Source: Candidatus Bipolaricaulota bacterium (GTDB lineage: Bacteria > Bipolaricaulota > Bipolaricaulia > Bipolaricaulales > Bipolaricaulaceae). Taken from it: a DNA stretch of 64,000 nt. The position numbers were made by a program, and so were the translations under genes. Of this stretch, positions 1-64,000 are shown one piece after another; within the stretch, counting starts at the first letter, position 1; each line of letters opens with the position of its first letter. The notes under the pieces were generated by a model, which saw nothing but the letters and a program-made list of their open reading frames with translations, made no database searches and was not told the origin of the DNA. The stretch is from NCBI GenBank assembly GCA_014360985.1, contig JACIWK010000002.1:51826-115825 (forward strand). The letters are read 5' to 3'.

Positions 1-2
1 CG

Positions 3-581
3 ATCGGGGTCCTCGCGGTCCAAGGGGATGTGCGCGAACACCTGCGCACCCTGGCCCGCCTCGGGGTGAAGGGCCGCCCCGTGCGGCGGCCGGACCACCT
101 TGCGGGGCTCGACGGGATCATCCTCCCCGGTGGGGAGTCGACCGCGATGTGGCGGCTCATGACGGCCACCGGCCTCGCGGACGCCGTCCGGAGGGCGATC
201 CTGGCCGGGCTTCCCGCGTTCGGGACCTGCGCCGGGATGATCCTCCTCGCCCGCCAGATCACGAACTGGCCGGAGACGTTCCTCGGGGTCCTCGACGTCG
301 CCGTGGAGCGCAACGCCACCGGTCGCCAGGTGGACTCGTTCGAGGCCCTGGTGACCGCCAACGGGTTGGGGGAACTCCCCGCCGTGTTCATCCGCGCCCC
401 GGCCGTGCGGGAGATCGGTCCTGGGGTGCGGGCGCTGGGGAGGCTAGGGGATGAGCCGGTGCTGGTGAAGCAAGGGCCCCTCCTCGCGGCGAGCTTTCAT
501 CCCGAGCTCACGGGGGACACCCGGGTCCACGAGCTGTTCATCCAGATGTGCCGAAAGGGGGAACCATGGCAGCACGCGTAG
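3..581 (+). CDS. pdxT: PdxT, glutaminase subunit of pyridoxal 5'-phosphate synthase (5' end outside window)
   Basis: IGVLAVQGDVREH N-term in frame from nt 3; ILPGGEST and AFGTCAGMILLA class I glutaminase motifs, ASFHPELT C-term. Confidence 0.93.
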   Translation: MGVLAVQGDVREHLRTLARLGVKGRPVRRPDHLAGLDGIILPGGESTAMWRLMTATGLADAVRRAILAGLPAFGTCAGMILLARQITNWPETFLGVLDVAVERNATGRQVDSFEALVTANGLGELPAVFIRAPAVREIGPGVRALGRLGDEPVLVKQGPLLAASFHPELTGDTRVHELFIQMCRKGEPWQHA

Positions 582-1609
582 CGATCAACGGCTTCGGACG
601 AATCGGACGGATCACCCTCCGCATCATCGCTCAGGGTGGCTGGCCGGTAGACGTGGTGGGGATCAACGATCCCTTCCTCCCCATCGAGACGGCGGCCCAC
701 CTCCTCCGCTACGACACCGTGTACGGGCGAGCCCCGTTCCCGGTGGAGGTGAAGGAGGGAGCGCTCGCCGTGGATGGGAGGACGATCCCGCTTCTCGCGG
801 AGAAGGAGCCGGGGAACCTCCCCTGGGCGCAGCACAACGTGGATGTGGTCATCGAATCGAGCGGGGCCTTCACGGATCCCGACAAGGCGCAGGCCCACCT
901 CAAGGCGGGTGCGAAGCGGATCGTCCTCTCCGCCCCGCCAAGCGGGCCGCGCAAGGGCGAGGTCCTCCAGATCCTGTGGCGGGTGAACGAGAGGCAATTC
1001 GTGGAAAAGGGGAAGCCGGCCATCGTCTCCGCTGCCTCCTGCACCACGAACTCGCTCGGGCCGGTGGTGAAGGTCCTCCACGACACATTCGGGATCGAAC
1101 GGGGGTTCCTGACCACGGTCCACGCCTACACCGCGGATCAGCGCCTGGTGGACGCACCGCACAAGGATCTTGCCCGGGCGCGCGCTGCGGCGGCGAACAT
1201 CGTCCCCACCTCCACCGGCGCCGCCCGGTCCATCCCCGCGATCTTCCCCGACCTCGCCGGGAAGATGGACGGGATCGCAATGCGGATTCCGGTGCCGTGC
1301 GGATCGGTGTCCGACTTCACCGCCCACCTGAAGCGGCCGGCAGGGGCCACGGACAAGGAAGCGGTTGCCAACGTGAACGCCGCGTTTACCCAGGCCGCCC
1401 GGGGCCCCCTCGGGGAGGTGATGCTCGTCACGCCCGACTCGATCGTGTCGTCGGACGTGATCGGCGAGGGCCACTCCTGCGTCGTGGCCACGGCGTACAC
1501 GATGGCCCTCCCCAAGGAGCCGTCGGTGGTGAAGGTCCTTGCGTTCTACGACAACGAGTGGGGCTACGCGGCGCGGCTCCTCGATGTGGCGAAGTTCGTG
1601 GCCTCATAG
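566..1609 (+). CDS. gap: Type I glyceraldehyde-3-phosphate dehydrogenase
   Basis: [14 protein letters not shown]-binding N-term, [13 protein letters not shown] catalytic Cys motif, WYDNEWGY-like [15 protein letters not shown]-term. Confidence 0.97.
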
Positions 1610-2324
1610 GGCGACGCGGGTTGCCGGAGGGGCGGTCGGGCTCCTGTTCCGCCCGGCGTGCTTCCTGTGCGGGGGGCCGGTGGAGGGACTGGCCGCAGTG
1701 TGCGCTCCGTGTCTGGAGGGCCTCCCCCGTTGGGAGGGCGCGGTGTGCGCCGTGTGCGGGACGGGGATCCCCATGGAGCTCGACTTGTGCCGGACATGTG
1801 CGGTCGAGGGCCGTCCCTACGCCTGGGCGCGGACGGTCGGCCCCTACGAAGGGGCGCTGCGGAGGCTGATCCAGGGTTTGAAGTACGAACGGGAGAAGGC
1901 TCTCGCTCGGCCGCTCGGGCGGCTCCTCGCGTCCGCGGTCCCGGCCGAACTCCTGCCGGAGGGGGTGCGGACGGTCGCCTGCGTCCCGCCAGACCCAACG
2001 CGTCTCCAGGAGCGAGGGTACCATCCGGCTGAACTCCTCGCCAGGGAGGTGGCGCGGGGGCTCGGGGCCGCGTTTCGTCCGCTGCTCGTGAAGGTGCGGA
2101 CTACCCCACCCCAGGTCGGCCGCCCCCGCCCGGAGCGGCGGGAAGCGATGGGGGGGTTGTTCGCCTCCCACACCAGCGGCCATGGCGAGCCAGTCCTCGT
2201 TGTGGACGATGTGATCACAACCGGAGCCACTGCGGCCGAGGCGGCACGGGCCCTCGCCGAGGCTGGGTTCGGGGAGATCGGTGTTCTGGCCTGCGCCCAA
2301 GCAGTGGGCGGAGGGGAGGAGTGA
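1584..2324 (+). CDS. ComF family protein / amidophosphoribosyltransferase-like
   Basis: Paired CxxC zinc-finger-like motifs ([29 protein letters not shown]) and PRTase motif [21 protein letters not shown]; exact start uncertain. Confidence 0.88.
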
Positions 2325-2915
2325 GTGGAGTTCAGACGGCTCGTTGTGGGCCCGCTGCGGACGAACGCCTACCTCGCGCTGGCCGACGGTGAGGGAGCTG
2401 TCATCGATCCTGGCGACGACCTTCCCCACCTCGCCGATCAGCCCCTGCGCTACATCCTCCTCACCCACGGGCACTTCGATCACGCCGATGGTGCGGAGGC
2501 GCTCCATGCCCGCACGGGCGCCCCCATCCTCTACCACCCCGACGAGAGGAGCACGTTTTGGACGATGGGTCGGCAACCTCCCCCTCTGGGCCAGCCCCTC
2601 GCCGATGGCGAACGCCTCCCCCTCGGGCGGGAGGAGCTCCTCGTGTGGCACCTCCCCGGCCACTCCCCGGGATCGGTTGCCTACCTATGGGAAAAGGGGA
2701 AGGTGGCGGTGGTGGGGGACGTGCTGTTCGCCCGATCGGTGGGGCGATCCGATCTTCCCGGCGGATCGTGGGAGGCCCTCGTCCGTTCCCTCCTCCGCCT
2801 GCTGACCCTGGACGATGAGTGGCGGATCCTGCCCGGCCACGGTCCGGCCACCCAAATGGGACGCGAGCGGGAGCAGAACTCGTACCTGAGGGAGGTGGGT
2901 GATGCCCGGCCCTGA
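2325..2915 (+). CDS. MBL-fold metallo-hydrolase (glyoxalase II-like)
   Basis: LTHGHFDHADGAEAL HxHxDH motif, HLPGHSPGSVAYL, VVGDVLF. Confidence 0.92.
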   Translation: MEFRRLVVGPLRTNAYLALADGEGAVIDPGDDLPHLADQPLRYILLTHGHFDHADGAEALHARTGAPILYHPDERSTFWTMGRQPPPLGQPLADGERLPLGREELLVWHLPGHSPGSVAYLWEKGKVAVVGDVLFARSVGRSDLPGGSWEALVRSLLRLLTLDDEWRILPGHGPATQMGREREQNSYLREVGDARP

Positions 2916-4593
2916 CCTCGAGGAGATCAAGTCGCGGGTCGACATCGTCGAGCTCATCGCCCGCTACGTCGCGCTGAAGCCGTCTGGGCAGCGGTTCAAG
3001 GGCCGGTGCCCGTTCCACCCCGACGATACGCCGTCGCTCGTCGTCTCCTCGGACAAGGGGCTCTGGCACTGCTTCGGCTGCCATGCCGGTGGCGATGCGA
3101 TTGGGTTCCTGATGAAGATCGAGCGGCTCTCGTTCCCGGAGGCGCTCGCCCGGTTGGCCCGGGAGCTGGGGATCGAAGTCCGCGTCGGGGAGGGGAAGGG
3201 GAAGCTCCTCCAGGCGAACGAACAGGCGGTCCAGTACTTCACTTCCGAGCTGCGCAGGCCCTCTGGCAAGAGGGCGCGCGACTACCTCCTTGAGCGAGGG
3301 ATCGCCGAAGAGCTGTGGGCCAACTACAACCTCGGTTATGCCCCCCCGGGCTGGGACGGCCTCCTCCGCGCCCTCGGCCGGCTGGGGATGGACACGCTGC
3401 GCAGCCTGGGGTTGGTCGTGCCCGGGGAGAAGGGGTACTACGACCGGTTCCGGGACCGGGTCATGTTCACGATCTGCGATGACCAGGGCCGCCCGATCGC
3501 GTTCGCCGGCCGCAGCTTCGCCGGCGACCCCAAATACGTGAACATCCCCAACACGCCGCTCTTCACGAAGGGGACTGTCCTCTACGGTCTCGATCTGGCC
3601 CGAGACGCGATCCGCCAGAGCGGGCGCGCCGTGCTCGTGGAGGGGTACACGGACGTGATCAGCTTCCAGACGGCGGGGATCGGGGAGACAGTGGGATCGA
3701 TGGGCACCGCGCTCACCGAGGCCCAGGCCCGCCTCATCGCCCGCCACACGGATCGGGTGGTCATCGCCTACGATCGGGATGCGGCGGGGGAGGCCTCAAC
3801 GCTGCGCGGGCTCGTGATCCTGCGCGGAGCGGGGCTCAAGGTGGAGGTGGCGGTCCTCCCCCCGGACGAGGACCCGGACTCCCTCGTCCGTGGGCACGGG
3901 GCGGCAGCGGCCAAAGGCGTTCTCGACGGTGCGCTTCCGTTCCACCGCTTCTTCATCGAGTCCCTCGCCCGCCGCCACGACGTGACCACGGTGGAGGGCC
4001 AGGAGCAGGCCCTTGAGGAAGCGAAGGCGTTCTGGCCCGAGCTCAAGAGCGTCCCCCTCCAGCACGAGCTCGCCCGCGAGCTCGCTGGGCTCCTCTCCCT
4101 CCGCGAGGAGGAGGTGTGGCGCTACCTCCACGGGGAATCCCAGCGGACGCTGCCCAAGGAGGGTCGAGATCGGATTGGGCCGGAGGAGCTCTTCCTCCAC
4201 TTCTTGATCGAGGGGAAGCTCCCCGACCGTGCACTGGAGGGCCTTGACGCGACGGACTTCCGCCCCGAATATCGCCCCATCGTGGCCAAGTGGGTGGAGC
4301 TTTGGCACGGGGGGAAGGGGCCCACGACGGACGAGCTCGCCACCGAGCTCCCGCCTGACCAGCTCCCCACAATGACGCGGCTCGCCCTGCTCGATCCTCA
4401 CTCCCCCGACGAGGACCAAGCGATCCAAGATGTGGTGACCAAGTTCCTCGGACTGAAGCTGAGGCGCACGCTGGCCGAGATCGAGAAGCAGGCCCGCGAG
4501 GCCGAGGCCCGGGGTGAGGTGGAGGAGGCGCGGCGCCTCTTCGCCCAACACCACGCCCTCAAGAAGCAGGATCCTCTCCTGAAGAGGAGGTGA
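2902..4593 (+). CDS. dnaG: DNA primase DnaG
   Basis: [32 protein letters not shown] zinc-binding domain, [26 protein letters not shown]. Confidence 0.97.
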
Positions 4594-4595
4594 GC

Positions 4596-5657
4596 ATGCC
4601 CGAGGACATCGAGATCGTCCCTCCCGAGGCCCGCGAGCCCGGGACGGCAGCGGAGGAGGACGAGCTCGGCGACCTGATCCCCCTCATCGCTGAACTCGCC
4701 GATTCCGAGCCGGAGGAGGAGCCGGCGGAACGGGGTCGCGATCCCGTACGCACCTACCTCCGCGAGATCGGCCGTGTCCCCCTCCTCACCCGGGAGGAGG
4801 AGGTCGAGCTTGCCCAGAAGGTCGAAGCCGGAACAGCAGCTCTGGAAGAGCTCAACCAAGGACTCGTTGACCCACAACGCAGAGTGGAACTCGAGAAGAT
4901 CATTCAGGAGGGGGACGCCGCGCGGGAGCGGCTCGCGGTGTCCAACCTGCGGCTCGTCGTGTCGATTGCCAAGCGCTACATGCACCGCGGGCTATCGTTT
5001 CTCGATCTCATCCAGGAGGGGAACATCGGGCTCATGCGCGCGGTGGAGAAGTTCGACTGGCGGAAAGGGTACAAGTTCTCGACCTACGCCACGTGGTGGA
5101 TCCGCCAGGCGATCACCCGCGCTATCGGGGATCAGGCCCGCACGATCCGCGTCCCCGTCCACACGATGGAGGCGGTGCAGGAGCTGGGTCGCCTGCGGCG
5201 GGAGTACATCCGGGAGCACGGGTCTCCCCCAACCTACGAGCAGCTCGCCGAGATCCTCGGGACGAGCGTGGACCGGGTGAAGAAGATCGAGCAGGCCGCT
5301 GCGTTCACGACATCGCTCGAGCGCCCATTGTCCGACGAGGACGACGACACGTTGGGGGACTTCATCGCTGACGATTCAGCCCAATCGCCGGCCCGGGAGG
5401 CCCTGCGGGCGCGGCTCCGGGACGAGCTCCGCGAGGCGTTGGCCGAGCTCGAGCCACGGGAGCGGGAGATCCTCGAGCTGCGGTACGGCCTCCTCGACGG
5501 CCACCCCCGGACGCTGAAGGAGGTGGCGAGCCAGTTCGAGATCACCCGCGAACGGGTGCGCCAGCTCGAGCTGAAGGCGCTGGAGAAGCTCAAGTACCCG
5601 GCCCGGCACCGGTCCTTGCGCTCCCTTCGCGAGCTCCTCCTGTCCGAGGAGGAATGA
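4596..5657 (+). CDS. rpoD: Primary sigma factor RpoD/SigA
   Basis: [22 protein letters not shown] region 1.2; [46 protein letters not shown] region 2; [18 protein letters not shown] region 4. Confidence 0.97.
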
Positions 5658-6583
5658 CGGTTCTCCTCCTCCTGGGGCCCACCGCGACCGGGAAGAGCGC
5701 GATTGCGGTGGAGGTTGCGGAGCGGGTGGGGGCGGAGATCATCTCCGCCGACGCCCGGGCGATCTTCCACGGCCTGGAGATCGGGACGGACCGCCCGCCC
5801 CCCTGGATCCTGCGTCGGGTGCCCCACCACCTCATCGGCACCCTCGACCCCATGGAGCGCTACGATGCCGCCACGTTTCGCGCCGATTGCGAACGCCTCG
5901 TGGCGGAGATCCACGCCCGGGGGAAGAGGGCGATCATCGTTGGCGGGAGCACACTGTACGTTCGCGCGCTCACCCGCGGGTTGTTCCCCGGACCGGCGGC
6001 CGATCCCCACCTCCGCGAGGAGCTCGCCCACCGCCCGCTCGCTGAACTGCAGGAAGAGCTCGCGCAGGTGGATCCCGTCTCCGCGGCGCGGATCCACCCC
6101 GCGGACCGGGTGCGGCTCATCCGCGCCCTCGAGGTCGCCCGCCTCACCGGCCGCCCCCTCTCCTCCGCGTGGGGAGGGGAGAAACCGTTCCCGTTTCCCC
6201 TCGTCAAGGTCGGGATCGCGCTTGAGCGGGGTGAACTCCACCGCCGGATCGAGGCCCGCGTGGCGCGGATGCTCGCCGCGGGGCTGATCGAGGAGGCGCG
6301 GCGGCTGTGGGAGAAGGGGATCCCCCCTGACGCGCCGGCCGCACGCGCGATCGGGTACCGGGAGCTGTTCGCCCACTTCCGGGGGGAGCACGACCTAGGC
6401 GAGGTCGAGCGGAGGATCGTCCGCAACACGAAGGCCTATGCCCGGCGTCAGCTCGCGTTCTTCCGTGCCGAGGCCGACGTGCAGTGGCTGGACGGCACGG
6501 GCCGGACCGCGGCTGGGGTGGCCGAGGAGGTCATCGCACACTGGCGCGCCGCGGAGGCGGGCCTAGAATCCCTCCCGTGCTGA
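5654..6583 (+). CDS. miaA: tRNA dimethylallyltransferase MiaA
   Basis: [18 protein letters not shown]-loop; [30 protein letters not shown]. Confidence 0.95.
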
Positions 6584-8112
6584 AGGTCCTGTCGATGGAG
6601 GCAGTGCGGGCGCTGGACGCCCGGGCTGCGGCGGGCGGGGTTCTCCCGCTCCTTCTCATGGAGTCCGCCGGCCGCGGAGCCGCTGAAGCCGTCCGAACTT
6701 GGGCGCCTGACCTCGCCAAAGGGCGCGTCCTCGCCGTGTGTGGCACGGGAGGAAACGGGGGAGACGCCCTGGCCGCCGCACGGTGGTTGGGGCGGTGGGG
6801 GGCCGAGCCTCGGGCAGTTCTCCTCGGCGAGCCCCGCGGCCCGGCCGCCGACCAGGCCGCGGCGTTCCGGGCCTCGTTCCCCGAGAGTGTCCTCACAGTC
6901 CAAGGTGGGGAGGACATCGCTGCCCTCGAAGCATGGCTTGCGGAGGCGGATCTCGTCCTCGACGGGATCCTCGGGGTCGGGCTGTCGGGCAAGGCGCGGG
7001 GGCTCGTTGCGGCAGCGATTGAGGCGCTGAGTGAGTTTGAGGGCACGGTGGTGGCGATCGACCTTCCCTCCGGCCTGGGGGCCGATACGGGGCGGATCGC
7101 GGGTCCGGCGGTGCGGGCCGACCTCACCCTCGCCATGGGAGCCCTCAAGCCGTGCCACCTCCTCCCCCCGGCAGCGGCGCTGTGTGGTGAGGTGCGGGTC
7201 GTGGACGTGGCCTACCCGCCCGGGGCGTGGGACGAGGTCAACCCCGTAGCCCTGGTCCTCGAGGAGGGCGACGTTCGGGCCCTCCTCCCCTCCCGGCCGC
7301 GGTTCGGGCACAAGGGAACGTTCGGTCGGGTCCTCGTCGTGGGCGGGTCGGTGGGGATGGCGGGGGCCGCCGCCCTCGCTGCGGAGGGGGCCCTACGCGC
7401 TGGGGCGGGGCTCGTTCACGTGCTCACCCCCGAGCCCGTGTTCCCGATCGTGGCCGGCCTGGTCCCGGCGGCCCTCGTCCACCCTGGGCCGACCGCGGCG
7501 GGCACGTTCTCCCCGGAGGCGGCTGCGGAGGCAGTGCGGCTTGCTGAGGGGATGGATGTCGTCGTGGTTGGACCCGGCCTGGGTCGGAGTCCCGGCCCAG
7601 CGGAGGTGGTGCGGGCCCTCGTCCTTGGGCGGATCCCTCTCGTCGTCGATGCGGACGCCCTGTACGCCCTCGCGCACGAGCCGGAGCTCCTTGGGGGGGT
7701 CCACGGGGAAATCGTCCTCACCCCCCATCCGGGCGAGTTCGGGCGGCTCGCGGGAAGGGATCCGGAGGAAATCGTCCCCGACAAGATCCGCTGGGCGCGG
7801 GACAAGGCCAGGGAGTGGCAGGCGACGGTGGTCCTCAAGGGCCCGCCCACGGTCATCGCCTCCACGGACGGCGTCTACCTCACGACAACCGGGAACACGG
7901 CCCTCGCCCACGGTGGATCCGGCGACGTCCTCGCTGGGATGATCGGAGGCCTGTGGGCAAGCGGTGCCCGTGCTGCCGACGCGGCGTGCGCCGCCGCGTT
8001 CGTCCACGGCCGGGCCGCGGACGCCCTCACCGCGGAAAGCTCTCCCCGCGCGGTCCTCCCCACCGACCTCCTGGCCGTCCTCCCCAAAGCGTTCACGGCG
8101 CTCGAGGGCTAG
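6577..8112 (+). CDS. nnr: Bifunctional NAD(P)H-hydrate epimerase / ADP-dependent dehydratase
   Basis: N-terminal YjeF_N (VCGTGGNGGDALAAARWL), C-terminal carbohydrate-kinase domain (HPGEFGRL, GNTALAHGGSGDVLAGMIGGL). Confidence 0.95.
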   Translation: MLKVLSMEAVRALDARAAAGGVLPLLLMESAGRGAAEAVRTWAPDLAKGRVLAVCGTGGNGGDALAAARWLGRWGAEPRAVLLGEPRGPAADQAAAFRASFPESVLTVQGGEDIAALEAWLAEADLVLDGILGVGLSGKARGLVAAAIEALSEFEGTVVAIDLPSGLGADTGRIAGPAVRADLTLAMGALKPCHLLPPAAALCGEVRVVDVAYPPGAWDEVNPVALVLEEGDVRALLPSRPRFGHKGTFGRVLVVGGSVGMAGAAALAAEGALRAGAGLVHVLTPEPVFPIVAGLVPAALVHPGPTAAGTFSPEAAAEAVRLAEGMDVVVVGPGLGRSPGPAEVVRALVLGRIPLVVDADALYALAHEPELLGGVHGEIVLTPHPGEFGRLAGRDPEEIVPDKIRWARDKAREWQATVVLKGPPTVIASTDGVYLTTTGNTALAHGGSGDVLAGMIGGLWASGARAADAACAAAFVHGRAADALTAESSPRAVLPTDLLAVLPKAFTALEG

Positions 8113-8114
8113 CC

Positions 8115-8882
8115 GTGGCCCTGTTCGACACCCACGCCCACCTCGACTGCCCCCCGTTTGACCGCGATCGGGACCAGGTCCTGGCCGCGCTGCGCGCCCA
8201 GCGGGTGGCTGTCCTCAACGTGGGGACCGACCTCCGCTCCTCGGCGGCGTCGCTTGCGCTCGCGCGCCAGCACCCGTTCGTGTTCGCCGCGTGCGGGTTT
8301 CACCCCCACGACGCCCGCACGTTCACCCCCGACGCGGAGCGGGAGCTTTCGGCGCTCCTCCGGCAGGGGGCGGTGGCGGTGGGCGAGTGCGGGCTCGACT
8401 TCTACCGCGACCTCTCCCCGCGGGACGTCCAGGTCGAGGCGTTCCGGGCCCAGCTCCGGCTGGCGAAGCGGTTGGATCTCCCCGTCGTGCTCCACGAGCG
8501 CGCGGCGTGGGACAACTTTCTGTCCGTGCTCCGTGACGAGGCCCCCCTGCGGGGGGTGGTCCACGCGTTCTCCGGGGACGCCGTCCGGGCCGGGGCGATC
8601 GTGGACCTGGGCCTTCACCTCGGGATCGGGGGCCCGCTCACCTACGCCAAGAACCACGGCCTGCGCGAGGCCGTGGGGAGCGTCCCGCTCGACCGGATCG
8701 TCCTCGAGACGGACGCCCCGTACCTGCCCCCCGAGCCGCACCGCGGGACGCGGAACGACCCGGGGATGGTCCGGCTCGTCGCCGAGCGGCTCGCCCTCCT
8801 GCGGGGGATGCCCGTGGCCGAGCTCGCCGAGGCGGCGTGGACCAACGCCTGTCGGCTGTTCGCCGTCGAGCCCCGGTTCTAG
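8115..8882 (+). CDS. tatD: TatD family hydrolase
   Basis: LFDTHAHLDCPPFD, GECGLDFYRD, VLHERAAWDNFL, LETDAPYLPPEP. Confidence 0.95.
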   Translation: MALFDTHAHLDCPPFDRDRDQVLAALRAQRVAVLNVGTDLRSSAASLALARQHPFVFAACGFHPHDARTFTPDAERELSALLRQGAVAVGECGLDFYRDLSPRDVQVEAFRAQLRLAKRLDLPVVLHERAAWDNFLSVLRDEAPLRGVVHAFSGDAVRAGAIVDLGLHLGIGGPLTYAKNHGLREAVGSVPLDRIVLETDAPYLPPEPHRGTRNDPGMVRLVAERLALLRGMPVAELAEAAWTNACRLFAVEPRF

Positions 8883-9547
8883 GGGAGGTGCCCCCGCTCC
8901 CGGAGCGAGGTGTAACCCCCCCTCGTGACGATGAGGTGGTCGAGGACATCGATCCCGAGGATCTTCCCTGCCTCGACGAGCTGCCGGGTGAGGGCGAGGT
9001 CGTCCGCGCTCGGCTCGAGGTTCCCCGACGGGTGGTTGTGGGCCAAGATCAGCGCCGCCGCCCGGTCGGCGATCGCGTCGGCGAACACCTCGCGGGGGTG
9101 GACCGGGCTCGAGGTGAGGAGCCCCACCGTGACCACACGGGCCTCGATGACCTCGTGGGCCCCGTTGAGGGTGAGGGCCATGAAGTGCTCCTGCTTCCGG
9201 TCGCGGATCGCGGCGACGTAGGGGAGCGCGTCCACGGGGGTCGCGATCCGGCCCGGCCCGCGCTGGAAGTGCCGACGGGCGAGCTCCAGGGCGGCCAGGA
9301 TCTGGCACGCCTTGGCCTCCCCGACGCCGGCGAACCGGGTGAGCTCGGCCAGCCCCCACCGCCCGAGGTTGGGACCGGCCGCCTTCAGCACGGCCGACGC
9401 GAGCTCGACCGCGCTCTTGCCCTTCGTCCCGGTGTGGATGAGGACCGCGAGGAGCTCGGCGTCGGACAGGGCCTGGGCCCCGCGGGCGCGGAGCTTCTCC
9501 CGCGGCCGCTCGAACTCAGGCAGGTCCTTGATCCTCCTCGCCGTCAT
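8879..9547 (-). CDS. radC: RadC family JAB-domain protein
   Basis: RIKDLPEFERPREKLRARGAQALSDAELLAVLIHTGTKGKSAVELA; LAHNHPSGNLEPSADD JAMM motif. Confidence 0.96.
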   Translation of the reverse strand: MTARRIKDLPEFERPREKLRARGAQALSDAELLAVLIHTGTKGKSAVELASAVLKAAGPNLGRWGLAELTRFAGVGEAKACQILAALELARRHFQRGPGRIATPVDALPYVAAIRDRKQEHFMALTLNGAHEVIEARVVTVGLLTSSPVHPREVFADAIADRAAALILAHNHPSGNLEPSADDLALTRQLVEAGKILGIDVLDHLIVTRGGYTSLRERGHLP

Positions 9548-9878
9548 CCTCGGGAGATCATAGCGTGCCCCCGCTGTCCGTGAAGTCCCTCCGATCGAGG
9601 GCGCTCACAGTCCTTGTCAGATCGCGAATGGTTGCAGAAAGAGGTGGGCATGGCTCGCCTGGGATCCGGTCTTCGCCCATCCGCACGTCGTTGAGGAAAC
9701 CGACAACGACCTGGAGATAGCGCGCCGTGCCCGGCCTATCGCCCCACCCTGGCGGTGTTGCCGCGATGAAAAGCTGGCTCGGGGACGCCCGATCCTCCTC
9801 GTCAGCGGATCGCGTCCCAGGCGGCCACACTCGGCGCAGACCCAACCGAGAACCTCTCGTACGCCGCGGAACCGCCAC

Positions 9879-10301
9879 CTATTCCGAGAGGGCCATGCTC
9901 GTCTGGCGCAACCGACGGGTGAGCTCGCCGATGAGCTCGAGCGCGATGTCGGGGTACGTCGTGATGAGCGCTCGGATGTCCCAGCTCGCGAGGACAAGGC
10001 ATTTCGTGGGCGTGACAGCGACCACATCGGCAGAGCGAGGCTGCCCGTCGAGGACGGCCATCTCCCCGAAGAACTGACCAGCACCGAGCCGCGAGAGAAC
10101 CTTCGCCCCTCTGCGCACCTCGACCTGGCCATCGAGGATGAGGAAGAACCCGACCTTGCTCCGGTCACCCTCCCTCACGATCGGCTTGCCGGGCTCGAAC
10201 TCCATTTCCTTTGCTGTCTTAACAACCGCCTGGAGGTGCTTCTCGCTGAAGGACGAGAACAACGGGACATCCTTGAGCAGCGCAATCACGTTCTTGGCCA
10301 T
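9879..10301 (-). CDS. Stand-alone cyclic nucleotide-binding-domain protein
   Basis: LKDVPLFSSFSEKHLQAVVKTAKEMEF...GQFFGEMAVLDGQPRSADVVAVTPTKCLVL cNMP-binding fold; no C-terminal HTH in the ORF. Confidence 0.88.
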   Translation of the reverse strand: MAKNVIALLKDVPLFSSFSEKHLQAVVKTAKEMEFEPGKPIVREGDRSKVGFFLILDGQVEVRRGAKVLSRLGAGQFFGEMAVLDGQPRSADVVAVTPTKCLVLASWDIRALITTYPDIALELIGELTRRLRQTSMALSE

Positions 10302-10411
10302 CGGCTCCCCCTTGTTCGCTCTGAATCGCGACGATCATAGCATCCCCCCTCTGCGGTGACAACCGTCGCGCCCCTTCCCCCAGACGAACCCGAGCCGCGA
10401 AGGCAGTGCGG

Positions 10412-10440
10412 TTGAGGGAGGAGGCGAACGCGGCTAACAT
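10412..10440 (+). promoter_or_regulatory. Predicted sigma70-type promoter for tRNA-Ile
   Basis: TTGAGG (10412-10417), 17-nt spacer, TAACAT (10435-10440), 10 nt before the tRNA 5' end. Confidence 0.55.
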
Positions 10441-10450
10441 CGCGTCGCCC

Positions 10451-10527
<77 letters not shown>

Positions 10528-10615
10528 GGCTCGCCTCTCGGTATATAGCCCCCTTCGGAGAAACTGCGCCGTTCCCGCCGGCATCCCGTGCCTACCGCAG
10601 AGGCCGATGCGCCGC

Positions 10616-10634
10616 TCTGACACTCGGTGTCAGA
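10616..10634. repeat. Perfect palindrome TCTGACAC-TCG-GTGTCAGA (REP/RAYT-like)
   Basis: 8-bp perfect arms, 3-nt loop, followed by CCCCC; just downstream of tRNA-Ile. Confidence 0.5.
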
Positions 10635-10804
10635 CCCCCGCCTCCCCCCGATCCACTTCCCCGGACCGGCTCGTGGGGGAAGGCGAGCAAGGGTCAGGGA
10701 TCCATTTCCCGCGCAAGGCTGCGGACCGCAGTTCAACAGGATTTCGCCGGCATATAGTCTCCCGAGTGCTGTCTGGAAATGCATTTGAAGTTCAGGGAGC
10801 CTGC

Positions 10805-10836
10805 TTGACTTGTGTAACTGTACAGGTATACTGTAC
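10805..10836 (+). promoter_or_regulatory. Promoter with overlapping operator palindrome for XRE-cupin regulator
   Basis: TTGACT (10805-10810), 16-nt spacer, TATACT (10827-10832); perfect inverted repeat GTACAG-gtata-CTGTAC (10820-10836) overlaps the -10. Confidence 0.75.
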
Positions 10837-10838
10837 GC

Positions 10839-11456
10839 GTGGGAACGCCGTCGATCGGGAAGGGGATCCGTGCCCTCCGGCTGCGGAAGCGGCTCACGCT
10901 CAAGGAGCTCTCATCCGAGTGTGGGCTATCTGTGAGCTTCCTGTCCCAGATCGAACGGGGGATCTCTTCACCGTCCATCGTCTCCCTGGCCTCGATCAGC
11001 AAGGCACTCGGAGTCCCTGTCTCCATGTTCCTGACAGATCACCATGTCTCGAGCTCCCCGATCACGAGAGCAGACGAACAACTTCTCATCCGGATCGCGG
11101 AGTCCGCCGTCTCCTACCGGTACTTGAGCGGTGCCTTCCCGGAACGTGTGATTGAAGTCTTGATCAACGAATTCCCCACGAACCACCACCACCCTCCAGC
11201 CAGCCACGATGGAGAGGAGTTTGGATACGTCCTTGAAGGTCATCTCGTCCTTACGATCGAGGGAAAGGCATACGCATTGGGACCAGGGGACAGCTACCAC
11301 TTCCTCGCCACCCAACCTCACGGCTATCGGACATCGGAGACAGAAGGAGCGAGGGTCCTTGTGGCCACCACACAGAAATTCATCGAGACACAGGCGGAAC
11401 GGCAGAGGCAGGGACGCAGTGATCGACGAGCCCAATTCCAGGGGAAGGAACACTGA
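10839..11456 (+). CDS. XRE-family HTH regulator with C-terminal cupin domain
   Basis: IRALRLRKRLTLKELSSECGLSVSFLSQIERGISSPSIVSLASISKALGVPVSMFL HTH_3; cupin HDGEEFGYVLEGHLVLTIEGKAYALGPGDSYHF. Confidence 0.95.
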   Translation: MGTPSIGKGIRALRLRKRLTLKELSSECGLSVSFLSQIERGISSPSIVSLASISKALGVPVSMFLTDHHVSSSPITRADEQLLIRIAESAVSYRYLSGAFPERVIEVLINEFPTNHHHPPASHDGEEFGYVLEGHLVLTIEGKAYALGPGDSYHFLATQPHGYRTSETEGARVLVATTQKFIETQAERQRQGRSDRRAQFQGKEH

Positions 11457-11473
11457 AGCGATGCGAGGTGCCC

Positions 11474-13519
11474 ATGTATAGGCTGAGCACGGATGTCGGC
11501 GGAACGTTCACTGACGGGGTACTGCTGAATGAAAACACGGGCGAGTGCCGCGTAAGTAAGGTCCTGACCACTCCCCAGGACCCCGCGATCGGGACGGTTG
11601 AAGCGATGGACCGGTTCGGCGTTCCTCTCGCCGAGGTAGAGTTCCTCGTTCACGGAACCACCGTCGTGATCAACGCTCTCATCGAAGGAAAGGGAGCGAA
11701 GACTGGACTTGTGACCACGAAGGGCTTCCGCGACGTCCTGGAGATCGGACGCGGCAATCGTACCGAGATGTACGACGCGCTGTACCGGAAACCTGTCCCG
11801 CTCGTCCCCAGGTATCTCAGGCTGGAAGTCGAGGAGAGGGTGGGACCGGGAGGCGAGATACTCACTCCGCTGCGAGAAGCAGACGTCCTCCAAGTCATCG
11901 AGTTCCTGAGATCTCAGGGCGTTGAATCGGTCGCCGTCTGTCTGTTGAATGCGTACGCCAACCCGAAACACGAAGAGGATATTGGAGAACTGCTTCGCGA
12001 ACACTGGCCCGAGGTGACGGTATCGCTTTCTCACAAGATCACACGCCGTTTCTACGAGTACGAACGCACGAGCACGGCGGTCCAGAACGCGTACGTGATG
12101 CCGCGCGTGCGCAGGTACCTGGAAAACCTGGATCGTCAAGTCGAGGGACGGGGGTTCAAGAGGAACCTCCAGATCATGCAATCAAACGGTGGGATCATGG
12201 CTTCAGTGGTTGCCCGGGAGATCCCCATCGCCATGGTGGAATCGGGCCCCGCCGCTGGCGCCATGGGTGCGGCCCATCTGGCACGGATGTCGGGATACGA
12301 GAACGTGATCTCGTACGACATGGGGGGAACTACGGCCAAGACGGCCCTCATCCGGCGGGGGTTGCCGGAGACCACGGACCAGTACCTGGTGGAGGGCCGA
12401 CCCATTCTCCTCCCCGTGGTCGACCTGCGCGAAATCGGGGCGGGTGGGGGATCCATCGCCTGGGTCGATGAGGCGGGAGCTCTGCATGTTGGACCGCAAA
12501 GTGCGGGAGCGGAACCCGGCCCGGCCTGTTACCTTCGAGGGGGAGTCGCTCCCACGGTGACCGATGCAAACCTCCACCTGGGGATCCTGAACCCGGACTA
12601 CTTCCTGGGCGGGGAAATGCAAGTGTCCCCTCAAGCCGCGCACGCTGCGCTCCGGCAGATCGCCCAGATCTTCGAGATGTCCGTCGATGAGACGGCGCTC
12701 GGCGTGATTAGGATCGTGAACACGCACATGGCTGGCCTCCTTCAGTCGATGACGATCAAAAGGGGGTACGACCCACGGGAGTTCGTGCTCGTCGCCTTCG
12801 GCGGAGCCGGCCCGATTCACGCCGCAGCGATCGCTCGGGAATTGAACATTCCCACCGTGATCGTTCCCCCCTCGCCGGGGACCTTCTCCGCATGGGGGAT
12901 GCTGATGGCCGACCTAAGACACGACCTCGTTCGCACCTACTTCGCCCCCATGGAGGAGGCCTCCCCCGCAGCGATCAACGCCATCTTCCGCGAGTTGCAG
13001 GCGCAGCTCCTTGACCTGTTCGCGCACGAGAGCGTTGCGGAACGGGACGTTGTGGTGTACCACTCGTTCGGACTCCGTTATGCAGGCCAGGAACACACCC
13101 TCGATGTCGAGGCGCCGCTCGAGTACGCTGAATCGGACAGAGAGAACATCGAGAGACGTTTCGACGACCTCCATCTCAAGATCTACGGCCACAATGCCCC
13201 TGAGGAACCGAAGGAGATCGTTTCGCTGAAGCTCGTGGGCGTGGGCACAGTGACGAAGCCGTCGCTCCTGAAGCTCCCCCGCGGAAAGAGGACTCCAGGG
13301 CGCTCCGCCATGCTCGGGCAGAGGAAGGTGTACCGCAACGGTGGGAGGCACGTGGACTTCCTGCTGTACAGACGCGCCAAGCTCCTCGCGGGAAACGTCA
13401 TCCCTGGGCCAGCGATCATTGAGGAGCCGACGGCCACGACGGTGGTGGAGGATGACCAGGTATGTTCCGTCGATGCATACGGCAATCTGGTGATCTCGAC
13501 GAAGGAGGCGGGACAGTGA
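11474..13519 (+). CDS. hyuA: HyuA: ATP-dependent hydantoinase/oxoprolinase family subunit A (copy 1)
   Basis: [75 protein letters not shown]. Confidence 0.93.
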   Translation: [681 protein letters not shown]

Positions 13520-15273
13520 GGGTTGATCCGATCACACTGGAGGTCATCCGGAATCGCCTGATCGCGGCGAGCCGGGACATCAGGAGGACCGTGGAGAGGG
13601 CTGCCTACAGCCCCGTTCTGTACGAGGTCGTTGACTTCAGCTGCGGTGTATTGGACAGCGAGGCGAACCTGCTGGCGGAGACCCCTGGCTTGCCCATCTT
13701 CCTCGCCAACCTATCCGATGCGGTCAAGGCCACCTACGAGACCATCGGTCGGGAGCAGTTGCAGCCCGGCGACATCATCCTGTGCAACGACCCGTACAAT
13801 GGGGGTGGAACCCACTGTCCGGACATCGTCGTGCTTGGCCCCGCGTTCGTTGCCAACGAGATCCGAGGGTGGGCCGCCTTTCGCGGCCACACGGTGGATA
13901 TGGGGGGCATCTACCCCGGCGGGTGGTACAGCAACACAACCGAGGTGTTTCAAGAGGGGTTCCGACTCCCCCCCGTGAAGCTGGTGGTCGCAGGCAAACC
14001 CAACGAGGACGTCTTCCGCCTCATCCGCGCCAACACCCGCGTTCCCGACGCCGTACTCGGCGACATCCGAGCCATGATCGCCGCGGTTCGTACTGGTAGC
14101 AGCCGACTCGCGGAGATCGTAAATCGTTACGGAATTGACCAGGCTCTGGCCGCCTTCCACGAGATCCTGGACCAAGGGGAGCGGATGTCGCGGGCCGCCA
14201 TCCGGCGGATCCCAAACGGTGTGTACTCGGCAGAGGCCATTCTGGACGGCGACGGCAACGACGATGCACCTCTCGACGAGGATGTTCGGCTGGTGGTGAA
14301 GGTCACCGTCGCGGAAGAGGAGATGATCATTGACTTCACGGGAACAGATCGCCAGTGTCGCGGACCAATGAACGTCCCGTTGCCCTCGACCATCTCATCG
14401 GCAAGATACGGGTTCAAGGTCGTCACGACCCCCGACCTGCCCAACAACGAGGGTTTCTTCCGCCCGCTTACAGTGATCGCCCCCAAGGGTACCCTCCTCA
14501 ACCCCGTCTTCCCCGCCGCTACAGCGATGTGGCCCACGCCGACCACAACCATCCCCGACCTGATCCTGAAAGCCCTCTCCCCTGCCATCCCTGAACGAGT
14601 CCGAGCAGGGCACTTCGGCGATTCCATGGCCGACTTCATCTACGGAACGGACCCCCGATCAGGGAGGTACTACGTGTGCGCGGAGCCCGATGGAGGTGGC
14701 TACGGGGGGATGCCCAATGAAGACGGCGCATCCGCCCTGTTTTCGATGGACCTGGGCGATACCTACAACGTCCCGGCCGAGGTGGCTGAGGTGCGGTACC
14801 CGTGGAGGGTCGAGCGCTTGGAGTTGATTCAGGACTCGGGAGGTCCCGGGAAGTTCCGCGGGGGGTTGGGGGTCCGCCGGGACTACCGGATCCTCAACCA
14901 TAAAGCGGGCCTTACGGTAACGACAGATCGAGTGCTCCGCACCCCACCGTGGGGGCTATTTGGCGGCAAGGCCGGGAAGTCGAACATCACCGTGGTGTTC
15001 CGGGGCAACGGGAGCCAAGAGCGGTGGCGCAAGGTCTCGAATCTGCCGCTGGAGCCGGGCGAGGTCGTCAGCTTCCAGACCGGGGGAGGCGGTGGATACG
15101 GCCCGCCCCTGGAGCGGGAGCCATCCCGCGTGCTCCAAGATGTGATCAACGGCTATGTCTCGCCGGCCAAGGCCCGAGAGGAGTATGGCGTCGTGCTGAA
15201 TGGGGAGGGGCAGCTCGATCTCGCGGCAACCGAGGAACTACGAAAGCGGATGTCAAGCGCGGGGGCTGCTTGA
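13516..15273 (+). CDS. hyuB: HyuB: hydantoinase B/oxoprolinase family subunit B (copy 1)
   Basis: DPITLEVIRNRLIAASRDIRRTVERAAYSPVLYEV; CNDPYNGGGTHCPDIVVLGPAF; GGGGGYGPPLERE C-term. Confidence 0.93.
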   Translation: MRVDPITLEVIRNRLIAASRDIRRTVERAAYSPVLYEVVDFSCGVLDSEANLLAETPGLPIFLANLSDAVKATYETIGREQLQPGDIILCNDPYNGGGTHCPDIVVLGPAFVANEIRGWAAFRGHTVDMGGIYPGGWYSNTTEVFQEGFRLPPVKLVVAGKPNEDVFRLIRANTRVPDAVLGDIRAMIAAVRTGSSRLAEIVNRYGIDQALAAFHEILDQGERMSRAAIRRIPNGVYSAEAILDGDGNDDAPLDEDVRLVVKVTVAEEEMIIDFTGTDRQCRGPMNVPLPSTISSARYGFKVVTTPDLPNNEGFFRPLTVIAPKGTLLNPVFPAATAMWPTPTTTIPDLILKALSPAIPERVRAGHFGDSMADFIYGTDPRSGRYYVCAEPDGGGYGGMPNEDGASALFSMDLGDTYNVPAEVAEVRYPWRVERLELIQDSGGPGKFRGGLGVRRDYRILNHKAGLTVTTDRVLRTPPWGLFGGKAGKSNITVVFRGNGSQERWRKVSNLPLEPGEVVSFQTGGGGGYGPPLEREPSRVLQDVINGYVSPAKAREEYGVVLNGEGQLDLAATEELRKRMSSAGAA

Positions 15274-15292
15274 GAACGGAAGAGGAGGAGGG

Positions 15293-15745
15293 GTGAGGTC
15301 GAGAGTTCAGTTCTCGTTCGAGCGCGGGGGAGTGGTGATCGCCGACCTGGCGCCCGATCTCGCCCCACAGACCGTCCGCTCGCTTCTCGCACTCCTTCCT
15401 CTCACCGCAACTGTCTACCACACGCGGTGGTGCGGACGTGAGATCTACCTGCCGACCACAAGCGGCGGCGAGATCCCTCGAGAGAACCAGACCGTCCAGA
15501 CGAGCACCGGCGACGTCACCTACTGGAGGGAGTGGGATAAGCCCAACTCGGTAGCTGCCGAGGCGATCTCCATCTACTACGGACCAGAGGTGGTCAGGGA
15601 TCATCGCGGGTACCTGCTGGTCAACGTGTTCGCTCGCGTTCCGCAACGACAGTGGAAGACGATCGAGGAGATAGGTCTTCGAGTCTGGCAGTGTGGGATC
15701 GAGCAGGTGAGGGTCAGCCTAGTGAGGGGGGGCCGACGGCCGTGA
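15293..15745 (+). CDS. DUF3830-like (cyclophilin-like fold) protein
   Basis: ~150 aa: TAPQTVRSLLALLPL-like N-term, YHTRWCGREIYLP, EWDKPNSVAAEAISIYYGPEVV; located between hyuB and M24 peptidase. Confidence 0.65.
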   Translation: MRSRVQFSFERGGVVIADLAPDLAPQTVRSLLALLPLTATVYHTRWCGREIYLPTTSGGEIPRENQTVQTSTGDVTYWREWDKPNSVAAEAISIYYGPEVVRDHRGYLLVNVFARVPQRQWKTIEEIGLRVWQCGIEQVRVSLVRGGRRP

Positions 15746-16845
15746 ACAAGTACCAGCTCCGGGTTCACACGATTCAGGAATCGCTGAGGGAACAGAGGGC
15801 GTCCCTGCTGGTTGTCTCGCCCGGGGCCAACATGCTCTTCTTGAGCGGTTTCTCTGACCAATCATCCGAACGCTTGCTCCTGTTCTTCCTGCCCCAGGAC
15901 GGGGATCCGTTCTTCGTTGCCCCTGAGCTCTACGCCGACCAGATCATGGCGAACTCTCCCTTTTTCCGAATCCACGCGTGGAAGGATGCAGAAGGACCGA
16001 TGCAGACTCTAGCGTGCGCCCTCGCACCCTGCAGGCAGACCGCAAGGTCCGTGCTCGTGGACGAGGGAATGAGAGCAGATTCCCTGCTATTGATCCAGGA
16101 AGCCCTTCCCCAAGCCCGATTTGCCCCCGCGTCCCCCGTTATCCGTCGGCTACGGATGCGGAAGGATCAAGAGGAGCTCTCTCTGCTGGCGGAAGCCGCC
16201 TCCATCGCCGACCACGCCCTGGCAGAGATCTCCCAACTGAGGTTCAGTGGCCTGACCGAACGCGAGCTGGCCCGAGCGCTTGAGGAGGCGATGGTCGCGG
16301 GCAGCGCAGAGGGGATTGCTTTTGAGACGTTGGTTGCCTCCGGACCCAACAGCGCGCTGCCCCATCACCGCGCGGGCCAGCGAAGGATCGAGCGGGGCGA
16401 CGTAGTCATCCTCGACTTCGGCTGTCGGGTCGGAGGGTACTGCTCCGACATCACGCGGACGGTCGTGTGCGGCGAGCCGGCGCCCGACGTCCGGGCTGCC
16501 CACCAAGTGGTTGCCGAGGCACAGGAGCAAGCAGTGCGCGCCGTCCGCCCGGGCGCAACCGCCCAGGAGATCGATCAAATCGCACGGGGAGCGATCGCGG
16601 CGGCGGGGCTGGGGGAGCGGTTCATCCATCGCACCGGCCATGGAGTGGGGCTGGATGTCCATGAGGAACCGTACATTGTGGCGGGAAACCCGCTCACGCT
16701 CGAACAAGGAATGGTGTTCACGGTGGAGCCAGGCGTCTACTTCCCTGGGCAGTTCGGCGTCCGCGTAGAGGATGTCGTGGTAGTCACCGACAGCAGCGTT
16801 CGCCGCCTGAACCGATATTCACGAGCCCTACAGATCGTGAGATGA
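15742..16845 (+). CDS. M24-family Xaa-Pro peptidase
   Basis: ALPHHRAGQRRIERGDVVILDFGCRVGGYCSDITRTV, HRTGHGVGLDVHEEPYIV, FTVEPGVYFPGQFGVRVEDVVVV metal-binding motifs. Confidence 0.94.
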   Translation: MNKYQLRVHTIQESLREQRASLLVVSPGANMLFLSGFSDQSSERLLLFFLPQDGDPFFVAPELYADQIMANSPFFRIHAWKDAEGPMQTLACALAPCRQTARSVLVDEGMRADSLLLIQEALPQARFAPASPVIRRLRMRKDQEELSLLAEAASIADHALAEISQLRFSGLTERELARALEEAMVAGSAEGIAFETLVASGPNSALPHHRAGQRRIERGDVVILDFGCRVGGYCSDITRTVVCGEPAPDVRAAHQVVAEAQEQAVRAVRPGATAQEIDQIARGAIAAAGLGERFIHRTGHGVGLDVHEEPYIVAGNPLTLEQGMVFTVEPGVYFPGQFGVRVEDVVVVTDSSVRRLNRYSRALQIVR

Positions 16846-16928
16846 CGGAAAGAGCGGGGGGTGAGAGCGACATCAATTGAGGGGATTCGGTCGGGAGAAC
16901 ACCCACAGATGGGAAAGGGGGGAGTGCG

Positions 16929-18554
16929 ATGAAAGCGCGGTTGCTTAGTGTAGCGGTGATGTTGACAGGTGTGACGCTGGGTCTGATGGGCGCCGTGGAG
17001 AATGTCGCAGTGATCAACGGTTTCCCTGTGATCACAGCTGATCCGGCCACTGCTTCAGACTGGTACGATACCGAGGTGATGTACAACCTGTACAGCCCGC
17101 TGGTGTACCCCTCGCCGGACGGAGGGGTTCGACCGCACCTGGCTGTGAGCTGGGAAGCGGTGGGGGGAGACCTCACCCACTGGCGGTTCAACTTGCGGCA
17201 AGGGGTGAAATTCCACTCGGGCAATACCCTGACTGCCGAGGATGTCGCCTTCTCCATGACCCGGTTCATCACGATGGGTCGTGGGAACTCCGGGCCCCTG
17301 GGTCAAGTTACTGCGGTTGTCGTCGACACGTACACGGTCGACTTCGTCCTGGACAAACCCAGTGCCATCTTCCCAGAGACCCTAGCCCTGTTCTTCCCCG
17401 TGGAGAAGAACCTTGTGCTCGCGAACATCAAGAAGCCAGGACCCTATGGGGATCTGGGGGACTACGGCGAGGAGTGGCTCGGCACGCACGACGCTGGAAC
17501 CGGCCCGTACATGATGACGAGCCACATCCCCGGCCAGCGGTTGGACGCCACGCGGTTCCTCGACTACTTCGAAGGATGGTCGAACGAGGGCTGGGGTCCG
17601 GATGAGGTACCGATCGAGCGACTGGTCTTCATCATGGAGACCGACTATACCACCCTGATGACGCTGCTCAGAGCTGGTATGCTGGACCTCGAGATCAACG
17701 GTGGCTGGACGTTGCCCCAGCTCCGGGAGATCCAGGAGGACAACCGCCTCCGGCTGAGCTTCTGCTGGGCTCAGAACGTGACAGTGTGGATGAACTCGAA
17801 GGTTCCGCCAACCGACGACGAGCATTTCCGAAAAGCGATCCTGTACGCTTTCGATTATGAGAGCATCCTCGGTCCGTGGGCAGAGTTCGGCAATGGAGAG
17901 ACCGGCATCATCTTGCCGAACATGCCGGGCTACGTGCCGATCGAGCCCCAGCCACGGAAGCAAGACCTGGAAAGGGCTCGCCAGGAGCTCGCTCTCTCCA
18001 AGTACGCAGCCAACCTCAGGGACGTGAAGGTCACGTTCCACTTCTGCGGAGGTCTCGACTTCGAAGAGGAGGTCGGTCTCCAATTGCAGGCGGACATGGC
18101 ACAACTTGGCGTGCGGGTCGAAGTGGCGGGTCCACCGTGGCCTCAGTACTCCGCATCCTGCTCGGCACCGGAGACAACGCCCAACCTCACGATCTTCCTC
18201 TTCGCTCCACAGGCGTTCCCGCCACATGACTACTACCTCTACTCCATGTTCTCTGCGAGCGGCTTGGGATGGATCTTCTCCGCTCACTGGTACTTCGAGG
18301 ATCCGGAGATCGCTCATCTCCTTGACGAGACCCGAGCTGAACCTGATCCAGGAAGGCGAATGGATATCTACCGGCAGTTGCAGCCCCTGATCGCGGCCCA
18401 CAGCCTAGCGTTCTATCCATACCAGAAGCCAACTCTGTTCGCCCACCAGGCTTACATCGTGGGCCCCAAGGAGAGCATCGCTTTCGTCGGTCCAAGCGAG
18501 AACATGCACAACTGGCGCATCAACCTGAAGCTCAAGCAAGAGCTGCGCGGGTAG
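16929..18554 (+). CDS. ABC transporter substrate-binding protein, family 5 (peptide/nickel-type)
   Basis: Signal-peptide-like N-term; LYSPLVYPSPDGGVRPHLAVSWEAVGGDLTHWRFNLRQGVKFHSGNTLTAEDVAFSM family-5 signature. Confidence 0.94.
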   Translation: MKARLLSVAVMLTGVTLGLMGAVENVAVINGFPVITADPATASDWYDTEVMYNLYSPLVYPSPDGGVRPHLAVSWEAVGGDLTHWRFNLRQGVKFHSGNTLTAEDVAFSMTRFITMGRGNSGPLGQVTAVVVDTYTVDFVLDKPSAIFPETLALFFPVEKNLVLANIKKPGPYGDLGDYGEEWLGTHDAGTGPYMMTSHIPGQRLDATRFLDYFEGWSNEGWGPDEVPIERLVFIMETDYTTLMTLLRAGMLDLEINGGWTLPQLREIQEDNRLRLSFCWAQNVTVWMNSKVPPTDDEHFRKAILYAFDYESILGPWAEFGNGETGIILPNMPGYVPIEPQPRKQDLERARQELALSKYAANLRDVKVTFHFCGGLDFEEEVGLQLQADMAQLGVRVEVAGPPWPQYSASCSAPETTPNLTIFLFAPQAFPPHDYYLYSMFSASGLGWIFSAHWYFEDPEIAHLLDETRAEPDPGRRMDIYRQLQPLIAAHSLAFYPYQKPTLFAHQAYIVGPKESIAFVGPSENMHNWRINLKLKQELRG

Positions 18555-18564
18555 ATGGGAAGGG

Positions 18565-18597
18565 GGGAGGGCGAGGACGGAACGCCCTCGCCCTCCC
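18565..18597 (+). promoter_or_regulatory. Intercistronic 12-bp hairpin between SBP and permease genes
   Basis: GGGAGGGCGAGG-acggaacgc-CCTCGCCCTCCC perfect stem; no T-run follows. Confidence 0.7.
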
Positions 18598-18624
18598 GGG
18601 CCCCAAGGAGCGGCTGAGGATAGG

Positions 18625-19644
18625 ATGGCCAAGTTCATCGGGCAGAGATTGGCGCAATCGCTCTTCGTCCTGTTCGGACTCTCGCTGTTGATCTTCTTCA
18701 TCGCGAGGGTCGTGCCGGGCGATCCAGCTCGAGCGGCGTTGGGGTTCCTCGCTACGCAGGACCAGGTAGAGAAGATGAGGGCGGAGATGCACCTGGACAA
18801 GCCTTTCGTCGTCCAGTACTATTATTGGTTCACGGGGCTTCTGCGAGGGGACCTTGGCAAGTCATCGTACACCCACAGGCCGGTCACAACAGATCTGGGC
18901 CAGTTCATCCCAGCAACGCTCGAGTTGATCCTGTTCGCGACCCTGATCTCGCTGACCGTGGGACAAGTGACGGGGGTGCTGGCGGGGTATTTTCGCAATT
19001 CCTGGTTCGATGGGCTTTCTCGGCTCATCTCCTACCTCGGCATTGCCACTCCGTCCTTCGTCGTCGCGATCCTCCTGATTTTCGTCTTCAGCCAGCTCTT
19101 GCGTCTCGCACCGAGCGTCGGCCGCCTCCCGATCATGGTGGCCCCGCCTCCCACGGTGACCGGTTTCATGGTCCTCGACGCGCTGATCGCCGGGCGGGTC
19201 GAGGTGGCGCTTGTCGCCTTGAAACACCTCCTCCTCCCCGCGGTCAGCCTGGCGCTCATCCACATCGCGCAGGAAGGTCGGATCACCCGCACCTCGATCG
19301 TGGAGAACCTCGACAAGGACTACATCACGATGCACAAGGTACACGGCATCCGCACCTCTCGGCTCGTCTTCAAGTACCTCCTGCGGCCATCCATCATCCC
19401 CACGGTGGCGGTGATAGGGCTTGATTTCGCCTTTCTCATGTCCAACGCCTTCCTCGTGGAGCTCGTTTTCATGTGGCCTGGATTCGCTCGGTACGCTGTA
19501 ACGACCATGCTCAACAAGGATCTCAATGCCATGGTCGCGGTCGTGCTGGTCATCGGCGTGACCTTCGCGATGGTGAACCTTCTGGTTGACATCCTGATTA
19601 CGTTCCTGGATCCCACGATCCGCATCCAACGGAGAGGAGGATAG
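18625..19644 (+). CDS. ABC transporter permease (DppB/OppB type)
   Basis: MAKFIGQRLAQSLFVLFGLSLLIFFIARVVPGDPARAALG; HKVHGIRTSRLVFKYLLRPSIIP EAA-type loop. Confidence 0.94.
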   Translation: MAKFIGQRLAQSLFVLFGLSLLIFFIARVVPGDPARAALGFLATQDQVEKMRAEMHLDKPFVVQYYYWFTGLLRGDLGKSSYTHRPVTTDLGQFIPATLELILFATLISLTVGQVTGVLAGYFRNSWFDGLSRLISYLGIATPSFVVAILLIFVFSQLLRLAPSVGRLPIMVAPPPTVTGFMVLDALIAGRVEVALVALKHLLLPAVSLALIHIAQEGRITRTSIVENLDKDYITMHKVHGIRTSRLVFKYLLRPSIIPTVAVIGLDFAFLMSNAFLVELVFMWPGFARYAVTTMLNKDLNAMVAVVLVIGVTFAMVNLLVDILITFLDPTIRIQRRGG

Positions 19645-19646
19645 GG

Positions 19647-20543
19647 ATGTGGCAAGAGAGGAAGGCGGATCTTGTCGCCACCATGAAGCTAAGGAGGCAG
19701 TCACTGGCCAAGGGGTGGTACAAGTACTCACGGAACCCTCTCTCCGTGCTGGGGCTGATCGTGTTGGTGCTCATTGGAACAAGTGCGGGCTTGGCCCCCT
19801 ACATCACCCCCTACCCCGCCCACGCCGGAGCGTTCACCAACTTCAGGGAGGCCGGACAACCACCGAGTTGGAAGCACCTCTTTGGAACCGACAGGATCGG
19901 TCGGGACGTGTTCACCCGCGTGATCTTCGGCTACCGGTTCTCCCTCCTCCTGGGAGTGGTTGTTCTAAGTCTGGGTGTGGCTCCCGGGGTGGTGCTGGGC
20001 CTCATCGCCGGTTATCGCCGCGGCACGTGGGTTGAAATCGTGATCATGCGCATCACGGATGTGTTCCTCGCCGTGCCCCCCCTTGTCCTTGCCCTCGCAA
20101 TCACGGCGATGCTGACTCCGAACCTGCTGAACGCGATGTTCGCCATCGCCCTTCTCTGGTGGCCTTGGTACTGCCGTCTCGTCTTCGCCGTCGCATCGTC
20201 GTTGCGCAACCAGTTCTTCGTCCGAGAGGCAGAGCTCTGCGGCGCAAGTCGAGCGCACATCCTGTTCCGGGAGATCCTCCCCAATTGTGTCGCGCCGATC
20301 CTCACGAAGATGACCCTGGACATGGGGATCGTGATCCTCCTCGGAGCCTCGCTCAGCTTCGTGGGATTAGGAGCGCAGCCCCCCACGCCATGCCTCGGCA
20401 CGATGGTCGCTGACGGAGCAAAGCGGTTGCCTGGCGAGTGGTGGAGCACGATCTTCCCCGCGCTTGCGATCGTGCTCGTCATCCTCGCCTTCAACCTCGT
20501 GGGGGACGGCCTCCGGGACGTGTTCGCCGTGGAGGAGGTGTAG
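19647..20543 (+). CDS. ABC transporter permease (DppC/OppC type)
   Basis: PPSWKHLFGTDRIGRDVFTRVIFGYRFSLLLGVV; REAELCGASRAHILFREILPNCVAPILT. Confidence 0.94.
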   Translation: MWQERKADLVATMKLRRQSLAKGWYKYSRNPLSVLGLIVLVLIGTSAGLAPYITPYPAHAGAFTNFREAGQPPSWKHLFGTDRIGRDVFTRVIFGYRFSLLLGVVVLSLGVAPGVVLGLIAGYRRGTWVEIVIMRITDVFLAVPPLVLALAITAMLTPNLLNAMFAIALLWWPWYCRLVFAVASSLRNQFFVREAELCGASRAHILFREILPNCVAPILTKMTLDMGIVILLGASLSFVGLGAQPPTPCLGTMVADGAKRLPGEWWSTIFPALAIVLVILAFNLVGDGLRDVFAVEEV

Positions 20544-20546
20544 GAC

Positions 20547-21527
20547 GTGGCACTCCTCGAGGTGGTGGACCTCCACGTCGGCTACCGTGTGTTCGAGGGC
20601 TACCTGAAGGTCCTGAACGGCGTGAACTTCGAGATCGAAGAGCAGGAAAGGGTGGGGCTCGTGGGGGAGACAGGCTGCGGCAAAACGACCCTGGTGAAGA
20701 CGATCCTCCGCGTGCTGCCAGTGCCTCCAGCGCGCATCCAGCGGGGACAAGTCCTCTACCATGGCAAGGACATCTTGCTGATGTCACCGCGCGAGGTCCG
20801 TGGCCTGCGCCGGCGCGAGATGACGGCCATTTTCCAGGACCCGCTGCAGGCGTTGAACCCGATGTTCACCATCGGGACCCAGCTGCGGGACATTCTGAAG
20901 GATTCCCAGGAGCGGGTAGGCCGTGGGCAACGCACCCAACGGGCCATCACCGCTCGCTGCATCTCGGCGCTCCGCGATACAGGTATGCCCGACCCGGAAA
21001 GGATCATGTCGAACTACCCGATCCAGTTGAGCGGCGGCATGCGCCAACGCGTATGCATTGCGGAGGCGTTGTCGCGGAATGTAAGGCTGCTGCTGGCCGA
21101 TGAGCCGACGACCAACCTTGACGTCACAATACAAGATCAGATCCTGCGAAAGCTCGATCAGCTCGTCGACCAGCGAGGGGCATCGGTGCTGATCATCACC
21201 CATTCCATGGGGGTCGTGCGCGACCTCACTCAGCGCCTGTATATTATGTACGCAGGATCTATGGTGGAGACTGGAAGGACGAAAGGCGTTCTGGCTTCCC
21301 CCTTGCACCCGTACACCCAGGGGCTGATGAGGAGCGTACCGCGCCTCACCGGACAGGGGATCAGCGACGGGATCCCAGGACGGATCCCCAATTACCTTCA
21401 ACCCCCGTCAGGCTGTCGTTTCCACCCGCGCTGCGCGCACGCGATGCCCGTGTGTGTGGAGGCGCCACCACCGTTCTATCCGGCAGGGGATAACCACCGT
21501 GTGGCCTGCTACTTGTACCGGAGTTGA
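20547..21527 (+). CDS. ABC transporter ATP-binding protein (DppD/OppD type)
   Basis: GLVGETGCGKTTLVKTILR Walker A; YPIQLSGGMRQRVCIAEALSRNVRLLLADEPTTNLDVTIQ; CRFHPRCAHAMPVC C-term. Confidence 0.95.
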   Translation: MALLEVVDLHVGYRVFEGYLKVLNGVNFEIEEQERVGLVGETGCGKTTLVKTILRVLPVPPARIQRGQVLYHGKDILLMSPREVRGLRRREMTAIFQDPLQALNPMFTIGTQLRDILKDSQERVGRGQRTQRAITARCISALRDTGMPDPERIMSNYPIQLSGGMRQRVCIAEALSRNVRLLLADEPTTNLDVTIQDQILRKLDQLVDQRGASVLIITHSMGVVRDLTQRLYIMYAGSMVETGRTKGVLASPLHPYTQGLMRSVPRLTGQGISDGIPGRIPNYLQPPSGCRFHPRCAHAMPVCVEAPPPFYPAGDNHRVACYLYRS

Positions 21528-21532
21528 GAGCG

Positions 21533-22555
21533 ATGCCCGGAGACATCCTGAGCGTGGACAACCTCCGGAAGCACTTCCCCACGAAGGAGGGTGTTGTCCG
21601 GGCGGTGGACGGTGTCAGCTTCTCGATAGCACCCGGCGAGACGTTCGGCCTGGTCGGTGAGTCGGGCTCAGGGAAGACAACGACGGCCCAGTGTATCATC
21701 GGGATGTATCCTCCCACTTCGGGTGATATCTGGTTCAAAGGCGAGCGCATCAACGCGGCGTTCGACCGGCGACCGAAGCATGTGAAGGGAGATCTGCGGA
21801 TCGTCTTCCAGGATCCCGGTTCTTCCCTCAACCCCAAACGAACGATCAAGCAGATCCTCTCTGTTCCGCTACAGGTCCATCGCATCGGGTCAAGACGCGG
21901 CCGCCTCGCCCGCATGAAGGCTCTGCTGGACATGGTCGAGTTGCCGGCAGACGAGTACCTGTACAAGCATCCTCAGGCAATCGGCGGTGGAGAGAGACAG
22001 ATGGTCGCACTGGCCAGAGCGCTGGCCACCAACCCATCCCTCGTTCTGTTGGACGAACCGACCTCGGCGTTGGATGTCTCCGTGCAGGCGAAGATCATCA
22101 ACCTACTCATCCGCCTCCAGAAGGAACTGGATCTCACCTATCTCTTCATCACCCACGATCTGTCGCTGATGCGGAACATCGCCACTCGCGTGGCGATCAT
22201 GTATCTCGGGAAGCTTTGCGAGATCGCACCGACAGCCGAGTTCTTCGAGTCCCCGGTCCATCCATACACGAGGATGCTTCTTTCCTCGATACCGGTTGTA
22301 TCGGACGAGGAGGAAGCGCTCAAACCTCGGAAGGTGCTCTCGACCGGAGAGATTCCCAGTCCAGTCAATGTGCCCCCGGGATGTGGTTTCCAGTCCCGTT
22401 GCCCCGAGGCAGCGGACGTATGCCGACGGGTCGACCCAGAGATGGTGGAGGTCAGCCGATCCCACCAAGTCCGCTGTCATCGGGAAAGACGACCGGATCG
22501 TGCTGGCCACGCCGAGGCTTCGGTCTTACACGAGCGGGAGGAGCGCCTGTGCTGA
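21533..22555 (+). CDS. ABC transporter ATP-binding protein (DppF/OppF type)
   Basis: GLVGESGSGKTTTAQCIIGMYPPTSGDI; QAIGGGERQMVALARALATNPSLVLLDEPTSALDVSVQ; CGFQSRCPEAADVCR. Confidence 0.95.
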   Translation: MPGDILSVDNLRKHFPTKEGVVRAVDGVSFSIAPGETFGLVGESGSGKTTTAQCIIGMYPPTSGDIWFKGERINAAFDRRPKHVKGDLRIVFQDPGSSLNPKRTIKQILSVPLQVHRIGSRRGRLARMKALLDMVELPADEYLYKHPQAIGGGERQMVALARALATNPSLVLLDEPTSALDVSVQAKIINLLIRLQKELDLTYLFITHDLSLMRNIATRVAIMYLGKLCEIAPTAEFFESPVHPYTRMLLSSIPVVSDEEEALKPRKVLSTGEIPSPVNVPPGCGFQSRCPEAADVCRRVDPEMVEVSRSHQVRCHRERRPDRAGHAEASVLHEREERLC

Positions 22556-23364
22556 CCGACGCCCACGTGCACCTGGACCGGTACTTGCCGGCGGAGGTCC
22601 CGCGCGTGCTCGACCGAGCCCGCGCTGCAGGCGTCGAGTGGATGGTCACCGTGGGGATGGATCCCCCATCCTCGGAGAAGGCAGTTGGGTTGGCCCACAC
22701 CCATGGCGGCGTTCTCGCCGCCGTGGGCGTTCATCCGTGGATGGTGCCAGCAGATCTCCCTCCCGATGCCGCGGACGCTATCCACGCGCTCTCCACCGCA
22801 TCAGGCGTTGTGGCCATTGGCGAGGTGGGCCTCGACTTCGTGGAGAACCTGTTCCTGGGGATCGACCACCGGCCGGACCCATCGTCCCGGCAAGCGCAAG
22901 AGGCTGCGTTCCGCAGGCAACTCGAGATCGCTGTCGACCTCGGCCTTCCCCTCAATGTCCATTGCCGCGGGGCCTATCCCCAGCTCGTTGCCATCCTGGC
23001 CGAGGCGAGACCCGCCCGATGCAGGGGGGTCGTCCACAACTTCGACGGCGACACCCAGGCGCTGCGCAGCCTCCTCGACCTCGGGTTCTACGTGTCCTTC
23101 GGGGGGGCCCTCACCTACCCCGGCGCCGCGGCGTTGAGGCGGGTTGCCAGGGTTGTCCCCCTGGATGCCGTGTTGATCGAGACGGATGCTCCGTACATGC
23201 CCCTGCACGGCGATCCCGCGCAGAGCAACGAACCCGCGAATGTCTCCGCAATCGCACGAGCGCTGGCACAGGTGAGGAAGGTCGAAGATGACGTCGTGAT
23301 CGAGGCGAGCTACCATAACTTCGTGACCCTGTTCGAACCAGAGTCCACGTGCCATGTCAAGTAG
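22549..23364 (+). CDS. TatD-like metal-dependent hydrolase (second copy in window)
   Basis: LTDAHVHLDRY, VGVHPWMVP, IGEVGLDFVE, LNVHCRGAY, IETDAPYMPLHG; GTG start overlaps upstream stop. Confidence 0.85.
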   Translation: MLTDAHVHLDRYLPAEVPRVLDRARAAGVEWMVTVGMDPPSSEKAVGLAHTHGGVLAAVGVHPWMVPADLPPDAADAIHALSTASGVVAIGEVGLDFVENLFLGIDHRPDPSSRQAQEAAFRRQLEIAVDLGLPLNVHCRGAYPQLVAILAEARPARCRGVVHNFDGDTQALRSLLDLGFYVSFGGALTYPGAAALRRVARVVPLDAVLIETDAPYMPLHGDPAQSNEPANVSAIARALAQVRKVEDDVVIEASYHNFVTLFEPESTCHVK

Positions 23365-24343
23365 GTGCTCGACTGGATCATCGTGCATCGCGCGTCGCGC
23401 CCCGCAGGACGGTGGGCGCACGGGTGCCGCTCTTCCTGCAGTGGGCATCGTGTTCGATATCAAGCGGTACACGATCCACGATGGTCCGGGGATTCGAACC
23501 ACCGTGTTTCTGAAGGGATGCCCGCTGCGCTGCCTGTGGTGCCACAATCCGGAAGGGGTTGATCCGCAGCCCCAGGTGTCGTTCGTGGCAGGGCGTTGTC
23601 TCGGCTGCGGCGCGTGCGTCGAGGCCTGTCCCGAACGGGCCATTTCCCTTGCACCGGGTGCGTTGCCGATGACGGACCGCGCGAAGTGCGTGGCTTGCGG
23701 CCGGTGCGTGGCCGCTTGCCCCGCGGGCGCGCGGGCCCTTGTCGGGAAGGGCCGCTCCGTGGAAGAGGTTCTGGCACTCGTCGAACGCGACCGCATCTTC
23801 TACGACCGATCCGGAGGCGGAGTCACCTTCTCTGGCGGGGAGCCGCTGGCTCAGCCGCAGTTCCTCCGCGCGTGCCTCCGTGAGTGCCGCGCGCGCGGCA
23901 TCCGCACGGCTGTCGATACGTCGGGCTTCGCCGATCGCGCGCTCGTGATGGAGATCGCCGCGCTCGCGGATCTCCTGCTCTACGACCTCAAGGACATGAA
24001 CCCGTCTCGGCATCTGAGGACCGTGGGTGTGCCTCTGGAGCCGATCCTGGCGAATCTTGAGGCCCTCGCCCAGGCGGGGGCTCCGGTGTGGGTCAGGATC
24101 CCCGTGATTCCAGGAGTCAACGATGACGCTGCCACCATCCAGGACTACCTGAGCTACCTTGCTGGGCTGGAAGTTCGCTACCCCGTGTCGCTCCTGCCCT
24201 ATCATACCATCGGGGTGGAGAAGTACAGGCGGCTGGGGATCCCGTATCGCCTGCCGGAGACGAGGCCCCCTTCTCAGCAGGCCCTGGAGGGGTTCGTCCG
24301 GATGTTCGAGAGAGCAGGGTTCGAGATAGACGTAGGGAGGTGA
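23354..24343 (+). CDS. Glycyl-radical enzyme activating protein (radical SAM, PflA-like); GTG 23441 is an alternative start
   Basis: IVFDIKRYTIHDGPGIRTTVFLKGCPLRCLWCHNPEG with CxxxCxxC; two extra [4Fe-4S] motifs CLGCGACVEACP and CVACGRCVAACP. Confidence 0.93.
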   Translation: MSSRCSTGSSCIARRAPQDGGRTGAALPAVGIVFDIKRYTIHDGPGIRTTVFLKGCPLRCLWCHNPEGVDPQPQVSFVAGRCLGCGACVEACPERAISLAPGALPMTDRAKCVACGRCVAACPAGARALVGKGRSVEEVLALVERDRIFYDRSGGGVTFSGGEPLAQPQFLRACLRECRARGIRTAVDTSGFADRALVMEIAALADLLLYDLKDMNPSRHLRTVGVPLEPILANLEALAQAGAPVWVRIPVIPGVNDDAATIQDYLSYLAGLEVRYPVSLLPYHTIGVEKYRRLGIPYRLPETRPPSQQALEGFVRMFERAGFEIDVGR

Positions 24344-24348
24344 GACCG

Positions 24349-26709
24349 ATGACGGAACGGGTGAGCAGGCTGAGAGCGCAGTCCTTCGAGGCACGGCCGT
24401 GCGTGTCCGCCGAGAGAGCCACGATCATGACCCGGTTCTACCGGGAGAACCTGGGCAAGCACCCGCCACCGATCCTGCGGGCGCTTGCTTTCCGGGAGCT
24501 GTGCGCGCGCCAGACGATCTACATCGGCGAGGAGGAGCTCATCGTTGGAGAGCGGGGGCCAAAGCCGATGGCCGTTCCCACCTACCCTGAACTCACCTGT
24601 CACTCCCTGGACGACCTCGAAGTGCTGAACACGCGGGAGAAGAACCAATACATCGTCTCCGATGAGGTGTTCGCGATCTACCGTGACGAGATCATCCCGT
24701 TCTGGCGCGGCCGCTCCATCCGCGATCGGAACTTCGCTGAGCTGCCCGAGGACTGGCTGGATGCTTACCAGGCCGGAGTGTTCACCGAGTTCATGGAGCA
24801 ACGCGCCCCAGGGCACACAGCGGGGGATGGGAAGCTCTTCCAGAGGGGACTCCTTGACGTCCGGCGCGAGATCCGCAACCAGCTGGCGGCCCTCGATCTC
24901 GCCTCCGATCCCCACGGTTGGGAAAAGCGAGCCGAGCTCGTGGCGATGGATATCGCAGCGGAGGCGATGGTCTCGTTCGCGAAGAGGCACGCGGAGCTCG
25001 CCCGGGAGCTGGCTGCCCGTGCGCCAGACGAGAATCGTCGCCGGGAGCTGCTGGTGATCGCAGAGACATGCGAGCGGGTCCCCGCCCATCCGCCCCGAAC
25101 ATTCCGGGAGGCCGTCCAGGCCTACTGGTTCTACCATCTTGGTGTGATCATTGAGCTGAACGGCTGGGATGCGTTCAATCCCGGACACCTCGACCAACAC
25201 CTTTACCCCTTCTACCAGCGCGACCTGGAAGCGGGAATCCTCACCCGCGACGAAGCTGCGGAGATCCTCGGCTGCCTCTGGGTCAAGTTCAACAATCACC
25301 CCGCTCCGCCCAAGGTCGGGGTAACCGCCGCCGAGAGCGGAACCTACAACGACTTCGTCAACATCAACCTCGGCGGGCTCCGACCCGATGGAAGCGATGG
25401 CTCGAACGAGCTGTCGTACCTCATCCTCGAGGTCGCCGATGAGCTCCACCTCCGCCAGCCACAGTGCAACGTCCAGCTCTCGCGGGTGACCCCGGACCGA
25501 CTTCTCGAAGCAGCGTGCCGCATCCTGAGGCGCGGGTACGGGTACCCCGCCCTGTTCAATGCGGATGCAGTCGTAGAGGAACTGCTCCGGCAGGGGAAGT
25601 CCGTCGAGGACGCGAGGGAAGGTGGCACGAGCGGTTGCGTGGAGAGCGGGGCGTTCGGGAAGGAGGCCTACATCCTGTCCGGGTACTTCAACCTGCCCAA
25701 GGTCCTGGAGATCACCCTCAACGACGGCGTCGATCCCCGAACGGGCAAGCGGATCGGCCCTTCCACCGGCGATCCGAGAGGGTTCTCATCGTTCGACATG
25801 TTGCTCGCAGCTTGGGAACGACAGCTTCGTCATTTCGTAGATGTCAAGATCCGGGGGAACTCCGTCGTTCAGTCCCTCTACGCTTCCGAAATGCCCGCGC
25901 CCTTCCTGTCGCTCCTGATCGACGACTGCATCAAGAAAGGCAGGGACTACAACGCCGGCGGTGCTCGCTACAACACAACGTACATTCAGGGCGTCGGCAT
26001 CGGGACCCTCACCGATAGCCTCTCCGCGATCCTGCACCATGTCTACGAGCGGAGAGCAGTTGGCATGGATACCCTTCTGCAGGCGCTACAGAAGGATTTC
26101 CACGGAGCAGAGGTCTTGCGGCAGGAGCTTCTCAACAAGACGCCGCGATACGGCAACGACGATGACCGAGCCGATCGCCTCATGCAGTGGGCCTTCGAGG
26201 CCTTCTTCCGCGCGGTGGAGGGGCGACCGGCTCCCCGTGGGGGAAAGTACCACATTGACATGTTGCCCACGACGTGCCACATCTACTTCGGGACAGTGAC
26301 AGGAGCGACGCCGGACGGGCGACGAGCAGGGCAACCCCTCTCCGAGGGCATCTCCCCCGTTCAAGGGCGGGATGCGGAAGGACCGACGGCGGTGATCAGG
26401 TCCGCCGCCAAGCTCGACCACATCAAAACTGGGGGGACCCTCCTCAACATGAAGTTCTCGCCCCAGGTCCTGGCCAACGATGCGGATCTCCGGAAGTTCG
26501 CCCAGCTCGTCCGCAGCTACTTCGCCCTGGGGGGACACCACGTCCAGTTCAACGTGGTCAGCGCCCAAGTGCTCAAGGACGCGCAAGCCCGTCCCGAGGA
26601 GTACCGCGGACTGCTCGTGCGGGTCGCTGGGTACAGCGACTACTTCTGCGATCTCTCGCGGGCCCTCCAGGATGAAATCATCGCGCGCACCGAACATGGC
26701 GCCCCCTGA
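24349..26709 (+). CDS. Glycyl radical enzyme, HypD-like (candidate trans-4-hydroxy-L-proline dehydratase)
   Basis: Thiyl loop GGTSGCVESGAFGKEAYILSGYFNLPKVLEITLNDG; C-terminal glycyl motif VRVAGYSDYFCDLSRALQDEIIARTEH; NGWDAFNPGHLDQHLYPFY; adjacent activase. Confidence 0.85.
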   Translation: MTERVSRLRAQSFEARPCVSAERATIMTRFYRENLGKHPPPILRALAFRELCARQTIYIGEEELIVGERGPKPMAVPTYPELTCHSLDDLEVLNTREKNQYIVSDEVFAIYRDEIIPFWRGRSIRDRNFAELPEDWLDAYQAGVFTEFMEQRAPGHTAGDGKLFQRGLLDVRREIRNQLAALDLASDPHGWEKRAELVAMDIAAEAMVSFAKRHAELARELAARAPDENRRRELLVIAETCERVPAHPPRTFREAVQAYWFYHLGVIIELNGWDAFNPGHLDQHLYPFYQRDLEAGILTRDEAAEILGCLWVKFNNHPAPPKVGVTAAESGTYNDFVNINLGGLRPDGSDGSNELSYLILEVADELHLRQPQCNVQLSRVTPDRLLEAACRILRRGYGYPALFNADAVVEELLRQGKSVEDAREGGTSGCVESGAFGKEAYILSGYFNLPKVLEITLNDGVDPRTGKRIGPSTGDPRGFSSFDMLLAAWERQLRHFVDVKIRGNSVVQSLYASEMPAPFLSLLIDDCIKKGRDYNAGGARYNTTYIQGVGIGTLTDSLSAILHHVYERRAVGMDTLLQALQKDFHGAEVLRQELLNKTPRYGNDDDRADRLMQWAFEAFFRAVEGRPAPRGGKYHIDMLPTTCHIYFGTVTGATPDGRRAGQPLSEGISPVQGRDAEGPTAVIRSAAKLDHIKTGGTLLNMKFSPQVLANDADLRKFAQLVRSYFALGGHHVQFNVVSAQVLKDAQARPEEYRGLLVRVAGYSDYFCDLSRALQDEIIARTEHGAP

Positions 26710-26854
26710 GCAACCGATCCCGCTCCATGACAGGCGCCCACCTCACGGCGTCGGGACACGAACTGGGTGCCGACGCGGAACGGAGCTAGTCCAGAGCCGT
26801 CTGGGCGCGACACGGACCACTTCCTAGGCACGGTTCAAGGGGGAGGCGATGTAG

Positions 26855-28912
26855 ATGGGAAGGCGGGTAGCAGTCGACATCGGCGGAACGTTCACGGATC
26901 TCGTTGCCATAGATGACGCGACAGGGGCGGTGGTCCTCGGAAAGGCGTTGACAACGCCCCGGAACTTCGCAGATGGGGTGGCCCAAACGATCTCCCAGAG
27001 CGGCATTGATCCCCAAGATGTCAGTCACTTCGTCCACGGGACCACGGTGGTGATCAATGCCCTCACGGAGCGAAGCGGTGCCCGGGTCGCCCTGATTACG
27101 ACCCGTGGCTTCCGCGACATCCTGGAGATCCAGCGCGCTAACCGGCCCGACATGTACAACCTGTTCTACCGCAAACCACGTCCGTTCGTCCCCCGTCGGT
27201 TCCGGTTCGAGGTGCGGGAACGCCTGAACTACCGGGGGGTCGTACTCGAACCCCTGGTGGAAGCCGACGTGGTCACCGCCGTGGAGACGTGCAAGAAGGC
27301 GGGGATCGAGGCCATCGCCGTGTGCTATATCCATGCCTACGCCAATCCGGCCCATGAACGACGGACAAAGGAGATCATCCGCGAGCTCTGGCCCGAGGTA
27401 CCGGTCACTGCTTCCCACGAGATCACGCAGGAATGGCGCGAATACGAGCGCACGAACACTGCAGTCCTGAACGCCTATGTGCAGCCTTCGACGGCGTCCT
27501 ACTTATCGGCATTGGACCTCCGGCTGTCCGAGATGGCCATGCCCGCCCAGAGGTACGCGATGCAGTCGAACGGCGGAACAGCGACGTTCGCTGAGGCGCA
27601 GCGGATCCCCATTCGCCTGGTCGAGTCCGGGCCCGTGGGAGGGGTGATCGGGGCCGCCCTGGTGTCCCGGGTATTAGGGGAGGGCTCAGCCATTGCCTTC
27701 GATATGGGAGGGACCACCGCCAAAGTAAGCTTGATCGAACGGGGCCGGCTTAAGACCACCACCGACTACCACCTGGAGCGGACGGGGGCGTGGGCTGGCT
27801 ACCCACTGAAGATCCCGGTGGTGGACATCGTTGAGGTAGGTGCGGGTGGGGGCTCCATCGCGTGGATCGATGAGGGAGGTGCCCTGAACGTGGGGCCGCG
27901 TAGCGCAGGCGCCGACCCTGGTCCAGCCTGCTACGGCCTGGGAGGAGCGGAGCCGACGGTTACGGACGCCAACTTGCTCACGGGGCGCCTCAACCCGCGG
28001 TACTTCCTCGGCGGAAGGATGCGTTTGGACGTGGCCCGGGCGGAGGCCTCCATCCGGCGGATCGCGGATCGGTACCGACTTTCCCCGCTGGAAGGCGCGT
28101 TGGGCATCCTCCGTCTCGCCAATGCCAACATGAGAGCCGCCCTGGAGCGGGTGAGCATCGAGCGTGGTTACGACCCGCGGGACTTCGCGCTGGTGGCCTA
28201 TGGTGGAGCGGGGGGGCTGCACGGACCGACCTTGGCCCAGGAACTCCGGATGAAGAAGGTGATCATCCCCCGTGCTCCGGGCCAGTTCTCAGCGTGGGGG
28301 ATGCTGATGACGGACATCCGGCACGATTTCGTGCGGACCCACGTGATGCCCTGCGACGATCGTCAGGCCGACGAGATCGTCCGCGTGCTGGGCGAGCTGG
28401 AAGCGGAGGCCGTCGGCCGCTTCGCATCCGAAGGCTTCTCCCTGGACAGGGTAACGATCGTGGCCTCCCTCGATCTGCGATACAAGGGGCAAGAACATAC
28501 GGTCCAGACTCCAATCTCCCCGGATGCCGTCTCCGCTCGCCGCCTCACCCGCGTCATCGCTGACTTCCACACGCTCCATGAGCAGGCCTATTCGTTCCGA
28601 CTAGACGACCCCGTGGAGATCGTCAACTTCCACATCGTGGGTTGGGGGAAGGTGGACAAGCCTGCACTGGAGATCATCGCCGACCGAGGAGGGCCCCCCC
28701 ACCGAGCGCTCAAGGAGGAGCGCTCCATCCTCTTCGAGGGCGCTGGCCCAGTGAGGGCTGCGGTCTACGAAAGGGAGCTGCTCGCCAGCGGCGCACACCT
28801 TCATGGCCCCGCCATCGTGGAGGAGCCAGCCTGCACCACTGTGGTCTGCCCTGGTCAGGAACTGTCAGTGGACCACTACGGCAACCTGGTGATCACGGAG
28901 GTTGAACGATGA
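26855..28912 (+). CDS. hyuA: HyuA: ATP-dependent hydantoinase/oxoprolinase family subunit A (copy 2)
   Basis: AVDIGGTFTDLVAIDD, HGTTVVINALTERSGARVALITTRGFRDILEIQRANRPDMYN, AFDMGGTTAKVSLIERG. Confidence 0.93.
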   Translation: MGRRVAVDIGGTFTDLVAIDDATGAVVLGKALTTPRNFADGVAQTISQSGIDPQDVSHFVHGTTVVINALTERSGARVALITTRGFRDILEIQRANRPDMYNLFYRKPRPFVPRRFRFEVRERLNYRGVVLEPLVEADVVTAVETCKKAGIEAIAVCYIHAYANPAHERRTKEIIRELWPEVPVTASHEITQEWREYERTNTAVLNAYVQPSTASYLSALDLRLSEMAMPAQRYAMQSNGGTATFAEAQRIPIRLVESGPVGGVIGAALVSRVLGEGSAIAFDMGGTTAKVSLIERGRLKTTTDYHLERTGAWAGYPLKIPVVDIVEVGAGGGSIAWIDEGGALNVGPRSAGADPGPACYGLGGAEPTVTDANLLTGRLNPRYFLGGRMRLDVARAEASIRRIADRYRLSPLEGALGILRLANANMRAALERVSIERGYDPRDFALVAYGGAGGLHGPTLAQELRMKKVIIPRAPGQFSAWGMLMTDIRHDFVRTHVMPCDDRQADEIVRVLGELEAEAVGRFASEGFSLDRVTIVASLDLRYKGQEHTVQTPISPDAVSARRLTRVIADFHTLHEQAYSFRLDDPVEIVNFHIVGWGKVDKPALEIIADRGGPPHRALKEERSILFEGAGPVRAAVYERELLASGAHLHGPAIVEEPACTTVVCPGQELSVDHYGNLVITEVER

Positions 28913-30780
28913 TGAGCGGATGCACGATCGATCCTTTCACCGTAGAGGTGATCAAGCGGGCTATCATCTCAGCGGCGGAACAAATGTTCGCTATGCTGGG
29001 ACGGACTGCGAAGAGTTCCGTGATCTACGAAGTCCTCGATTATGGTTGTGCGATCACCGACGCCAAGGGCCGGATGGTGGCGCAGGCCAACGGCGTTCCC
29101 CCGTTCATCGGCGTGCTCACCGATGCCGTCCAAGATGTCCTCCACAAGTTCGGGCTGGATGGACTCAGCGAGGGGGATGTGATCATCCTCAATGACCCCT
29201 ACATGGGTGGAGCCACGCATCCGAACGACGCGGTGCTGGTCATGCCGGTATTCTATGGGGGACAGCCGATCATGTTCGCGGCGAACAAGGCCCACTGGAA
29301 CGACGTCGGCGGCAAGGACCCCGGAAGCTGGTCCCCCAGTGCCACTGAAGTCTACCAGGAAGGGATTCTGTTGCCGGCTGTTAAGTTGTACGAAGGAGGG
29401 AAGGAATCCGCGGCTATCGTGGACATCCTCGCGCGAAATAGCCGGATCCCCGAGATGACGCTGGGGGACATGCGCGCCCAGGCCGCCTCCCTCCACGTGG
29501 CAGCGCGAAGGATCGTCCAGGTCTGTGACAAGTACGGGGTTCACGATGTGCTCGAGGCGATCGAGGTCTATCTCGAGCAGGGTCGCCGTGAGGCCCTCGC
29601 CCAGCTCAAAGCACTGCCCAAGGGCGAGTTCGCTGCCGAGGAGTACATCGACGACGATGGCTTGGGGGGAGAACCTGTGCTGATCAAGGTGAAGGTGACC
29701 ATCACCGATGAGGAGTTCGTCATCGATTACACCGGAAGTGGCAAGACATGCAACGGACCGATCAACACGCCGCTCTCCGCTCTGATGAGCACGGCCAAGC
29801 TCGCCTACAAGGCGATCGTCTCCCCGCACGGGATCGCTAACGATGGCCTGTTCTCCCCGCTGCGGGTGATCGTCCCCGAGGACACGGTATTCAACCCCAA
29901 GCCCCCGGCGCCAGTGAGTACGTACTGGGAGTCGGCCAGTTACGCGGGGGACATCGTGTGGAAGGCCCTGGCAGACGTGATCCCGGAGCGCGTCCCCGCT
30001 GGGCACTTTTTGAGCGTGTGCGGCACCATCGTCAGTGGGATCGATGACGCAACCGGCGAGTGGTTCTTCTCCGTAGAACCCAATGCGGGCGGATGGGGAG
30101 CGGGCAGAGGGAAGGATGGGGAGAGCGGGCTCGTCTGCTCTGGGGACGGGGAGACCTACGTGCTATCGGTCGAGGTGGCGGAGACCCGCTATCCTCTGAT
30201 CGTTGACCAATACGCACTCAACATCGCCAATGGCGGTCACGGTCAGTGGAGGGGAGGATTCGGGTTGGTGAAGGATTACCGGATCACGAACGCCAGAGCC
30301 TACATCACCGCCAGTTTCGGCCGCAACCGATTCCCGCCGTGGGGACTTGCGGGCGGCATGTGCGGGACACCCAACGAGGTGGAGCTTCGACTGGCCAACG
30401 GTTCGGTTGAGCGACGGGGGAGGTTCTCCAACCGCGAGCTCATGCGGGGCGATGTGGTCCGGTTCATCACCGGTACCGGAGGGGGGTACGGTGACCCCAG
30501 GCGCCGCGACCCCGAGGCGGTGTTGGCTGACGTTCTGGACGGGTACTTGTCTGCAGAGACAGCACGCGACGTGTATGGCGTGGCCATCACCGGAGATCCT
30601 CCGCGCGTCGATCGTGCAGGGACTCAACAGCTCCGTGGCAGTTCAGATGATCCGGAGAGCCGTCAGGTCGGGCACGACCACGTCAGCGATGGGTGCGAGT
30701 TCCTCCTCCCCCCCAAGCCCCGTAAGCACACCGATCGTGAGCTGGCAGCCCGCGGCGCGCCCGGCGAGGAGGTCGCCTGA
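28909..30780 (+). CDS. hyuB: HyuB: hydantoinase B/oxoprolinase family subunit B (copy 2), C-term extended into convergent gene
   Basis: DPFTVEVIKRAIISAAEQMFAMLGRTAKSSVIYEVLDYGCAI; NDPYMGGATHPNDAVLV; homology with copy 1 appears to end near nt 30636. Confidence 0.9.
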   Translation: MMSGCTIDPFTVEVIKRAIISAAEQMFAMLGRTAKSSVIYEVLDYGCAITDAKGRMVAQANGVPPFIGVLTDAVQDVLHKFGLDGLSEGDVIILNDPYMGGATHPNDAVLVMPVFYGGQPIMFAANKAHWNDVGGKDPGSWSPSATEVYQEGILLPAVKLYEGGKESAAIVDILARNSRIPEMTLGDMRAQAASLHVAARRIVQVCDKYGVHDVLEAIEVYLEQGRREALAQLKALPKGEFAAEEYIDDDGLGGEPVLIKVKVTITDEEFVIDYTGSGKTCNGPINTPLSALMSTAKLAYKAIVSPHGIANDGLFSPLRVIVPEDTVFNPKPPAPVSTYWESASYAGDIVWKALADVIPERVPAGHFLSVCGTIVSGIDDATGEWFFSVEPNAGGWGAGRGKDGESGLVCSGDGETYVLSVEVAETRYPLIVDQYALNIANGGHGQWRGGFGLVKDYRITNARAYITASFGRNRFPPWGLAGGMCGTPNEVELRLANGSVERRGRFSNRELMRGDVVRFITGTGGGYGDPRRRDPEAVLADVLDGYLSAETARDVYGVAITGDPPRVDRAGTQQLRGSSDDPESRQVGHDHVSDGCEFLLPPKPRKHTDRELAARGAPGEEVA

Positions 30781-31395
30781 CGTATCCCCCACCATCACCG
30801 TCTCCTCGGGGGGGACGCCGAGGGCGTCGCAGGCCATGAGAACCGACGCCGGGTCAGGTTTCCGCTTCTCGCAAACGTCGAGGCCGACCACGGCCAAGAC
30901 AAGGTCTTCCCACCCGAGAGCTGCGAGGTGGCGGCGCGCCGCGCTCGCTGTGTCGTGAGTCACAATCGCTGTTTTCCCCCCCGCGCGGCGGATCGCCCGT
31001 AGTCGTTCCTCGGCCCCCGTCGTGGGGCAGAGGTGACGATCGAAGGGAAACTCCTCGTCTACTTCGCGGAACACCCGCGCCGCGAGGGCGCGCATCGCCG
31101 CGAGATCCCCTTTCCCGCGGGAAGCGAGGTACATCGCCACAGCCTCTTCGGCATCGCAGCGCGGCAGGGAGATGATCCCTCCATTCGCGGCCCCCGGTCG
31201 CGCCGGATCGAGGCCCATGAACTGGAGGAGCGCGGCGCGCTCGGGCTCGGCCAGCCCCAGCTCGACTGCGAGCTGCCGCGCCCGCTCGCCCATCACGGCG
31301 AGCCAATGGTCAAAAGAGAGCAGGGTCCCATCCTTGTCGAACAGGAACCCGGAACCGGCGAAGGCGCGTCCCCCCACAGAGAAGCGGACAGGCAT
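30643..31395 (-). CDS. HAD-superfamily hydrolase
   Basis: GFLFDKDGTLLSFDHW motif I; KRKPDPASVLMACDALGVPPEETVMVGDTSGDLLAGRAAG motifs III/IV. Confidence 0.9.
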   Translation of the reverse strand: MPVRFSVGGRAFAGSGFLFDKDGTLLSFDHWLAVMGERARQLAVELGLAEPERAALLQFMGLDPARPGAANGGIISLPRCDAEEAVAMYLASRGKGDLAAMRALAARVFREVDEEFPFDRHLCPTTGAEERLRAIRRAGGKTAIVTHDTASAARRHLAALGWEDLVLAVVGLDVCEKRKPDPASVLMACDALGVPPEETVMVGDTSGDLLAGRAAGCQLTIGVLTGLGGEEELAPIADVVVPDLTALRII

Positions 31396-31495
31396 AGGGG
31401 AATGGTAGCGCTCTGCCGAGGAGGGACAAGGTCCCCCCCGTGGGGGACCCCGGTCCCCCCGCCCGCTCCTCCCCCCGGCTACCGTAGCTCACCCC

Positions 31496-32521
31496 ATGAC
31501 GAACGCACCCAAGCTCGGGATCCTCGCCCTCATCGCCGGGGTGGTTAGCTTCCACTGGATGGGACACGCCCCTGCTGCCTCCATCCTCAGTAAGCCTCCA
31601 CCGCACGTTCCCTTTGCCGGCATCGACGGCCGACGGGGGGTGTACCTCACCGCCTACGCCGCGGGCCAGCCCGGCTTCCTCAAGAGCACGCTGGACAGAC
31701 TGACCGAGCATGGGCTCAACACCGTGGTGGTGGACATCAAGAACAATCAGGGGGAGGTGTGCTACGCGTCCCGGGTCGAGCTCGCACAGCGAATCGGGGC
31801 CATCACCCCCCTCCTCGACCTCGTAACGATCGTGCACACGGTCCATGCACGGGGCATGTACGCCATCGCCCGACAGGTGGTGTTCTACGATCCGTTCCTC
31901 GCCCGCCACCTCGGTCTCGCCTCCACCCCATGGGTCCTGCCCACGGTGGAGGCGGCGATCGCCTATAACCTGGACATCGCTGCCGAGGCCGAGCGCGCCG
32001 GCTTTGACGAGATCCAGTTCGACTACCTCCGGTTCCCCGACGATGGTCCGATCGGTCCCGATCATTCCGCACGCTGCCAAGCGGTGGAGGCATTCCTCTG
32101 CCGGGCGCGGGCGCAGCTCGCCGTGCCCCTGTCGGTGGACGTGTACGGGCGGGTGATGTTCCCGTGGAATGCCCGGCGCATCGACCCGATCGGCCAACAC
32201 CTTGAGGGGATGGCGCGGTGGGTGGACGTCATATCCCCCATGCTCTATCCATCCCATTACGCGGAGCAGGAGTTCAAGGACGATCCGTACGGAACGGTTC
32301 GCCGAGGTGTCGAATGTGGAAGGACCCGTGTCGCAACGCCCCTTCGCCCCTACCTCCAAGCGTTCGAGATGGCGCTCCCTCCCGGAATGAGCCTCGCCGC
32401 GTACATCGTGGCCCAGATCGAGGGAGCGGAAGAGGGGGGAGCCAGCGGCTACCTGTTTTGGAACCCCCGCTCCGATTACACAGCCCTGTGGCAGGCCCTT
32501 GGATTGAGGGTCCGTCCGTGA
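31496..32521 (+). CDS. Putative glycoside hydrolase-like protein (DUF4015/GHL family)
   Basis: GVYLTAYAAGQPGFLKSTLDRLTEHGLNTVVVDIKNNQGEVCY; GFDEIQFDYLRFPDDG; DVISPMLYPSHY. Confidence 0.85.
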   Translation: MTNAPKLGILALIAGVVSFHWMGHAPAASILSKPPPHVPFAGIDGRRGVYLTAYAAGQPGFLKSTLDRLTEHGLNTVVVDIKNNQGEVCYASRVELAQRIGAITPLLDLVTIVHTVHARGMYAIARQVVFYDPFLARHLGLASTPWVLPTVEAAIAYNLDIAAEAERAGFDEIQFDYLRFPDDGPIGPDHSARCQAVEAFLCRARAQLAVPLSVDVYGRVMFPWNARRIDPIGQHLEGMARWVDVISPMLYPSHYAEQEFKDDPYGTVRRGVECGRTRVATPLRPYLQAFEMALPPGMSLAAYIVAQIEGAEEGGASGYLFWNPRSDYTALWQALGLRVRP

Positions 32522-32597
32522 CCGTGATATCTACCACTTGTCCCGTGCCCCTTGGTCACCCTAGAATGAGGTGCGGCTCCAAAGGGGGTGTCGGGGT

Positions 32598-33644
32598 GTG
32601 AGCAGGGTGATCGTGGTTCTGGCGATGCTCGCGGGGATGTCCGTGGCGCCGGTGGGGCAGATCGTGGAGGCGGTTGCGTTCAGCTGCACCGGCGCGGAGG
32701 AGGGAGGCGTATGTTGGCTGTCCAACCCCCGGTTGATCGATAGCGTAACGTGGCACTTCACGAACGTGCCGACAGGTGTGCCCGTTCCCCTCGTTCTGGA
32801 AGGGGTGGCCAACGATATCTGCGAGGCCTGCGACTGGGGTCGGGATGTCCTCGTCCGCCTCTACTACCGGGCCGACGGTGACCCTTACTGGCAGCGGGCG
32901 GAGCTGTGGCTGCGCAACGTGTCGCCTGAGCCCACGGGGTGCCTGTTCGCCTACCCCGTGCGGGGTGAGACGCGGATCCTCCCCACCGGGCCGACCCTCG
33001 AGATCGTCGCCCAGCGCGTCCTCAGTTGCGACCCCCACGTCGGGTTCTCCTGGGGCAGCCTCTCTCTGGGAGCAGCTCCCCTCCCCCTAGCGCCGGTCCC
33101 GGTGCCCCCTCTCCCGATCGTCCCCCCCCCCCCCCCTCCTCCGCCACCCCCGCCCGAGGAGCCGACGTGCAGCGCGGGACCGGAGTTCCTGTGTATTCCT
33201 GATGGTCTCCCCCCCGAATGCCTCCCTCCCGACCTCGCCACGGTAGCGCGACGGACGCTCCCCGAGTCGTTCGGGCCAGGGGAGGACGCGATCGTCCTCC
33301 AGCCCGGGCACTACGTAGGGTCGCTTGGCGAGAGTGACTTTCAGGATTGGTACAGGATCCAAGCGTTGTACGGGGAAGCGTACCTCGTGTGGGTGGACCC
33401 GGGGAACCTCGTGGTAGACTTGTACCTCATTCACGACCCGTGCGGGGATGTCCTCGCCCAGTGTCTGAACATCTCCACGCCCGCCACGACCCGCGTTCCC
33501 TGCTATCCAGGAGTGGACTGCAGCCCCCTCGCCGAGGAGTGCTTCCTCGACGGGGTGTGCAAGCTCTTCATTCGCATCTCGCTCCGCAGCGGGAGCGGCC
33601 AGTACAGGCTATCGATTCTCGAGGCGTCGCCCGAGATCCCGTAG
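32598..33644 (+). CDS. Secreted hypothetical protein with proline-rich linker
   Basis: Signal-like N-term (SRVIVVLAMLAGMSVA), PPPPPPPPPPEEP linker, C-terminal region resembling pre-peptidase C-terminal-type domains. Confidence 0.6.
   Translation: MSRVIVVLAMLAGMSVAPVGQIVEAVAFSCTGAEEGGVCWLSNPRLIDSVTWHFTNVPTGVPVPLVLEGVANDICEACDWGRDVLVRLYYRADGDPYWQRAELWLRNVSPEPTGCLFAYPVRGETRILPTGPTLEIVAQRVLSCDPHVGFSWGSLSLGAAPLPLAPVPVPPLPIVPPPPPPPPPPPEEPTCSAGPEFLCIPDGLPPECLPPDLATVARRTLPESFGPGEDAIVLQPGHYVGSLGESDFQDWYRIQALYGEAYLVWVDPGNLVVDLYLIHDPCGDVLAQCLNISTPATTRVPCYPGVDCSPLAEECFLDGVCKLFIRISLRSGSGQYRLSILEASPEIP
33122..33136 (+). repeat. 15-nt homopolymeric C tract inside coding sequence
   Basis: tcccccccccccccccctcctcc; encodes part of poly-Pro. 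Confidence 0.9.
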
Positions 33645-33649
33645 GTCCG

Positions 33650-34435
33650 TTGCGGTTCGTCGGCGTCGATCTGGCCTGGTCGCCTCGCAACGCGACCGGC
33701 GTGGTGATCCTCGACTGGGATGGCGCGACAGGCCGTCCTCGGGCGTGGGAAAGCGCGCTCGGAGACGATGAAGCGATCATCTCAGTCATCGTGCAGGAGC
33801 TCGGAAAGCAGGGCGCGCTCGTGGCGATCGATGCCCCGCTCGTTGTTCCCAACGAAGAAGGAACCCGACCCTGTGATCGGACCCTCTCCGCGGCCTACCG
33901 CCGGCAGGAGGCAGCGGCCTACCCCGCCAACCGCGCTCGCCTCGGTCCCGCCGTACGGGGGGAGATCCTCGTTGCCCGACTGGGCGCGCTCGGGTTCGTT
34001 CACGCGCCGGAGATTGCCCGCCAAAAGTCGGTGCGCCAGGTGGTCGAGGTGTACCCCCACCCAGCGATGATCGAGCTGTTCGGCCTGGAGAGAACGCTCA
34101 AGTACAAGGCCCGCCGAAATCGCTCCTACAGGATGCGGTGGGAGGAGCTGGAACGACTAAAGGAGCTCCTCGCTTCCCTCGCCCAGGGTGAGCCAGCCCT
34201 GGAGGCGGATCGGCTGCTCGGGGAGCTTGCCGTGCGCGGGGTGCGCGGCGGGAAGCTGAAGCGCGCCGAGGATCTCCTCGACGCCCTGTTCTGCGCCTAC
34301 ATCGCCCTCCATCTCTGGTATTGGGGCGAAGCCGGTTACCGCTGCTTCGGTAACCTCGACACGGGCTACATTCTCGTCCCGGTCAAACCCAGCGGGCCCG
34401 TCGCTCCGCCCAAGTCGGCCGCCGCGATGCGGTGA
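33650..34435 (+). CDS. DUF429 family protein
   Basis: LRFVGVDLAWSPRNATGVVILD; LVAIDAPLVVPNEEGTRPCDR; VVEVYPHPAMIELFGL; RAEDLLDALFCAYIALH. Confidence 0.85.
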   Translation: MRFVGVDLAWSPRNATGVVILDWDGATGRPRAWESALGDDEAIISVIVQELGKQGALVAIDAPLVVPNEEGTRPCDRTLSAAYRRQEAAAYPANRARLGPAVRGEILVARLGALGFVHAPEIARQKSVRQVVEVYPHPAMIELFGLERTLKYKARRNRSYRMRWEELERLKELLASLAQGEPALEADRLLGELAVRGVRGGKLKRAEDLLDALFCAYIALHLWYWGEAGYRCFGNLDTGYILVPVKPSGPVAPPKSAAAMR

Positions 34436-35155
34436 TGTGAGTCCCCATCGCGGATCGCCGCCAGGGCCCGGTCGGGAAGCGCTCCCTCCGCCCAGATGGA
34501 GTCGAAGGCGCGTTTGATCCGGTCCAGATAATCGAGCCATCCCGGCAGCGGCGGGTTGCCGGACAGGGTGGCGGTGGACAGGATCTCGTGCAGAACCATC
34601 AGCTCAGGGTCCCTGTATTGGATGAGCGCCGCCGGGCCCAGCCCCGCGGTCGGAACGGCGGCGGGCCGCCAGGTGAGCTCGGGGGCGCGCACGAGCCGCT
34701 GCACCAACCAGCCGCCGTCGAGGACCATTGCCACCTCGCCCGAGAGGAAGGGGTCGGGAGTCCTTGCCCCGATCGGGTTCACCGGTGCGGTGAACGTCCC
34801 AATCTTCCCTCTCGCTCGGAGCTCCCCCAATCCAGCGTCGAACTCCGTCCACACAGCGGGGATGCGCCCACCCTCGAAGGGCGTTCCGCGCACGGCGGCG
34901 AGGAGGGGCGAGTGCACCCTGCGAGGCGAGGTCGGTGATCTGGTGGTTCTCGAGGCCGATCAGGTCGGGGGGAGTCTCCTGGTCCAGAGCACGCAGGAAT
35001 CGGGGAAGATCAGGGCTTGACGACCAATCCCCGGCCGGCACCATCACCGCCGCGTAGGCATCCTGGGAGGCATTGAACGCCCGGGGGATCGCCGCCATGG
35101 CATCCCATTCGCCGCCGCCCCACTTCTCCCAGTACTCCACCTGGATCCGAGCCAT
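34366..35155 (-). pseudogene. Degraded extracellular (sugar-type) solute-binding protein gene
   Basis: N-term frame MARIQVEYWEKWGGGEWDAMAAIPRAFNAS...DLIGLENHQITDLASQGAL, then frame change to PAVWTEFDAGLGELRARGKIG...FLSGEVAMVLDGGWLVQRL; too short for a full SBP. Confidence 0.75.
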
Positions 35156-35269
35156 GTCTCCCTTCTACGTACCGGCGAAGCACTCGGCCCACCACCTCTG
35201 TCGCGACGAGAGGCAAGCCGCCTGCGGCCCGCTTTCCACCTCGCGGGTTCTCCCTCCGTTCCGATGGCC

Positions 35270-36496
35270 TTACAGCCCGAGATACTCCCGCTGAGCTGCG
35301 GTGAGGGCGTCGATCCGCACCCCACGGCTGGCGAGGAAACGGCGGGCCACCGCGTCGTCGACCTCCAAAGGAACCGGGTACACACCTGGCGCGAGATCCT
35401 CGCCCTCCCGCGCCAGCCACACAAGCGACAGGAGCTGCACCGCGAACGAGAGGTCCATGATCTCCGCCGGGTGGCCGTCCCCCGCGACGAGGTTCACCAG
35501 CCGCCCCGCGGCAAGGAGGTACACCCGTCTGCCGTTGGGCAGGGTGAACTCCTCGACGTGGTCGCGCACGCGCCGTCCTTCGGCCCGCGCCCGCAGCGAC
35601 CGGACGTCGATCTCGACGTCGAAGTGTCCCGCGTTGGCGAGGATCGCCCCGTCCTTGGCGGCGAGAAGGTCCTCGAACGTCACGGCGTCGGTGCACCCGG
35701 TGGCGGTGACGACGAAGTCGGCACAGATGATGGCCTCGGCGACGGAAGCCACGGAGAACCCCTCCAGCAACGCCTCCGCGGCCCGCACCGGGTCCACCTC
35801 CGCCACCACCACCTCAGCGCCCAGGCCGCGGGCCCGCTGGGCGATTCCGCGACCGCACCACCCATAGCCGACGACGAGGACTCGCTTCCCAGCCACGAGG
35901 AGGTTCGTCGCGCGCATGATCGCGTCCCACACGGACTGGCCGGTCCCGTAGCGGTTGTCGAAGAGGTGCTTCATCCGCGCGTCGTTCACCGCCACCACCG
36001 GGAACCGGAGCTGCCCGCGGCGGGCCAGTTGCCGCAACCGCACTACTCCGGTGGTCGTTTCCTCGCACGCGCCGATCACATCGCCCCCCAGGTCTCGTCC
36101 CTTCCCGTGAAGGAGGGCGCACAGGTCCCCCCCATCGTCGAGCACGAGATGGGGCCGGATCGCAAGCACTTGTTCCAGAAAAGCTGTGTACTCCGCCTCG
36201 CTCGCTCCATACCGAGCGTGGGTGACGACCTCGCCGTCCAAGGCAGCGACGACGTCGTCCTTGGTGGAGAGAGGGTTGGAGCTCGCCACGGCGACTTCGG
36301 CTCCCAGCTCCTTCAGCGCGAGTGCCAGGCACGCGGTCTTCGCCTCGAGGTGGATGCACAGCGCGATCCGTCGCCCCGCGAGTGGCCGCTGCGGGCGAAG
36401 CTCGTGTTCGAGCGCGGCGACGATGGGCATGTGGGCGCGCGCCCACGCGATCTTCTCCTTCCCCGGGCGGGCGTGGGCAGAACTCGCAGTGGACAT
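35270..36496 (-). CDS. ahcY: Adenosylhomocysteinase
   Basis: CIHLEAKTACLALALKELGAEVAVASSNPLSTKDDV; VVAVNDARMKHLFDNRYGTGQSVWDAIMRATN; VVGYGWCGRGIAQRARGLGAEVVV; C-term as RRFLASRGVRIDALTAAQREYLGL. Confidence 0.96.
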   Translation of the reverse strand: MSTASSAHARPGKEKIAWARAHMPIVAALEHELRPQRPLAGRRIALCIHLEAKTACLALALKELGAEVAVASSNPLSTKDDVVAALDGEVVTHARYGASEAEYTAFLEQVLAIRPHLVLDDGGDLCALLHGKGRDLGGDVIGACEETTTGVVRLRQLARRGQLRFPVVAVNDARMKHLFDNRYGTGQSVWDAIMRATNLLVAGKRVLVVGYGWCGRGIAQRARGLGAEVVVAEVDPVRAAEALLEGFSVASVAEAIICADFVVTATGCTDAVTFEDLLAAKDGAILANAGHFDVEIDVRSLRARAEGRRVRDHVEEFTLPNGRRVYLLAAGRLVNLVAGDGHPAEIMDLSFAVQLLSLVWLAREGEDLAPGVYPVPLEVDDAVARRFLASRGVRIDALTAAQREYLGL

Positions 36497-36510
36497 GGAC
36501 CGATCGTAGC

Positions 36511-37374
36511 CTAGAGCCGCACCTCGCGCAGGGCGCGCACGATCCCGAGGAGGACGAAGGCGATCCCCACCCCTTGCAGGGCCCCCGGCACCTCTCCGAG
36601 GAGGAGCCACGCCCACAGGGTCGCACCCACCGGTTCCCCAAGGATCGCCACCGCCACCGCTGACGTCGGGAACCGCCGCAGGGCCCAGTTCACGGTCGTA
36701 TGCCCAAGCAGCTGGGGGCCAAGCGCCATCAGGCCGATCCACAGCCAGTCGCGGGGCAAAGGAAGCGGGTCCCCGCTGACCCCTGCCCCCCCTAGGAGGA
36801 CGAGCGCCGCTACCCCATAGGTCACGGACACGTAGGGAATCAGGGGGCCGGCCCGCTGGGCGCGGCGCCCGATGAGGAGGTACGCCGAGGCGGCCACCGC
36901 CCCGAGGAGGGCGAGCGCGTTCCCCAGGAGCGCCTCCCCACCCACCGCGAAATCCCCTCCCCCGATGAGGATCCCCCCCGCCGCGGAGAGGAGGATTCCC
37001 TGCCACAGGGCCCGCGATGGCCGCTCGCGGAGGAGGAGGGTCGAGAACAGCCCAACGAAGATCGGGGTCGTCGCGACCAGCGCCACCGAGCTCGCCACCG
37101 TGGTGTGGCGAAGGGACTCAAACCAGAGGACGAAGTGCAGGGCGAGGAAAGCTCCCGCAAGGGCGGCCAACCCCACGCCGCGCCGGGGGAGACCGGGACG
37201 GCGAGCAGCCAGCAGAGGGAGGAGGACCGCCGCAGAGAGGGTCATCCGCCACGCGGCCGTGGTCACGACTGGGGAGGAGGTGAATCGGAGCAGGATCGCC
37301 GCCCACGATAGGGAAACGATCCCCAGGGCGAGGCCCACCGTCGTCGGCCCGGGCGGGGAGGGAATCAGGCGCAC
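36511..37374 (-). CDS. EamA/DMT-type transporter
   Basis: ~10 hydrophobic segments; ALLGAVAASAYLLIGRRAQ, ALLGEPVGATLWAWLLLGEVPGALQGVGIAFVLLGI-type EamA repeats. Confidence 0.9.
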   Translation of the reverse strand: MRLIPSPPGPTTVGLALGIVSLSWAAILLRFTSSPVVTTAAWRMTLSAAVLLPLLAARRPGLPRRGVGLAALAGAFLALHFVLWFESLRHTTVASSVALVATTPIFVGLFSTLLLRERPSRALWQGILLSAAGGILIGGGDFAVGGEALLGNALALLGAVAASAYLLIGRRAQRAGPLIPYVSVTYGVAALVLLGGAGVSGDPLPLPRDWLWIGLMALGPQLLGHTTVNWALRRFPTSAVAVAILGEPVGATLWAWLLLGEVPGALQGVGIAFVLLGIVRALREVRL

Positions 37375-38144
37375 AGGGCGCGGAGCTGAGGGAGCACCGC
37401 TTGCGTCGCCCGGTACCCCGCTTCCGCGCCGGCGCCCACCGACACGTAGGTGGGAGGGCCAGCCCCGAAATCCGGGCGGATCACGACCTCCGGGGCGAGC
37501 GCCACGACCTCGAGCTGGGCGATCCGCTTCTGGAAGATCGTCGCCATCTGAAACAGCACCCCGAACACCGTCACCCGGGTCAGGTGCTTCTCCTCGGGGG
37601 GCACGAGGACGTCCACGGCCACCACCACCTCCGCCCCGAGCCCCCGAACCACATCCACCGGCAGGGGATGGGCCACCCCGCCATCGATGAGGGTCTGGCC
37701 CCCGATCTCCACGGGGACGAACAACCCAGGCACGGAGAGGGAGGCGCGGATCGCCTCTGCCAGCTCCCCCTGCCGGAGGGCCACCGGCTCACCGGAACGA
37801 AGGTCGGTCGCCACTGCCGCGAACGGGATCGCCAGCTCCTCGATCCGCCGCTCCCCCACGATCCCATGGAGCATCCGCCGCAGCTCCTCCCCTGAGCTCC
37901 ATCCCCGCCAGGGGAACGTGGGGAGGAAGAACCGCACCGCCTGACGGAACCCAGCCTCCTCCCACAGCCGTCCGATCTCGGGGAGCGGCACCCCGGCCGC
38001 GAATAGGCCCCCCACGTAAGCCCCCACGCTCGTCCCAGCGATGGCATGGACAGGGATCTCCGCCTCACCGAGGGCGCGGAGGACGCCGAGATGGGCGATC
38101 CCCCGCGGGCCACCGGCGCTGAGGGCCAGCCCCACGCGTTTCAT
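37365..38144 (-). CDS. Patatin-like phospholipase (RssA/YlbK type)
   Basis: VGLALSAGGPRGIAHLGVLRALGEAEIPVHAIAGTSVGAYVGGLFAAG (GxSxG), DGGVAHPLPVDVVRGLGAEVVVAVDV (DGG). Confidence 0.94.
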   Translation of the reverse strand: MKRVGLALSAGGPRGIAHLGVLRALGEAEIPVHAIAGTSVGAYVGGLFAAGVPLPEIGRLWEEAGFRQAVRFFLPTFPWRGWSSGEELRRMLHGIVGERRIEELAIPFAAVATDLRSGEPVALRQGELAEAIRASLSVPGLFVPVEIGGQTLIDGGVAHPLPVDVVRGLGAEVVVAVDVLVPPEEKHLTRVTVFGVLFQMATIFQKRIAQLEVVALAPEVVIRPDFGAGPPTYVSVGAGAEAGYRATQAVLPQLRALCA

Positions 38145-38189
38145 GGGCCGACAGGTGGGCCCGCGGTCAAGGCCCACCCTCGTCTGTCG

Positions 38190-38369
38190 CTACTTGGTGA
38201 TCGCCCCGACCGGGCATTGGTCGATGGCTTCGTCCACGCAGGAAAGCGACTGGTTCGCCCCTCGGACCACGTGGGCGTAGCCGTCGTCGCCGAGTTCGAA
38301 CACCTCGGGGCACACTTGAGAACACAACCCGCAACCCGTGCACAGATCCTGATCCACTTTGACAGCCAT
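38190..38369 (-). CDS. 59-aa monocluster [4Fe-4S] ferredoxin (absent from supplied ORF track)
   Basis: Manual translation: MAVKVDQDLCTGCGLCSQVCPEVFELGDDGYAHVVRGANQSLSCVDEAIDQCPVGAITK*; AAAGGAGG upstream of ATG. Confidence 0.95.
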   Translation of the reverse strand: MAVKVDQDLCTGCGLCSQVCPEVFELGDDGYAHVVRGANQSLSCVDEAIDQCPVGAITK

Positions 38370-38393
38370 GGAACCTCCTTTCGCCGTAGCGGC

Positions 38394-38465
38394 GTACTAT
38401 ACCCCGGGTCCGCCGCCCCCTCCATGGCGGGCTGTTGCCCGGGCCGCGCCTCGTCTGTATAGTAC
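38394..38465. promoter_or_regulatory. Divergent promoter pair with inverted -10 elements
   Basis: GTACTATA (38394-38401, minus-strand TATAGT) and TATAGTAC (38458-38465); plus-strand TTGCCC 38435-38440, 17 nt, TATAGT 38458-38463. Confidence 0.6.
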
Positions 38466-38494
38466 CGAAAACCCACTACGGAGGTGGTATCCCG

Positions 38495-39346
38495 ATGCTT
38501 GGCCTGAGATGGTGGACCCTGCTCGTCCTCGTGGCGTGGGCCATGCCCGCCTTGGCCCAGTCCCCAGCTGAACTGATAGCCCAAGCCGACGCCCTGTTCG
38601 AGGAGGTTTGGTTCACCCAGTACACCCTGAGCGATGCCCCCGAGCTCCAAGCGAAGCTCGAGACGGCGATCAACCTCTACGAATCCGTCCTCGCGCAGGA
38701 TGCGGAAAATACCCACGTCCTGAACATGCTTTCCCGCTGTTACTACACCCTGGCGGACATCTTCCTCCCCGAGAAGGACAAGTCCAAGTTCCACGAGAAG
38801 GGCCAGGAGTACGGGGAGCGGTCCATGAAGCTGCAGTCCGATCCCGAACTTGTGGCGAAGTGGACGAGCTCAGACCCATTCCTCGCCGCAGTGCGCGGTC
38901 TGACCGACGTCGAAGCCCTGTTCTGGACCTACAGCAACTGGGCGCGCAAGGTCGAGCTGGGCGGGGCGGTGGGGCTCCTTGCCGCCGCGATCCGGGGGGA
39001 CGACACGAAGCTGCGGGCCCTCATGGAGCGGTGCCTGGAGCTGGACCGGGGGTACATCTCCGGGGGTCCCCTGCGCGCGCTCGCTGGCTACTGGGCCGAG
39101 CACCCGTTTTCCAAGGACCCAGAGAAGGTGCGGGTGCTCCTCGAGGAGGCGATCGCCACCTACCCCGACTACCTCGAGAACCGGCTGTTCTACGTGGAGT
39201 ACTACCTCATCCGTGCCGAGAGGTGGGCCGAGGCGCGGGAGGAGCTGCAGAAGGTGATCGACGCCCCGATCGGGGTCGACGCCCTGGAGAACGGATACGC
39301 CAAGATCCGGGCCCTCGACCTCCTCGGGCAGGTGGAAGGGAAGTAG
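38495..39346 (+). CDS. Secreted TPR-like protein (TRAP transporter TatT-component-like)
   Basis: Signal peptide WWTLLVLVAWAMPALAQ; helical repeats ETAINLYESVLAQDAENTHVLNMLSRCYYTLAD; RCLELDRGYISGGPLRALAGYW. Confidence 0.7.
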   Translation: MLGLRWWTLLVLVAWAMPALAQSPAELIAQADALFEEVWFTQYTLSDAPELQAKLETAINLYESVLAQDAENTHVLNMLSRCYYTLADIFLPEKDKSKFHEKGQEYGERSMKLQSDPELVAKWTSSDPFLAAVRGLTDVEALFWTYSNWARKVELGGAVGLLAAAIRGDDTKLRALMERCLELDRGYISGGPLRALAGYWAEHPFSKDPEKVRVLLEEAIATYPDYLENRLFYVEYYLIRAERWAEAREELQKVIDAPIGVDALENGYAKIRALDLLGQVEGK

Positions 39347-40579
39347 ATGCCGGGGATCCTGGTCATCCTCGACGGATTGGGCGGGCGCCCCACCGACCTT
39401 GGGGGCGCGACCTGTCTTGAGCGCGCCTCGACCCCTGTCCTGGATGAGCTCGCCGCCCGAGGGGCGCTTGGGCTGATGGACCCGGTGGCCCCTGGGGTGC
39501 GGCCGGGATCGGACACCGCCCACCTCTCCATCTTCGGCTACGACCCGGAGCGCGTGTATACGGGCCGGGGGGCGTTCGAGGCGCTGGGGATCGGGATGGA
39601 CGTGCGGGGGGGCGACGTCTGCCTCCGCGCCAACTTCGCCACGGTGGAGGAACGGGACGGGGACCTCATCGTCCTCGACCGGCGGGCGGGGCGGCTTCCC
39701 GATGGGAAACCGTTCGAGGAGGCGCTGAACGGGATCAGCCTCGATGAATTCGGTCTGGAGCTTGCGTTCCGCGCTTCGACCGAGCACCGGGGGGCCCTCC
39801 TCCTGCGGGGGGAAGGGGCGTCGGCCGCGGTCTCGGACACGGACCCCCACGAGGTGGGGGTCCGTGTGGCCCAGGCACAGGCCCAGGACGACCGCGCGCT
39901 GCGGATGGCCGAGGCCATCAACGCCTTCACCCGTCGCGCCCACGAGGCCCTGCGCGACCACCCCTTGAACCGGGACCGGGAACGCCGCGGCGAGCCGCCC
40001 GCCAATGCGATCCTCCTCCGCGGGGCGGCGGTGATGCCCCACCTCGAGCCGGTCACCGCGGAGTACGGGATCCGGGGCGTATGCATCGCCGGCGGAGCCC
40101 TGTACAAGGGGGTAGCGAGGCTCGCTGGGCTCGCCGTACCCGATGTCCCCGGGGCGAGCGGCGATCTCCAGACCGACCTCGGCGCCAAGGCCCGCGCTGC
40201 CCTGTCCGCCCTGGAGGAGGCGGAGCTCGTCTTCGTCCACATCAAGGGCACGGACAACGCCGCCCACGACCGGAACGCCCACGCGAAACGGGCGTTCATC
40301 GAGCGTGTCGATCGGGAGTTCTTCGCGCCGCTCGCGGACGCGCTGTCCTGGGATCGCGTGCACCTCTGCGTGTCCGGGGACCATACCACCCCCCCGGCAG
40401 TGGGGGAGCACACGGCAGACCCTGTTCCCGTCCTGTTCGTCGGCTCGGCCGTGCGGCCCGATCGCGTCCGCGCGTTCGGGGAACGGAGCGCAGGCGAGGG
40501 GGGGCTGGGGAGGTTCACCGGGCGCCTCGTCCCCCAGCTCCTCGGGTACTGCGATCTGGGGCCGAAGTTCGGGGCATGA
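39347..40579 (+). CDS. apgM: 2,3-bisphosphoglycerate-independent phosphoglycerate mutase, archaeal type
   Basis: ILVILDGLGGRPTDLGGATCLERASTPVLDELAARGALGLMDPVAPGVRPGSDTAHLSIFGYDP; VHIKGTDNAAHDRN; SGDHTTPPAVGEHTADPVPVL. Confidence 0.95.
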   Translation: MPGILVILDGLGGRPTDLGGATCLERASTPVLDELAARGALGLMDPVAPGVRPGSDTAHLSIFGYDPERVYTGRGAFEALGIGMDVRGGDVCLRANFATVEERDGDLIVLDRRAGRLPDGKPFEEALNGISLDEFGLELAFRASTEHRGALLLRGEGASAAVSDTDPHEVGVRVAQAQAQDDRALRMAEAINAFTRRAHEALRDHPLNRDRERRGEPPANAILLRGAAVMPHLEPVTAEYGIRGVCIAGGALYKGVARLAGLAVPDVPGASGDLQTDLGAKARAALSALEEAELVFVHIKGTDNAAHDRNAHAKRAFIERVDREFFAPLADALSWDRVHLCVSGDHTTPPAVGEHTADPVPVLFVGSAVRPDRVRAFGERSAGEGGLGRFTGRLVPQLLGYCDLGPKFGA

Positions 40580-40588
40580 AGGAAGAGG

Positions 40589-40984
40589 ATGAAACTCGCG
40601 GAGATCGCGAAGCTCCTTGACGCCCAGTTCGTAACGGGGGCGGACCAGGCGGAGCGCGAGGTCGCCCGGGCGTTCGCTGCCGATCTCCTCTCCGACGTCC
40701 TGGCCATGGTTCAGGAGGAGGGGGTGCTCCTCATCACGGGGATGATCACTCCCCAGGTGGTGCGGGTCGCGGAGGTCATGAACATGGGGGCGGTGCTGTT
40801 CGTGCGGGGGAAGCTCCCCCCTCAGGCCACGGTGGAGTACGCAACCGGCGCCACCATTCCCCTCCTCGCGACGGGGCAGGACATGTACGAGACGTGTGGC
40901 ACCCTGTACAGAGCCGGCCTCCTGCCCGCCAAGCGCAAAGGATTCCCCCTCGGCAATGCCTTCCCCCACGCGCGTCATCCATAA
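40589..40984 (+). CDS. DRTGG-domain protein (copy 1)
   Basis: MKLAEIAKLLDAQFVTGADQAEREVARAFAADLLSDVLAMVQEEGVLLITGMITPQVVRVAEVM. Confidence 0.8.
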   Translation: MKLAEIAKLLDAQFVTGADQAEREVARAFAADLLSDVLAMVQEEGVLLITGMITPQVVRVAEVMNMGAVLFVRGKLPPQATVEYATGATIPLLATGQDMYETCGTLYRAGLLPAKRKGFPLGNAFPHARHP

Positions 40985-41405
40985 GCGCATCTACGAGGTC
41001 GCCCCGCGGGACCTCGAACGGGCGGGCACCGTCTCCACCGCGGTCCGGCGCGAACTCCTCGCCCTGGGGATGACCCCGGACATCGTGCGGCGGGCGAGCA
41101 TCATCTGCTTCGAAGGGGAGATGAACATGGTCCTCTACTCCGAGGGAGGGCGGATCATCCTCCTCGTGCGCGACGACCGGGTGGAGCTCCTGTTCTCGGA
41201 CCGCGGTCCGGGGATCGCCGACATCGATCTCGCGAGCCAGCCCGGCTACTCCACCGCCCCAGATTGGGCGCGCGAGCTCGGGTTCGGGGCAGGGTTCGGC
41301 ATCAACAACATGGAACAAAACTCGGACTTGTTCAAGATCCGATCCCGTGTAGGGGAAGGGACCGTGGTTCGGGCAACCATCCTCCTCGGGATCCCCTTCT
41401 TCTAG
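40959..41405 (+). CDS. Anti-sigma-like HATPase (serine kinase/ATP-binding) protein
   Basis: DRGPGIADIDLASQPGYSTAPDWARELGFGAGFGINNMEQNSDLFKIRSRVGEGTVV N/G1/G2-box-like motifs. Confidence 0.8.
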   Translation, partial: PSPTRVIHKRIYEVAPRDLERAGTVSTAVRRELLALGMTPDIVRRASIICFEGEMNMVLYSEGGRIILLVRDDRVELLFSDRGPGIADIDLASQPGYSTAPDWARELGFGAGFGINNMEQNSDLFKIRSRVGEGTVVRATILLGIPFF

Positions 41406-41413
41406 GAGGTACG

Positions 41414-41746
41414 ATGGAGCTGAGGAAGGTCATCGCAGAGATCGGGATCACGACCCTCGTTGGCGCCGACCTCGCGCGCGAGGTGCGGGGTGGCTACTGC
41501 TCGGACCTCCTCTCGGATGTCCTCGCCCACGCCCAGGCGGGCGACCTGTGGATCACCCATCAGCGTCACCTCAACGTGATCGCGGTCGCGAAACTGCGCG
41601 ACGTGGCGGGGGTCGTCTTCCCGCGCGGGCTTCGGCCCAGTGCGGACGTGGCCGCGCGCGCCCAAGCGGAGGGTGTGAACCTCCTCATCGCGGAGGGTAC
41701 GGCGTTCGAGGTGGCGGGGAAGCTCTACCGCTTCCTCCATCCATGA
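41414..41746 (+). CDS. DRTGG-domain protein (copy 2)
   Basis: MELRKVIAEIGITTLVGADLAREVRGGYCSDLLSDVLAHAQAGDLWITHQRHLNVIAVAKLRDVAGVVF. Confidence 0.8.
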   Translation: MELRKVIAEIGITTLVGADLAREVRGGYCSDLLSDVLAHAQAGDLWITHQRHLNVIAVAKLRDVAGVVFPRGLRPSADVAARAQAEGVNLLIAEGTAFEVAGKLYRFLHP

Positions 41747-42501
41747 GATGGTGGCGGGCCGACCTCCACATCCACTCCACCCTCTCCCCGTGCGCGAGCC
41801 TCGCCCTGTCCCCGGCGCGGATCGTCGCCGAGGCCCACCGGGCAGGACTTGATCTCATCGCGATCTGCGATCACAATGCCGCCGAGACCGGCCGGTACGT
41901 GCGGCGCCTCGCGGGCGCCACGCCGGCTGTACTCATGGGAATGGAGATCCAGACCGCCGAAGAGGTCGAGGTCTTGGCCTACTTCACCGACGAGGAAAGC
42001 GCGCTCCTCCTCCAGGAGGAGCTGCAAGCGTCCCTCCCTGATATCCCGTGCGATCCCGAGCTGTTCGGGGATCAAGTGGTGGTGGACGAGCGGGAGGAGA
42101 TCGTGCGCCACGTGGAGCGGCTCCTCCTCGCCCCGGTGGATCTCCCCCTTTCCGCCGTGGTGCGCCGGGTCGAGGACCGAGGAGGGCTCGCCATCCCCGC
42201 CCACGCGGACCGGGTCCCGGGCGGGCTCCTCGCCGTGCTGGGCCTGTTCCCGGAGGGGGAGTGGCCTCTCGCCGTGGAGATCGCGCCGTGGACCCCCGTC
42301 GCGCAGGTGACGGCATCCTGGCCAGGGCTGGGGACGCGTCCCATCCTCCGCGGATCCGATGCCCACTACCCCGAGGAGATCGGGCGGGCGTGGACAGAGT
42401 TCTACCTCGCTGCCCCCACCCTCGACGAGCTCCGGGCGGCGCTCCGGGGGGAAGGCGGGCGGAAGGTGCGCCCCGGCCCTGAGCTGAAGGAGGGAAGGTG
42501 A
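41743..42501 (+). CDS. PHP-domain metal-dependent hydrolase
   Basis: RADLHIHSTLSPCASLALSPARIVAEAHRAGLDLIAICDHNAAE; GGLAIPAHADR; LRGSDAHYPEEIG. Confidence 0.92.
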   Translation: MRWWRADLHIHSTLSPCASLALSPARIVAEAHRAGLDLIAICDHNAAETGRYVRRLAGATPAVLMGMEIQTAEEVEVLAYFTDEESALLLQEELQASLPDIPCDPELFGDQVVVDEREEIVRHVERLLLAPVDLPLSAVVRRVEDRGGLAIPAHADRVPGGLLAVLGLFPEGEWPLAVEIAPWTPVAQVTASWPGLGTRPILRGSDAHYPEEIGRAWTEFYLAAPTLDELRAALRGEGGRKVRPGPELKEGR

Positions 42502-42971
42502 ACCCAACGATCAAGGACCAAGTTGCGGAACTGACGCGCCCTTACGCGGGAGCGCCCTCAGAGCTCATCCAGGCCCTCCACCGCGTGCAGAACAAGCTCG
42601 GCTACATCCCCCGGGAGGCCCAGGCCGCGGTGGCGAAAGGCCTCGGCGTCCCCCTGTCCCAGGTGCGGGGGGTGATCACGTTCTACCACTTCTTCCGCAC
42701 CACCCCCGTGGGCCGCCACACGCTCCGCCTGTGCCTGGGAACGGCATGCCACGTCCGGGGAGCGGATCTCATTCTGAAGGCGATCCGCGAGGAACTGGGG
42801 GTCGGGCTGGGCGAGACCACCGCCGACGGTGTGTTCACCGTGGAGGGCGTGCGCTGCCTCGGGGCGTGCGGCCTCGCCCCGGTGATGATGGTGGGCGAAG
42901 CGGTGTACGGAAGACTGGACCCCAAGAGGACGAAGCGCATCCTGCGCCAGATCCGGGAGGGCGGAGGATGA
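42498..42971 (+). CDS. NuoE/HydC-like [2Fe-2S] subunit (copy 1)
   Basis: LIQALHRVQNKLGYIPREAQAAVAKGLGVPLSQVRGVITFYHFF; CLGTAC...CLGAC ligands. Confidence 0.94.
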   Translation: MNPTIKDQVAELTRPYAGAPSELIQALHRVQNKLGYIPREAQAAVAKGLGVPLSQVRGVITFYHFFRTTPVGRHTLRLCLGTACHVRGADLILKAIREELGVGLGETTADGVFTVEGVRCLGACGLAPVMMVGEAVYGRLDPKRTKRILRQIREGGG

Positions 42972-43519
42972 TCGAGGATCTGGCGATGCACCTCGCCGAT
43001 CTCGTGGAGAACTCGCTACGCGCGGGAGCACGGCACATCTCGGTCGCCCTCCGTCGGCACGGGGATTGGCTTGAGATGGAGGTAAGCGATGACGGATGCG
43101 GGGTTGCGGACCACGATCTTCCGCGGGTTGTGGACCCTTTCTACACCACGAAGCCGCGATCGGCGATCGGCCTCGGGCTCCCGTTTCTTGCCCAGACAGC
43201 GGAGGGGACGGACGGGACGTGTTCGATCGCGAGACGAACGGAGGGCGGGATGCGGGTCGTCGCGCGCTGGGGCTGGGCGCATCCCGACCGCCCACCGCTG
43301 GGGGACATCGTGGGCACGCTCGTCCCCCTCATCGCCACGAGCCCCGAGGTTGAGTTCACGGTCGAGCTAGGCGATGATCGAGGGACGTGGCGGCTGTGTA
43401 CAGGCGAGGTCCGTGAGCACCTCGGGGAGGTCCCGTTCACCCACCCTGATGTGCTTTGTTTTTTGGAGGGCGCCCTCCGGGAAGGGATGGACACGGCCAG
43501 GATGAAGGAGGGAGAATGA
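42968..43519 (+). CDS. Histidine kinase-like ATPase domain protein
   Basis: LVENSLRAGARHISVALRRHGDWLEMEVSDDGCGVADHDLPRVVDPFYTTKPRSAIGLGLPFL. Confidence 0.85.
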   Translation: MIEDLAMHLADLVENSLRAGARHISVALRRHGDWLEMEVSDDGCGVADHDLPRVVDPFYTTKPRSAIGLGLPFLAQTAEGTDGTCSIARRTEGGMRVVARWGWAHPDRPPLGDIVGTLVPLIATSPEVEFTVELGDDRGTWRLCTGEVREHLGEVPFTHPDVLCFLEGALREGMDTARMKEGE

Positions 43520-43899
43520 AGCTCGACGAGCTGAGGAAGATCCGGGAACGCGCGGAGGCGGAGCTGCGTCTCCGCAGCGGGACGTCCCGGATCAAGATCG
43601 TGGTCGGAATGGGTACCTCGGGCATCGCCGCCGGGGCGAGGCAAACCTTGCGCGCCATCCTGGACGAGGTCACGCGCCGCGATCTGCACGACGTGGTCGT
43701 CACCCAGACCGGAGAGAAGGGACTCGCTGCCCAGGAGCCGATCGTCGAGGTCCACGAGCCGACGCGGATCACGATCTACGGAGAGGTGGACGAAGGGGTC
43801 GCGCGGCGGATCGTGGCCGAGCACGTGGTCAACGGCCGGCCCCTCTCCGAGCACGTGGTGGAATCACGGGAGGTGCCAGGTGATCAGCCTCCGCATTGA
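43516..43899 (+). CDS. HndB-like thioredoxin-fold hydrogenase-associated protein lacking cluster cysteines
   Basis: IKIVVGMGTSGIAAGARQTLRAILDEVTRRDLHDVVVTQTGEKGLAAQEPIVEVHEP; no Cys in ORF. Confidence 0.8.
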   Translation: MKLDELRKIRERAEAELRLRSGTSRIKIVVGMGTSGIAAGARQTLRAILDEVTRRDLHDVVVTQTGEKGLAAQEPIVEVHEPTRITIYGEVDEGVARRIVAEHVVNGRPLSEHVVESREVPGDQPPH

Positions 43900-44581
43900 C
43901 GATACCCCTGTTCAAGCCAAGCCCAACTGGACGATCCTCACCGCGGCCCGCGCGGCGGGGATCCGGATCCCCACCCTCTGTCACCTCGATGCCCTGCGTC
44001 CGGTGGGGGCGTGCCGGCTGTGTCTGGTGGAGATTCGGAACTGGAACGGCCGGCTCGTCCCAGCGTGCGCGACGCCAGTTCAGGAAGGTCTCGACGTCGT
44101 CGCGGACTCCGACCGGCTCGCCTCCCTTCGCCGAACGATCCTCGAGCTCCTGTTCGCTGAACGGAACCACATCTGCGCGTTCTGCGTCTCGAACGGACAC
44201 TGCGAGCTCCAGGACCTCGCCACGGAGCTGGGGATGGATCACGTCACCTTCCCCTACCGCTTCCCGGCCCTCGCCGTGGACGCCAGCCATGCCAAGTTCG
44301 GGATCGACCCCAACCGGTGCGTGCTCTGTGGCCGCTGCGTGCGGGCCTGTTCGGAGGTGGAGGGCGCGTTCACGTGGGGGTTCGCCGGCCGAGGTGTGCA
44401 CACCCTGATCGAAGCCGATCTCGGCGAGCCATGGGGCCAGTCCACGACCTGCACGGGCTGCGGGAAATGCGTCCAGGCGTGCCCCACCGGGGCCCTGTTC
44501 GAGAAGGGGAAGGCCACCGCAGAGCAGGTGAAGCGTCCCGCGCTCCTGGCCGAGGTCACGGAAAGGAGGCCCCGTGCCTAA
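43880..44581 (+). CDS. hoxU: HoxU/HydA-like diaphorase iron-sulfur subunit
   Basis: [58 protein letters not shown]; two [4Fe-4S] motifs [23 protein letters not shown]. Confidence 0.92.
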
Positions 44582-45101
44582 GATCCGGCTGGCATCGGTG
44601 TGGCTCTCCGGGTGCTCGGGGTGCCACATGTCGTTTCTCGACCTCGACGAGCGGCTGATCGAGCTGGCGAGCAAGGCCGATCTCGTGCACTCCCCGATCG
44701 TGGACAGCAAGGAGTACCCCGAGGACGTGGATGTGGTCCTCGTCGAGGGGGCGGTGGGGAACACCGAGCAACGTCACCTCCTCGAGGAGATCCGGGGGAA
44801 GACGAAGATCCTCGTCGCGTTCGGGGACTGCGCCGTCACGGGCAATGTGCCCTCGCTGCGCAACCCGCTCCTCCGCGAGGAGGTGCTGCGGGCGGTGTAC
44901 GGCGAGGGGGACATCCCTGGGCTGGAGGAGGGGGACGTCCCCGCGCTCCTCCCCCAGGCGCTCCCCCTGCACAGCGTGGTCAGGGTGGACCGGTTCCTGC
45001 CCGGCTGCCCGCCGTCCGCGGACCGGATCTGGAGGTTCATCGAGGCGCTCCTCGCCGGCAAGAGGCCCGAACTGACGGGCGCGGACCTCCGCTTCGGGTG
45101 A
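44574..45101 (+). CDS. hoxY: [NiFe] hydrogenase small subunit (HoxY/HydS)
   Basis: [50 protein letters not shown]. Confidence 0.94.
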
Positions 45102-45112
45102 AAGGGGGGACG

Positions 45113-46537
45113 GTGCGCGAGATCAAGGTGCCGGTGACGCGGATCGAGGGCCATGGCCTGATCACGATCGCGCTCGGCCGTGGTGGGAAGGTGAACCAGG
45201 CCCGGTTCCACGTCACGGAGGGTCGTGGGTTCGAGCGGTTCTGCCGGGGGCGGACGCTGTGGGAGATGCCGGGGATCACGGCCCGCATCTGCGGGATCTG
45301 TCCCGTGTCCCATCTCCTGTGTTCCGCCAAGGCGGGGGACGCGATCCTCGCCGTGCGCCCCCCCCGCCCCGCGGACAAGCTGCGGCGGCTCATGAACCTC
45401 GGCCAGTACGTGGAATCCCATGCCCTGTCCTTCTTCCACCTCTCGTCGCCCGACCTCATCTTGGGGTGGGATTCCGACCCCAAAGCACGCAACGTGCTCG
45501 GGCTGGCCACGACCCATCCCCAGCTTGCCCTCGACGGGATCCGGCTGCGCGCCTACGGGCAGGAGATCATCTCCTCTCTGGGGGAGAAGAGGGTCCACCC
45601 CGCGTGGGCCGCTCCCGGCGGGGTACGCGCTCCGCTCGCTGCGGCAGCCCGCGACCGCCTGGCCGCGAAGCTTCCCGAGGCGATGCGCATCGCTCAGGAT
45701 GCCCTGTCCCTGTACGAAGACAAGATGGAGAATTGGGCCGACGAAGTGGCTACGTTCGGGAACTTCCCGTCCCTGTTCATGTCCCTCGTCGGGGAGGACG
45801 GGGCGTGGGAGCACTACGAGGGGCGGATCCGGTTCGTGGACGCTGAGCGACGGATCGTCGCCGATGGACTGGACCCCGCCCGCTACCCCGAGTACATTGG
45901 GGAAGCGGTCGAGGGCTGGTCCTACCTCAAGTTCCCCTATTTTCAGCGCGACGGGTACCCAGACGGGCTGTACCGGGTGGGGCCGCTCGCCCGCCTCAAC
46001 TGCTGTGACCGGATCGGAACGCCCCTCGCGGACGAGGCGCTGACCCGGTTCCGCGCCACCGCGGACGGGAAGGCGGTGACGAGCTCCTTCCACTACCACT
46101 GGGCTCGCCTGATCGAGATCGTGGCCGCGCTGGAGCGGGTGCAAGGGTACCTCGATGACCCGGAGATCCTCTCCCCCCGCGTGCGGGCCGAAGCTGGGGT
46201 GAACGAGCTCGTGGGGGTAGGGGTCCACGAGGCGCCGCGGGGGACCCTCTTCCACCACTACTGGGTGAACGAGGACGGCGTCCTCGAACGGGTCAACCTC
46301 ATCGTGTCCACGGGCCACAACAACCTCGCCATGAACCGCACCGTGGCCCAGATCGCGCACCACTACCTCGAGGGGACGATGGTGAGCGAGGGTCTCCTCA
46401 ACCGGCTCGAGGGGGGGATTCGCGCCTACGACCCTTGCCTCTCCTGCTCCGTGCACGCGGTGGGCCGGATGCCGCTGCGGGTGGTCCTCCTCGGGCCGGA
46501 CGGGGAGGTCCTCGACGAGAAGGTGCGCGACGCATGA
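45113..46537 (+). CDS. hoxH: [NiFe] hydrogenase large subunit (HoxH/HydL)
   Basis: [12 protein letters not shown]1 [13 protein letters not shown]2 [13 protein letters not shown]. Confidence 0.96.
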
Positions 46538-46962
46538 TCCTCGTGGTCGGACTGGGCCACCCCCTGCGGCGGGACGATGCGGTCGGCCTGTGGGTGGCGA
46601 GCCGCCTCCCGGAGGCGGATGACCTCAAGGTGCTGGGGGTCCAGGACTTGACCCCAGAGCTCATCCCCCAGGTGGCGACGGCGGACCTCGTCATCTTCGT
46701 CGATGCGCGGGTCGGGTCCGGACCGGTGAGGTGGGAACGGGTCCGGCCCGGCGAGCCCCTCGCCCTGACCCACGCCTTCACCCCACCGGGGTTGCTGGCG
46801 TGGGCGGAGCGGCTGTTCGGCCACGCCCCCCAGGCATGGCTCGTGACCGTTCCCGCGCGAGACCTCTCCCTCGGCGAGGGGCTCTCCCCCCGCACCCGCC
46901 GGGCGGCGGAGGCACTGGTGGGCCGCCTGCGGGCCTACCTCGGCCACGGAGGGAACGCATGA
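46534..46962 (+). CDS. hoxW: Hydrogenase maturation endopeptidase (HoxW/HyaD type)
   Basis: [38 protein letters not shown]; directly after the large subunit. Confidence 0.9.
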
Positions 46963-48740
46963 GGCGCATCCAGGTCCTCCTCTGCTCGGGGACCGCCTGC
47001 CAGTCGTCGGGGAGCGAGCGGGTGAAGCGGGCCCTCCTCGATGCCCTCACCGCCCACGACCTCCTCCCCGAGGTTCAGCTCGTGGACACGGGCTGCATGG
47101 GCCCCTGCGAGCTGGGACCGGTCCTCCTCGTGTACCCGGAGGGAACGTTCTACGTGAAGGTCCAACCGGACGATGCCGCGGAGATCGTGATCGAGCACTT
47201 CCTCAAGGGACGTCCTCTGCGGCGCCTCCTCTGGGCCGAAGGGGCCCCCCAGCCCCACGAGATCCCGTTCTTCGCCCGCCAGAGGAAGCTCGTCCTGCGC
47301 AACTGCGGCACGATCGACCCGGAGAAGATCGAGGAGTACATCGCCTCCGGGGGGTACGAGGCCCTGGGGCGGGCGGTGACCTCGATGACGCCCACGGAGG
47401 TGGTCGCGGCGATCAGCCGGTCCGGCCTGCGCGGCCGGGGTGGGGCAGGGTTCCCGACGGGGACGAAGTGGGAGCTCGTCCGGGTGGCAGCCGGAGTCCC
47501 CAAGTACGTGGTCTGCAACGCCGATGAGGGCGATCCCGGCGCGTTCATGGACCGGGCGATCCTCGAGGGGGATCCCCACTCGATCCTGGAGGGGATGGCC
47601 ATCGCCGGTTACGCGGTGGGGGCAAGCCGGGGCTACGTCTACATCCGCGCTGAGTACCCGCTCGCGATCCAGCGCCTGGAGGTGGCCCTGGCCCAAGCGC
47701 GCAAGCTGGGCGTCCTCGGACAGAGGATCTTCGAGACCGACTTCTCGTTCGACATCGAGCTGCGGATGGGGGCAGGCGCGTTCGTGTGCGGGGAGGAGAC
47801 AGCGCTCATCGCCTCGATCGAGGGGCGGCGGGGCGAGCCCCGGCCCCGGCCTCCCTACCCGGCGACGAGCGGCCTGTGGGGGAAGCCGACCCTGATCAAC
47901 AACGTGGAGACCTACGCCAACGTCCGCCACATCCTCCTCGACGGGCCGGAGGCGTTCGCCTCGGTCGGGACGGAGAAGAGCAAGGGGACGAAGGTGTTTG
48001 CGCTGGCCGGCAAGGTGCGGAACACCGGCCTCGTCGAGGTGCCGATGGGGATCACCCTCCGCGAGCTCGTGTTCGACATCGGCGGCGGCGTCCCCACGGG
48101 ACGGGAGTTCAAAGCGGTCCAGATCGGGGGTCCGTCCGGAGGGTGTCTCCCCTCCTCCCTCCTCGATGTCCCGGTGGATTACGATTCGCTGTCCCAGCAC
48201 GGGGCGATCATGGGATCGGGCGGGGTGATCATCCTCGACGATGCGACGTGCATGGTGAACATGGCCCGGTTCTTCCTCCAGTTCACCGCCGACGAGTCGT
48301 GCGGGAAATGCGTCCCCTGTCGGGTCGGCACCCAGATGATGCTCGCGATCCTCGACCGCATCGTCGCCGGGGAGGGGAAGGAGGAGGACCTGCAGCGCCT
48401 CCGGGAGATCGGCGAGATGATGAAGAACGCGTCGCTGTGCGGGCTGGGGCAGACGGCACCCAACCCCGTCCTGTCCACGTTACGCTACTTCCCCGCGGAG
48501 TACGAGGCCCACATCCGCGATCGCTCCTGCCCAGCGGGCGTGTGCCCGAACCTCGTGCGGTACAGAATCGATCCTGACGCGTGCCGCGGCTGTGACGCCT
48601 GTCGCCGGGCGTGCCCTACCGGGGCCGCTCAAGGCACGGCCGGCGCGCCCCCCTACCAGATCGTCGACGAGCGGTGCATCCGGTGCGGGGCGTGCTTCGA
48701 CGCGTGCCCGTTCGATGCGGTGAGGAAGGAGCCGCGATGA
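46959..48740 (+). CDS. NuoF/HydB-like flavoprotein (copy 1) with N-terminal [2Fe-2S] and C-terminal 2x[4Fe-4S] domains
   Basis: [85 protein letters not shown]. Confidence 0.95.
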
Positions 48741-49210
48741 ACAAGGAGCAGACGGCGAAGGATGCGATCGTCGCCCGCCACCCGCGCTCGCCGGAGGCCC
48801 TCCTCTCCCTCCTCCACGACCTCCAGACGGCGAACGCGAGGAACCACCTGACCGCCGACGACCTCACCCTCGCCGCATCCCACGTCGGGGTCCCCCTGTC
48901 AGTCGTTCGCGACGCAGCTACGTTCTACTCCATGTTCAGCCTCGTCCCCCGCGGCCAGCACATCATCCGGCTCTGCGAGTCCCCGAATTGCCATCTCGCG
49001 GGGGCGTGGTCGGCCCTCGATGAGCTGCGGCGGCTCCTCGGGGTGGAAGTCGGGGAGACGACCGCGGACGGGTTGTTCACGCTCGAACTCACGAGCTGCC
49101 TTGGGGCGTGCGGGGTCGCTCCGGTGATGATGATCGACGATGAGGTCGTGGGGAACCTCACCCCAGAGCGGGTGCGGGGGGCGCTGGCTCGTTACCGGAG
49201 GGGACGATGA
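48737..49210 (+). CDS. NuoE/HydC-like [2Fe-2S] subunit (copy 2)
   Basis: [10 protein letters not shown]...[25 protein letters not shown]. Confidence 0.92.
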
Positions 49211-50832
49211 GGCTCGCGCGAACCCATGTCCTGGTGGGGGTGGACGACGAGGCCCGCCTCGCCGGGGTGGACGCGGTCCTCGCTGCCCTGCGCGAGGCGG
49301 TGTCCCAGTTCGACCTCGCGGGCGAGGTCCAGGTAGTGGAGACCGGGTCGCTGGGGATCTCCGGGCACGGGGTCGTGATCGCCGTCCAGCCGGACGGGGT
49401 GTACTACGCTGGGGTCACGCCCGGCGACGCGCGCGAGATCGCGGAGGAGCACCTCCTCAAGGGCCGTCCCGTGGCCCGGCTCCGCCTGCCGACGACGGCC
49501 CCCGTGGCGCGCCCGGCGGAGGTCCTCGGCCGCCAGACGCGGCTCGTCCTCGCCAACTGCGGGGTCATCGACCCGGAGCGGATCGAGGAGTACATCGCGG
49601 TCGGCGGGTACGAGGCCCTCGGCCGGGCAGTCACGGAGATGACGCCCGAAGACGTGATCGAGGCGGTGAAGAAGGCGGGGCTGCGCGGCCGTGGCGGAGC
49701 GGGGTTCCCCACCGGGATCAAATGGTCTGCGGTCCGCACCGCCTCCGACCCGGAACGGTATGTGGTGTGCAACGCCGACGAGGGAGAGCCGGGCACGTTC
49801 AAGGACCGCCTGATCCTGGAGGGAGATCCGCACAAGCTCCTCGAGGGGATGGCCATCGCCGGTTACGCGGTGGGGGCCCACATCGGCATCATCTACATCC
49901 GAGGGGAATACGCGCTCTCCATCGCCCGCATCGAGCGGGCGATCGCCGACGCCGAGGCGCTGGGGATCCTCGGCGAGCGGGTCTTCGAAACTGATTTCTC
50001 GTTCCGGGTCGAGGTCCGCCCCGGGGCCGGCGCCTACGTGTGCGGAGAGGAGACCTCCCTTCTGGAGAGCTTGGAGGGCAAGCGGGGTTGGCCGCGGATC
50101 CGCCCCCCCTACCCCGTGACCCACGGGCTATGGGGGAAGCCGACCGTGGTCAACAACGTGGAGACCTTGGCCAACGTCCCGGACATCCTCCGCCGCGGAC
50201 CGGCGTGGTACCGCACGCTCGGCACTCCGACCTGCCCCGGGACGAAGGTGTACACGGTCCTCGGCCACGTCCGCTACCCCGGCCTGGTCGAGGTGGAGAT
50301 GGGAACCACCCTGCGTACCCTCATCTACGAGCTGGGAGGAGGGCTCCTCCCCAGCCGATCGCTGAAGGGCGTCCTCGTCGGTGGGGCGGCGGGGGCGTTC
50401 CTCCCCCCGCGCGAGCTCGATGCCCGGCTCGACTTCGACTCCCTGGCCGAGCGCGCGGCGGCCCTCGGGTCAGGGGCGGTCCTCGTCATGGACGAGTCGG
50501 CGTGCATCGTGGACATGCTGGGGAGCGTGCTGCGCTTCTTCCGCCACGAGTCGTGCGGACAATGCACCCCCTGCCGCAGCGGGACCGAGGTCCTCGTCCG
50601 CCTCATCTCCACGCTCCAGACGGGCCAGGCGGATGAAACGACGCTCGCCCAGCTGATCCAGATCGTGGACGCGATGCGGGTCGCTTCCCTGTGCCCCCTC
50701 GGCCAGTCGGTGGCGCTTCCTGTACGCACCGCCCTCGCTGGGTTCCAGGACGAGTTCGCCACCCACCTCGCGGGCCGCCCCTGCCCTCCCTGCGCGGCGA
50801 CGGCCCGCGCCCTAGGGTGGGCCCCCAGATGA
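49207..50832 (+). CDS. NuoF-like flavoprotein (copy 2), N-terminal thioredoxin-like domain without cysteines
   Basis: [58 protein letters not shown]; lacks C-terminal ferredoxin domain. Confidence 0.94.
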   Translation: MRLARTHVLVGVDDEARLAGVDAVLAALREAVSQFDLAGEVQVVETGSLGISGHGVVIAVQPDGVYYAGVTPGDAREIAEEHLLKGRPVARLRLPTTAPVARPAEVLGRQTRLVLANCGVIDPERIEEYIAVGGYEALGRAVTEMTPEDVIEAVKKAGLRGRGGAGFPTGIKWSAVRTASDPERYVVCNADEGEPGTFKDRLILEGDPHKLLEGMAIAGYAVGAHIGIIYIRGEYALSIARIERAIADAEALGILGERVFETDFSFRVEVRPGAGAYVCGEETSLLESLEGKRGWPRIRPPYPVTHGLWGKPTVVNNVETLANVPDILRRGPAWYRTLGTPTCPGTKVYTVLGHVRYPGLVEVEMGTTLRTLIYELGGGLLPSRSLKGVLVGGAAGAFLPPRELDARLDFDSLAERAAALGSGAVLVMDESACIVDMLGSVLRFFRHESCGQCTPCRSGTEVLVRLISTLQTGQADETTLAQLIQIVDAMRVASLCPLGQSVALPVRTALAGFQDEFATHLAGRPCPPCAATARALGWAPR

Positions 50833-52157
50833 ACCTCACCTTTGCCGGGGCAGCAGGCACGGTCACAGGCTCCTGTTTTCACCTCGAAGCAGGCGGACAG
50901 CGGATCATCATCGACTGCGGAATGTTCCAGGGTCCACCCGAGCTGGAGGCCCGGAACCTCGTACCGTTCCCGTTCGACCCGAAGAAGGTCGATTGGCTCG
51001 TCCTCACCCACGGCCACCTCGACCACCTCGGCCTCGTCCCCCGCCTGTTCCGGGAGGGATTTCGCGGCCAGGGGATCTGCACCCTCCCCACTCGGGACAT
51101 CGCTCACGTGATGCTCATGGATGCCGCCCGGATCCAGGAGGAGGAGGGGGAAGCTGCCCTGTACACCGCCGCCGACGCCCTGGCCTCCCTCGACCTGTTC
51201 CGAACCCAAGTCGAGTACGGCCAGGAGCTGGCACTGGGGGAGGGGGTACGCGCTCGATTTCACGATGCGGGTCACATCCTGGGAGCAGCGTTCGTGGAGA
51301 TCGAGGCCGAAGGGAAGACGATTGTGTTCTCAGGGGATCTCGGCAACCGGGGCAAGCCCCTCGTCGAGGATCCTGCCTACCCGCCCAAGGCCGACATCGT
51401 CGTCCTGGAATCAACGTACGGCGATCGGGAGCACCCCCCCCTCGAGCAGTCGGTGAACGAGCTCCGCGACGTGATCGTGGATACCCTCGCCGGCGGCGGG
51501 AATGTGGTCATCCCCTCGTTCGCCCTCGAGCGGACCCAGGAGGTCCTGTACCTGCTGTTCTGGATGTGGCGCGAGCACCGGATCCCGGCCTGCCCGATCT
51601 ACCTCGACTCCCCCCTCGCCACCCAGGCCACGCGGATCTTCGAACGGCACACGGAGCGGTTCCCCGCCCCTGCCCGCCGCCTGTTCCGGAAGAAAGGGGA
51701 TCCGTTCGACTTCGAGCTCCTCGAGTACACCCTGACCCGCGCTGCCTCGAAGCGGATCTCCACGGAATCAGGGGCGATCATCATCGCCGGGTCGGGGATG
51801 TGCACCGGCGGCCGCGTCCTCTATCACCTCCGCGACAACCTCCCCCGCCCGGAGTCGGCGGTCGTGTTCGTGGGGTACCAAGCCATCGGGACCCTCGGCC
51901 GCGCGATCGCCGACGGGACACCGCGGGTCGAGGTGCTGGGGTCGATCGTCCCGGTGCGAGCGGCGATCCACAAGATCGAGGGGCTGTCCGCCCACGCCGA
52001 CCTCCCCATCCTCACGGACTGGGTGCTCCACGCCGATCCCCGCGCGGTGTTCCTCGTCCACGGGGAGCCCCCCGCGTTCGCGTCCCTCGCGGAGCGGCTT
52101 GCATCCCGGGGCTGTCCGGCCCGCGTCGCCGGGTGGCACGAGACGGTCACGTTATGA
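50829..52157 (+). CDS. MBL-fold beta-CASP RNA-processing exonuclease-like protein
   Basis: LTFAGAAGTVTGSCFHLEAGG; LTHGHLDHLGLVPRL; FSGDLGNRGKPL; IIAGSGMCTGGRVLYHL. Confidence 0.94.
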   Translation: MNLTFAGAAGTVTGSCFHLEAGGQRIIIDCGMFQGPPELEARNLVPFPFDPKKVDWLVLTHGHLDHLGLVPRLFREGFRGQGICTLPTRDIAHVMLMDAARIQEEEGEAALYTAADALASLDLFRTQVEYGQELALGEGVRARFHDAGHILGAAFVEIEAEGKTIVFSGDLGNRGKPLVEDPAYPPKADIVVLESTYGDREHPPLEQSVNELRDVIVDTLAGGGNVVIPSFALERTQEVLYLLFWMWREHRIPACPIYLDSPLATQATRIFERHTERFPAPARRLFRKKGDPFDFELLEYTLTRAASKRISTESGAIIIAGSGMCTGGRVLYHLRDNLPRPESAVVFVGYQAIGTLGRAIADGTPRVEVLGSIVPVRAAIHKIEGLSAHADLPILTDWVLHADPRAVFLVHGEPPAFASLAERLASRGCPARVAGWHETVTL

Positions 52158-53077
52158 AGGTCGCCGTCCTCGGGACGATCGCCGTGGGCCTCGTTGCCGA
52201 GGTGGACCGCCTTCCCCGCCCTGGGGAGACCGTGCTCAGCCGCGGCCTCACGCGCGAACCCGCGGGGATGGGCACGCTGCAAGCGATCGCCGCCGCCCGC
52301 CTCGGAGCGGAAGTTGCCCTGTACGGACGGATCGGGGCGGACCCGTTCGGGGACGAGATCCTCACGACCCTCCACGGAGCGGGGGTCGACATCGCCCCCG
52401 TCGAGCGCATGCCCCGCCTCCCCACGGGGGCATCGCTCGTCATCTCCGCTCCCAATCGGCAGTTCCTCGCCGCCCACGCCGCGGGGGCGAACGGGGAAGT
52501 GAACGAGGGATACGTGACCAGCTTTCTTCCCCAGATCCGGGAGGTGGATGCCCTGCTCCTCGACCACACCCTGCCGTTGCCGGCCGTTGCGGCCCTCCTC
52601 CGCGGCCTGCCCCCGACCCAGCCGCTCGTGGTCCTCCATCCCATGCCGCTCGTGGATGCTCCCTCCCTTCCCTGGAAGCGGCTGGACTTCATCATCGGTG
52701 GCCGCGACGCGGGGACCGTCCCCGCCGGAGCCCCCACTGGAGCGGAGGAAGCAGCGCGCCTCGGCCAGCCCTTCCTCGACCGGGGAGTCCGCCACGTGGT
52801 GACCCTCGCGAGCGGGGAGGGAGCGTACCTCGTAGAGAAGGCGGGCACGACCCGGTTCCCGATCCGGGAGCCGCTGGTTCCCTCCCCTGAGGTGCGGGCC
52901 GCGTTCAGCGCAGCGCTCGCCGTGCGCCTCGCCGCCGGGCGCGGGCCATACGAGGCGGTTGGGTTCGCGAACGCAGCGGCGACCCTCGCTGCTGCGCGAC
53001 GGGAAGGGCACCGTTCCTTCCCGACCGCCGCGGAGGTCCAGGAGTCCCTCTCCCGTCCATCGCTCCCCCCAGGCTGA
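52154..53077 (+). CDS. PfkB/ribokinase-fold protein with degenerate catalytic motif
   Basis: MKVAVLGTIAVGLVAEVDRLPRPGETV; QAIAAARLGAEVALYGRIGADPFGDEIL; PSPEVRAAFSAALAVRLAAG where TGAGDAF is expected. Confidence 0.8.
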   Translation: MKVAVLGTIAVGLVAEVDRLPRPGETVLSRGLTREPAGMGTLQAIAAARLGAEVALYGRIGADPFGDEILTTLHGAGVDIAPVERMPRLPTGASLVISAPNRQFLAAHAAGANGEVNEGYVTSFLPQIREVDALLLDHTLPLPAVAALLRGLPPTQPLVVLHPMPLVDAPSLPWKRLDFIIGGRDAGTVPAGAPTGAEEAARLGQPFLDRGVRHVVTLASGEGAYLVEKAGTTRFPIREPLVPSPEVRAAFSAALAVRLAAGRGPYEAVGFANAAATLAAARREGHRSFPTAAEVQESLSRPSLPPG

Positions 53078-53099
53078 TCGGGTTAGCCCAACACCCCGG

Positions 53100-53960
53100 T
53101 CAAGGGAGGGTCCCGTTGCCACCCTTGCGCGGAGGGCCCGTCGTCCTCCCCCGGCCCCAGAACGCGGCGATCCCCTCCAGCACGAGCTTGGCAGCGGTGA
53201 TCGCCGACACAGCGGATGGATCGAACGGAGGGGCAAGCTCCACGAGGTCCATTCCCACCACCTGAAACGCAGACAACGTCCGGTAAATTCCGATCACGTC
53301 GTGGTAGGTGAGCCCGCCTGGCTCGGGGTTCGTCACCCCCGGGCACAGGGCCGGGTCCAGTGCATCGAGATCCACGGTCAACCACACCGGAATCTTCGGA
53401 TCAAGCCGGCCAGCGATCTCGTCGGGTCCTGCGAAGAACGGCTCCGCGACCTCCCCCCCGAAGAAGGAGCGGGCCCCGACGATCACGAGGCGGGACGTGA
53501 TCTCGCTCACCCGGCGGAGGACGGTGGCATGGGTCACCTCTTCCCCCCCGTACGCGTCCCGGAGGTCGGTGTGGGCATCGAGGGCCACCACTTGGATCGG
53601 GCCCCGCGCCGCCGCGGCGCGGACCGCCGGCAGGGCCACCGTGTGTTCCCCCCCGAGGACCACCGCCCCCTTGCCTGCCGCGAGGACCCGCCCCACCGCG
53701 GACTCCGCGGTGGAGAGCATCTCCCCAAGCGGTGCGTGAGGATCCACATCCCCCAGGTCACAGACGCCGATCTCCCCGAGGTCGCAATCGAAGATCCGGG
53801 AGTAGAGCTCGATCGAGTCGGAGGCAGCCCGGATCGCCGTCGGCGCCTGGGCCGGGCCACCACGGTAGGACACGGTCCGTTCCAGGGGGACGCCGAGGAC
53901 CGCCACCCCTGCCTCGGCAAACGGCGTGCCCAAACCGAGGAAGCGCAGCGGGCCGATCAC
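53100..53960 (-). CDS. speB: Agmatinase / N1-aminopropylagmatine ureohydrolase (SpeB family)
   Basis: VVLGGEHTVALPAVRA; VALDAHTDLRDAY; LTVDLDALDPALCPGVTNPEPGGLTYHDV. Confidence 0.94.
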   Translation of the reverse strand: MIGPLRFLGLGTPFAEAGVAVLGVPLERTVSYRGGPAQAPTAIRAASDSIELYSRIFDCDLGEIGVCDLGDVDPHAPLGEMLSTAESAVGRVLAAGKGAVVLGGEHTVALPAVRAAAARGPIQVVALDAHTDLRDAYGGEEVTHATVLRRVSEITSRLVIVGARSFFGGEVAEPFFAGPDEIAGRLDPKIPVWLTVDLDALDPALCPGVTNPEPGGLTYHDVIGIYRTLSAFQVVGMDLVELAPPFDPSAVSAITAAKLVLEGIAAFWGRGRTTGPPRKGGNGTLP

Positions 53961-54814
53961 CGCTCCCCCCCCGCCACGAGCTCCTCCACGAAGCGAGGCA
54001 GTGCGAACGCCGCGTGGTGGAGCCGCGGCGAGTAGTAGCGCGTGACGATGCCGCGAGCGCGGAATCGCCCTTCCAGCACTACATCGTCCAGATCAAGGGA
54101 GCGGTCCCCCGCCAGCACGTAGGCCCACAACCCGGATGGGTACAGGGGGACAAACCCCAGATAGGGCGCGCAATACGGGAATAGGGGCCGCAGCACGGCG
54201 ACGAGGGTCGCCAGTTCCTCTGGGTCGTAGAACGGTGAACCCGCCTGAAACGCGGCCACCCCTCCCTCCTGCAGGGCCTCGCGGCACGCGGCGAGGAAGC
54301 GGGGGGTGAACAGCGCCGCCCCGGGCCCCACCGGATCCGGGGAGTCGACGATGAGCGCATCGAACGCAGCCCGATGCGCGGGGACGAACTCCTCGGCGGG
54401 CGCGGCCACGACGCGGACCCGGGGATCGTCGAACGCCCCGCGATGGACCGCGCCCAGGTGACGTCGCGCGACCTCGATCACCTCGGGATCGATCTCGACG
54501 AGGATCGCCTCCTCGACGGAGGGGTGGGCGAGGACCTGCCGTAACGCCCCCCCATCCCCACCCCCCACCACGAGGATTCGGCGCGGAGCAGCGTGGGAGA
54601 GGAGCACCGGGTGAACGAGCATCTCGTGGTAGAACGCCTCGTCGCGCTCGGAGACCATGAACCGACCGTCGAGGGTGAGGACCCTCCCCATGCGTTCCGT
54701 GGCCGCGATCTCGATCCGCTGGTGTGCGGTGCGCCCTTCGTACAGGCGCTCTTTCACCTTGAGACACAGGCGAATCCCCACTGCCTGGTCCTCGCATAGC
54801 CACTCATCGCTCAC
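53957..54814 (-). CDS. speE: Spermidine synthase-like aminopropyltransferase
   Basis: GRVLTLDGRFMVSERDEAFYHEMLVHPVLLSHAAPRRILVVGGGDGGALRQVLAHPSVEEAILVEIDPEVIEVAR; DALIVDSPDPVGPGAALF. Confidence 0.95.
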   Translation of the reverse strand: MSDEWLCEDQAVGIRLCLKVKERLYEGRTAHQRIEIAATERMGRVLTLDGRFMVSERDEAFYHEMLVHPVLLSHAAPRRILVVGGGDGGALRQVLAHPSVEEAILVEIDPEVIEVARRHLGAVHRGAFDDPRVRVVAAPAEEFVPAHRAAFDALIVDSPDPVGPGAALFTPRFLAACREALQEGGVAAFQAGSPFYDPEELATLVAVLRPLFPYCAPYLGFVPLYPSGLWAYVLAGDRSLDLDDVVLEGRFRARGIVTRYYSPRLHHAAFALPRFVEELVAGGER

Positions 54815-55158
54815 AATCGGATCCCCCGTTTGATCTCGATCACGCTTGTGCGGCCCGGGCGGAAGAACCGGCATAGCTCCTCCACCGCCCCCTCCGGACA
54901 CACCTCCTCCCCGCACGTGAACACGTCGAGGGCAACGTACCCCCGCTCCGGCCACGTGTGGACCGAGATGTGGGACTCGGCGAGCACGGCCACCGCCGAG
55001 ATCCCATGGGGGTTGAACCGATGGACCTGGATATCAAGGAGCGTGGCTCCCGCCCTGTCCACCGCGCGCCGTAACCAGCAGCGGACCTCTTCCACGTCGT
55101 CCGCCCGATGTTCACAATCCCACAGCTCGACGATGAATTGCCTACCGAGTCCCAACAT
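54811..55158 (-). CDS. speD: S-adenosylmethionine decarboxylase proenzyme
   Basis: AVLAESHISVHTWPERGYVALDVFTCGEEVCPE autocleavage motif. Confidence 0.96.
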   Translation of the reverse strand: MLGLGRQFIVELWDCEHRADDVEEVRCWLRRAVDRAGATLLDIQVHRFNPHGISAVAVLAESHISVHTWPERGYVALDVFTCGEEVCPEGAVEELCRFFRPGRTSVIEIKRGIRL

Positions 55159-55193
55159 CGCTCACCTCCATCTGCGATAGGATCGACAGGAAA

Positions 55194-55216
55194 GGGCCCC
55201 CTGCGGGGAGGGACCC
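55194..55216 (-). terminator. Possible terminator/attenuator hairpin between dhs-like gene and speD
   Basis: Minus-strand GGGTCCCT-ccccgca-GGGGGCCC followed by TTTCCTGT; includes G:U pairs. Confidence 0.35.
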
Positions 55217-55259
55217 CACCTGGTACGCGATTGTAGCGTGTTCGTGCAGCGGGGGCGGA

Positions 55260-56312
55260 CTAGCGGGGGGAAAGGTCCTGCCCGGCATCGAGATGGTCGG
55301 CGAGGCGTGGCGGAACCCGGTTCTCCCACGTCCGGCGGTGGTAGACGTAGCTCACGAGCAGGGGAAGGGCGAGCGTGGCCTCCGCAAACACCATCTGCTC
55401 GAGGCCCTGGGCGACCTTGCCCCACGAGCTGGCCTCCTTGAGGGTCGAGCCGGACAATCCCCCATCCCGCACGTCGGCCACCGTGATCTGGATCGCGTAC
55501 TTGTGCATCGGGGCTTCCACCCCAAGGACGTCCGCCGCTACGACCACGTCCTGGGCGAAGTTCTTGGGCACTCCGCCCCCGACCATGACAAGGCCTGTTT
55601 CCCGGGCCCCGATCTTGATCTTGGTGAGCTCAAGGAAATCCTTCACCGAGTCGATCGCCACGTGGTGGTCCGGACGCTGCCATTGGTGGAGGACGAGGCC
55701 GAAGCCCGCGCTGGAATCGGAGAAGGCGGGGCAGAAGATGGGCACCCCCCTCTCGTAGGCAAGGCGGGTGATCGAACCCTCGCCCTTCCCTCGCGCGACG
55801 AGCCACCGCCCCATCTCCCGGATGAACTCCCGCGAGGAGTAGGCACGGGGAGGGAGGGCATCAGCGATCTCCGTGACCGTGTGGTCGCAAACCCGCAGCT
55901 CGTCCTCATCGATGAACGTGTCGTAGATGCGATCGATGTGGAGTTCACGGAGGACATCGTCGTCCGCATCGGGGCTTCCCCGGTAGTGTCGGAACCCAAG
56001 GGCCTCGAAGAAGTCCTGGTCCACGATGTTTGCCCCCGTGGCCACGATGGCATCGACCATCCCATGCTCGACGAGGACGGAGACCGACCGCCCCAGGCCC
56101 GCGCTCACGAGCGACCCCGCCAGGCACAGGATGATCGTGCACTCGCGATCGGCGAGCATCCGATCGTAGATCTGGGCCGCCCGGGCCAGGTTGCGGGCCT
56201 GAAACGCGGTTCGCCCCATCGCCTCCAGGAGGGGCACCGCGTCGAACGTGGTGGGGTCCAACTGCTCAACCGGCGTCCGGAGGTAACGGTGCTTTTCCTG
56301 TCCCTGGACCAT
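55260..56312 (-). CDS. Deoxyhypusine synthase-family protein (bacterial; possibly homospermidine synthase-like)
   Basis: CLAGSLVSAGLGRSVSVLVEHGMVDAIVATGANIVDQDF; PIFCPAFSDSSAGFGL; VMVGGGVPKNFAQDVVV; GSTLKEASSWGKV catalytic-Lys region. Confidence 0.93.
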   Translation of the reverse strand: MVQGQEKHRYLRTPVEQLDPTTFDAVPLLEAMGRTAFQARNLARAAQIYDRMLADRECTIILCLAGSLVSAGLGRSVSVLVEHGMVDAIVATGANIVDQDFFEALGFRHYRGSPDADDDVLRELHIDRIYDTFIDEDELRVCDHTVTEIADALPPRAYSSREFIREMGRWLVARGKGEGSITRLAYERGVPIFCPAFSDSSAGFGLVLHQWQRPDHHVAIDSVKDFLELTKIKIGARETGLVMVGGGVPKNFAQDVVVAADVLGVEAPMHKYAIQITVADVRDGGLSGSTLKEASSWGKVAQGLEQMVFAEATLALPLLVSYVYHRRTWENRVPPRLADHLDAGQDLSPR

Positions 56313-56316
56313 GGCC

Positions 56317-56928
56317 CTACGGCAAAAACACCGCTGCGGCCACGACCGTGGTGTAGCCCTTGTTGTCCACGACCGCGGATTGGGTGATGTTCATCGTGCG
56401 CACGATCTTTCCGGAGATCTTCCAGATCTCCTTCTTCGCGTCCCACACGAGTTCGTCGTCGAACTCAATCCCGAGGGTGGAGGCAAGCATCGAGGCAGCG
56501 AGGTCCTCGGCGTGATCCCCCGCCTGTTTCTCCTTCTTCCCGAACGAGGTGTACTCGGAGAGGTACCCGTAGGCGGCCCGATCGGCTGGGATCGCGCATC
56601 CGACCGATGCTGCGATCAGCCGGTGGGGCTCGTTCGAGACGCAGCGGGAAAACACGCAGAACACGACTTGGCCTGGGGCAAGCGCCCGCAGCCCTTCCGT
56701 GCGGGAGACGACCTTGCACCCCGGCGGAATGATGCTCGACACGTGAACGAGGTTCAGCTTCTCGATCCCCGCATCGCGGAGGGCGAGCTCGAACGAACGC
56801 AGCTCCTCCTTGTGACGCCCGACTCCCCGGGTGAAGAATACCCGGCGGGGGATGAGCGGCGCGGCCAGCCCGCCCGTCCCCGGCTCCACTTCCCCCCCTT
56901 CCCTGAACGTGCTCCTTTGACGTGCCAT
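56317..56928 (-). CDS. pdaD: Pyruvoyl-dependent arginine decarboxylase
   Basis: RVFFTRGVGRHKEELRSFELALRDAGIEKLNLVHVSSIIPPGCKVV autoprocessing Ser-Ser site. Confidence 0.94.
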   Translation of the reverse strand: MARQRSTFREGGEVEPGTGGLAAPLIPRRVFFTRGVGRHKEELRSFELALRDAGIEKLNLVHVSSIIPPGCKVVSRTEGLRALAPGQVVFCVFSRCVSNEPHRLIAASVGCAIPADRAAYGYLSEYTSFGKKEKQAGDHAEDLAASMLASTLGIEFDDELVWDAKKEIWKISGKIVRTMNITQSAVVDNKGYTTVVAAAVFLP

Positions 56929-57011
56929 CTTGACCTACCATTATAGGGCAAACTCCGCTGCCCCGTGGCTGGACCCGCGCGCGCGGCTGACCCAGTCGCG
57001 CTGGGCCGCGA

Positions 57012-58085
57012 TCAGGTGGTCGCGGCTTCGTCGTCGACGAAGATGTCCCCCACCACGGGCCCCACGTTCACCTCCGCCTCGGTGACGAGCTCGATGCGCA
57101 GGAGCGCTGATCTGTACCACGGCTCAAGCCTCCCTGGCACCCGCCGCACCGGGAGGCGTGCCCAGGCCCGCATCGTTTCCACATACGGCCAGTTCACGTA
57201 GGCGTGGAATCCGTCGCGCAGATCGGTGATCACCGCTCCCCACGCGAGGAGCTGGCGCTGAATTGCCTGCCACTTGGCGAGCGACGCCTCGGCGTGGGTC
57301 AGCCCGAGGTACCCGGCGCACCCCGGCCCGCGGAGGGCGGACAGGCCGCGCCCAGCGAACAGGAGGAACCCCGGCAGGCTCTCCGTGGGGTCACAGGCGA
57401 ACGTGTCGAACGCCCGTTCCAGCTGCGAGGGCAGGGGGGCACGGAGGTCGTGGGGCACGACCTCAATCGCAAGCGACTCCCGCTCCGTCACCCCGGCGAT
57501 GAACGACGTGATGCGGGGGTCGGCATCGAGGACGGCCACCCGGCGCGGGAGGCCGCTCCGGGCCGCGGCCAGCGAGACCAGATCATCGTCCCCGAGGACG
57601 AGGAGGTCCTTCCCCTCGAGATCCCCCTTCGCCCACATCGCGGCGATGCGGGCGATCGTCGTCTCCTCCGTCACGTAGCCCTGGTCGAACTCCTGGGACG
57701 CATCGGGACGACCCGCAGCCAAGCGCGGGAACTCCGCCGCGAGCTCACGCAGCAGCCCCGTCTCCACCCCCCGCCCCCCGCACCGCGGGCAGGCGAGCGT
57801 GCGGGCCGGTGCGATCCGCAGCCGGGCACACCCCTCCTCTGCCACCGGGGTCAGGTGGACCGCACTCCCGGTCATCTCCACCCATCCCGCCTCCGCGAGG
57901 CACTCCAGCCCAGCACAGACCACAAGGAGGGGAACTCCGGCGAGCTCGACGATCCGCCAGATGTCCTCCGACGTGAGGGCGGCCGCAAGGACCCGTTCGA
58001 TGTCCCGTGCCGAGGCCGCGAGCCCCGTCCGCCGCCGGATCCCGTCCGCAACCTTGCCCAGATCCACCTGTCTCCCTTCTAGCAC
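57012..58085 (-). CDS. bpsA: Branched-chain polyamine synthase / bis-aminopropyltransferase (BpsA, DUF43)
   Basis: DQGYVTEETTIARIAAMWAKGDLEGKDLLVLGDDDLVSLAAARSG; FACDPTESLPGFLLFAGRGLSALRGPGCAGYLGLTHAEAS. Confidence 0.88.
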   Translation of the reverse strand: MLEGRQVDLGKVADGIRRRTGLAASARDIERVLAAALTSEDIWRIVELAGVPLLVVCAGLECLAEAGWVEMTGSAVHLTPVAEEGCARLRIAPARTLACPRCGGRGVETGLLRELAAEFPRLAAGRPDASQEFDQGYVTEETTIARIAAMWAKGDLEGKDLLVLGDDDLVSLAAARSGLPRRVAVLDADPRITSFIAGVTERESLAIEVVPHDLRAPLPSQLERAFDTFACDPTESLPGFLLFAGRGLSALRGPGCAGYLGLTHAEASLAKWQAIQRQLLAWGAVITDLRDGFHAYVNWPYVETMRAWARLPVRRVPGRLEPWYRSALLRIELVTEAEVNVGPVVGDIFVDDEAATT

Positions 58086-59167
58086 ACGATGAGCTCGTCC
58101 TTGGGGAAGGAGGAGAGGACGCGAGCGCCGTCCGCGGTCACGGCGACGAGATCCTCGATCCGGATCCCGAACCGGCCGGGGAAATAGATCCCCGGCTCGA
58201 TCGTGACCACGTTTCCGACGGCGAGCGTGTCTTCGGACGTCGGCCCCACGCCCGGCGCCTCGTGGACCTCCAGTCCCACCCCATGCCCAAGGCCGTGCCC
58301 AAACCGGTCATCGTACCCCGCGTTCGCGATCACATCTCGGGCCGCCCGATCCACATCCTTGCCACTTTTTCCTGCCCGCACTGCCGCGAGGCCAGCGCGG
58401 TTCGCCGCCAGCACGATGCGGTAGATCTCGCGGGCCTCCCCGCCGGGGTCCCCCATCGCCACGACGCGGGTCAGATCCGCACAGTACCCGTCCACTTGAG
58501 CTCCAATGTCGAACAGGACGAGATCCCCGCGCTCGATCTTCCTTTCCCCGGGCCGGTAGTGCGGCATCGCGCTCCCAGGGCCGCTGGCGACGATGAGGTC
58601 GAACGCCACGGCCTCCGCGCCGTGACGGCGGAACCACACCTCGAGGTCGAGCGCTACGTCACGCTCTGTCTGCCCCGGGGCGAGCCGGTCCACGATCCAG
58701 CGCAGGCCCTCGTCGGTGAGCTTAGCGGCCGCGGCAATCCGCTCGATCTCTTCCTCGGCCTTGACCCGCCGCAGATCCTCGACCATCCCCATCTGGGGGA
58801 CGAATTCGATCCCCGGGGCGAGCCGGGCAAGCTCCTGGAACACGTACACGCTTGTGCGGTGGGCTCCGATCCCCACCCGCTTGACCCCGAGCGACCCCAG
58901 CTTGTCGGCGAGCCAAGCCATCCAGCGGGGCTTCGTCTCCTCGATGGGGAGTCCGACGACCTCGTGGCCCGCCTGCTCGGTGTAGCGGGAATCCGTGACG
59001 AACAAGGGCTGCGCGCCGACGATCAGACCGCCCGTCGACCCGCTGAACCCAGTGAGGTAGCGCAGGTTCGCGCCGTCGGAATGCTCCACGTTGATCACCA
59101 GGAACGCATCGAGCCCGCGCTCCCGGGCCCGCCGCCACAGTTCCTCCCGCCGCGCTGCGTAGTCCAT
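58079..59167 (-). CDS. M24-family Xaa-Pro aminopeptidase/dipeptidase
   Basis: YLTGFSGSTGGLIVG; SAMPHYRPGERKIERGDLVLFDIGAQVDGYCADLTRV; GHGLGHGVGLEVHEAPG; TIEPGIYFPGRFGIRIEDLV. Confidence 0.94.
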   Translation of the reverse strand: MDYAARREELWRRARERGLDAFLVINVEHSDGANLRYLTGFSGSTGGLIVGAQPLFVTDSRYTEQAGHEVVGLPIEETKPRWMAWLADKLGSLGVKRVGIGAHRTSVYVFQELARLAPGIEFVPQMGMVEDLRRVKAEEEIERIAAAAKLTDEGLRWIVDRLAPGQTERDVALDLEVWFRRHGAEAVAFDLIVASGPGSAMPHYRPGERKIERGDLVLFDIGAQVDGYCADLTRVVAMGDPGGEAREIYRIVLAANRAGLAAVRAGKSGKDVDRAARDVIANAGYDDRFGHGLGHGVGLEVHEAPGVGPTSEDTLAVGNVVTIEPGIYFPGRFGIRIEDLVAVTADGARVLSSFPKDELIVC

Positions 59168-59280
59168 GTCCCCTCCTCCAGAGTGCCGGGCCGCTCCCAC
59201 GGGCGGCCCGTGCCGGACCATTCTAGAGGAGGCAGGTCATGTGTCCAAGGCCTGCGCGGGCCCGTATAATCCAGCCCGCG

Positions 59281-60282
59281 ATGATGCTGGATGAGCTGCA
59301 GGCACGGTGCGAGGCGGTGCGGCGGGAATGGGCGCAGGCGAGCGCCTCGGCCCGCGACCCGGCAGGGGTGGAGGCCCTGCGGATCAAGTTCCTCGGCCGC
59401 AAGGGTTTCGTCACGACCGCGTTCGCCGCCCTCCGCACCCTTCCGCCCGAGGAGCGGGCCGCGGCCGGACGGCTCCTCAACGCCCTCAAGGGGGAGATCG
59501 CCTCCGCCCTCGAAGCGCTCCAAGCCGAGGCGGAGCGGGAGACGGTAGAAGCGCGTCTTGCCGCGGAGCGGTACGACCTCACCCTCCCCGGGAGCTGGCG
59601 CCCGGTGGGCCGTCTCCACCCTCTGACCCAGGTCCGGCGGGAGATCGAAGACATCTTCATGAAGCTCGGGTTCGACGTGGCAAGCGGGCCGGAACTGGAG
59701 ACGGACTACTACAATTTCGAGGCCCTCGCGATCGGGGCCGATCACCCCGCCCGGGACGAGTGGGACTCGTTCTACATCGCCGATGGCTTACTTCTGCGCA
59801 CGCACACCTCGCCCGTCCAGATCCGGGTCATGAAGTCCCAGCCGCCGCCGGTACGCATCGTGTGCCCAGGGCGCTGCTACCGCCGCGACAACCCCGATGC
59901 GACCCACTCCCCGGTGTTCCACCAGATCGAGCTGTTGTGGGTGGAGAAGGGACTCACCTTCGCCCATTTGAAGTGGATCCTGAGGGAATTCGTCACGGAG
60001 TTCTTCGGCCCGGGGTACGAGATGCGGTTCGCGGCGGACTTCTTCCCGTTCACCGAGCCGTCGGCCCAGGTTCACATCCGCAAACCGCCGGGAGAGTGGT
60101 TGGAGATCATGGGGGCGGGGATGGTGGATCCAGCGGTGCTGGCCGAGGTGGGTTACGACCCAGAGGGGGTCACCGGGTTCGCGTTCGGGCTGGGGGTGGA
60201 GCGGATGGCGATGCTCCGCTGGGGGATCGAGGACATCCGCCTGTTCTTCCAGAACGACATCCGCTTCCTCTCGCAGTTCTAG
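59281..60282 (+). CDS. pheS: Phenylalanyl-tRNA synthetase alpha subunit
   Basis: FLGRKGFVTTAFAALRTLPPEERAAAGRLLNALK; HPARDEWDSFYI; CPGRCYRRDNPDATHSPVFHQIELLWVEKG; FAFGLGVERMAMLRWGIEDIRLFFQNDIRFLSQF. Confidence 0.97.
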   Translation: MMLDELQARCEAVRREWAQASASARDPAGVEALRIKFLGRKGFVTTAFAALRTLPPEERAAAGRLLNALKGEIASALEALQAEAERETVEARLAAERYDLTLPGSWRPVGRLHPLTQVRREIEDIFMKLGFDVASGPELETDYYNFEALAIGADHPARDEWDSFYIADGLLLRTHTSPVQIRVMKSQPPPVRIVCPGRCYRRDNPDATHSPVFHQIELLWVEKGLTFAHLKWILREFVTEFFGPGYEMRFAADFFPFTEPSAQVHIRKPPGEWLEIMGAGMVDPAVLAEVGYDPEGVTGFAFGLGVERMAMLRWGIEDIRLFFQNDIRFLSQF

Positions 60283-60326
60283 ACGACACGGGGTCGGGTA
60301 GGCCAGGCCCCGTCACCTGCCTCTCC

Positions 60327-61100
60327 TCAACGGGCGCCCCAGGTGTGGAACGCGGCCTTCCCTTCCCCGGTGAGGAACGCCCACTGGATGAGGCCCATCC
60401 GATCGCGGTGGAACTCCTCGCCCTGCGCATCGAGCCAAGCGTGGAGCCCATCCCGCACCGCCGCGATCCGATCCGAGGACGGAGCGGCGAGGAGATCGCC
60501 GATCGCGGTGAGGATCCCCTCCGGAACACCAAGGAGCCGCAGCTCCTCCGCCGCCCAGTGGCGGGTCGGGGCCCACGACCCGCAGACGACGGCGAGGAGC
60601 TTCACCAGAGCCACCGCCCCTTCCCCAAGGACGAGCCGCGCCGCGAAGTCGCTCCCCCGGTCGAGGCACTTCGCCGCCCGGCCGAGGGCGAAGACCACCT
60701 CCAAGTAGTGGACCCGGAGCCGGGTCTCCCGGACGTCGGGCGGGAGCAGCGCCAGTCGCGGGAAGAGCGCCGAGAGCTTCCCCTGGGGGTCGTGAAGGAT
60801 CGCTGCGTGCTGAAACGGGTAGTGATCGAGGTCGCGGGGCGATCCCTCCAACCCCAAGAGTTCCCCCCACGGCCGGAGGTAGAACTCGTGGTCCACCCGC
60901 CGCGGGGGGCCCTCCTCGATCGCGAACACGTGCCGCTCCTCGAGCGGAGTCGCCTCGTAGGCGGCGTCGTCGAGCGCGACCTCGATGTCGTCGTCCGAGA
61001 TCCGATCCCGGAACGGCCGGCTCGCCGACCCGACGAGGTAGACCCCAACCACACCTGGCTTTCCCACGTACCGCTCCGCCAGCCCCCGTGCTCGCTCCAT
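60327..61100 (-). CDS. Nucleotidyltransferase-fold protein (DUF4037-like)
   Basis: VYLVGSASRPFRDRISDDDIEVALDD NT motif; ALVKLLAVVCGSWAPTRHWAAEELRLLG. Confidence 0.75.
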   Translation of the reverse strand: MERARGLAERYVGKPGVVGVYLVGSASRPFRDRISDDDIEVALDDAAYEATPLEERHVFAIEEGPPRRVDHEFYLRPWGELLGLEGSPRDLDHYPFQHAAILHDPQGKLSALFPRLALLPPDVRETRLRVHYLEVVFALGRAAKCLDRGSDFAARLVLGEGAVALVKLLAVVCGSWAPTRHWAAEELRLLGVPEGILTAIGDLLAAPSSDRIAAVRDGLHAWLDAQGEEFHRDRMGLIQWAFLTGEGKAAFHTWGAR

Positions 61101-61139
61101 GGGCGGATCCTACCCCAGGGAGCGGGTACGATCCTCCGC

Positions 61140-61800
61140 ATGGACGATCGCGAGGTGGGGAAGTTCTGGGAGGGGAACGCCGAGGCGTGGACGCGCTTGA
61201 CCGGGCTCGACATCGCCCCCACCTTCCTCCGCCACGCCCGGGAGACGGAGGAGCGGGAGCGGTTGGGATCGTCTACGTGGAGGGGGAGCGCCCTGGCGCT
61301 CCCGTTCCCCGACCGGCCGTTCGACTTCGCGGTCGCGTTCCTGAGCCTGATGGACATCCCGGATGTGGAGCGCGCGCTCGCGGAGGTCCACCGGGTCCTC
61401 GTCCCGGGCGGGTTCTTCCAGTTCTCGGTCACGCACCCGTTCCTCGACGTGCCCCACCACCGCAACCTGCGCGGTCCCGACGGGCGGACGTACGCGTACG
61501 AGGTCGGGGGGTACTTCCGCACGCTGGTTGGAGACGTAGCGGAGTGGAGCTTCAGCGCCGCCCCGGCCGAGGCCAAGGCCCCGTTCCCCGAAGTTCAAGA
61601 CCCCGCGGTTCACCCGGGCGGTGAGCGCCTGGCTCAACGCCCTTCTCGACGCGGGGCTTGCGATCGAGCGGCTCGGCGAGCCGTGCCCGAGCGAGGAGAC
61701 CGGGCGCGCCTGCCCCTACGTCCAGGACGCCCAGGTCATCCCCTACTTCCTCCACGTCCGCGTCCGCAAGGCCGCGGAACACGGAGCGCCTCCCCCCAGT
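61140..61800 (+). pseudogene. Class I SAM methyltransferase pseudogene
   Basis: DREVGKFWEGNAEAWTRLTGLDIAPTFLRHARETEERE..GSALALPFPDRPFDFAVAFLSLMDIPDVERALAEVHRVLVPGGFFQFSVTHPFLDVPHHRN, then +1 frame WLNALLDAGLAIERLGEPCPSEETGRACPYVQDAQVIPYFLHVRVRK; SAM motif I region absent. Confidence 0.8.
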
Positions 61801-61823
61801 ACCATTCCCAAGAGGTGATCGTC

Positions 61824-62228
61824 ATGGGACAGGACAACTGGGCATTTTGGATCGTAGCGGCACTTGCCGCGGGGTTGATCGTGACGGGAATCCTCGGGGC
61901 GAAGCCGCCGCTCCGGGTGGTCGACGAGCTCGACCTCACCCGCTACCTCGGGACGTGGTACGCGGTGGCGAGCATCCCGACCCGGTTCGAGCGGAACTGC
62001 GCCCAGGGGACGACCGCCACCTACACCCTCCTCCCGGACGGGCAGATCGACGTCCTCAACGTCTGCTTCACGGCCGATGGGCGACGGATTCTGGCCCAGG
62101 GCCGGGCGTGGGTCCCCGACCCGAAGACCCCCGCCAAGCTCAAGGTGAGCTTCGTGAACGTCCTGGGCCTGCGGTTCTTCCCCGCCGACTACTGGGTGAT
62201 CGACCAGACGATCCATGGCCAACCCTGA
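61824..62228 (+). CDS. Lipocalin (Blc-like), apparently C-terminally truncated
   Basis: N-term TM/signal, DLTRYLGTWYAVASIPTRFERNCAQGTTATYTLLPDGQIDVLNVCF, LKVSFVNVLGLRFFPADYWVIDQ then stop. Confidence 0.8.
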   Translation: MGQDNWAFWIVAALAAGLIVTGILGAKPPLRVVDELDLTRYLGTWYAVASIPTRFERNCAQGTTATYTLLPDGQIDVLNVCFTADGRRILAQGRAWVPDPKTPAKLKVSFVNVLGLRFFPADYWVIDQTIHGQP

Positions 62229-62691
62229 CGCAGGCGCCGGTCGCGCGGGACGGTACGCGCGGATCTACGAACAGCTCGACGGGCTGATCACCGGAAGGTC
62301 CCCCAACCTCACCGCGGCGATGGCGACGATCTGCGCCGTGCTCCACGCGAAGATGCCGCACCATTCCTGGACCGGGTTCTACCTCGCGGCCGGGGACGAG
62401 CTCCACGTGGGACCGTATCAGGGGCCGGTGGCGTGCCAGGTCCTGCGGGATACCGGCGTGTGCATTGCTTGCCTGCGGACCGCCCAGCCTGTGGTCGTGC
62501 CCGATGTTCGACTCTTCCCGGGCCACGTCCCCTGCGATCCCCGCTCCCAGAGCGAGATCGCCCTGCCGGTGATGAAGGAGGAGCGGGTGATGGCGGTGTT
62601 CGACGCCGACTCCCACCGGCCAGCGCAGTTCACCACCGCCGATGTGGAACCCCTGAGGAAGATCCTCTCCCTCCTCGCCCCGTACCTGTGA
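62215..62691 (+). CDS. msrC: GAF-domain free methionine-(R)-sulfoxide reductase
   Basis: HSWTGFYLAAGDELHVGPYQGPVACQVLRDTGVCIACLRTAQPVVVPDVRLFPGHVPCDPRSQSEIALPV. Confidence 0.92.
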   Translation: MANPDAGAGRAGRYARIYEQLDGLITGRSPNLTAAMATICAVLHAKMPHHSWTGFYLAAGDELHVGPYQGPVACQVLRDTGVCIACLRTAQPVVVPDVRLFPGHVPCDPRSQSEIALPVMKEERVMAVFDADSHRPAQFTTADVEPLRKILSLLAPYL

Positions 62692-62780
62692 CACCACGCC
62701 GGTCGCATTTGGGCACGCGTGCCCTCGACGTGTACAATGGAGCTCGCCCACGGGATGAGCGCGTGGGAGAGGAGGAGCCG

Positions 62781-63887
62781 ATGAAGAGAAGCGTCGTGTT
62801 CGTGGTGGGAATGGCGGTGGTGGGGAGCACGTTGAGCGGGATGGGAGCGATCGGGCTGTGCGACTACAAGCCGCCGCTCACCGACCTCGCCAGCGCATGG
62901 CTGTCGGGAACCTACCGTTACTTCGATGCGCCGACGACGGCGGGGGTCGACATCAACGCGGGCCGGGCCACGGTGAACTTCACCCGGCTCTACGATTCAC
63001 CGGGCTTCGGGTACACGCTCACTGGCCTCGGCGAGCTCGCGTTCGCCGACCTCGCCCTCTCCAGTGCGACAGCGAGCGGAGCAGGCACGCTGCGTTACTA
63101 CTTCACCGAGGGGGAGCCCGTGTTCGGGTTCGCCGGCCTCAATGGGGGATATATTCTCGGACAGCCCAAGCCGGCGTTGACGTTGAGCGTGGGGGGTGGC
63201 TACGGGCGGTTCGCCGACGTGACCCCCCTCGCCAAGGCGATGCGGATCCAGACCATGCTCCTTGCCCGCCGAGCGATCACCAGGGCGCTGCCCGATGCCA
63301 CGCTCCTCGCCGTCGCCGAGGAGATCGGCCGGGCGATCGAGTACGCCGAGATCAAGGACCTCGTGGCGGCAGTGGTCGGGCTGATCGAGAACGCGGCCGG
63401 GACGAGCCTCGACCCACGCACCGTGCTCGCTGTGGAGGACGAGATCCTCGCCACAGGAGCGGAGCGGTACTGCGGATGGGCGATCCAGGGCGGCCTCGGC
63501 TACGAGCTCTCCGATCCCTATGGCGGGCCTCAGGATGTCGTGGTGACCATCTCCACGGACGCGGCCTATGCCCCGGGTCCGGATGCCCAGCTCCTCGTCC
63601 GCGCTGTGGTGGAGGGGCCGTTCGACATCGTCAACCACCACACCCTCACCGCCAACCTGTCCTACGAGCAGGGGCTGAGCGCGACTTCGTCCCTCCAGGG
63701 GAGCGTTGCCTACACGCGGGTGAAGCCCCTCAACCTCGATCCCGTGGACTCGGTAGCGGTGGCCGTGCAGGTCACGTTCTCCCTCGGACGGGCCACCGTC
63801 GGGGTCAGCCTCGGGCTGAGCAAAGCCCCCGGCGAGGCGGAGTGGGCCAAGGACCTGAGCATCTCGTTCGCGATGAAGCTCCTCTAA
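62781..63887 (+). CDS. Secreted / outer-membrane-type beta-rich protein of unknown function
   Basis: Signal peptide (VVFVVGMAVVGSTLSGMGA); alternating Gly/aromatic strands in the N and C thirds; GGAGGAG SD. Confidence 0.6.
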   Translation: MKRSVVFVVGMAVVGSTLSGMGAIGLCDYKPPLTDLASAWLSGTYRYFDAPTTAGVDINAGRATVNFTRLYDSPGFGYTLTGLGELAFADLALSSATASGAGTLRYYFTEGEPVFGFAGLNGGYILGQPKPALTLSVGGGYGRFADVTPLAKAMRIQTMLLARRAITRALPDATLLAVAEEIGRAIEYAEIKDLVAAVVGLIENAAGTSLDPRTVLAVEDEILATGAERYCGWAIQGGLGYELSDPYGGPQDVVVTISTDAAYAPGPDAQLLVRAVVEGPFDIVNHHTLTANLSYEQGLSATSSLQGSVAYTRVKPLNLDPVDSVAVAVQVTFSLGRATVGVSLGLSKAPGEAEWAKDLSISFAMKLL

Positions 63888-63908
63888 CGAACGGATGGGA
63901 TCTCCGGA

Positions 63909-63932
63909 GGGCGCCGTCCCCGGACGGCGCCC
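63909..63932 (+). terminator. Rho-independent-type terminator hairpin
   Basis: GGGCGCCGTCC-cc-GGACGGCGCCC perfect 11-bp stem followed by TTGTCT, 22 nt after the stop codon. Confidence 0.75.
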
Positions 63933-64000
63933 TTGTCTCGAGGCTGGGCTAGGTTATGGAGCGACCAGAACCCGGGACACCTCCAACCCCGGTTCGACCC

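Follow-up and report, generated by a model that had tools for sequence, protein, structure and literature searches.

The gene at positions 24349–26709 (+ strand) of the window, the whole stretch of 64,000 nucleotides that was analyzed from a Candidatus Bipolaricaulota genome, very probably encodes an authentic HypD, the glycyl radical enzyme (GRE) predicted to serve as a trans-4-hydroxy-L-proline dehydratase. Judged by its sequence, the protein is a HypD of the ordinary kind, from a phylum that has received little study. The open reading frame is intact from the ATG at 24349 to the stop codon at 26709, codes for 786 amino acids, and has a Shine-Dalgarno-like sequence, AGGGAGGTGAG, as a strong match just 5' of the ATG. 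No other PFL-like match was identified in the 1.56 Mb assembly. The protein bears both hallmarks of the GRE eliminases, namely a Cys-X-Glu thiyl loop (Cys430-Val431-Glu432, 25636–25644, + strand; C434-V435-E436 of C. difficile HypD) with the thiyl Cys430 located within GGTSGCVESGAFGKEAYILSGYFNLPK, and a C-terminal RVAGYS-type glycyl radical motif with Gly761 (26629–26631, + strand; Gly765 of C. difficile HypD) located within VRVAGYSDYFCDLSRALQDEIIARTEH. Both motifs had been quoted in the preliminary description as placing the protein among the dehydratase-type GREs, and both were found in it.

The preliminary label of a HypD-like GRE is borne out by profile scores, the nearest solved structure, a tree and the catalytic and substrate residues. 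Against the HypD equivalog model NF043068, the protein scored 1226.7 bits (cut-off 1100, E = 0), while the second-best model was a broad subfamily model at 695 bits and the nearest other characterized type, (2S)-3-sulfopropanediol dehydratase, reached 556 bits against a cut-off of 1000. NF043068 stayed below its cut-off in all three control genomes with other GREs. A search against the PDB identified C. difficile HypD (6vxc, 1036 bits, E = 0), followed by glycerol dehydratase (540 bits) and HplG (416 bits). A GRE phylogeny had been proposed as a check; in a quick tree with glycerol dehydratase as the single other GRE, C. difficile HypD nested among the homologs of the window protein and glycerol dehydratase fell outside. 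The C-V-E loop and the fold are shared with glycerol/propanediol dehydratase, CutC, IslA, sulfopropanediol dehydratase and HplG, but the chance that the protein is one of these enzymes is negligible: no characterized type exceeds roughly half of the score for HypD, and the protein keeps Ser334, a position occupied by Phe in GD, CutC, PD and IslA (PMC7077986).

Structural and mutational work on C. difficile HypD has defined which residues take part in the binding and turnover of hydroxyproline (Hyp), with Asp278 and Asp339 being specific to HypD (PMC7077986). In an alignment to the C. difficile enzyme, all 14 residues tested were kept in the window protein (F152, R156, H160, W277, D278, K326, S334, D339, F340, C434, E436, Y450, T645 and G765, C. 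difficile numbering), so that none of the substrate residues, whose loss had been named as grounds for doubt, is missing. Twelve of the 14 are invariant across 80 homologs; G765 is present in 78, the other two having alignment gaps, and E436 is altered in one. Seven other HypDs from the bacterial family of the host retain all 14, whereas the co-aligned glycerol dehydratase keeps merely H160, C434, E436 and G765.

It had also been remarked that, relative to the characterized HypD, a Ser follows the CVE and an Ala replaces a nearby Cys. These differences are real, the loop reading CVETGCFG in C. difficile and CVESGAFG in the window protein (T437 to S, C439 to A). At position 439, however, 75 of the 80 homologs have Ala and one has Cys, so that the C. 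difficile Cys is the rare state, and at position 437 the residue changes freely (Thr in 43, Val in 21, Ala in 12, Ser in three and Ile in one). The loop difference is therefore uninformative with respect to the substrate, and its use as a diagnostic variant was ruled out as normal family variation. A separate irregularity was seen in a HypD homolog labeled Bathyarchaeota (L071:1977-4328), where the loop reads CVTISAFG and the catalytic Glu is missing; either the enzyme itself is altered, or the sequence contains a sequencing error or a local error in the frame.

The closest homologs are those of Acetothermia bacterium 64_32 (77% identity) and Desulfovirgula thermocuniculi (72%). Within the family of the host, HypD was found above the NF043068 cut-off in 11 of 40 genomes. 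From the host's genus, 11 further genomes were examined and none reached the cut-off. The distribution is patchy, and both transfer and loss are possible. In Acetothermia 64_32 (L098:12364-14395), HypD is directly followed by a PF05544 protein and then by a gene of the OCD family, which is the family of pyrroline-2-carboxylate reductase. The PF05544 protein carries MCGHG and SPTGTG, a Cys/Thr pair as described for trans-3-hydroxyproline dehydratase (PMC4113996). The names trans-3-Hyp-dehydratase-type and OCD-type follow from this signature and from best matches, as neither NCBIfam score reaches its equivalog cut-off (the PF05544 protein has 394.7, with 540 required). Relatives of both genes lie within 10 kb of HypD at two further loci (L018 and L019), and a PF05544-type gene alone at another (L026). 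In Acetothermia 64_32, genes for the degradation of 3-Hyp and of 4-Hyp are apparently combined in one cluster, and the presence of 3-Hyp-type genes beside HypD in relatives supports hydroxyproline as the pathway of the lineage.

The name HypD is shared by two unrelated genes, the GRE and a hydrogenase maturation factor, which presents an annotation trap. In one genus of the family (g6; L107, L108, L111 and L114), the GRE gene lies near a hydrogenase-maturation hypD (PF01924), accompanied in L107 by a HypE-like (AIRS) gene; proC was not found above cut-off in these genomes. The window itself contains a hydrogenase large-subunit-like reading frame at 44600–46537. Its best model, the F420-non-reducing hydrogenase VhuA, gives 372 bits without reaching the cut-off, and there is a weak similarity to VhuU close to the C-terminus.

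Genes on the + strand from 11468 to 30780, which may form an operon, are arranged in the order HyuA1-HyuB1-PepQ-like-OppABCDF-TatD-like-activase-HypD-HyuA2-HyuB2. The activase (23354–24343) is a radical-SAM glycyl radical activating enzyme with a CX3CX2C motif and two ferredoxin-type cluster motifs, and its gene ends five bases before the ATG of HypD, directly 5' of it; the two genes adjoin in most homologous loci. It scored 353 bits against TIGR02494 (cut-off 174) and 349.8 bits against its own equivalog NF043069, under the cut-off of 425, as does the activase of the 77% relative Acetothermia 64_32 (333). Since homology begins near residue 31, translation may really start at a more internal codon, for example the GTG at 23441. 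Upstream lies a gene for a TatD-like metal-dependent hydrolase (22540–23364, + strand), with a provisional start; the order OppF-TatD-HypAE-HypD is kept in the homologous locus L036. A second TatD-like hydrolase is encoded at 7815–8882, while the former copy sits inside the peptide/HypD island.

An Xaa-Pro peptidase had been reported as adjacent to HypD. The gene is present (15652–16845, + strand) but lies approximately 7.5 kb upstream, with an oppABCDF-like transporter, the TatD-like gene and the activase in between, and its product, an M24-family peptidase, is PepQ-like (Xaa-Pro dipeptidase-like) at most, with 224.7 bits against the NF040821 cut-off of 630. The OppA, B, C, D and F-like peptide ABC transporter spans 16929–22555 (+ strand). 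In a related genome of the family (G001), the HyuAB1-PepQ-Opp block is found at 58–81% identity (58% for the PepQ-like orthologue and 65–73% for the Opp set), and HypAE-HypD occur about 7.5 kb further along the same contig.

The two HyuAB pairs, hydantoinase/oxoprolinase/caprolactamase-like ATP-dependent amidohydrolases, had been taken as a hint of another ring substrate. HyuA1/HyuB1 (11468–15273, + strand) belongs to the conserved Opp island, and HyuA2/HyuB2 (26855–30780, + strand) begins 145 bp downstream of HypD; at locus L012 the pair lies ahead of the GRE genes, in the order HyuAB2-HypAE-HypD. In G001 and G034, the HyuA2/HyuB2 orthologs (71–80%) are found in front of a separate Opp set, and orthologs of HyuB2 (80–81%) occur in two genomes without HypD (G028 and G038). 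As the HyuAB orthologs accompany Opp sets whether HypD is present or absent, they are therefore companions of peptide transporters and not of the GRE, and as a pointer to another substrate they were ruled out. It is accordingly very unlikely that a HypD-fold enzyme has shifted to another cyclic substrate, such as a Hyp isomer, hydroxypipecolate, or a hydroxylated lactam or hydantoin that HyuAB would provide. While the flanking HyuAB pairs, a genome in which proC was not found, and a loop unlike that of C. difficile at 437 and 439 could be cited for such a shift, the substrate-contacting residues are all unchanged, HypDs in general show free variation at the loop positions, the nearest homolog lies within an apparent 3-hydroxyproline gene cluster, and the HypD model scores far above any other GRE model.

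With trans-4-hydroxy-L-proline as the probable substrate, a mechanism may be proposed by analogy with the characterized enzyme. Hyp, an amino acid of collagen, would probably be imported as small peptides via the Opp transporter and released by the PepQ-like peptidase. The adjacent activase would install a radical on Gly761, from which it would move to Cys430. The Cys430 thiyl would abstract a hydrogen atom from C5 of the substrate, and Asp274, Glu432, His156 and Asp335 would drive the loss of the C4 hydroxyl as water to give (S)-delta-1-pyrroline-5-carboxylate (P5C).

In Clostridiales, a P5C reductase whose gene lies close to HypD turns P5C into proline (PMC7077986). In contrast, proC had been noted as missing from the island, which is correct and extends to the whole assembly (94% complete), in which a profile search recognized none. 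The only match, at 19.8 bits against a cut-off of 196.75, lies on contig C22 and was judged foreign, being on a short contig of about 40% GC as compared to 67% for the window. ProC was detected at none of the 80 homologous loci, using one Acetothermia ProC as the query, with 50 loci of at least 12 kb, a search that a distant ProC could escape. A full HypD is encoded in 11 genomes of the family, and in seven of these no proC exceeded the cut-off; six of the seven belong to a single genus. Ornithine cyclodeaminase, proline racemase family members and a ProA/P5C-dehydrogenase-type aldehyde dehydrogenase were likewise not found in the window genome. Its sole aldehyde dehydrogenase, on contig C26 (41% GC), was also judged foreign since it resides on a short, low-GC contig and matches a methanogen-type lactaldehyde dehydrogenase model. 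C22 and C26 (L097 and L095), which carry a photolyase-like gene and the lactaldehyde dehydrogenase, are probably contamination. A class III aminotransferase (L096) was considered as an ornithine aminotransferase; however, it resembles a GABA transaminase, both by model score (529.5 bits, cut-off 506.65) and by its best PDB matches, and so offers no clear P5C route.

Since the assembly is 94% complete, a P5C-consuming gene may be among the missing part. A ProC-free route is a doubtful proposal: glutamate semialdehyde might be oxidized to glutamate by one of the three AFOR-family (tungsten-type) oxidoreductases of the genome, or a 5-oxoproline-like intermediate might be opened by the adjacent HyuAB. 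If true, hydroxyproline would be fermented with a gain of energy by a route other than the Stickland/proline scheme.

With the predicted HypD, radical-based hydroxyproline degradation would reach into a phylum that branches deeply and is largely uncultured. The enzyme also suggests that collagen-like peptides are broken down in many anaerobic habitats beyond the gut. A small puzzle is left, with no recognizable P5C consumer in the window genome and no proC in a related HypD-bearing genus.

Three known systems provide a comparison. Glycerol dehydratase (PDB: 1R8W/1R9D) has in common the GRE eliminase fold, the CXE loop and the glycyl radical domain, but is 37% identical and is without the Hyp-binding residues. 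Acetothermia 64_32 HypD (L002/L098) is far closer, at 77% identity, with an activase directly 5' and the HyuAB1-PepQ-Opp island on the same contig; unlike the window genome, it also has trans-3-Hyp-dehydratase-type and OCD-type genes and proC. C. difficile HypD (PDB: 6VXC/6VXE; Backman et al. 2020, PMC7077986) differs at the two loop positions and in the P5C reductase encoded nearby, yet it is 55% identical over its full length, has a dedicated activase, and shares every catalytic and substrate residue with the window protein.
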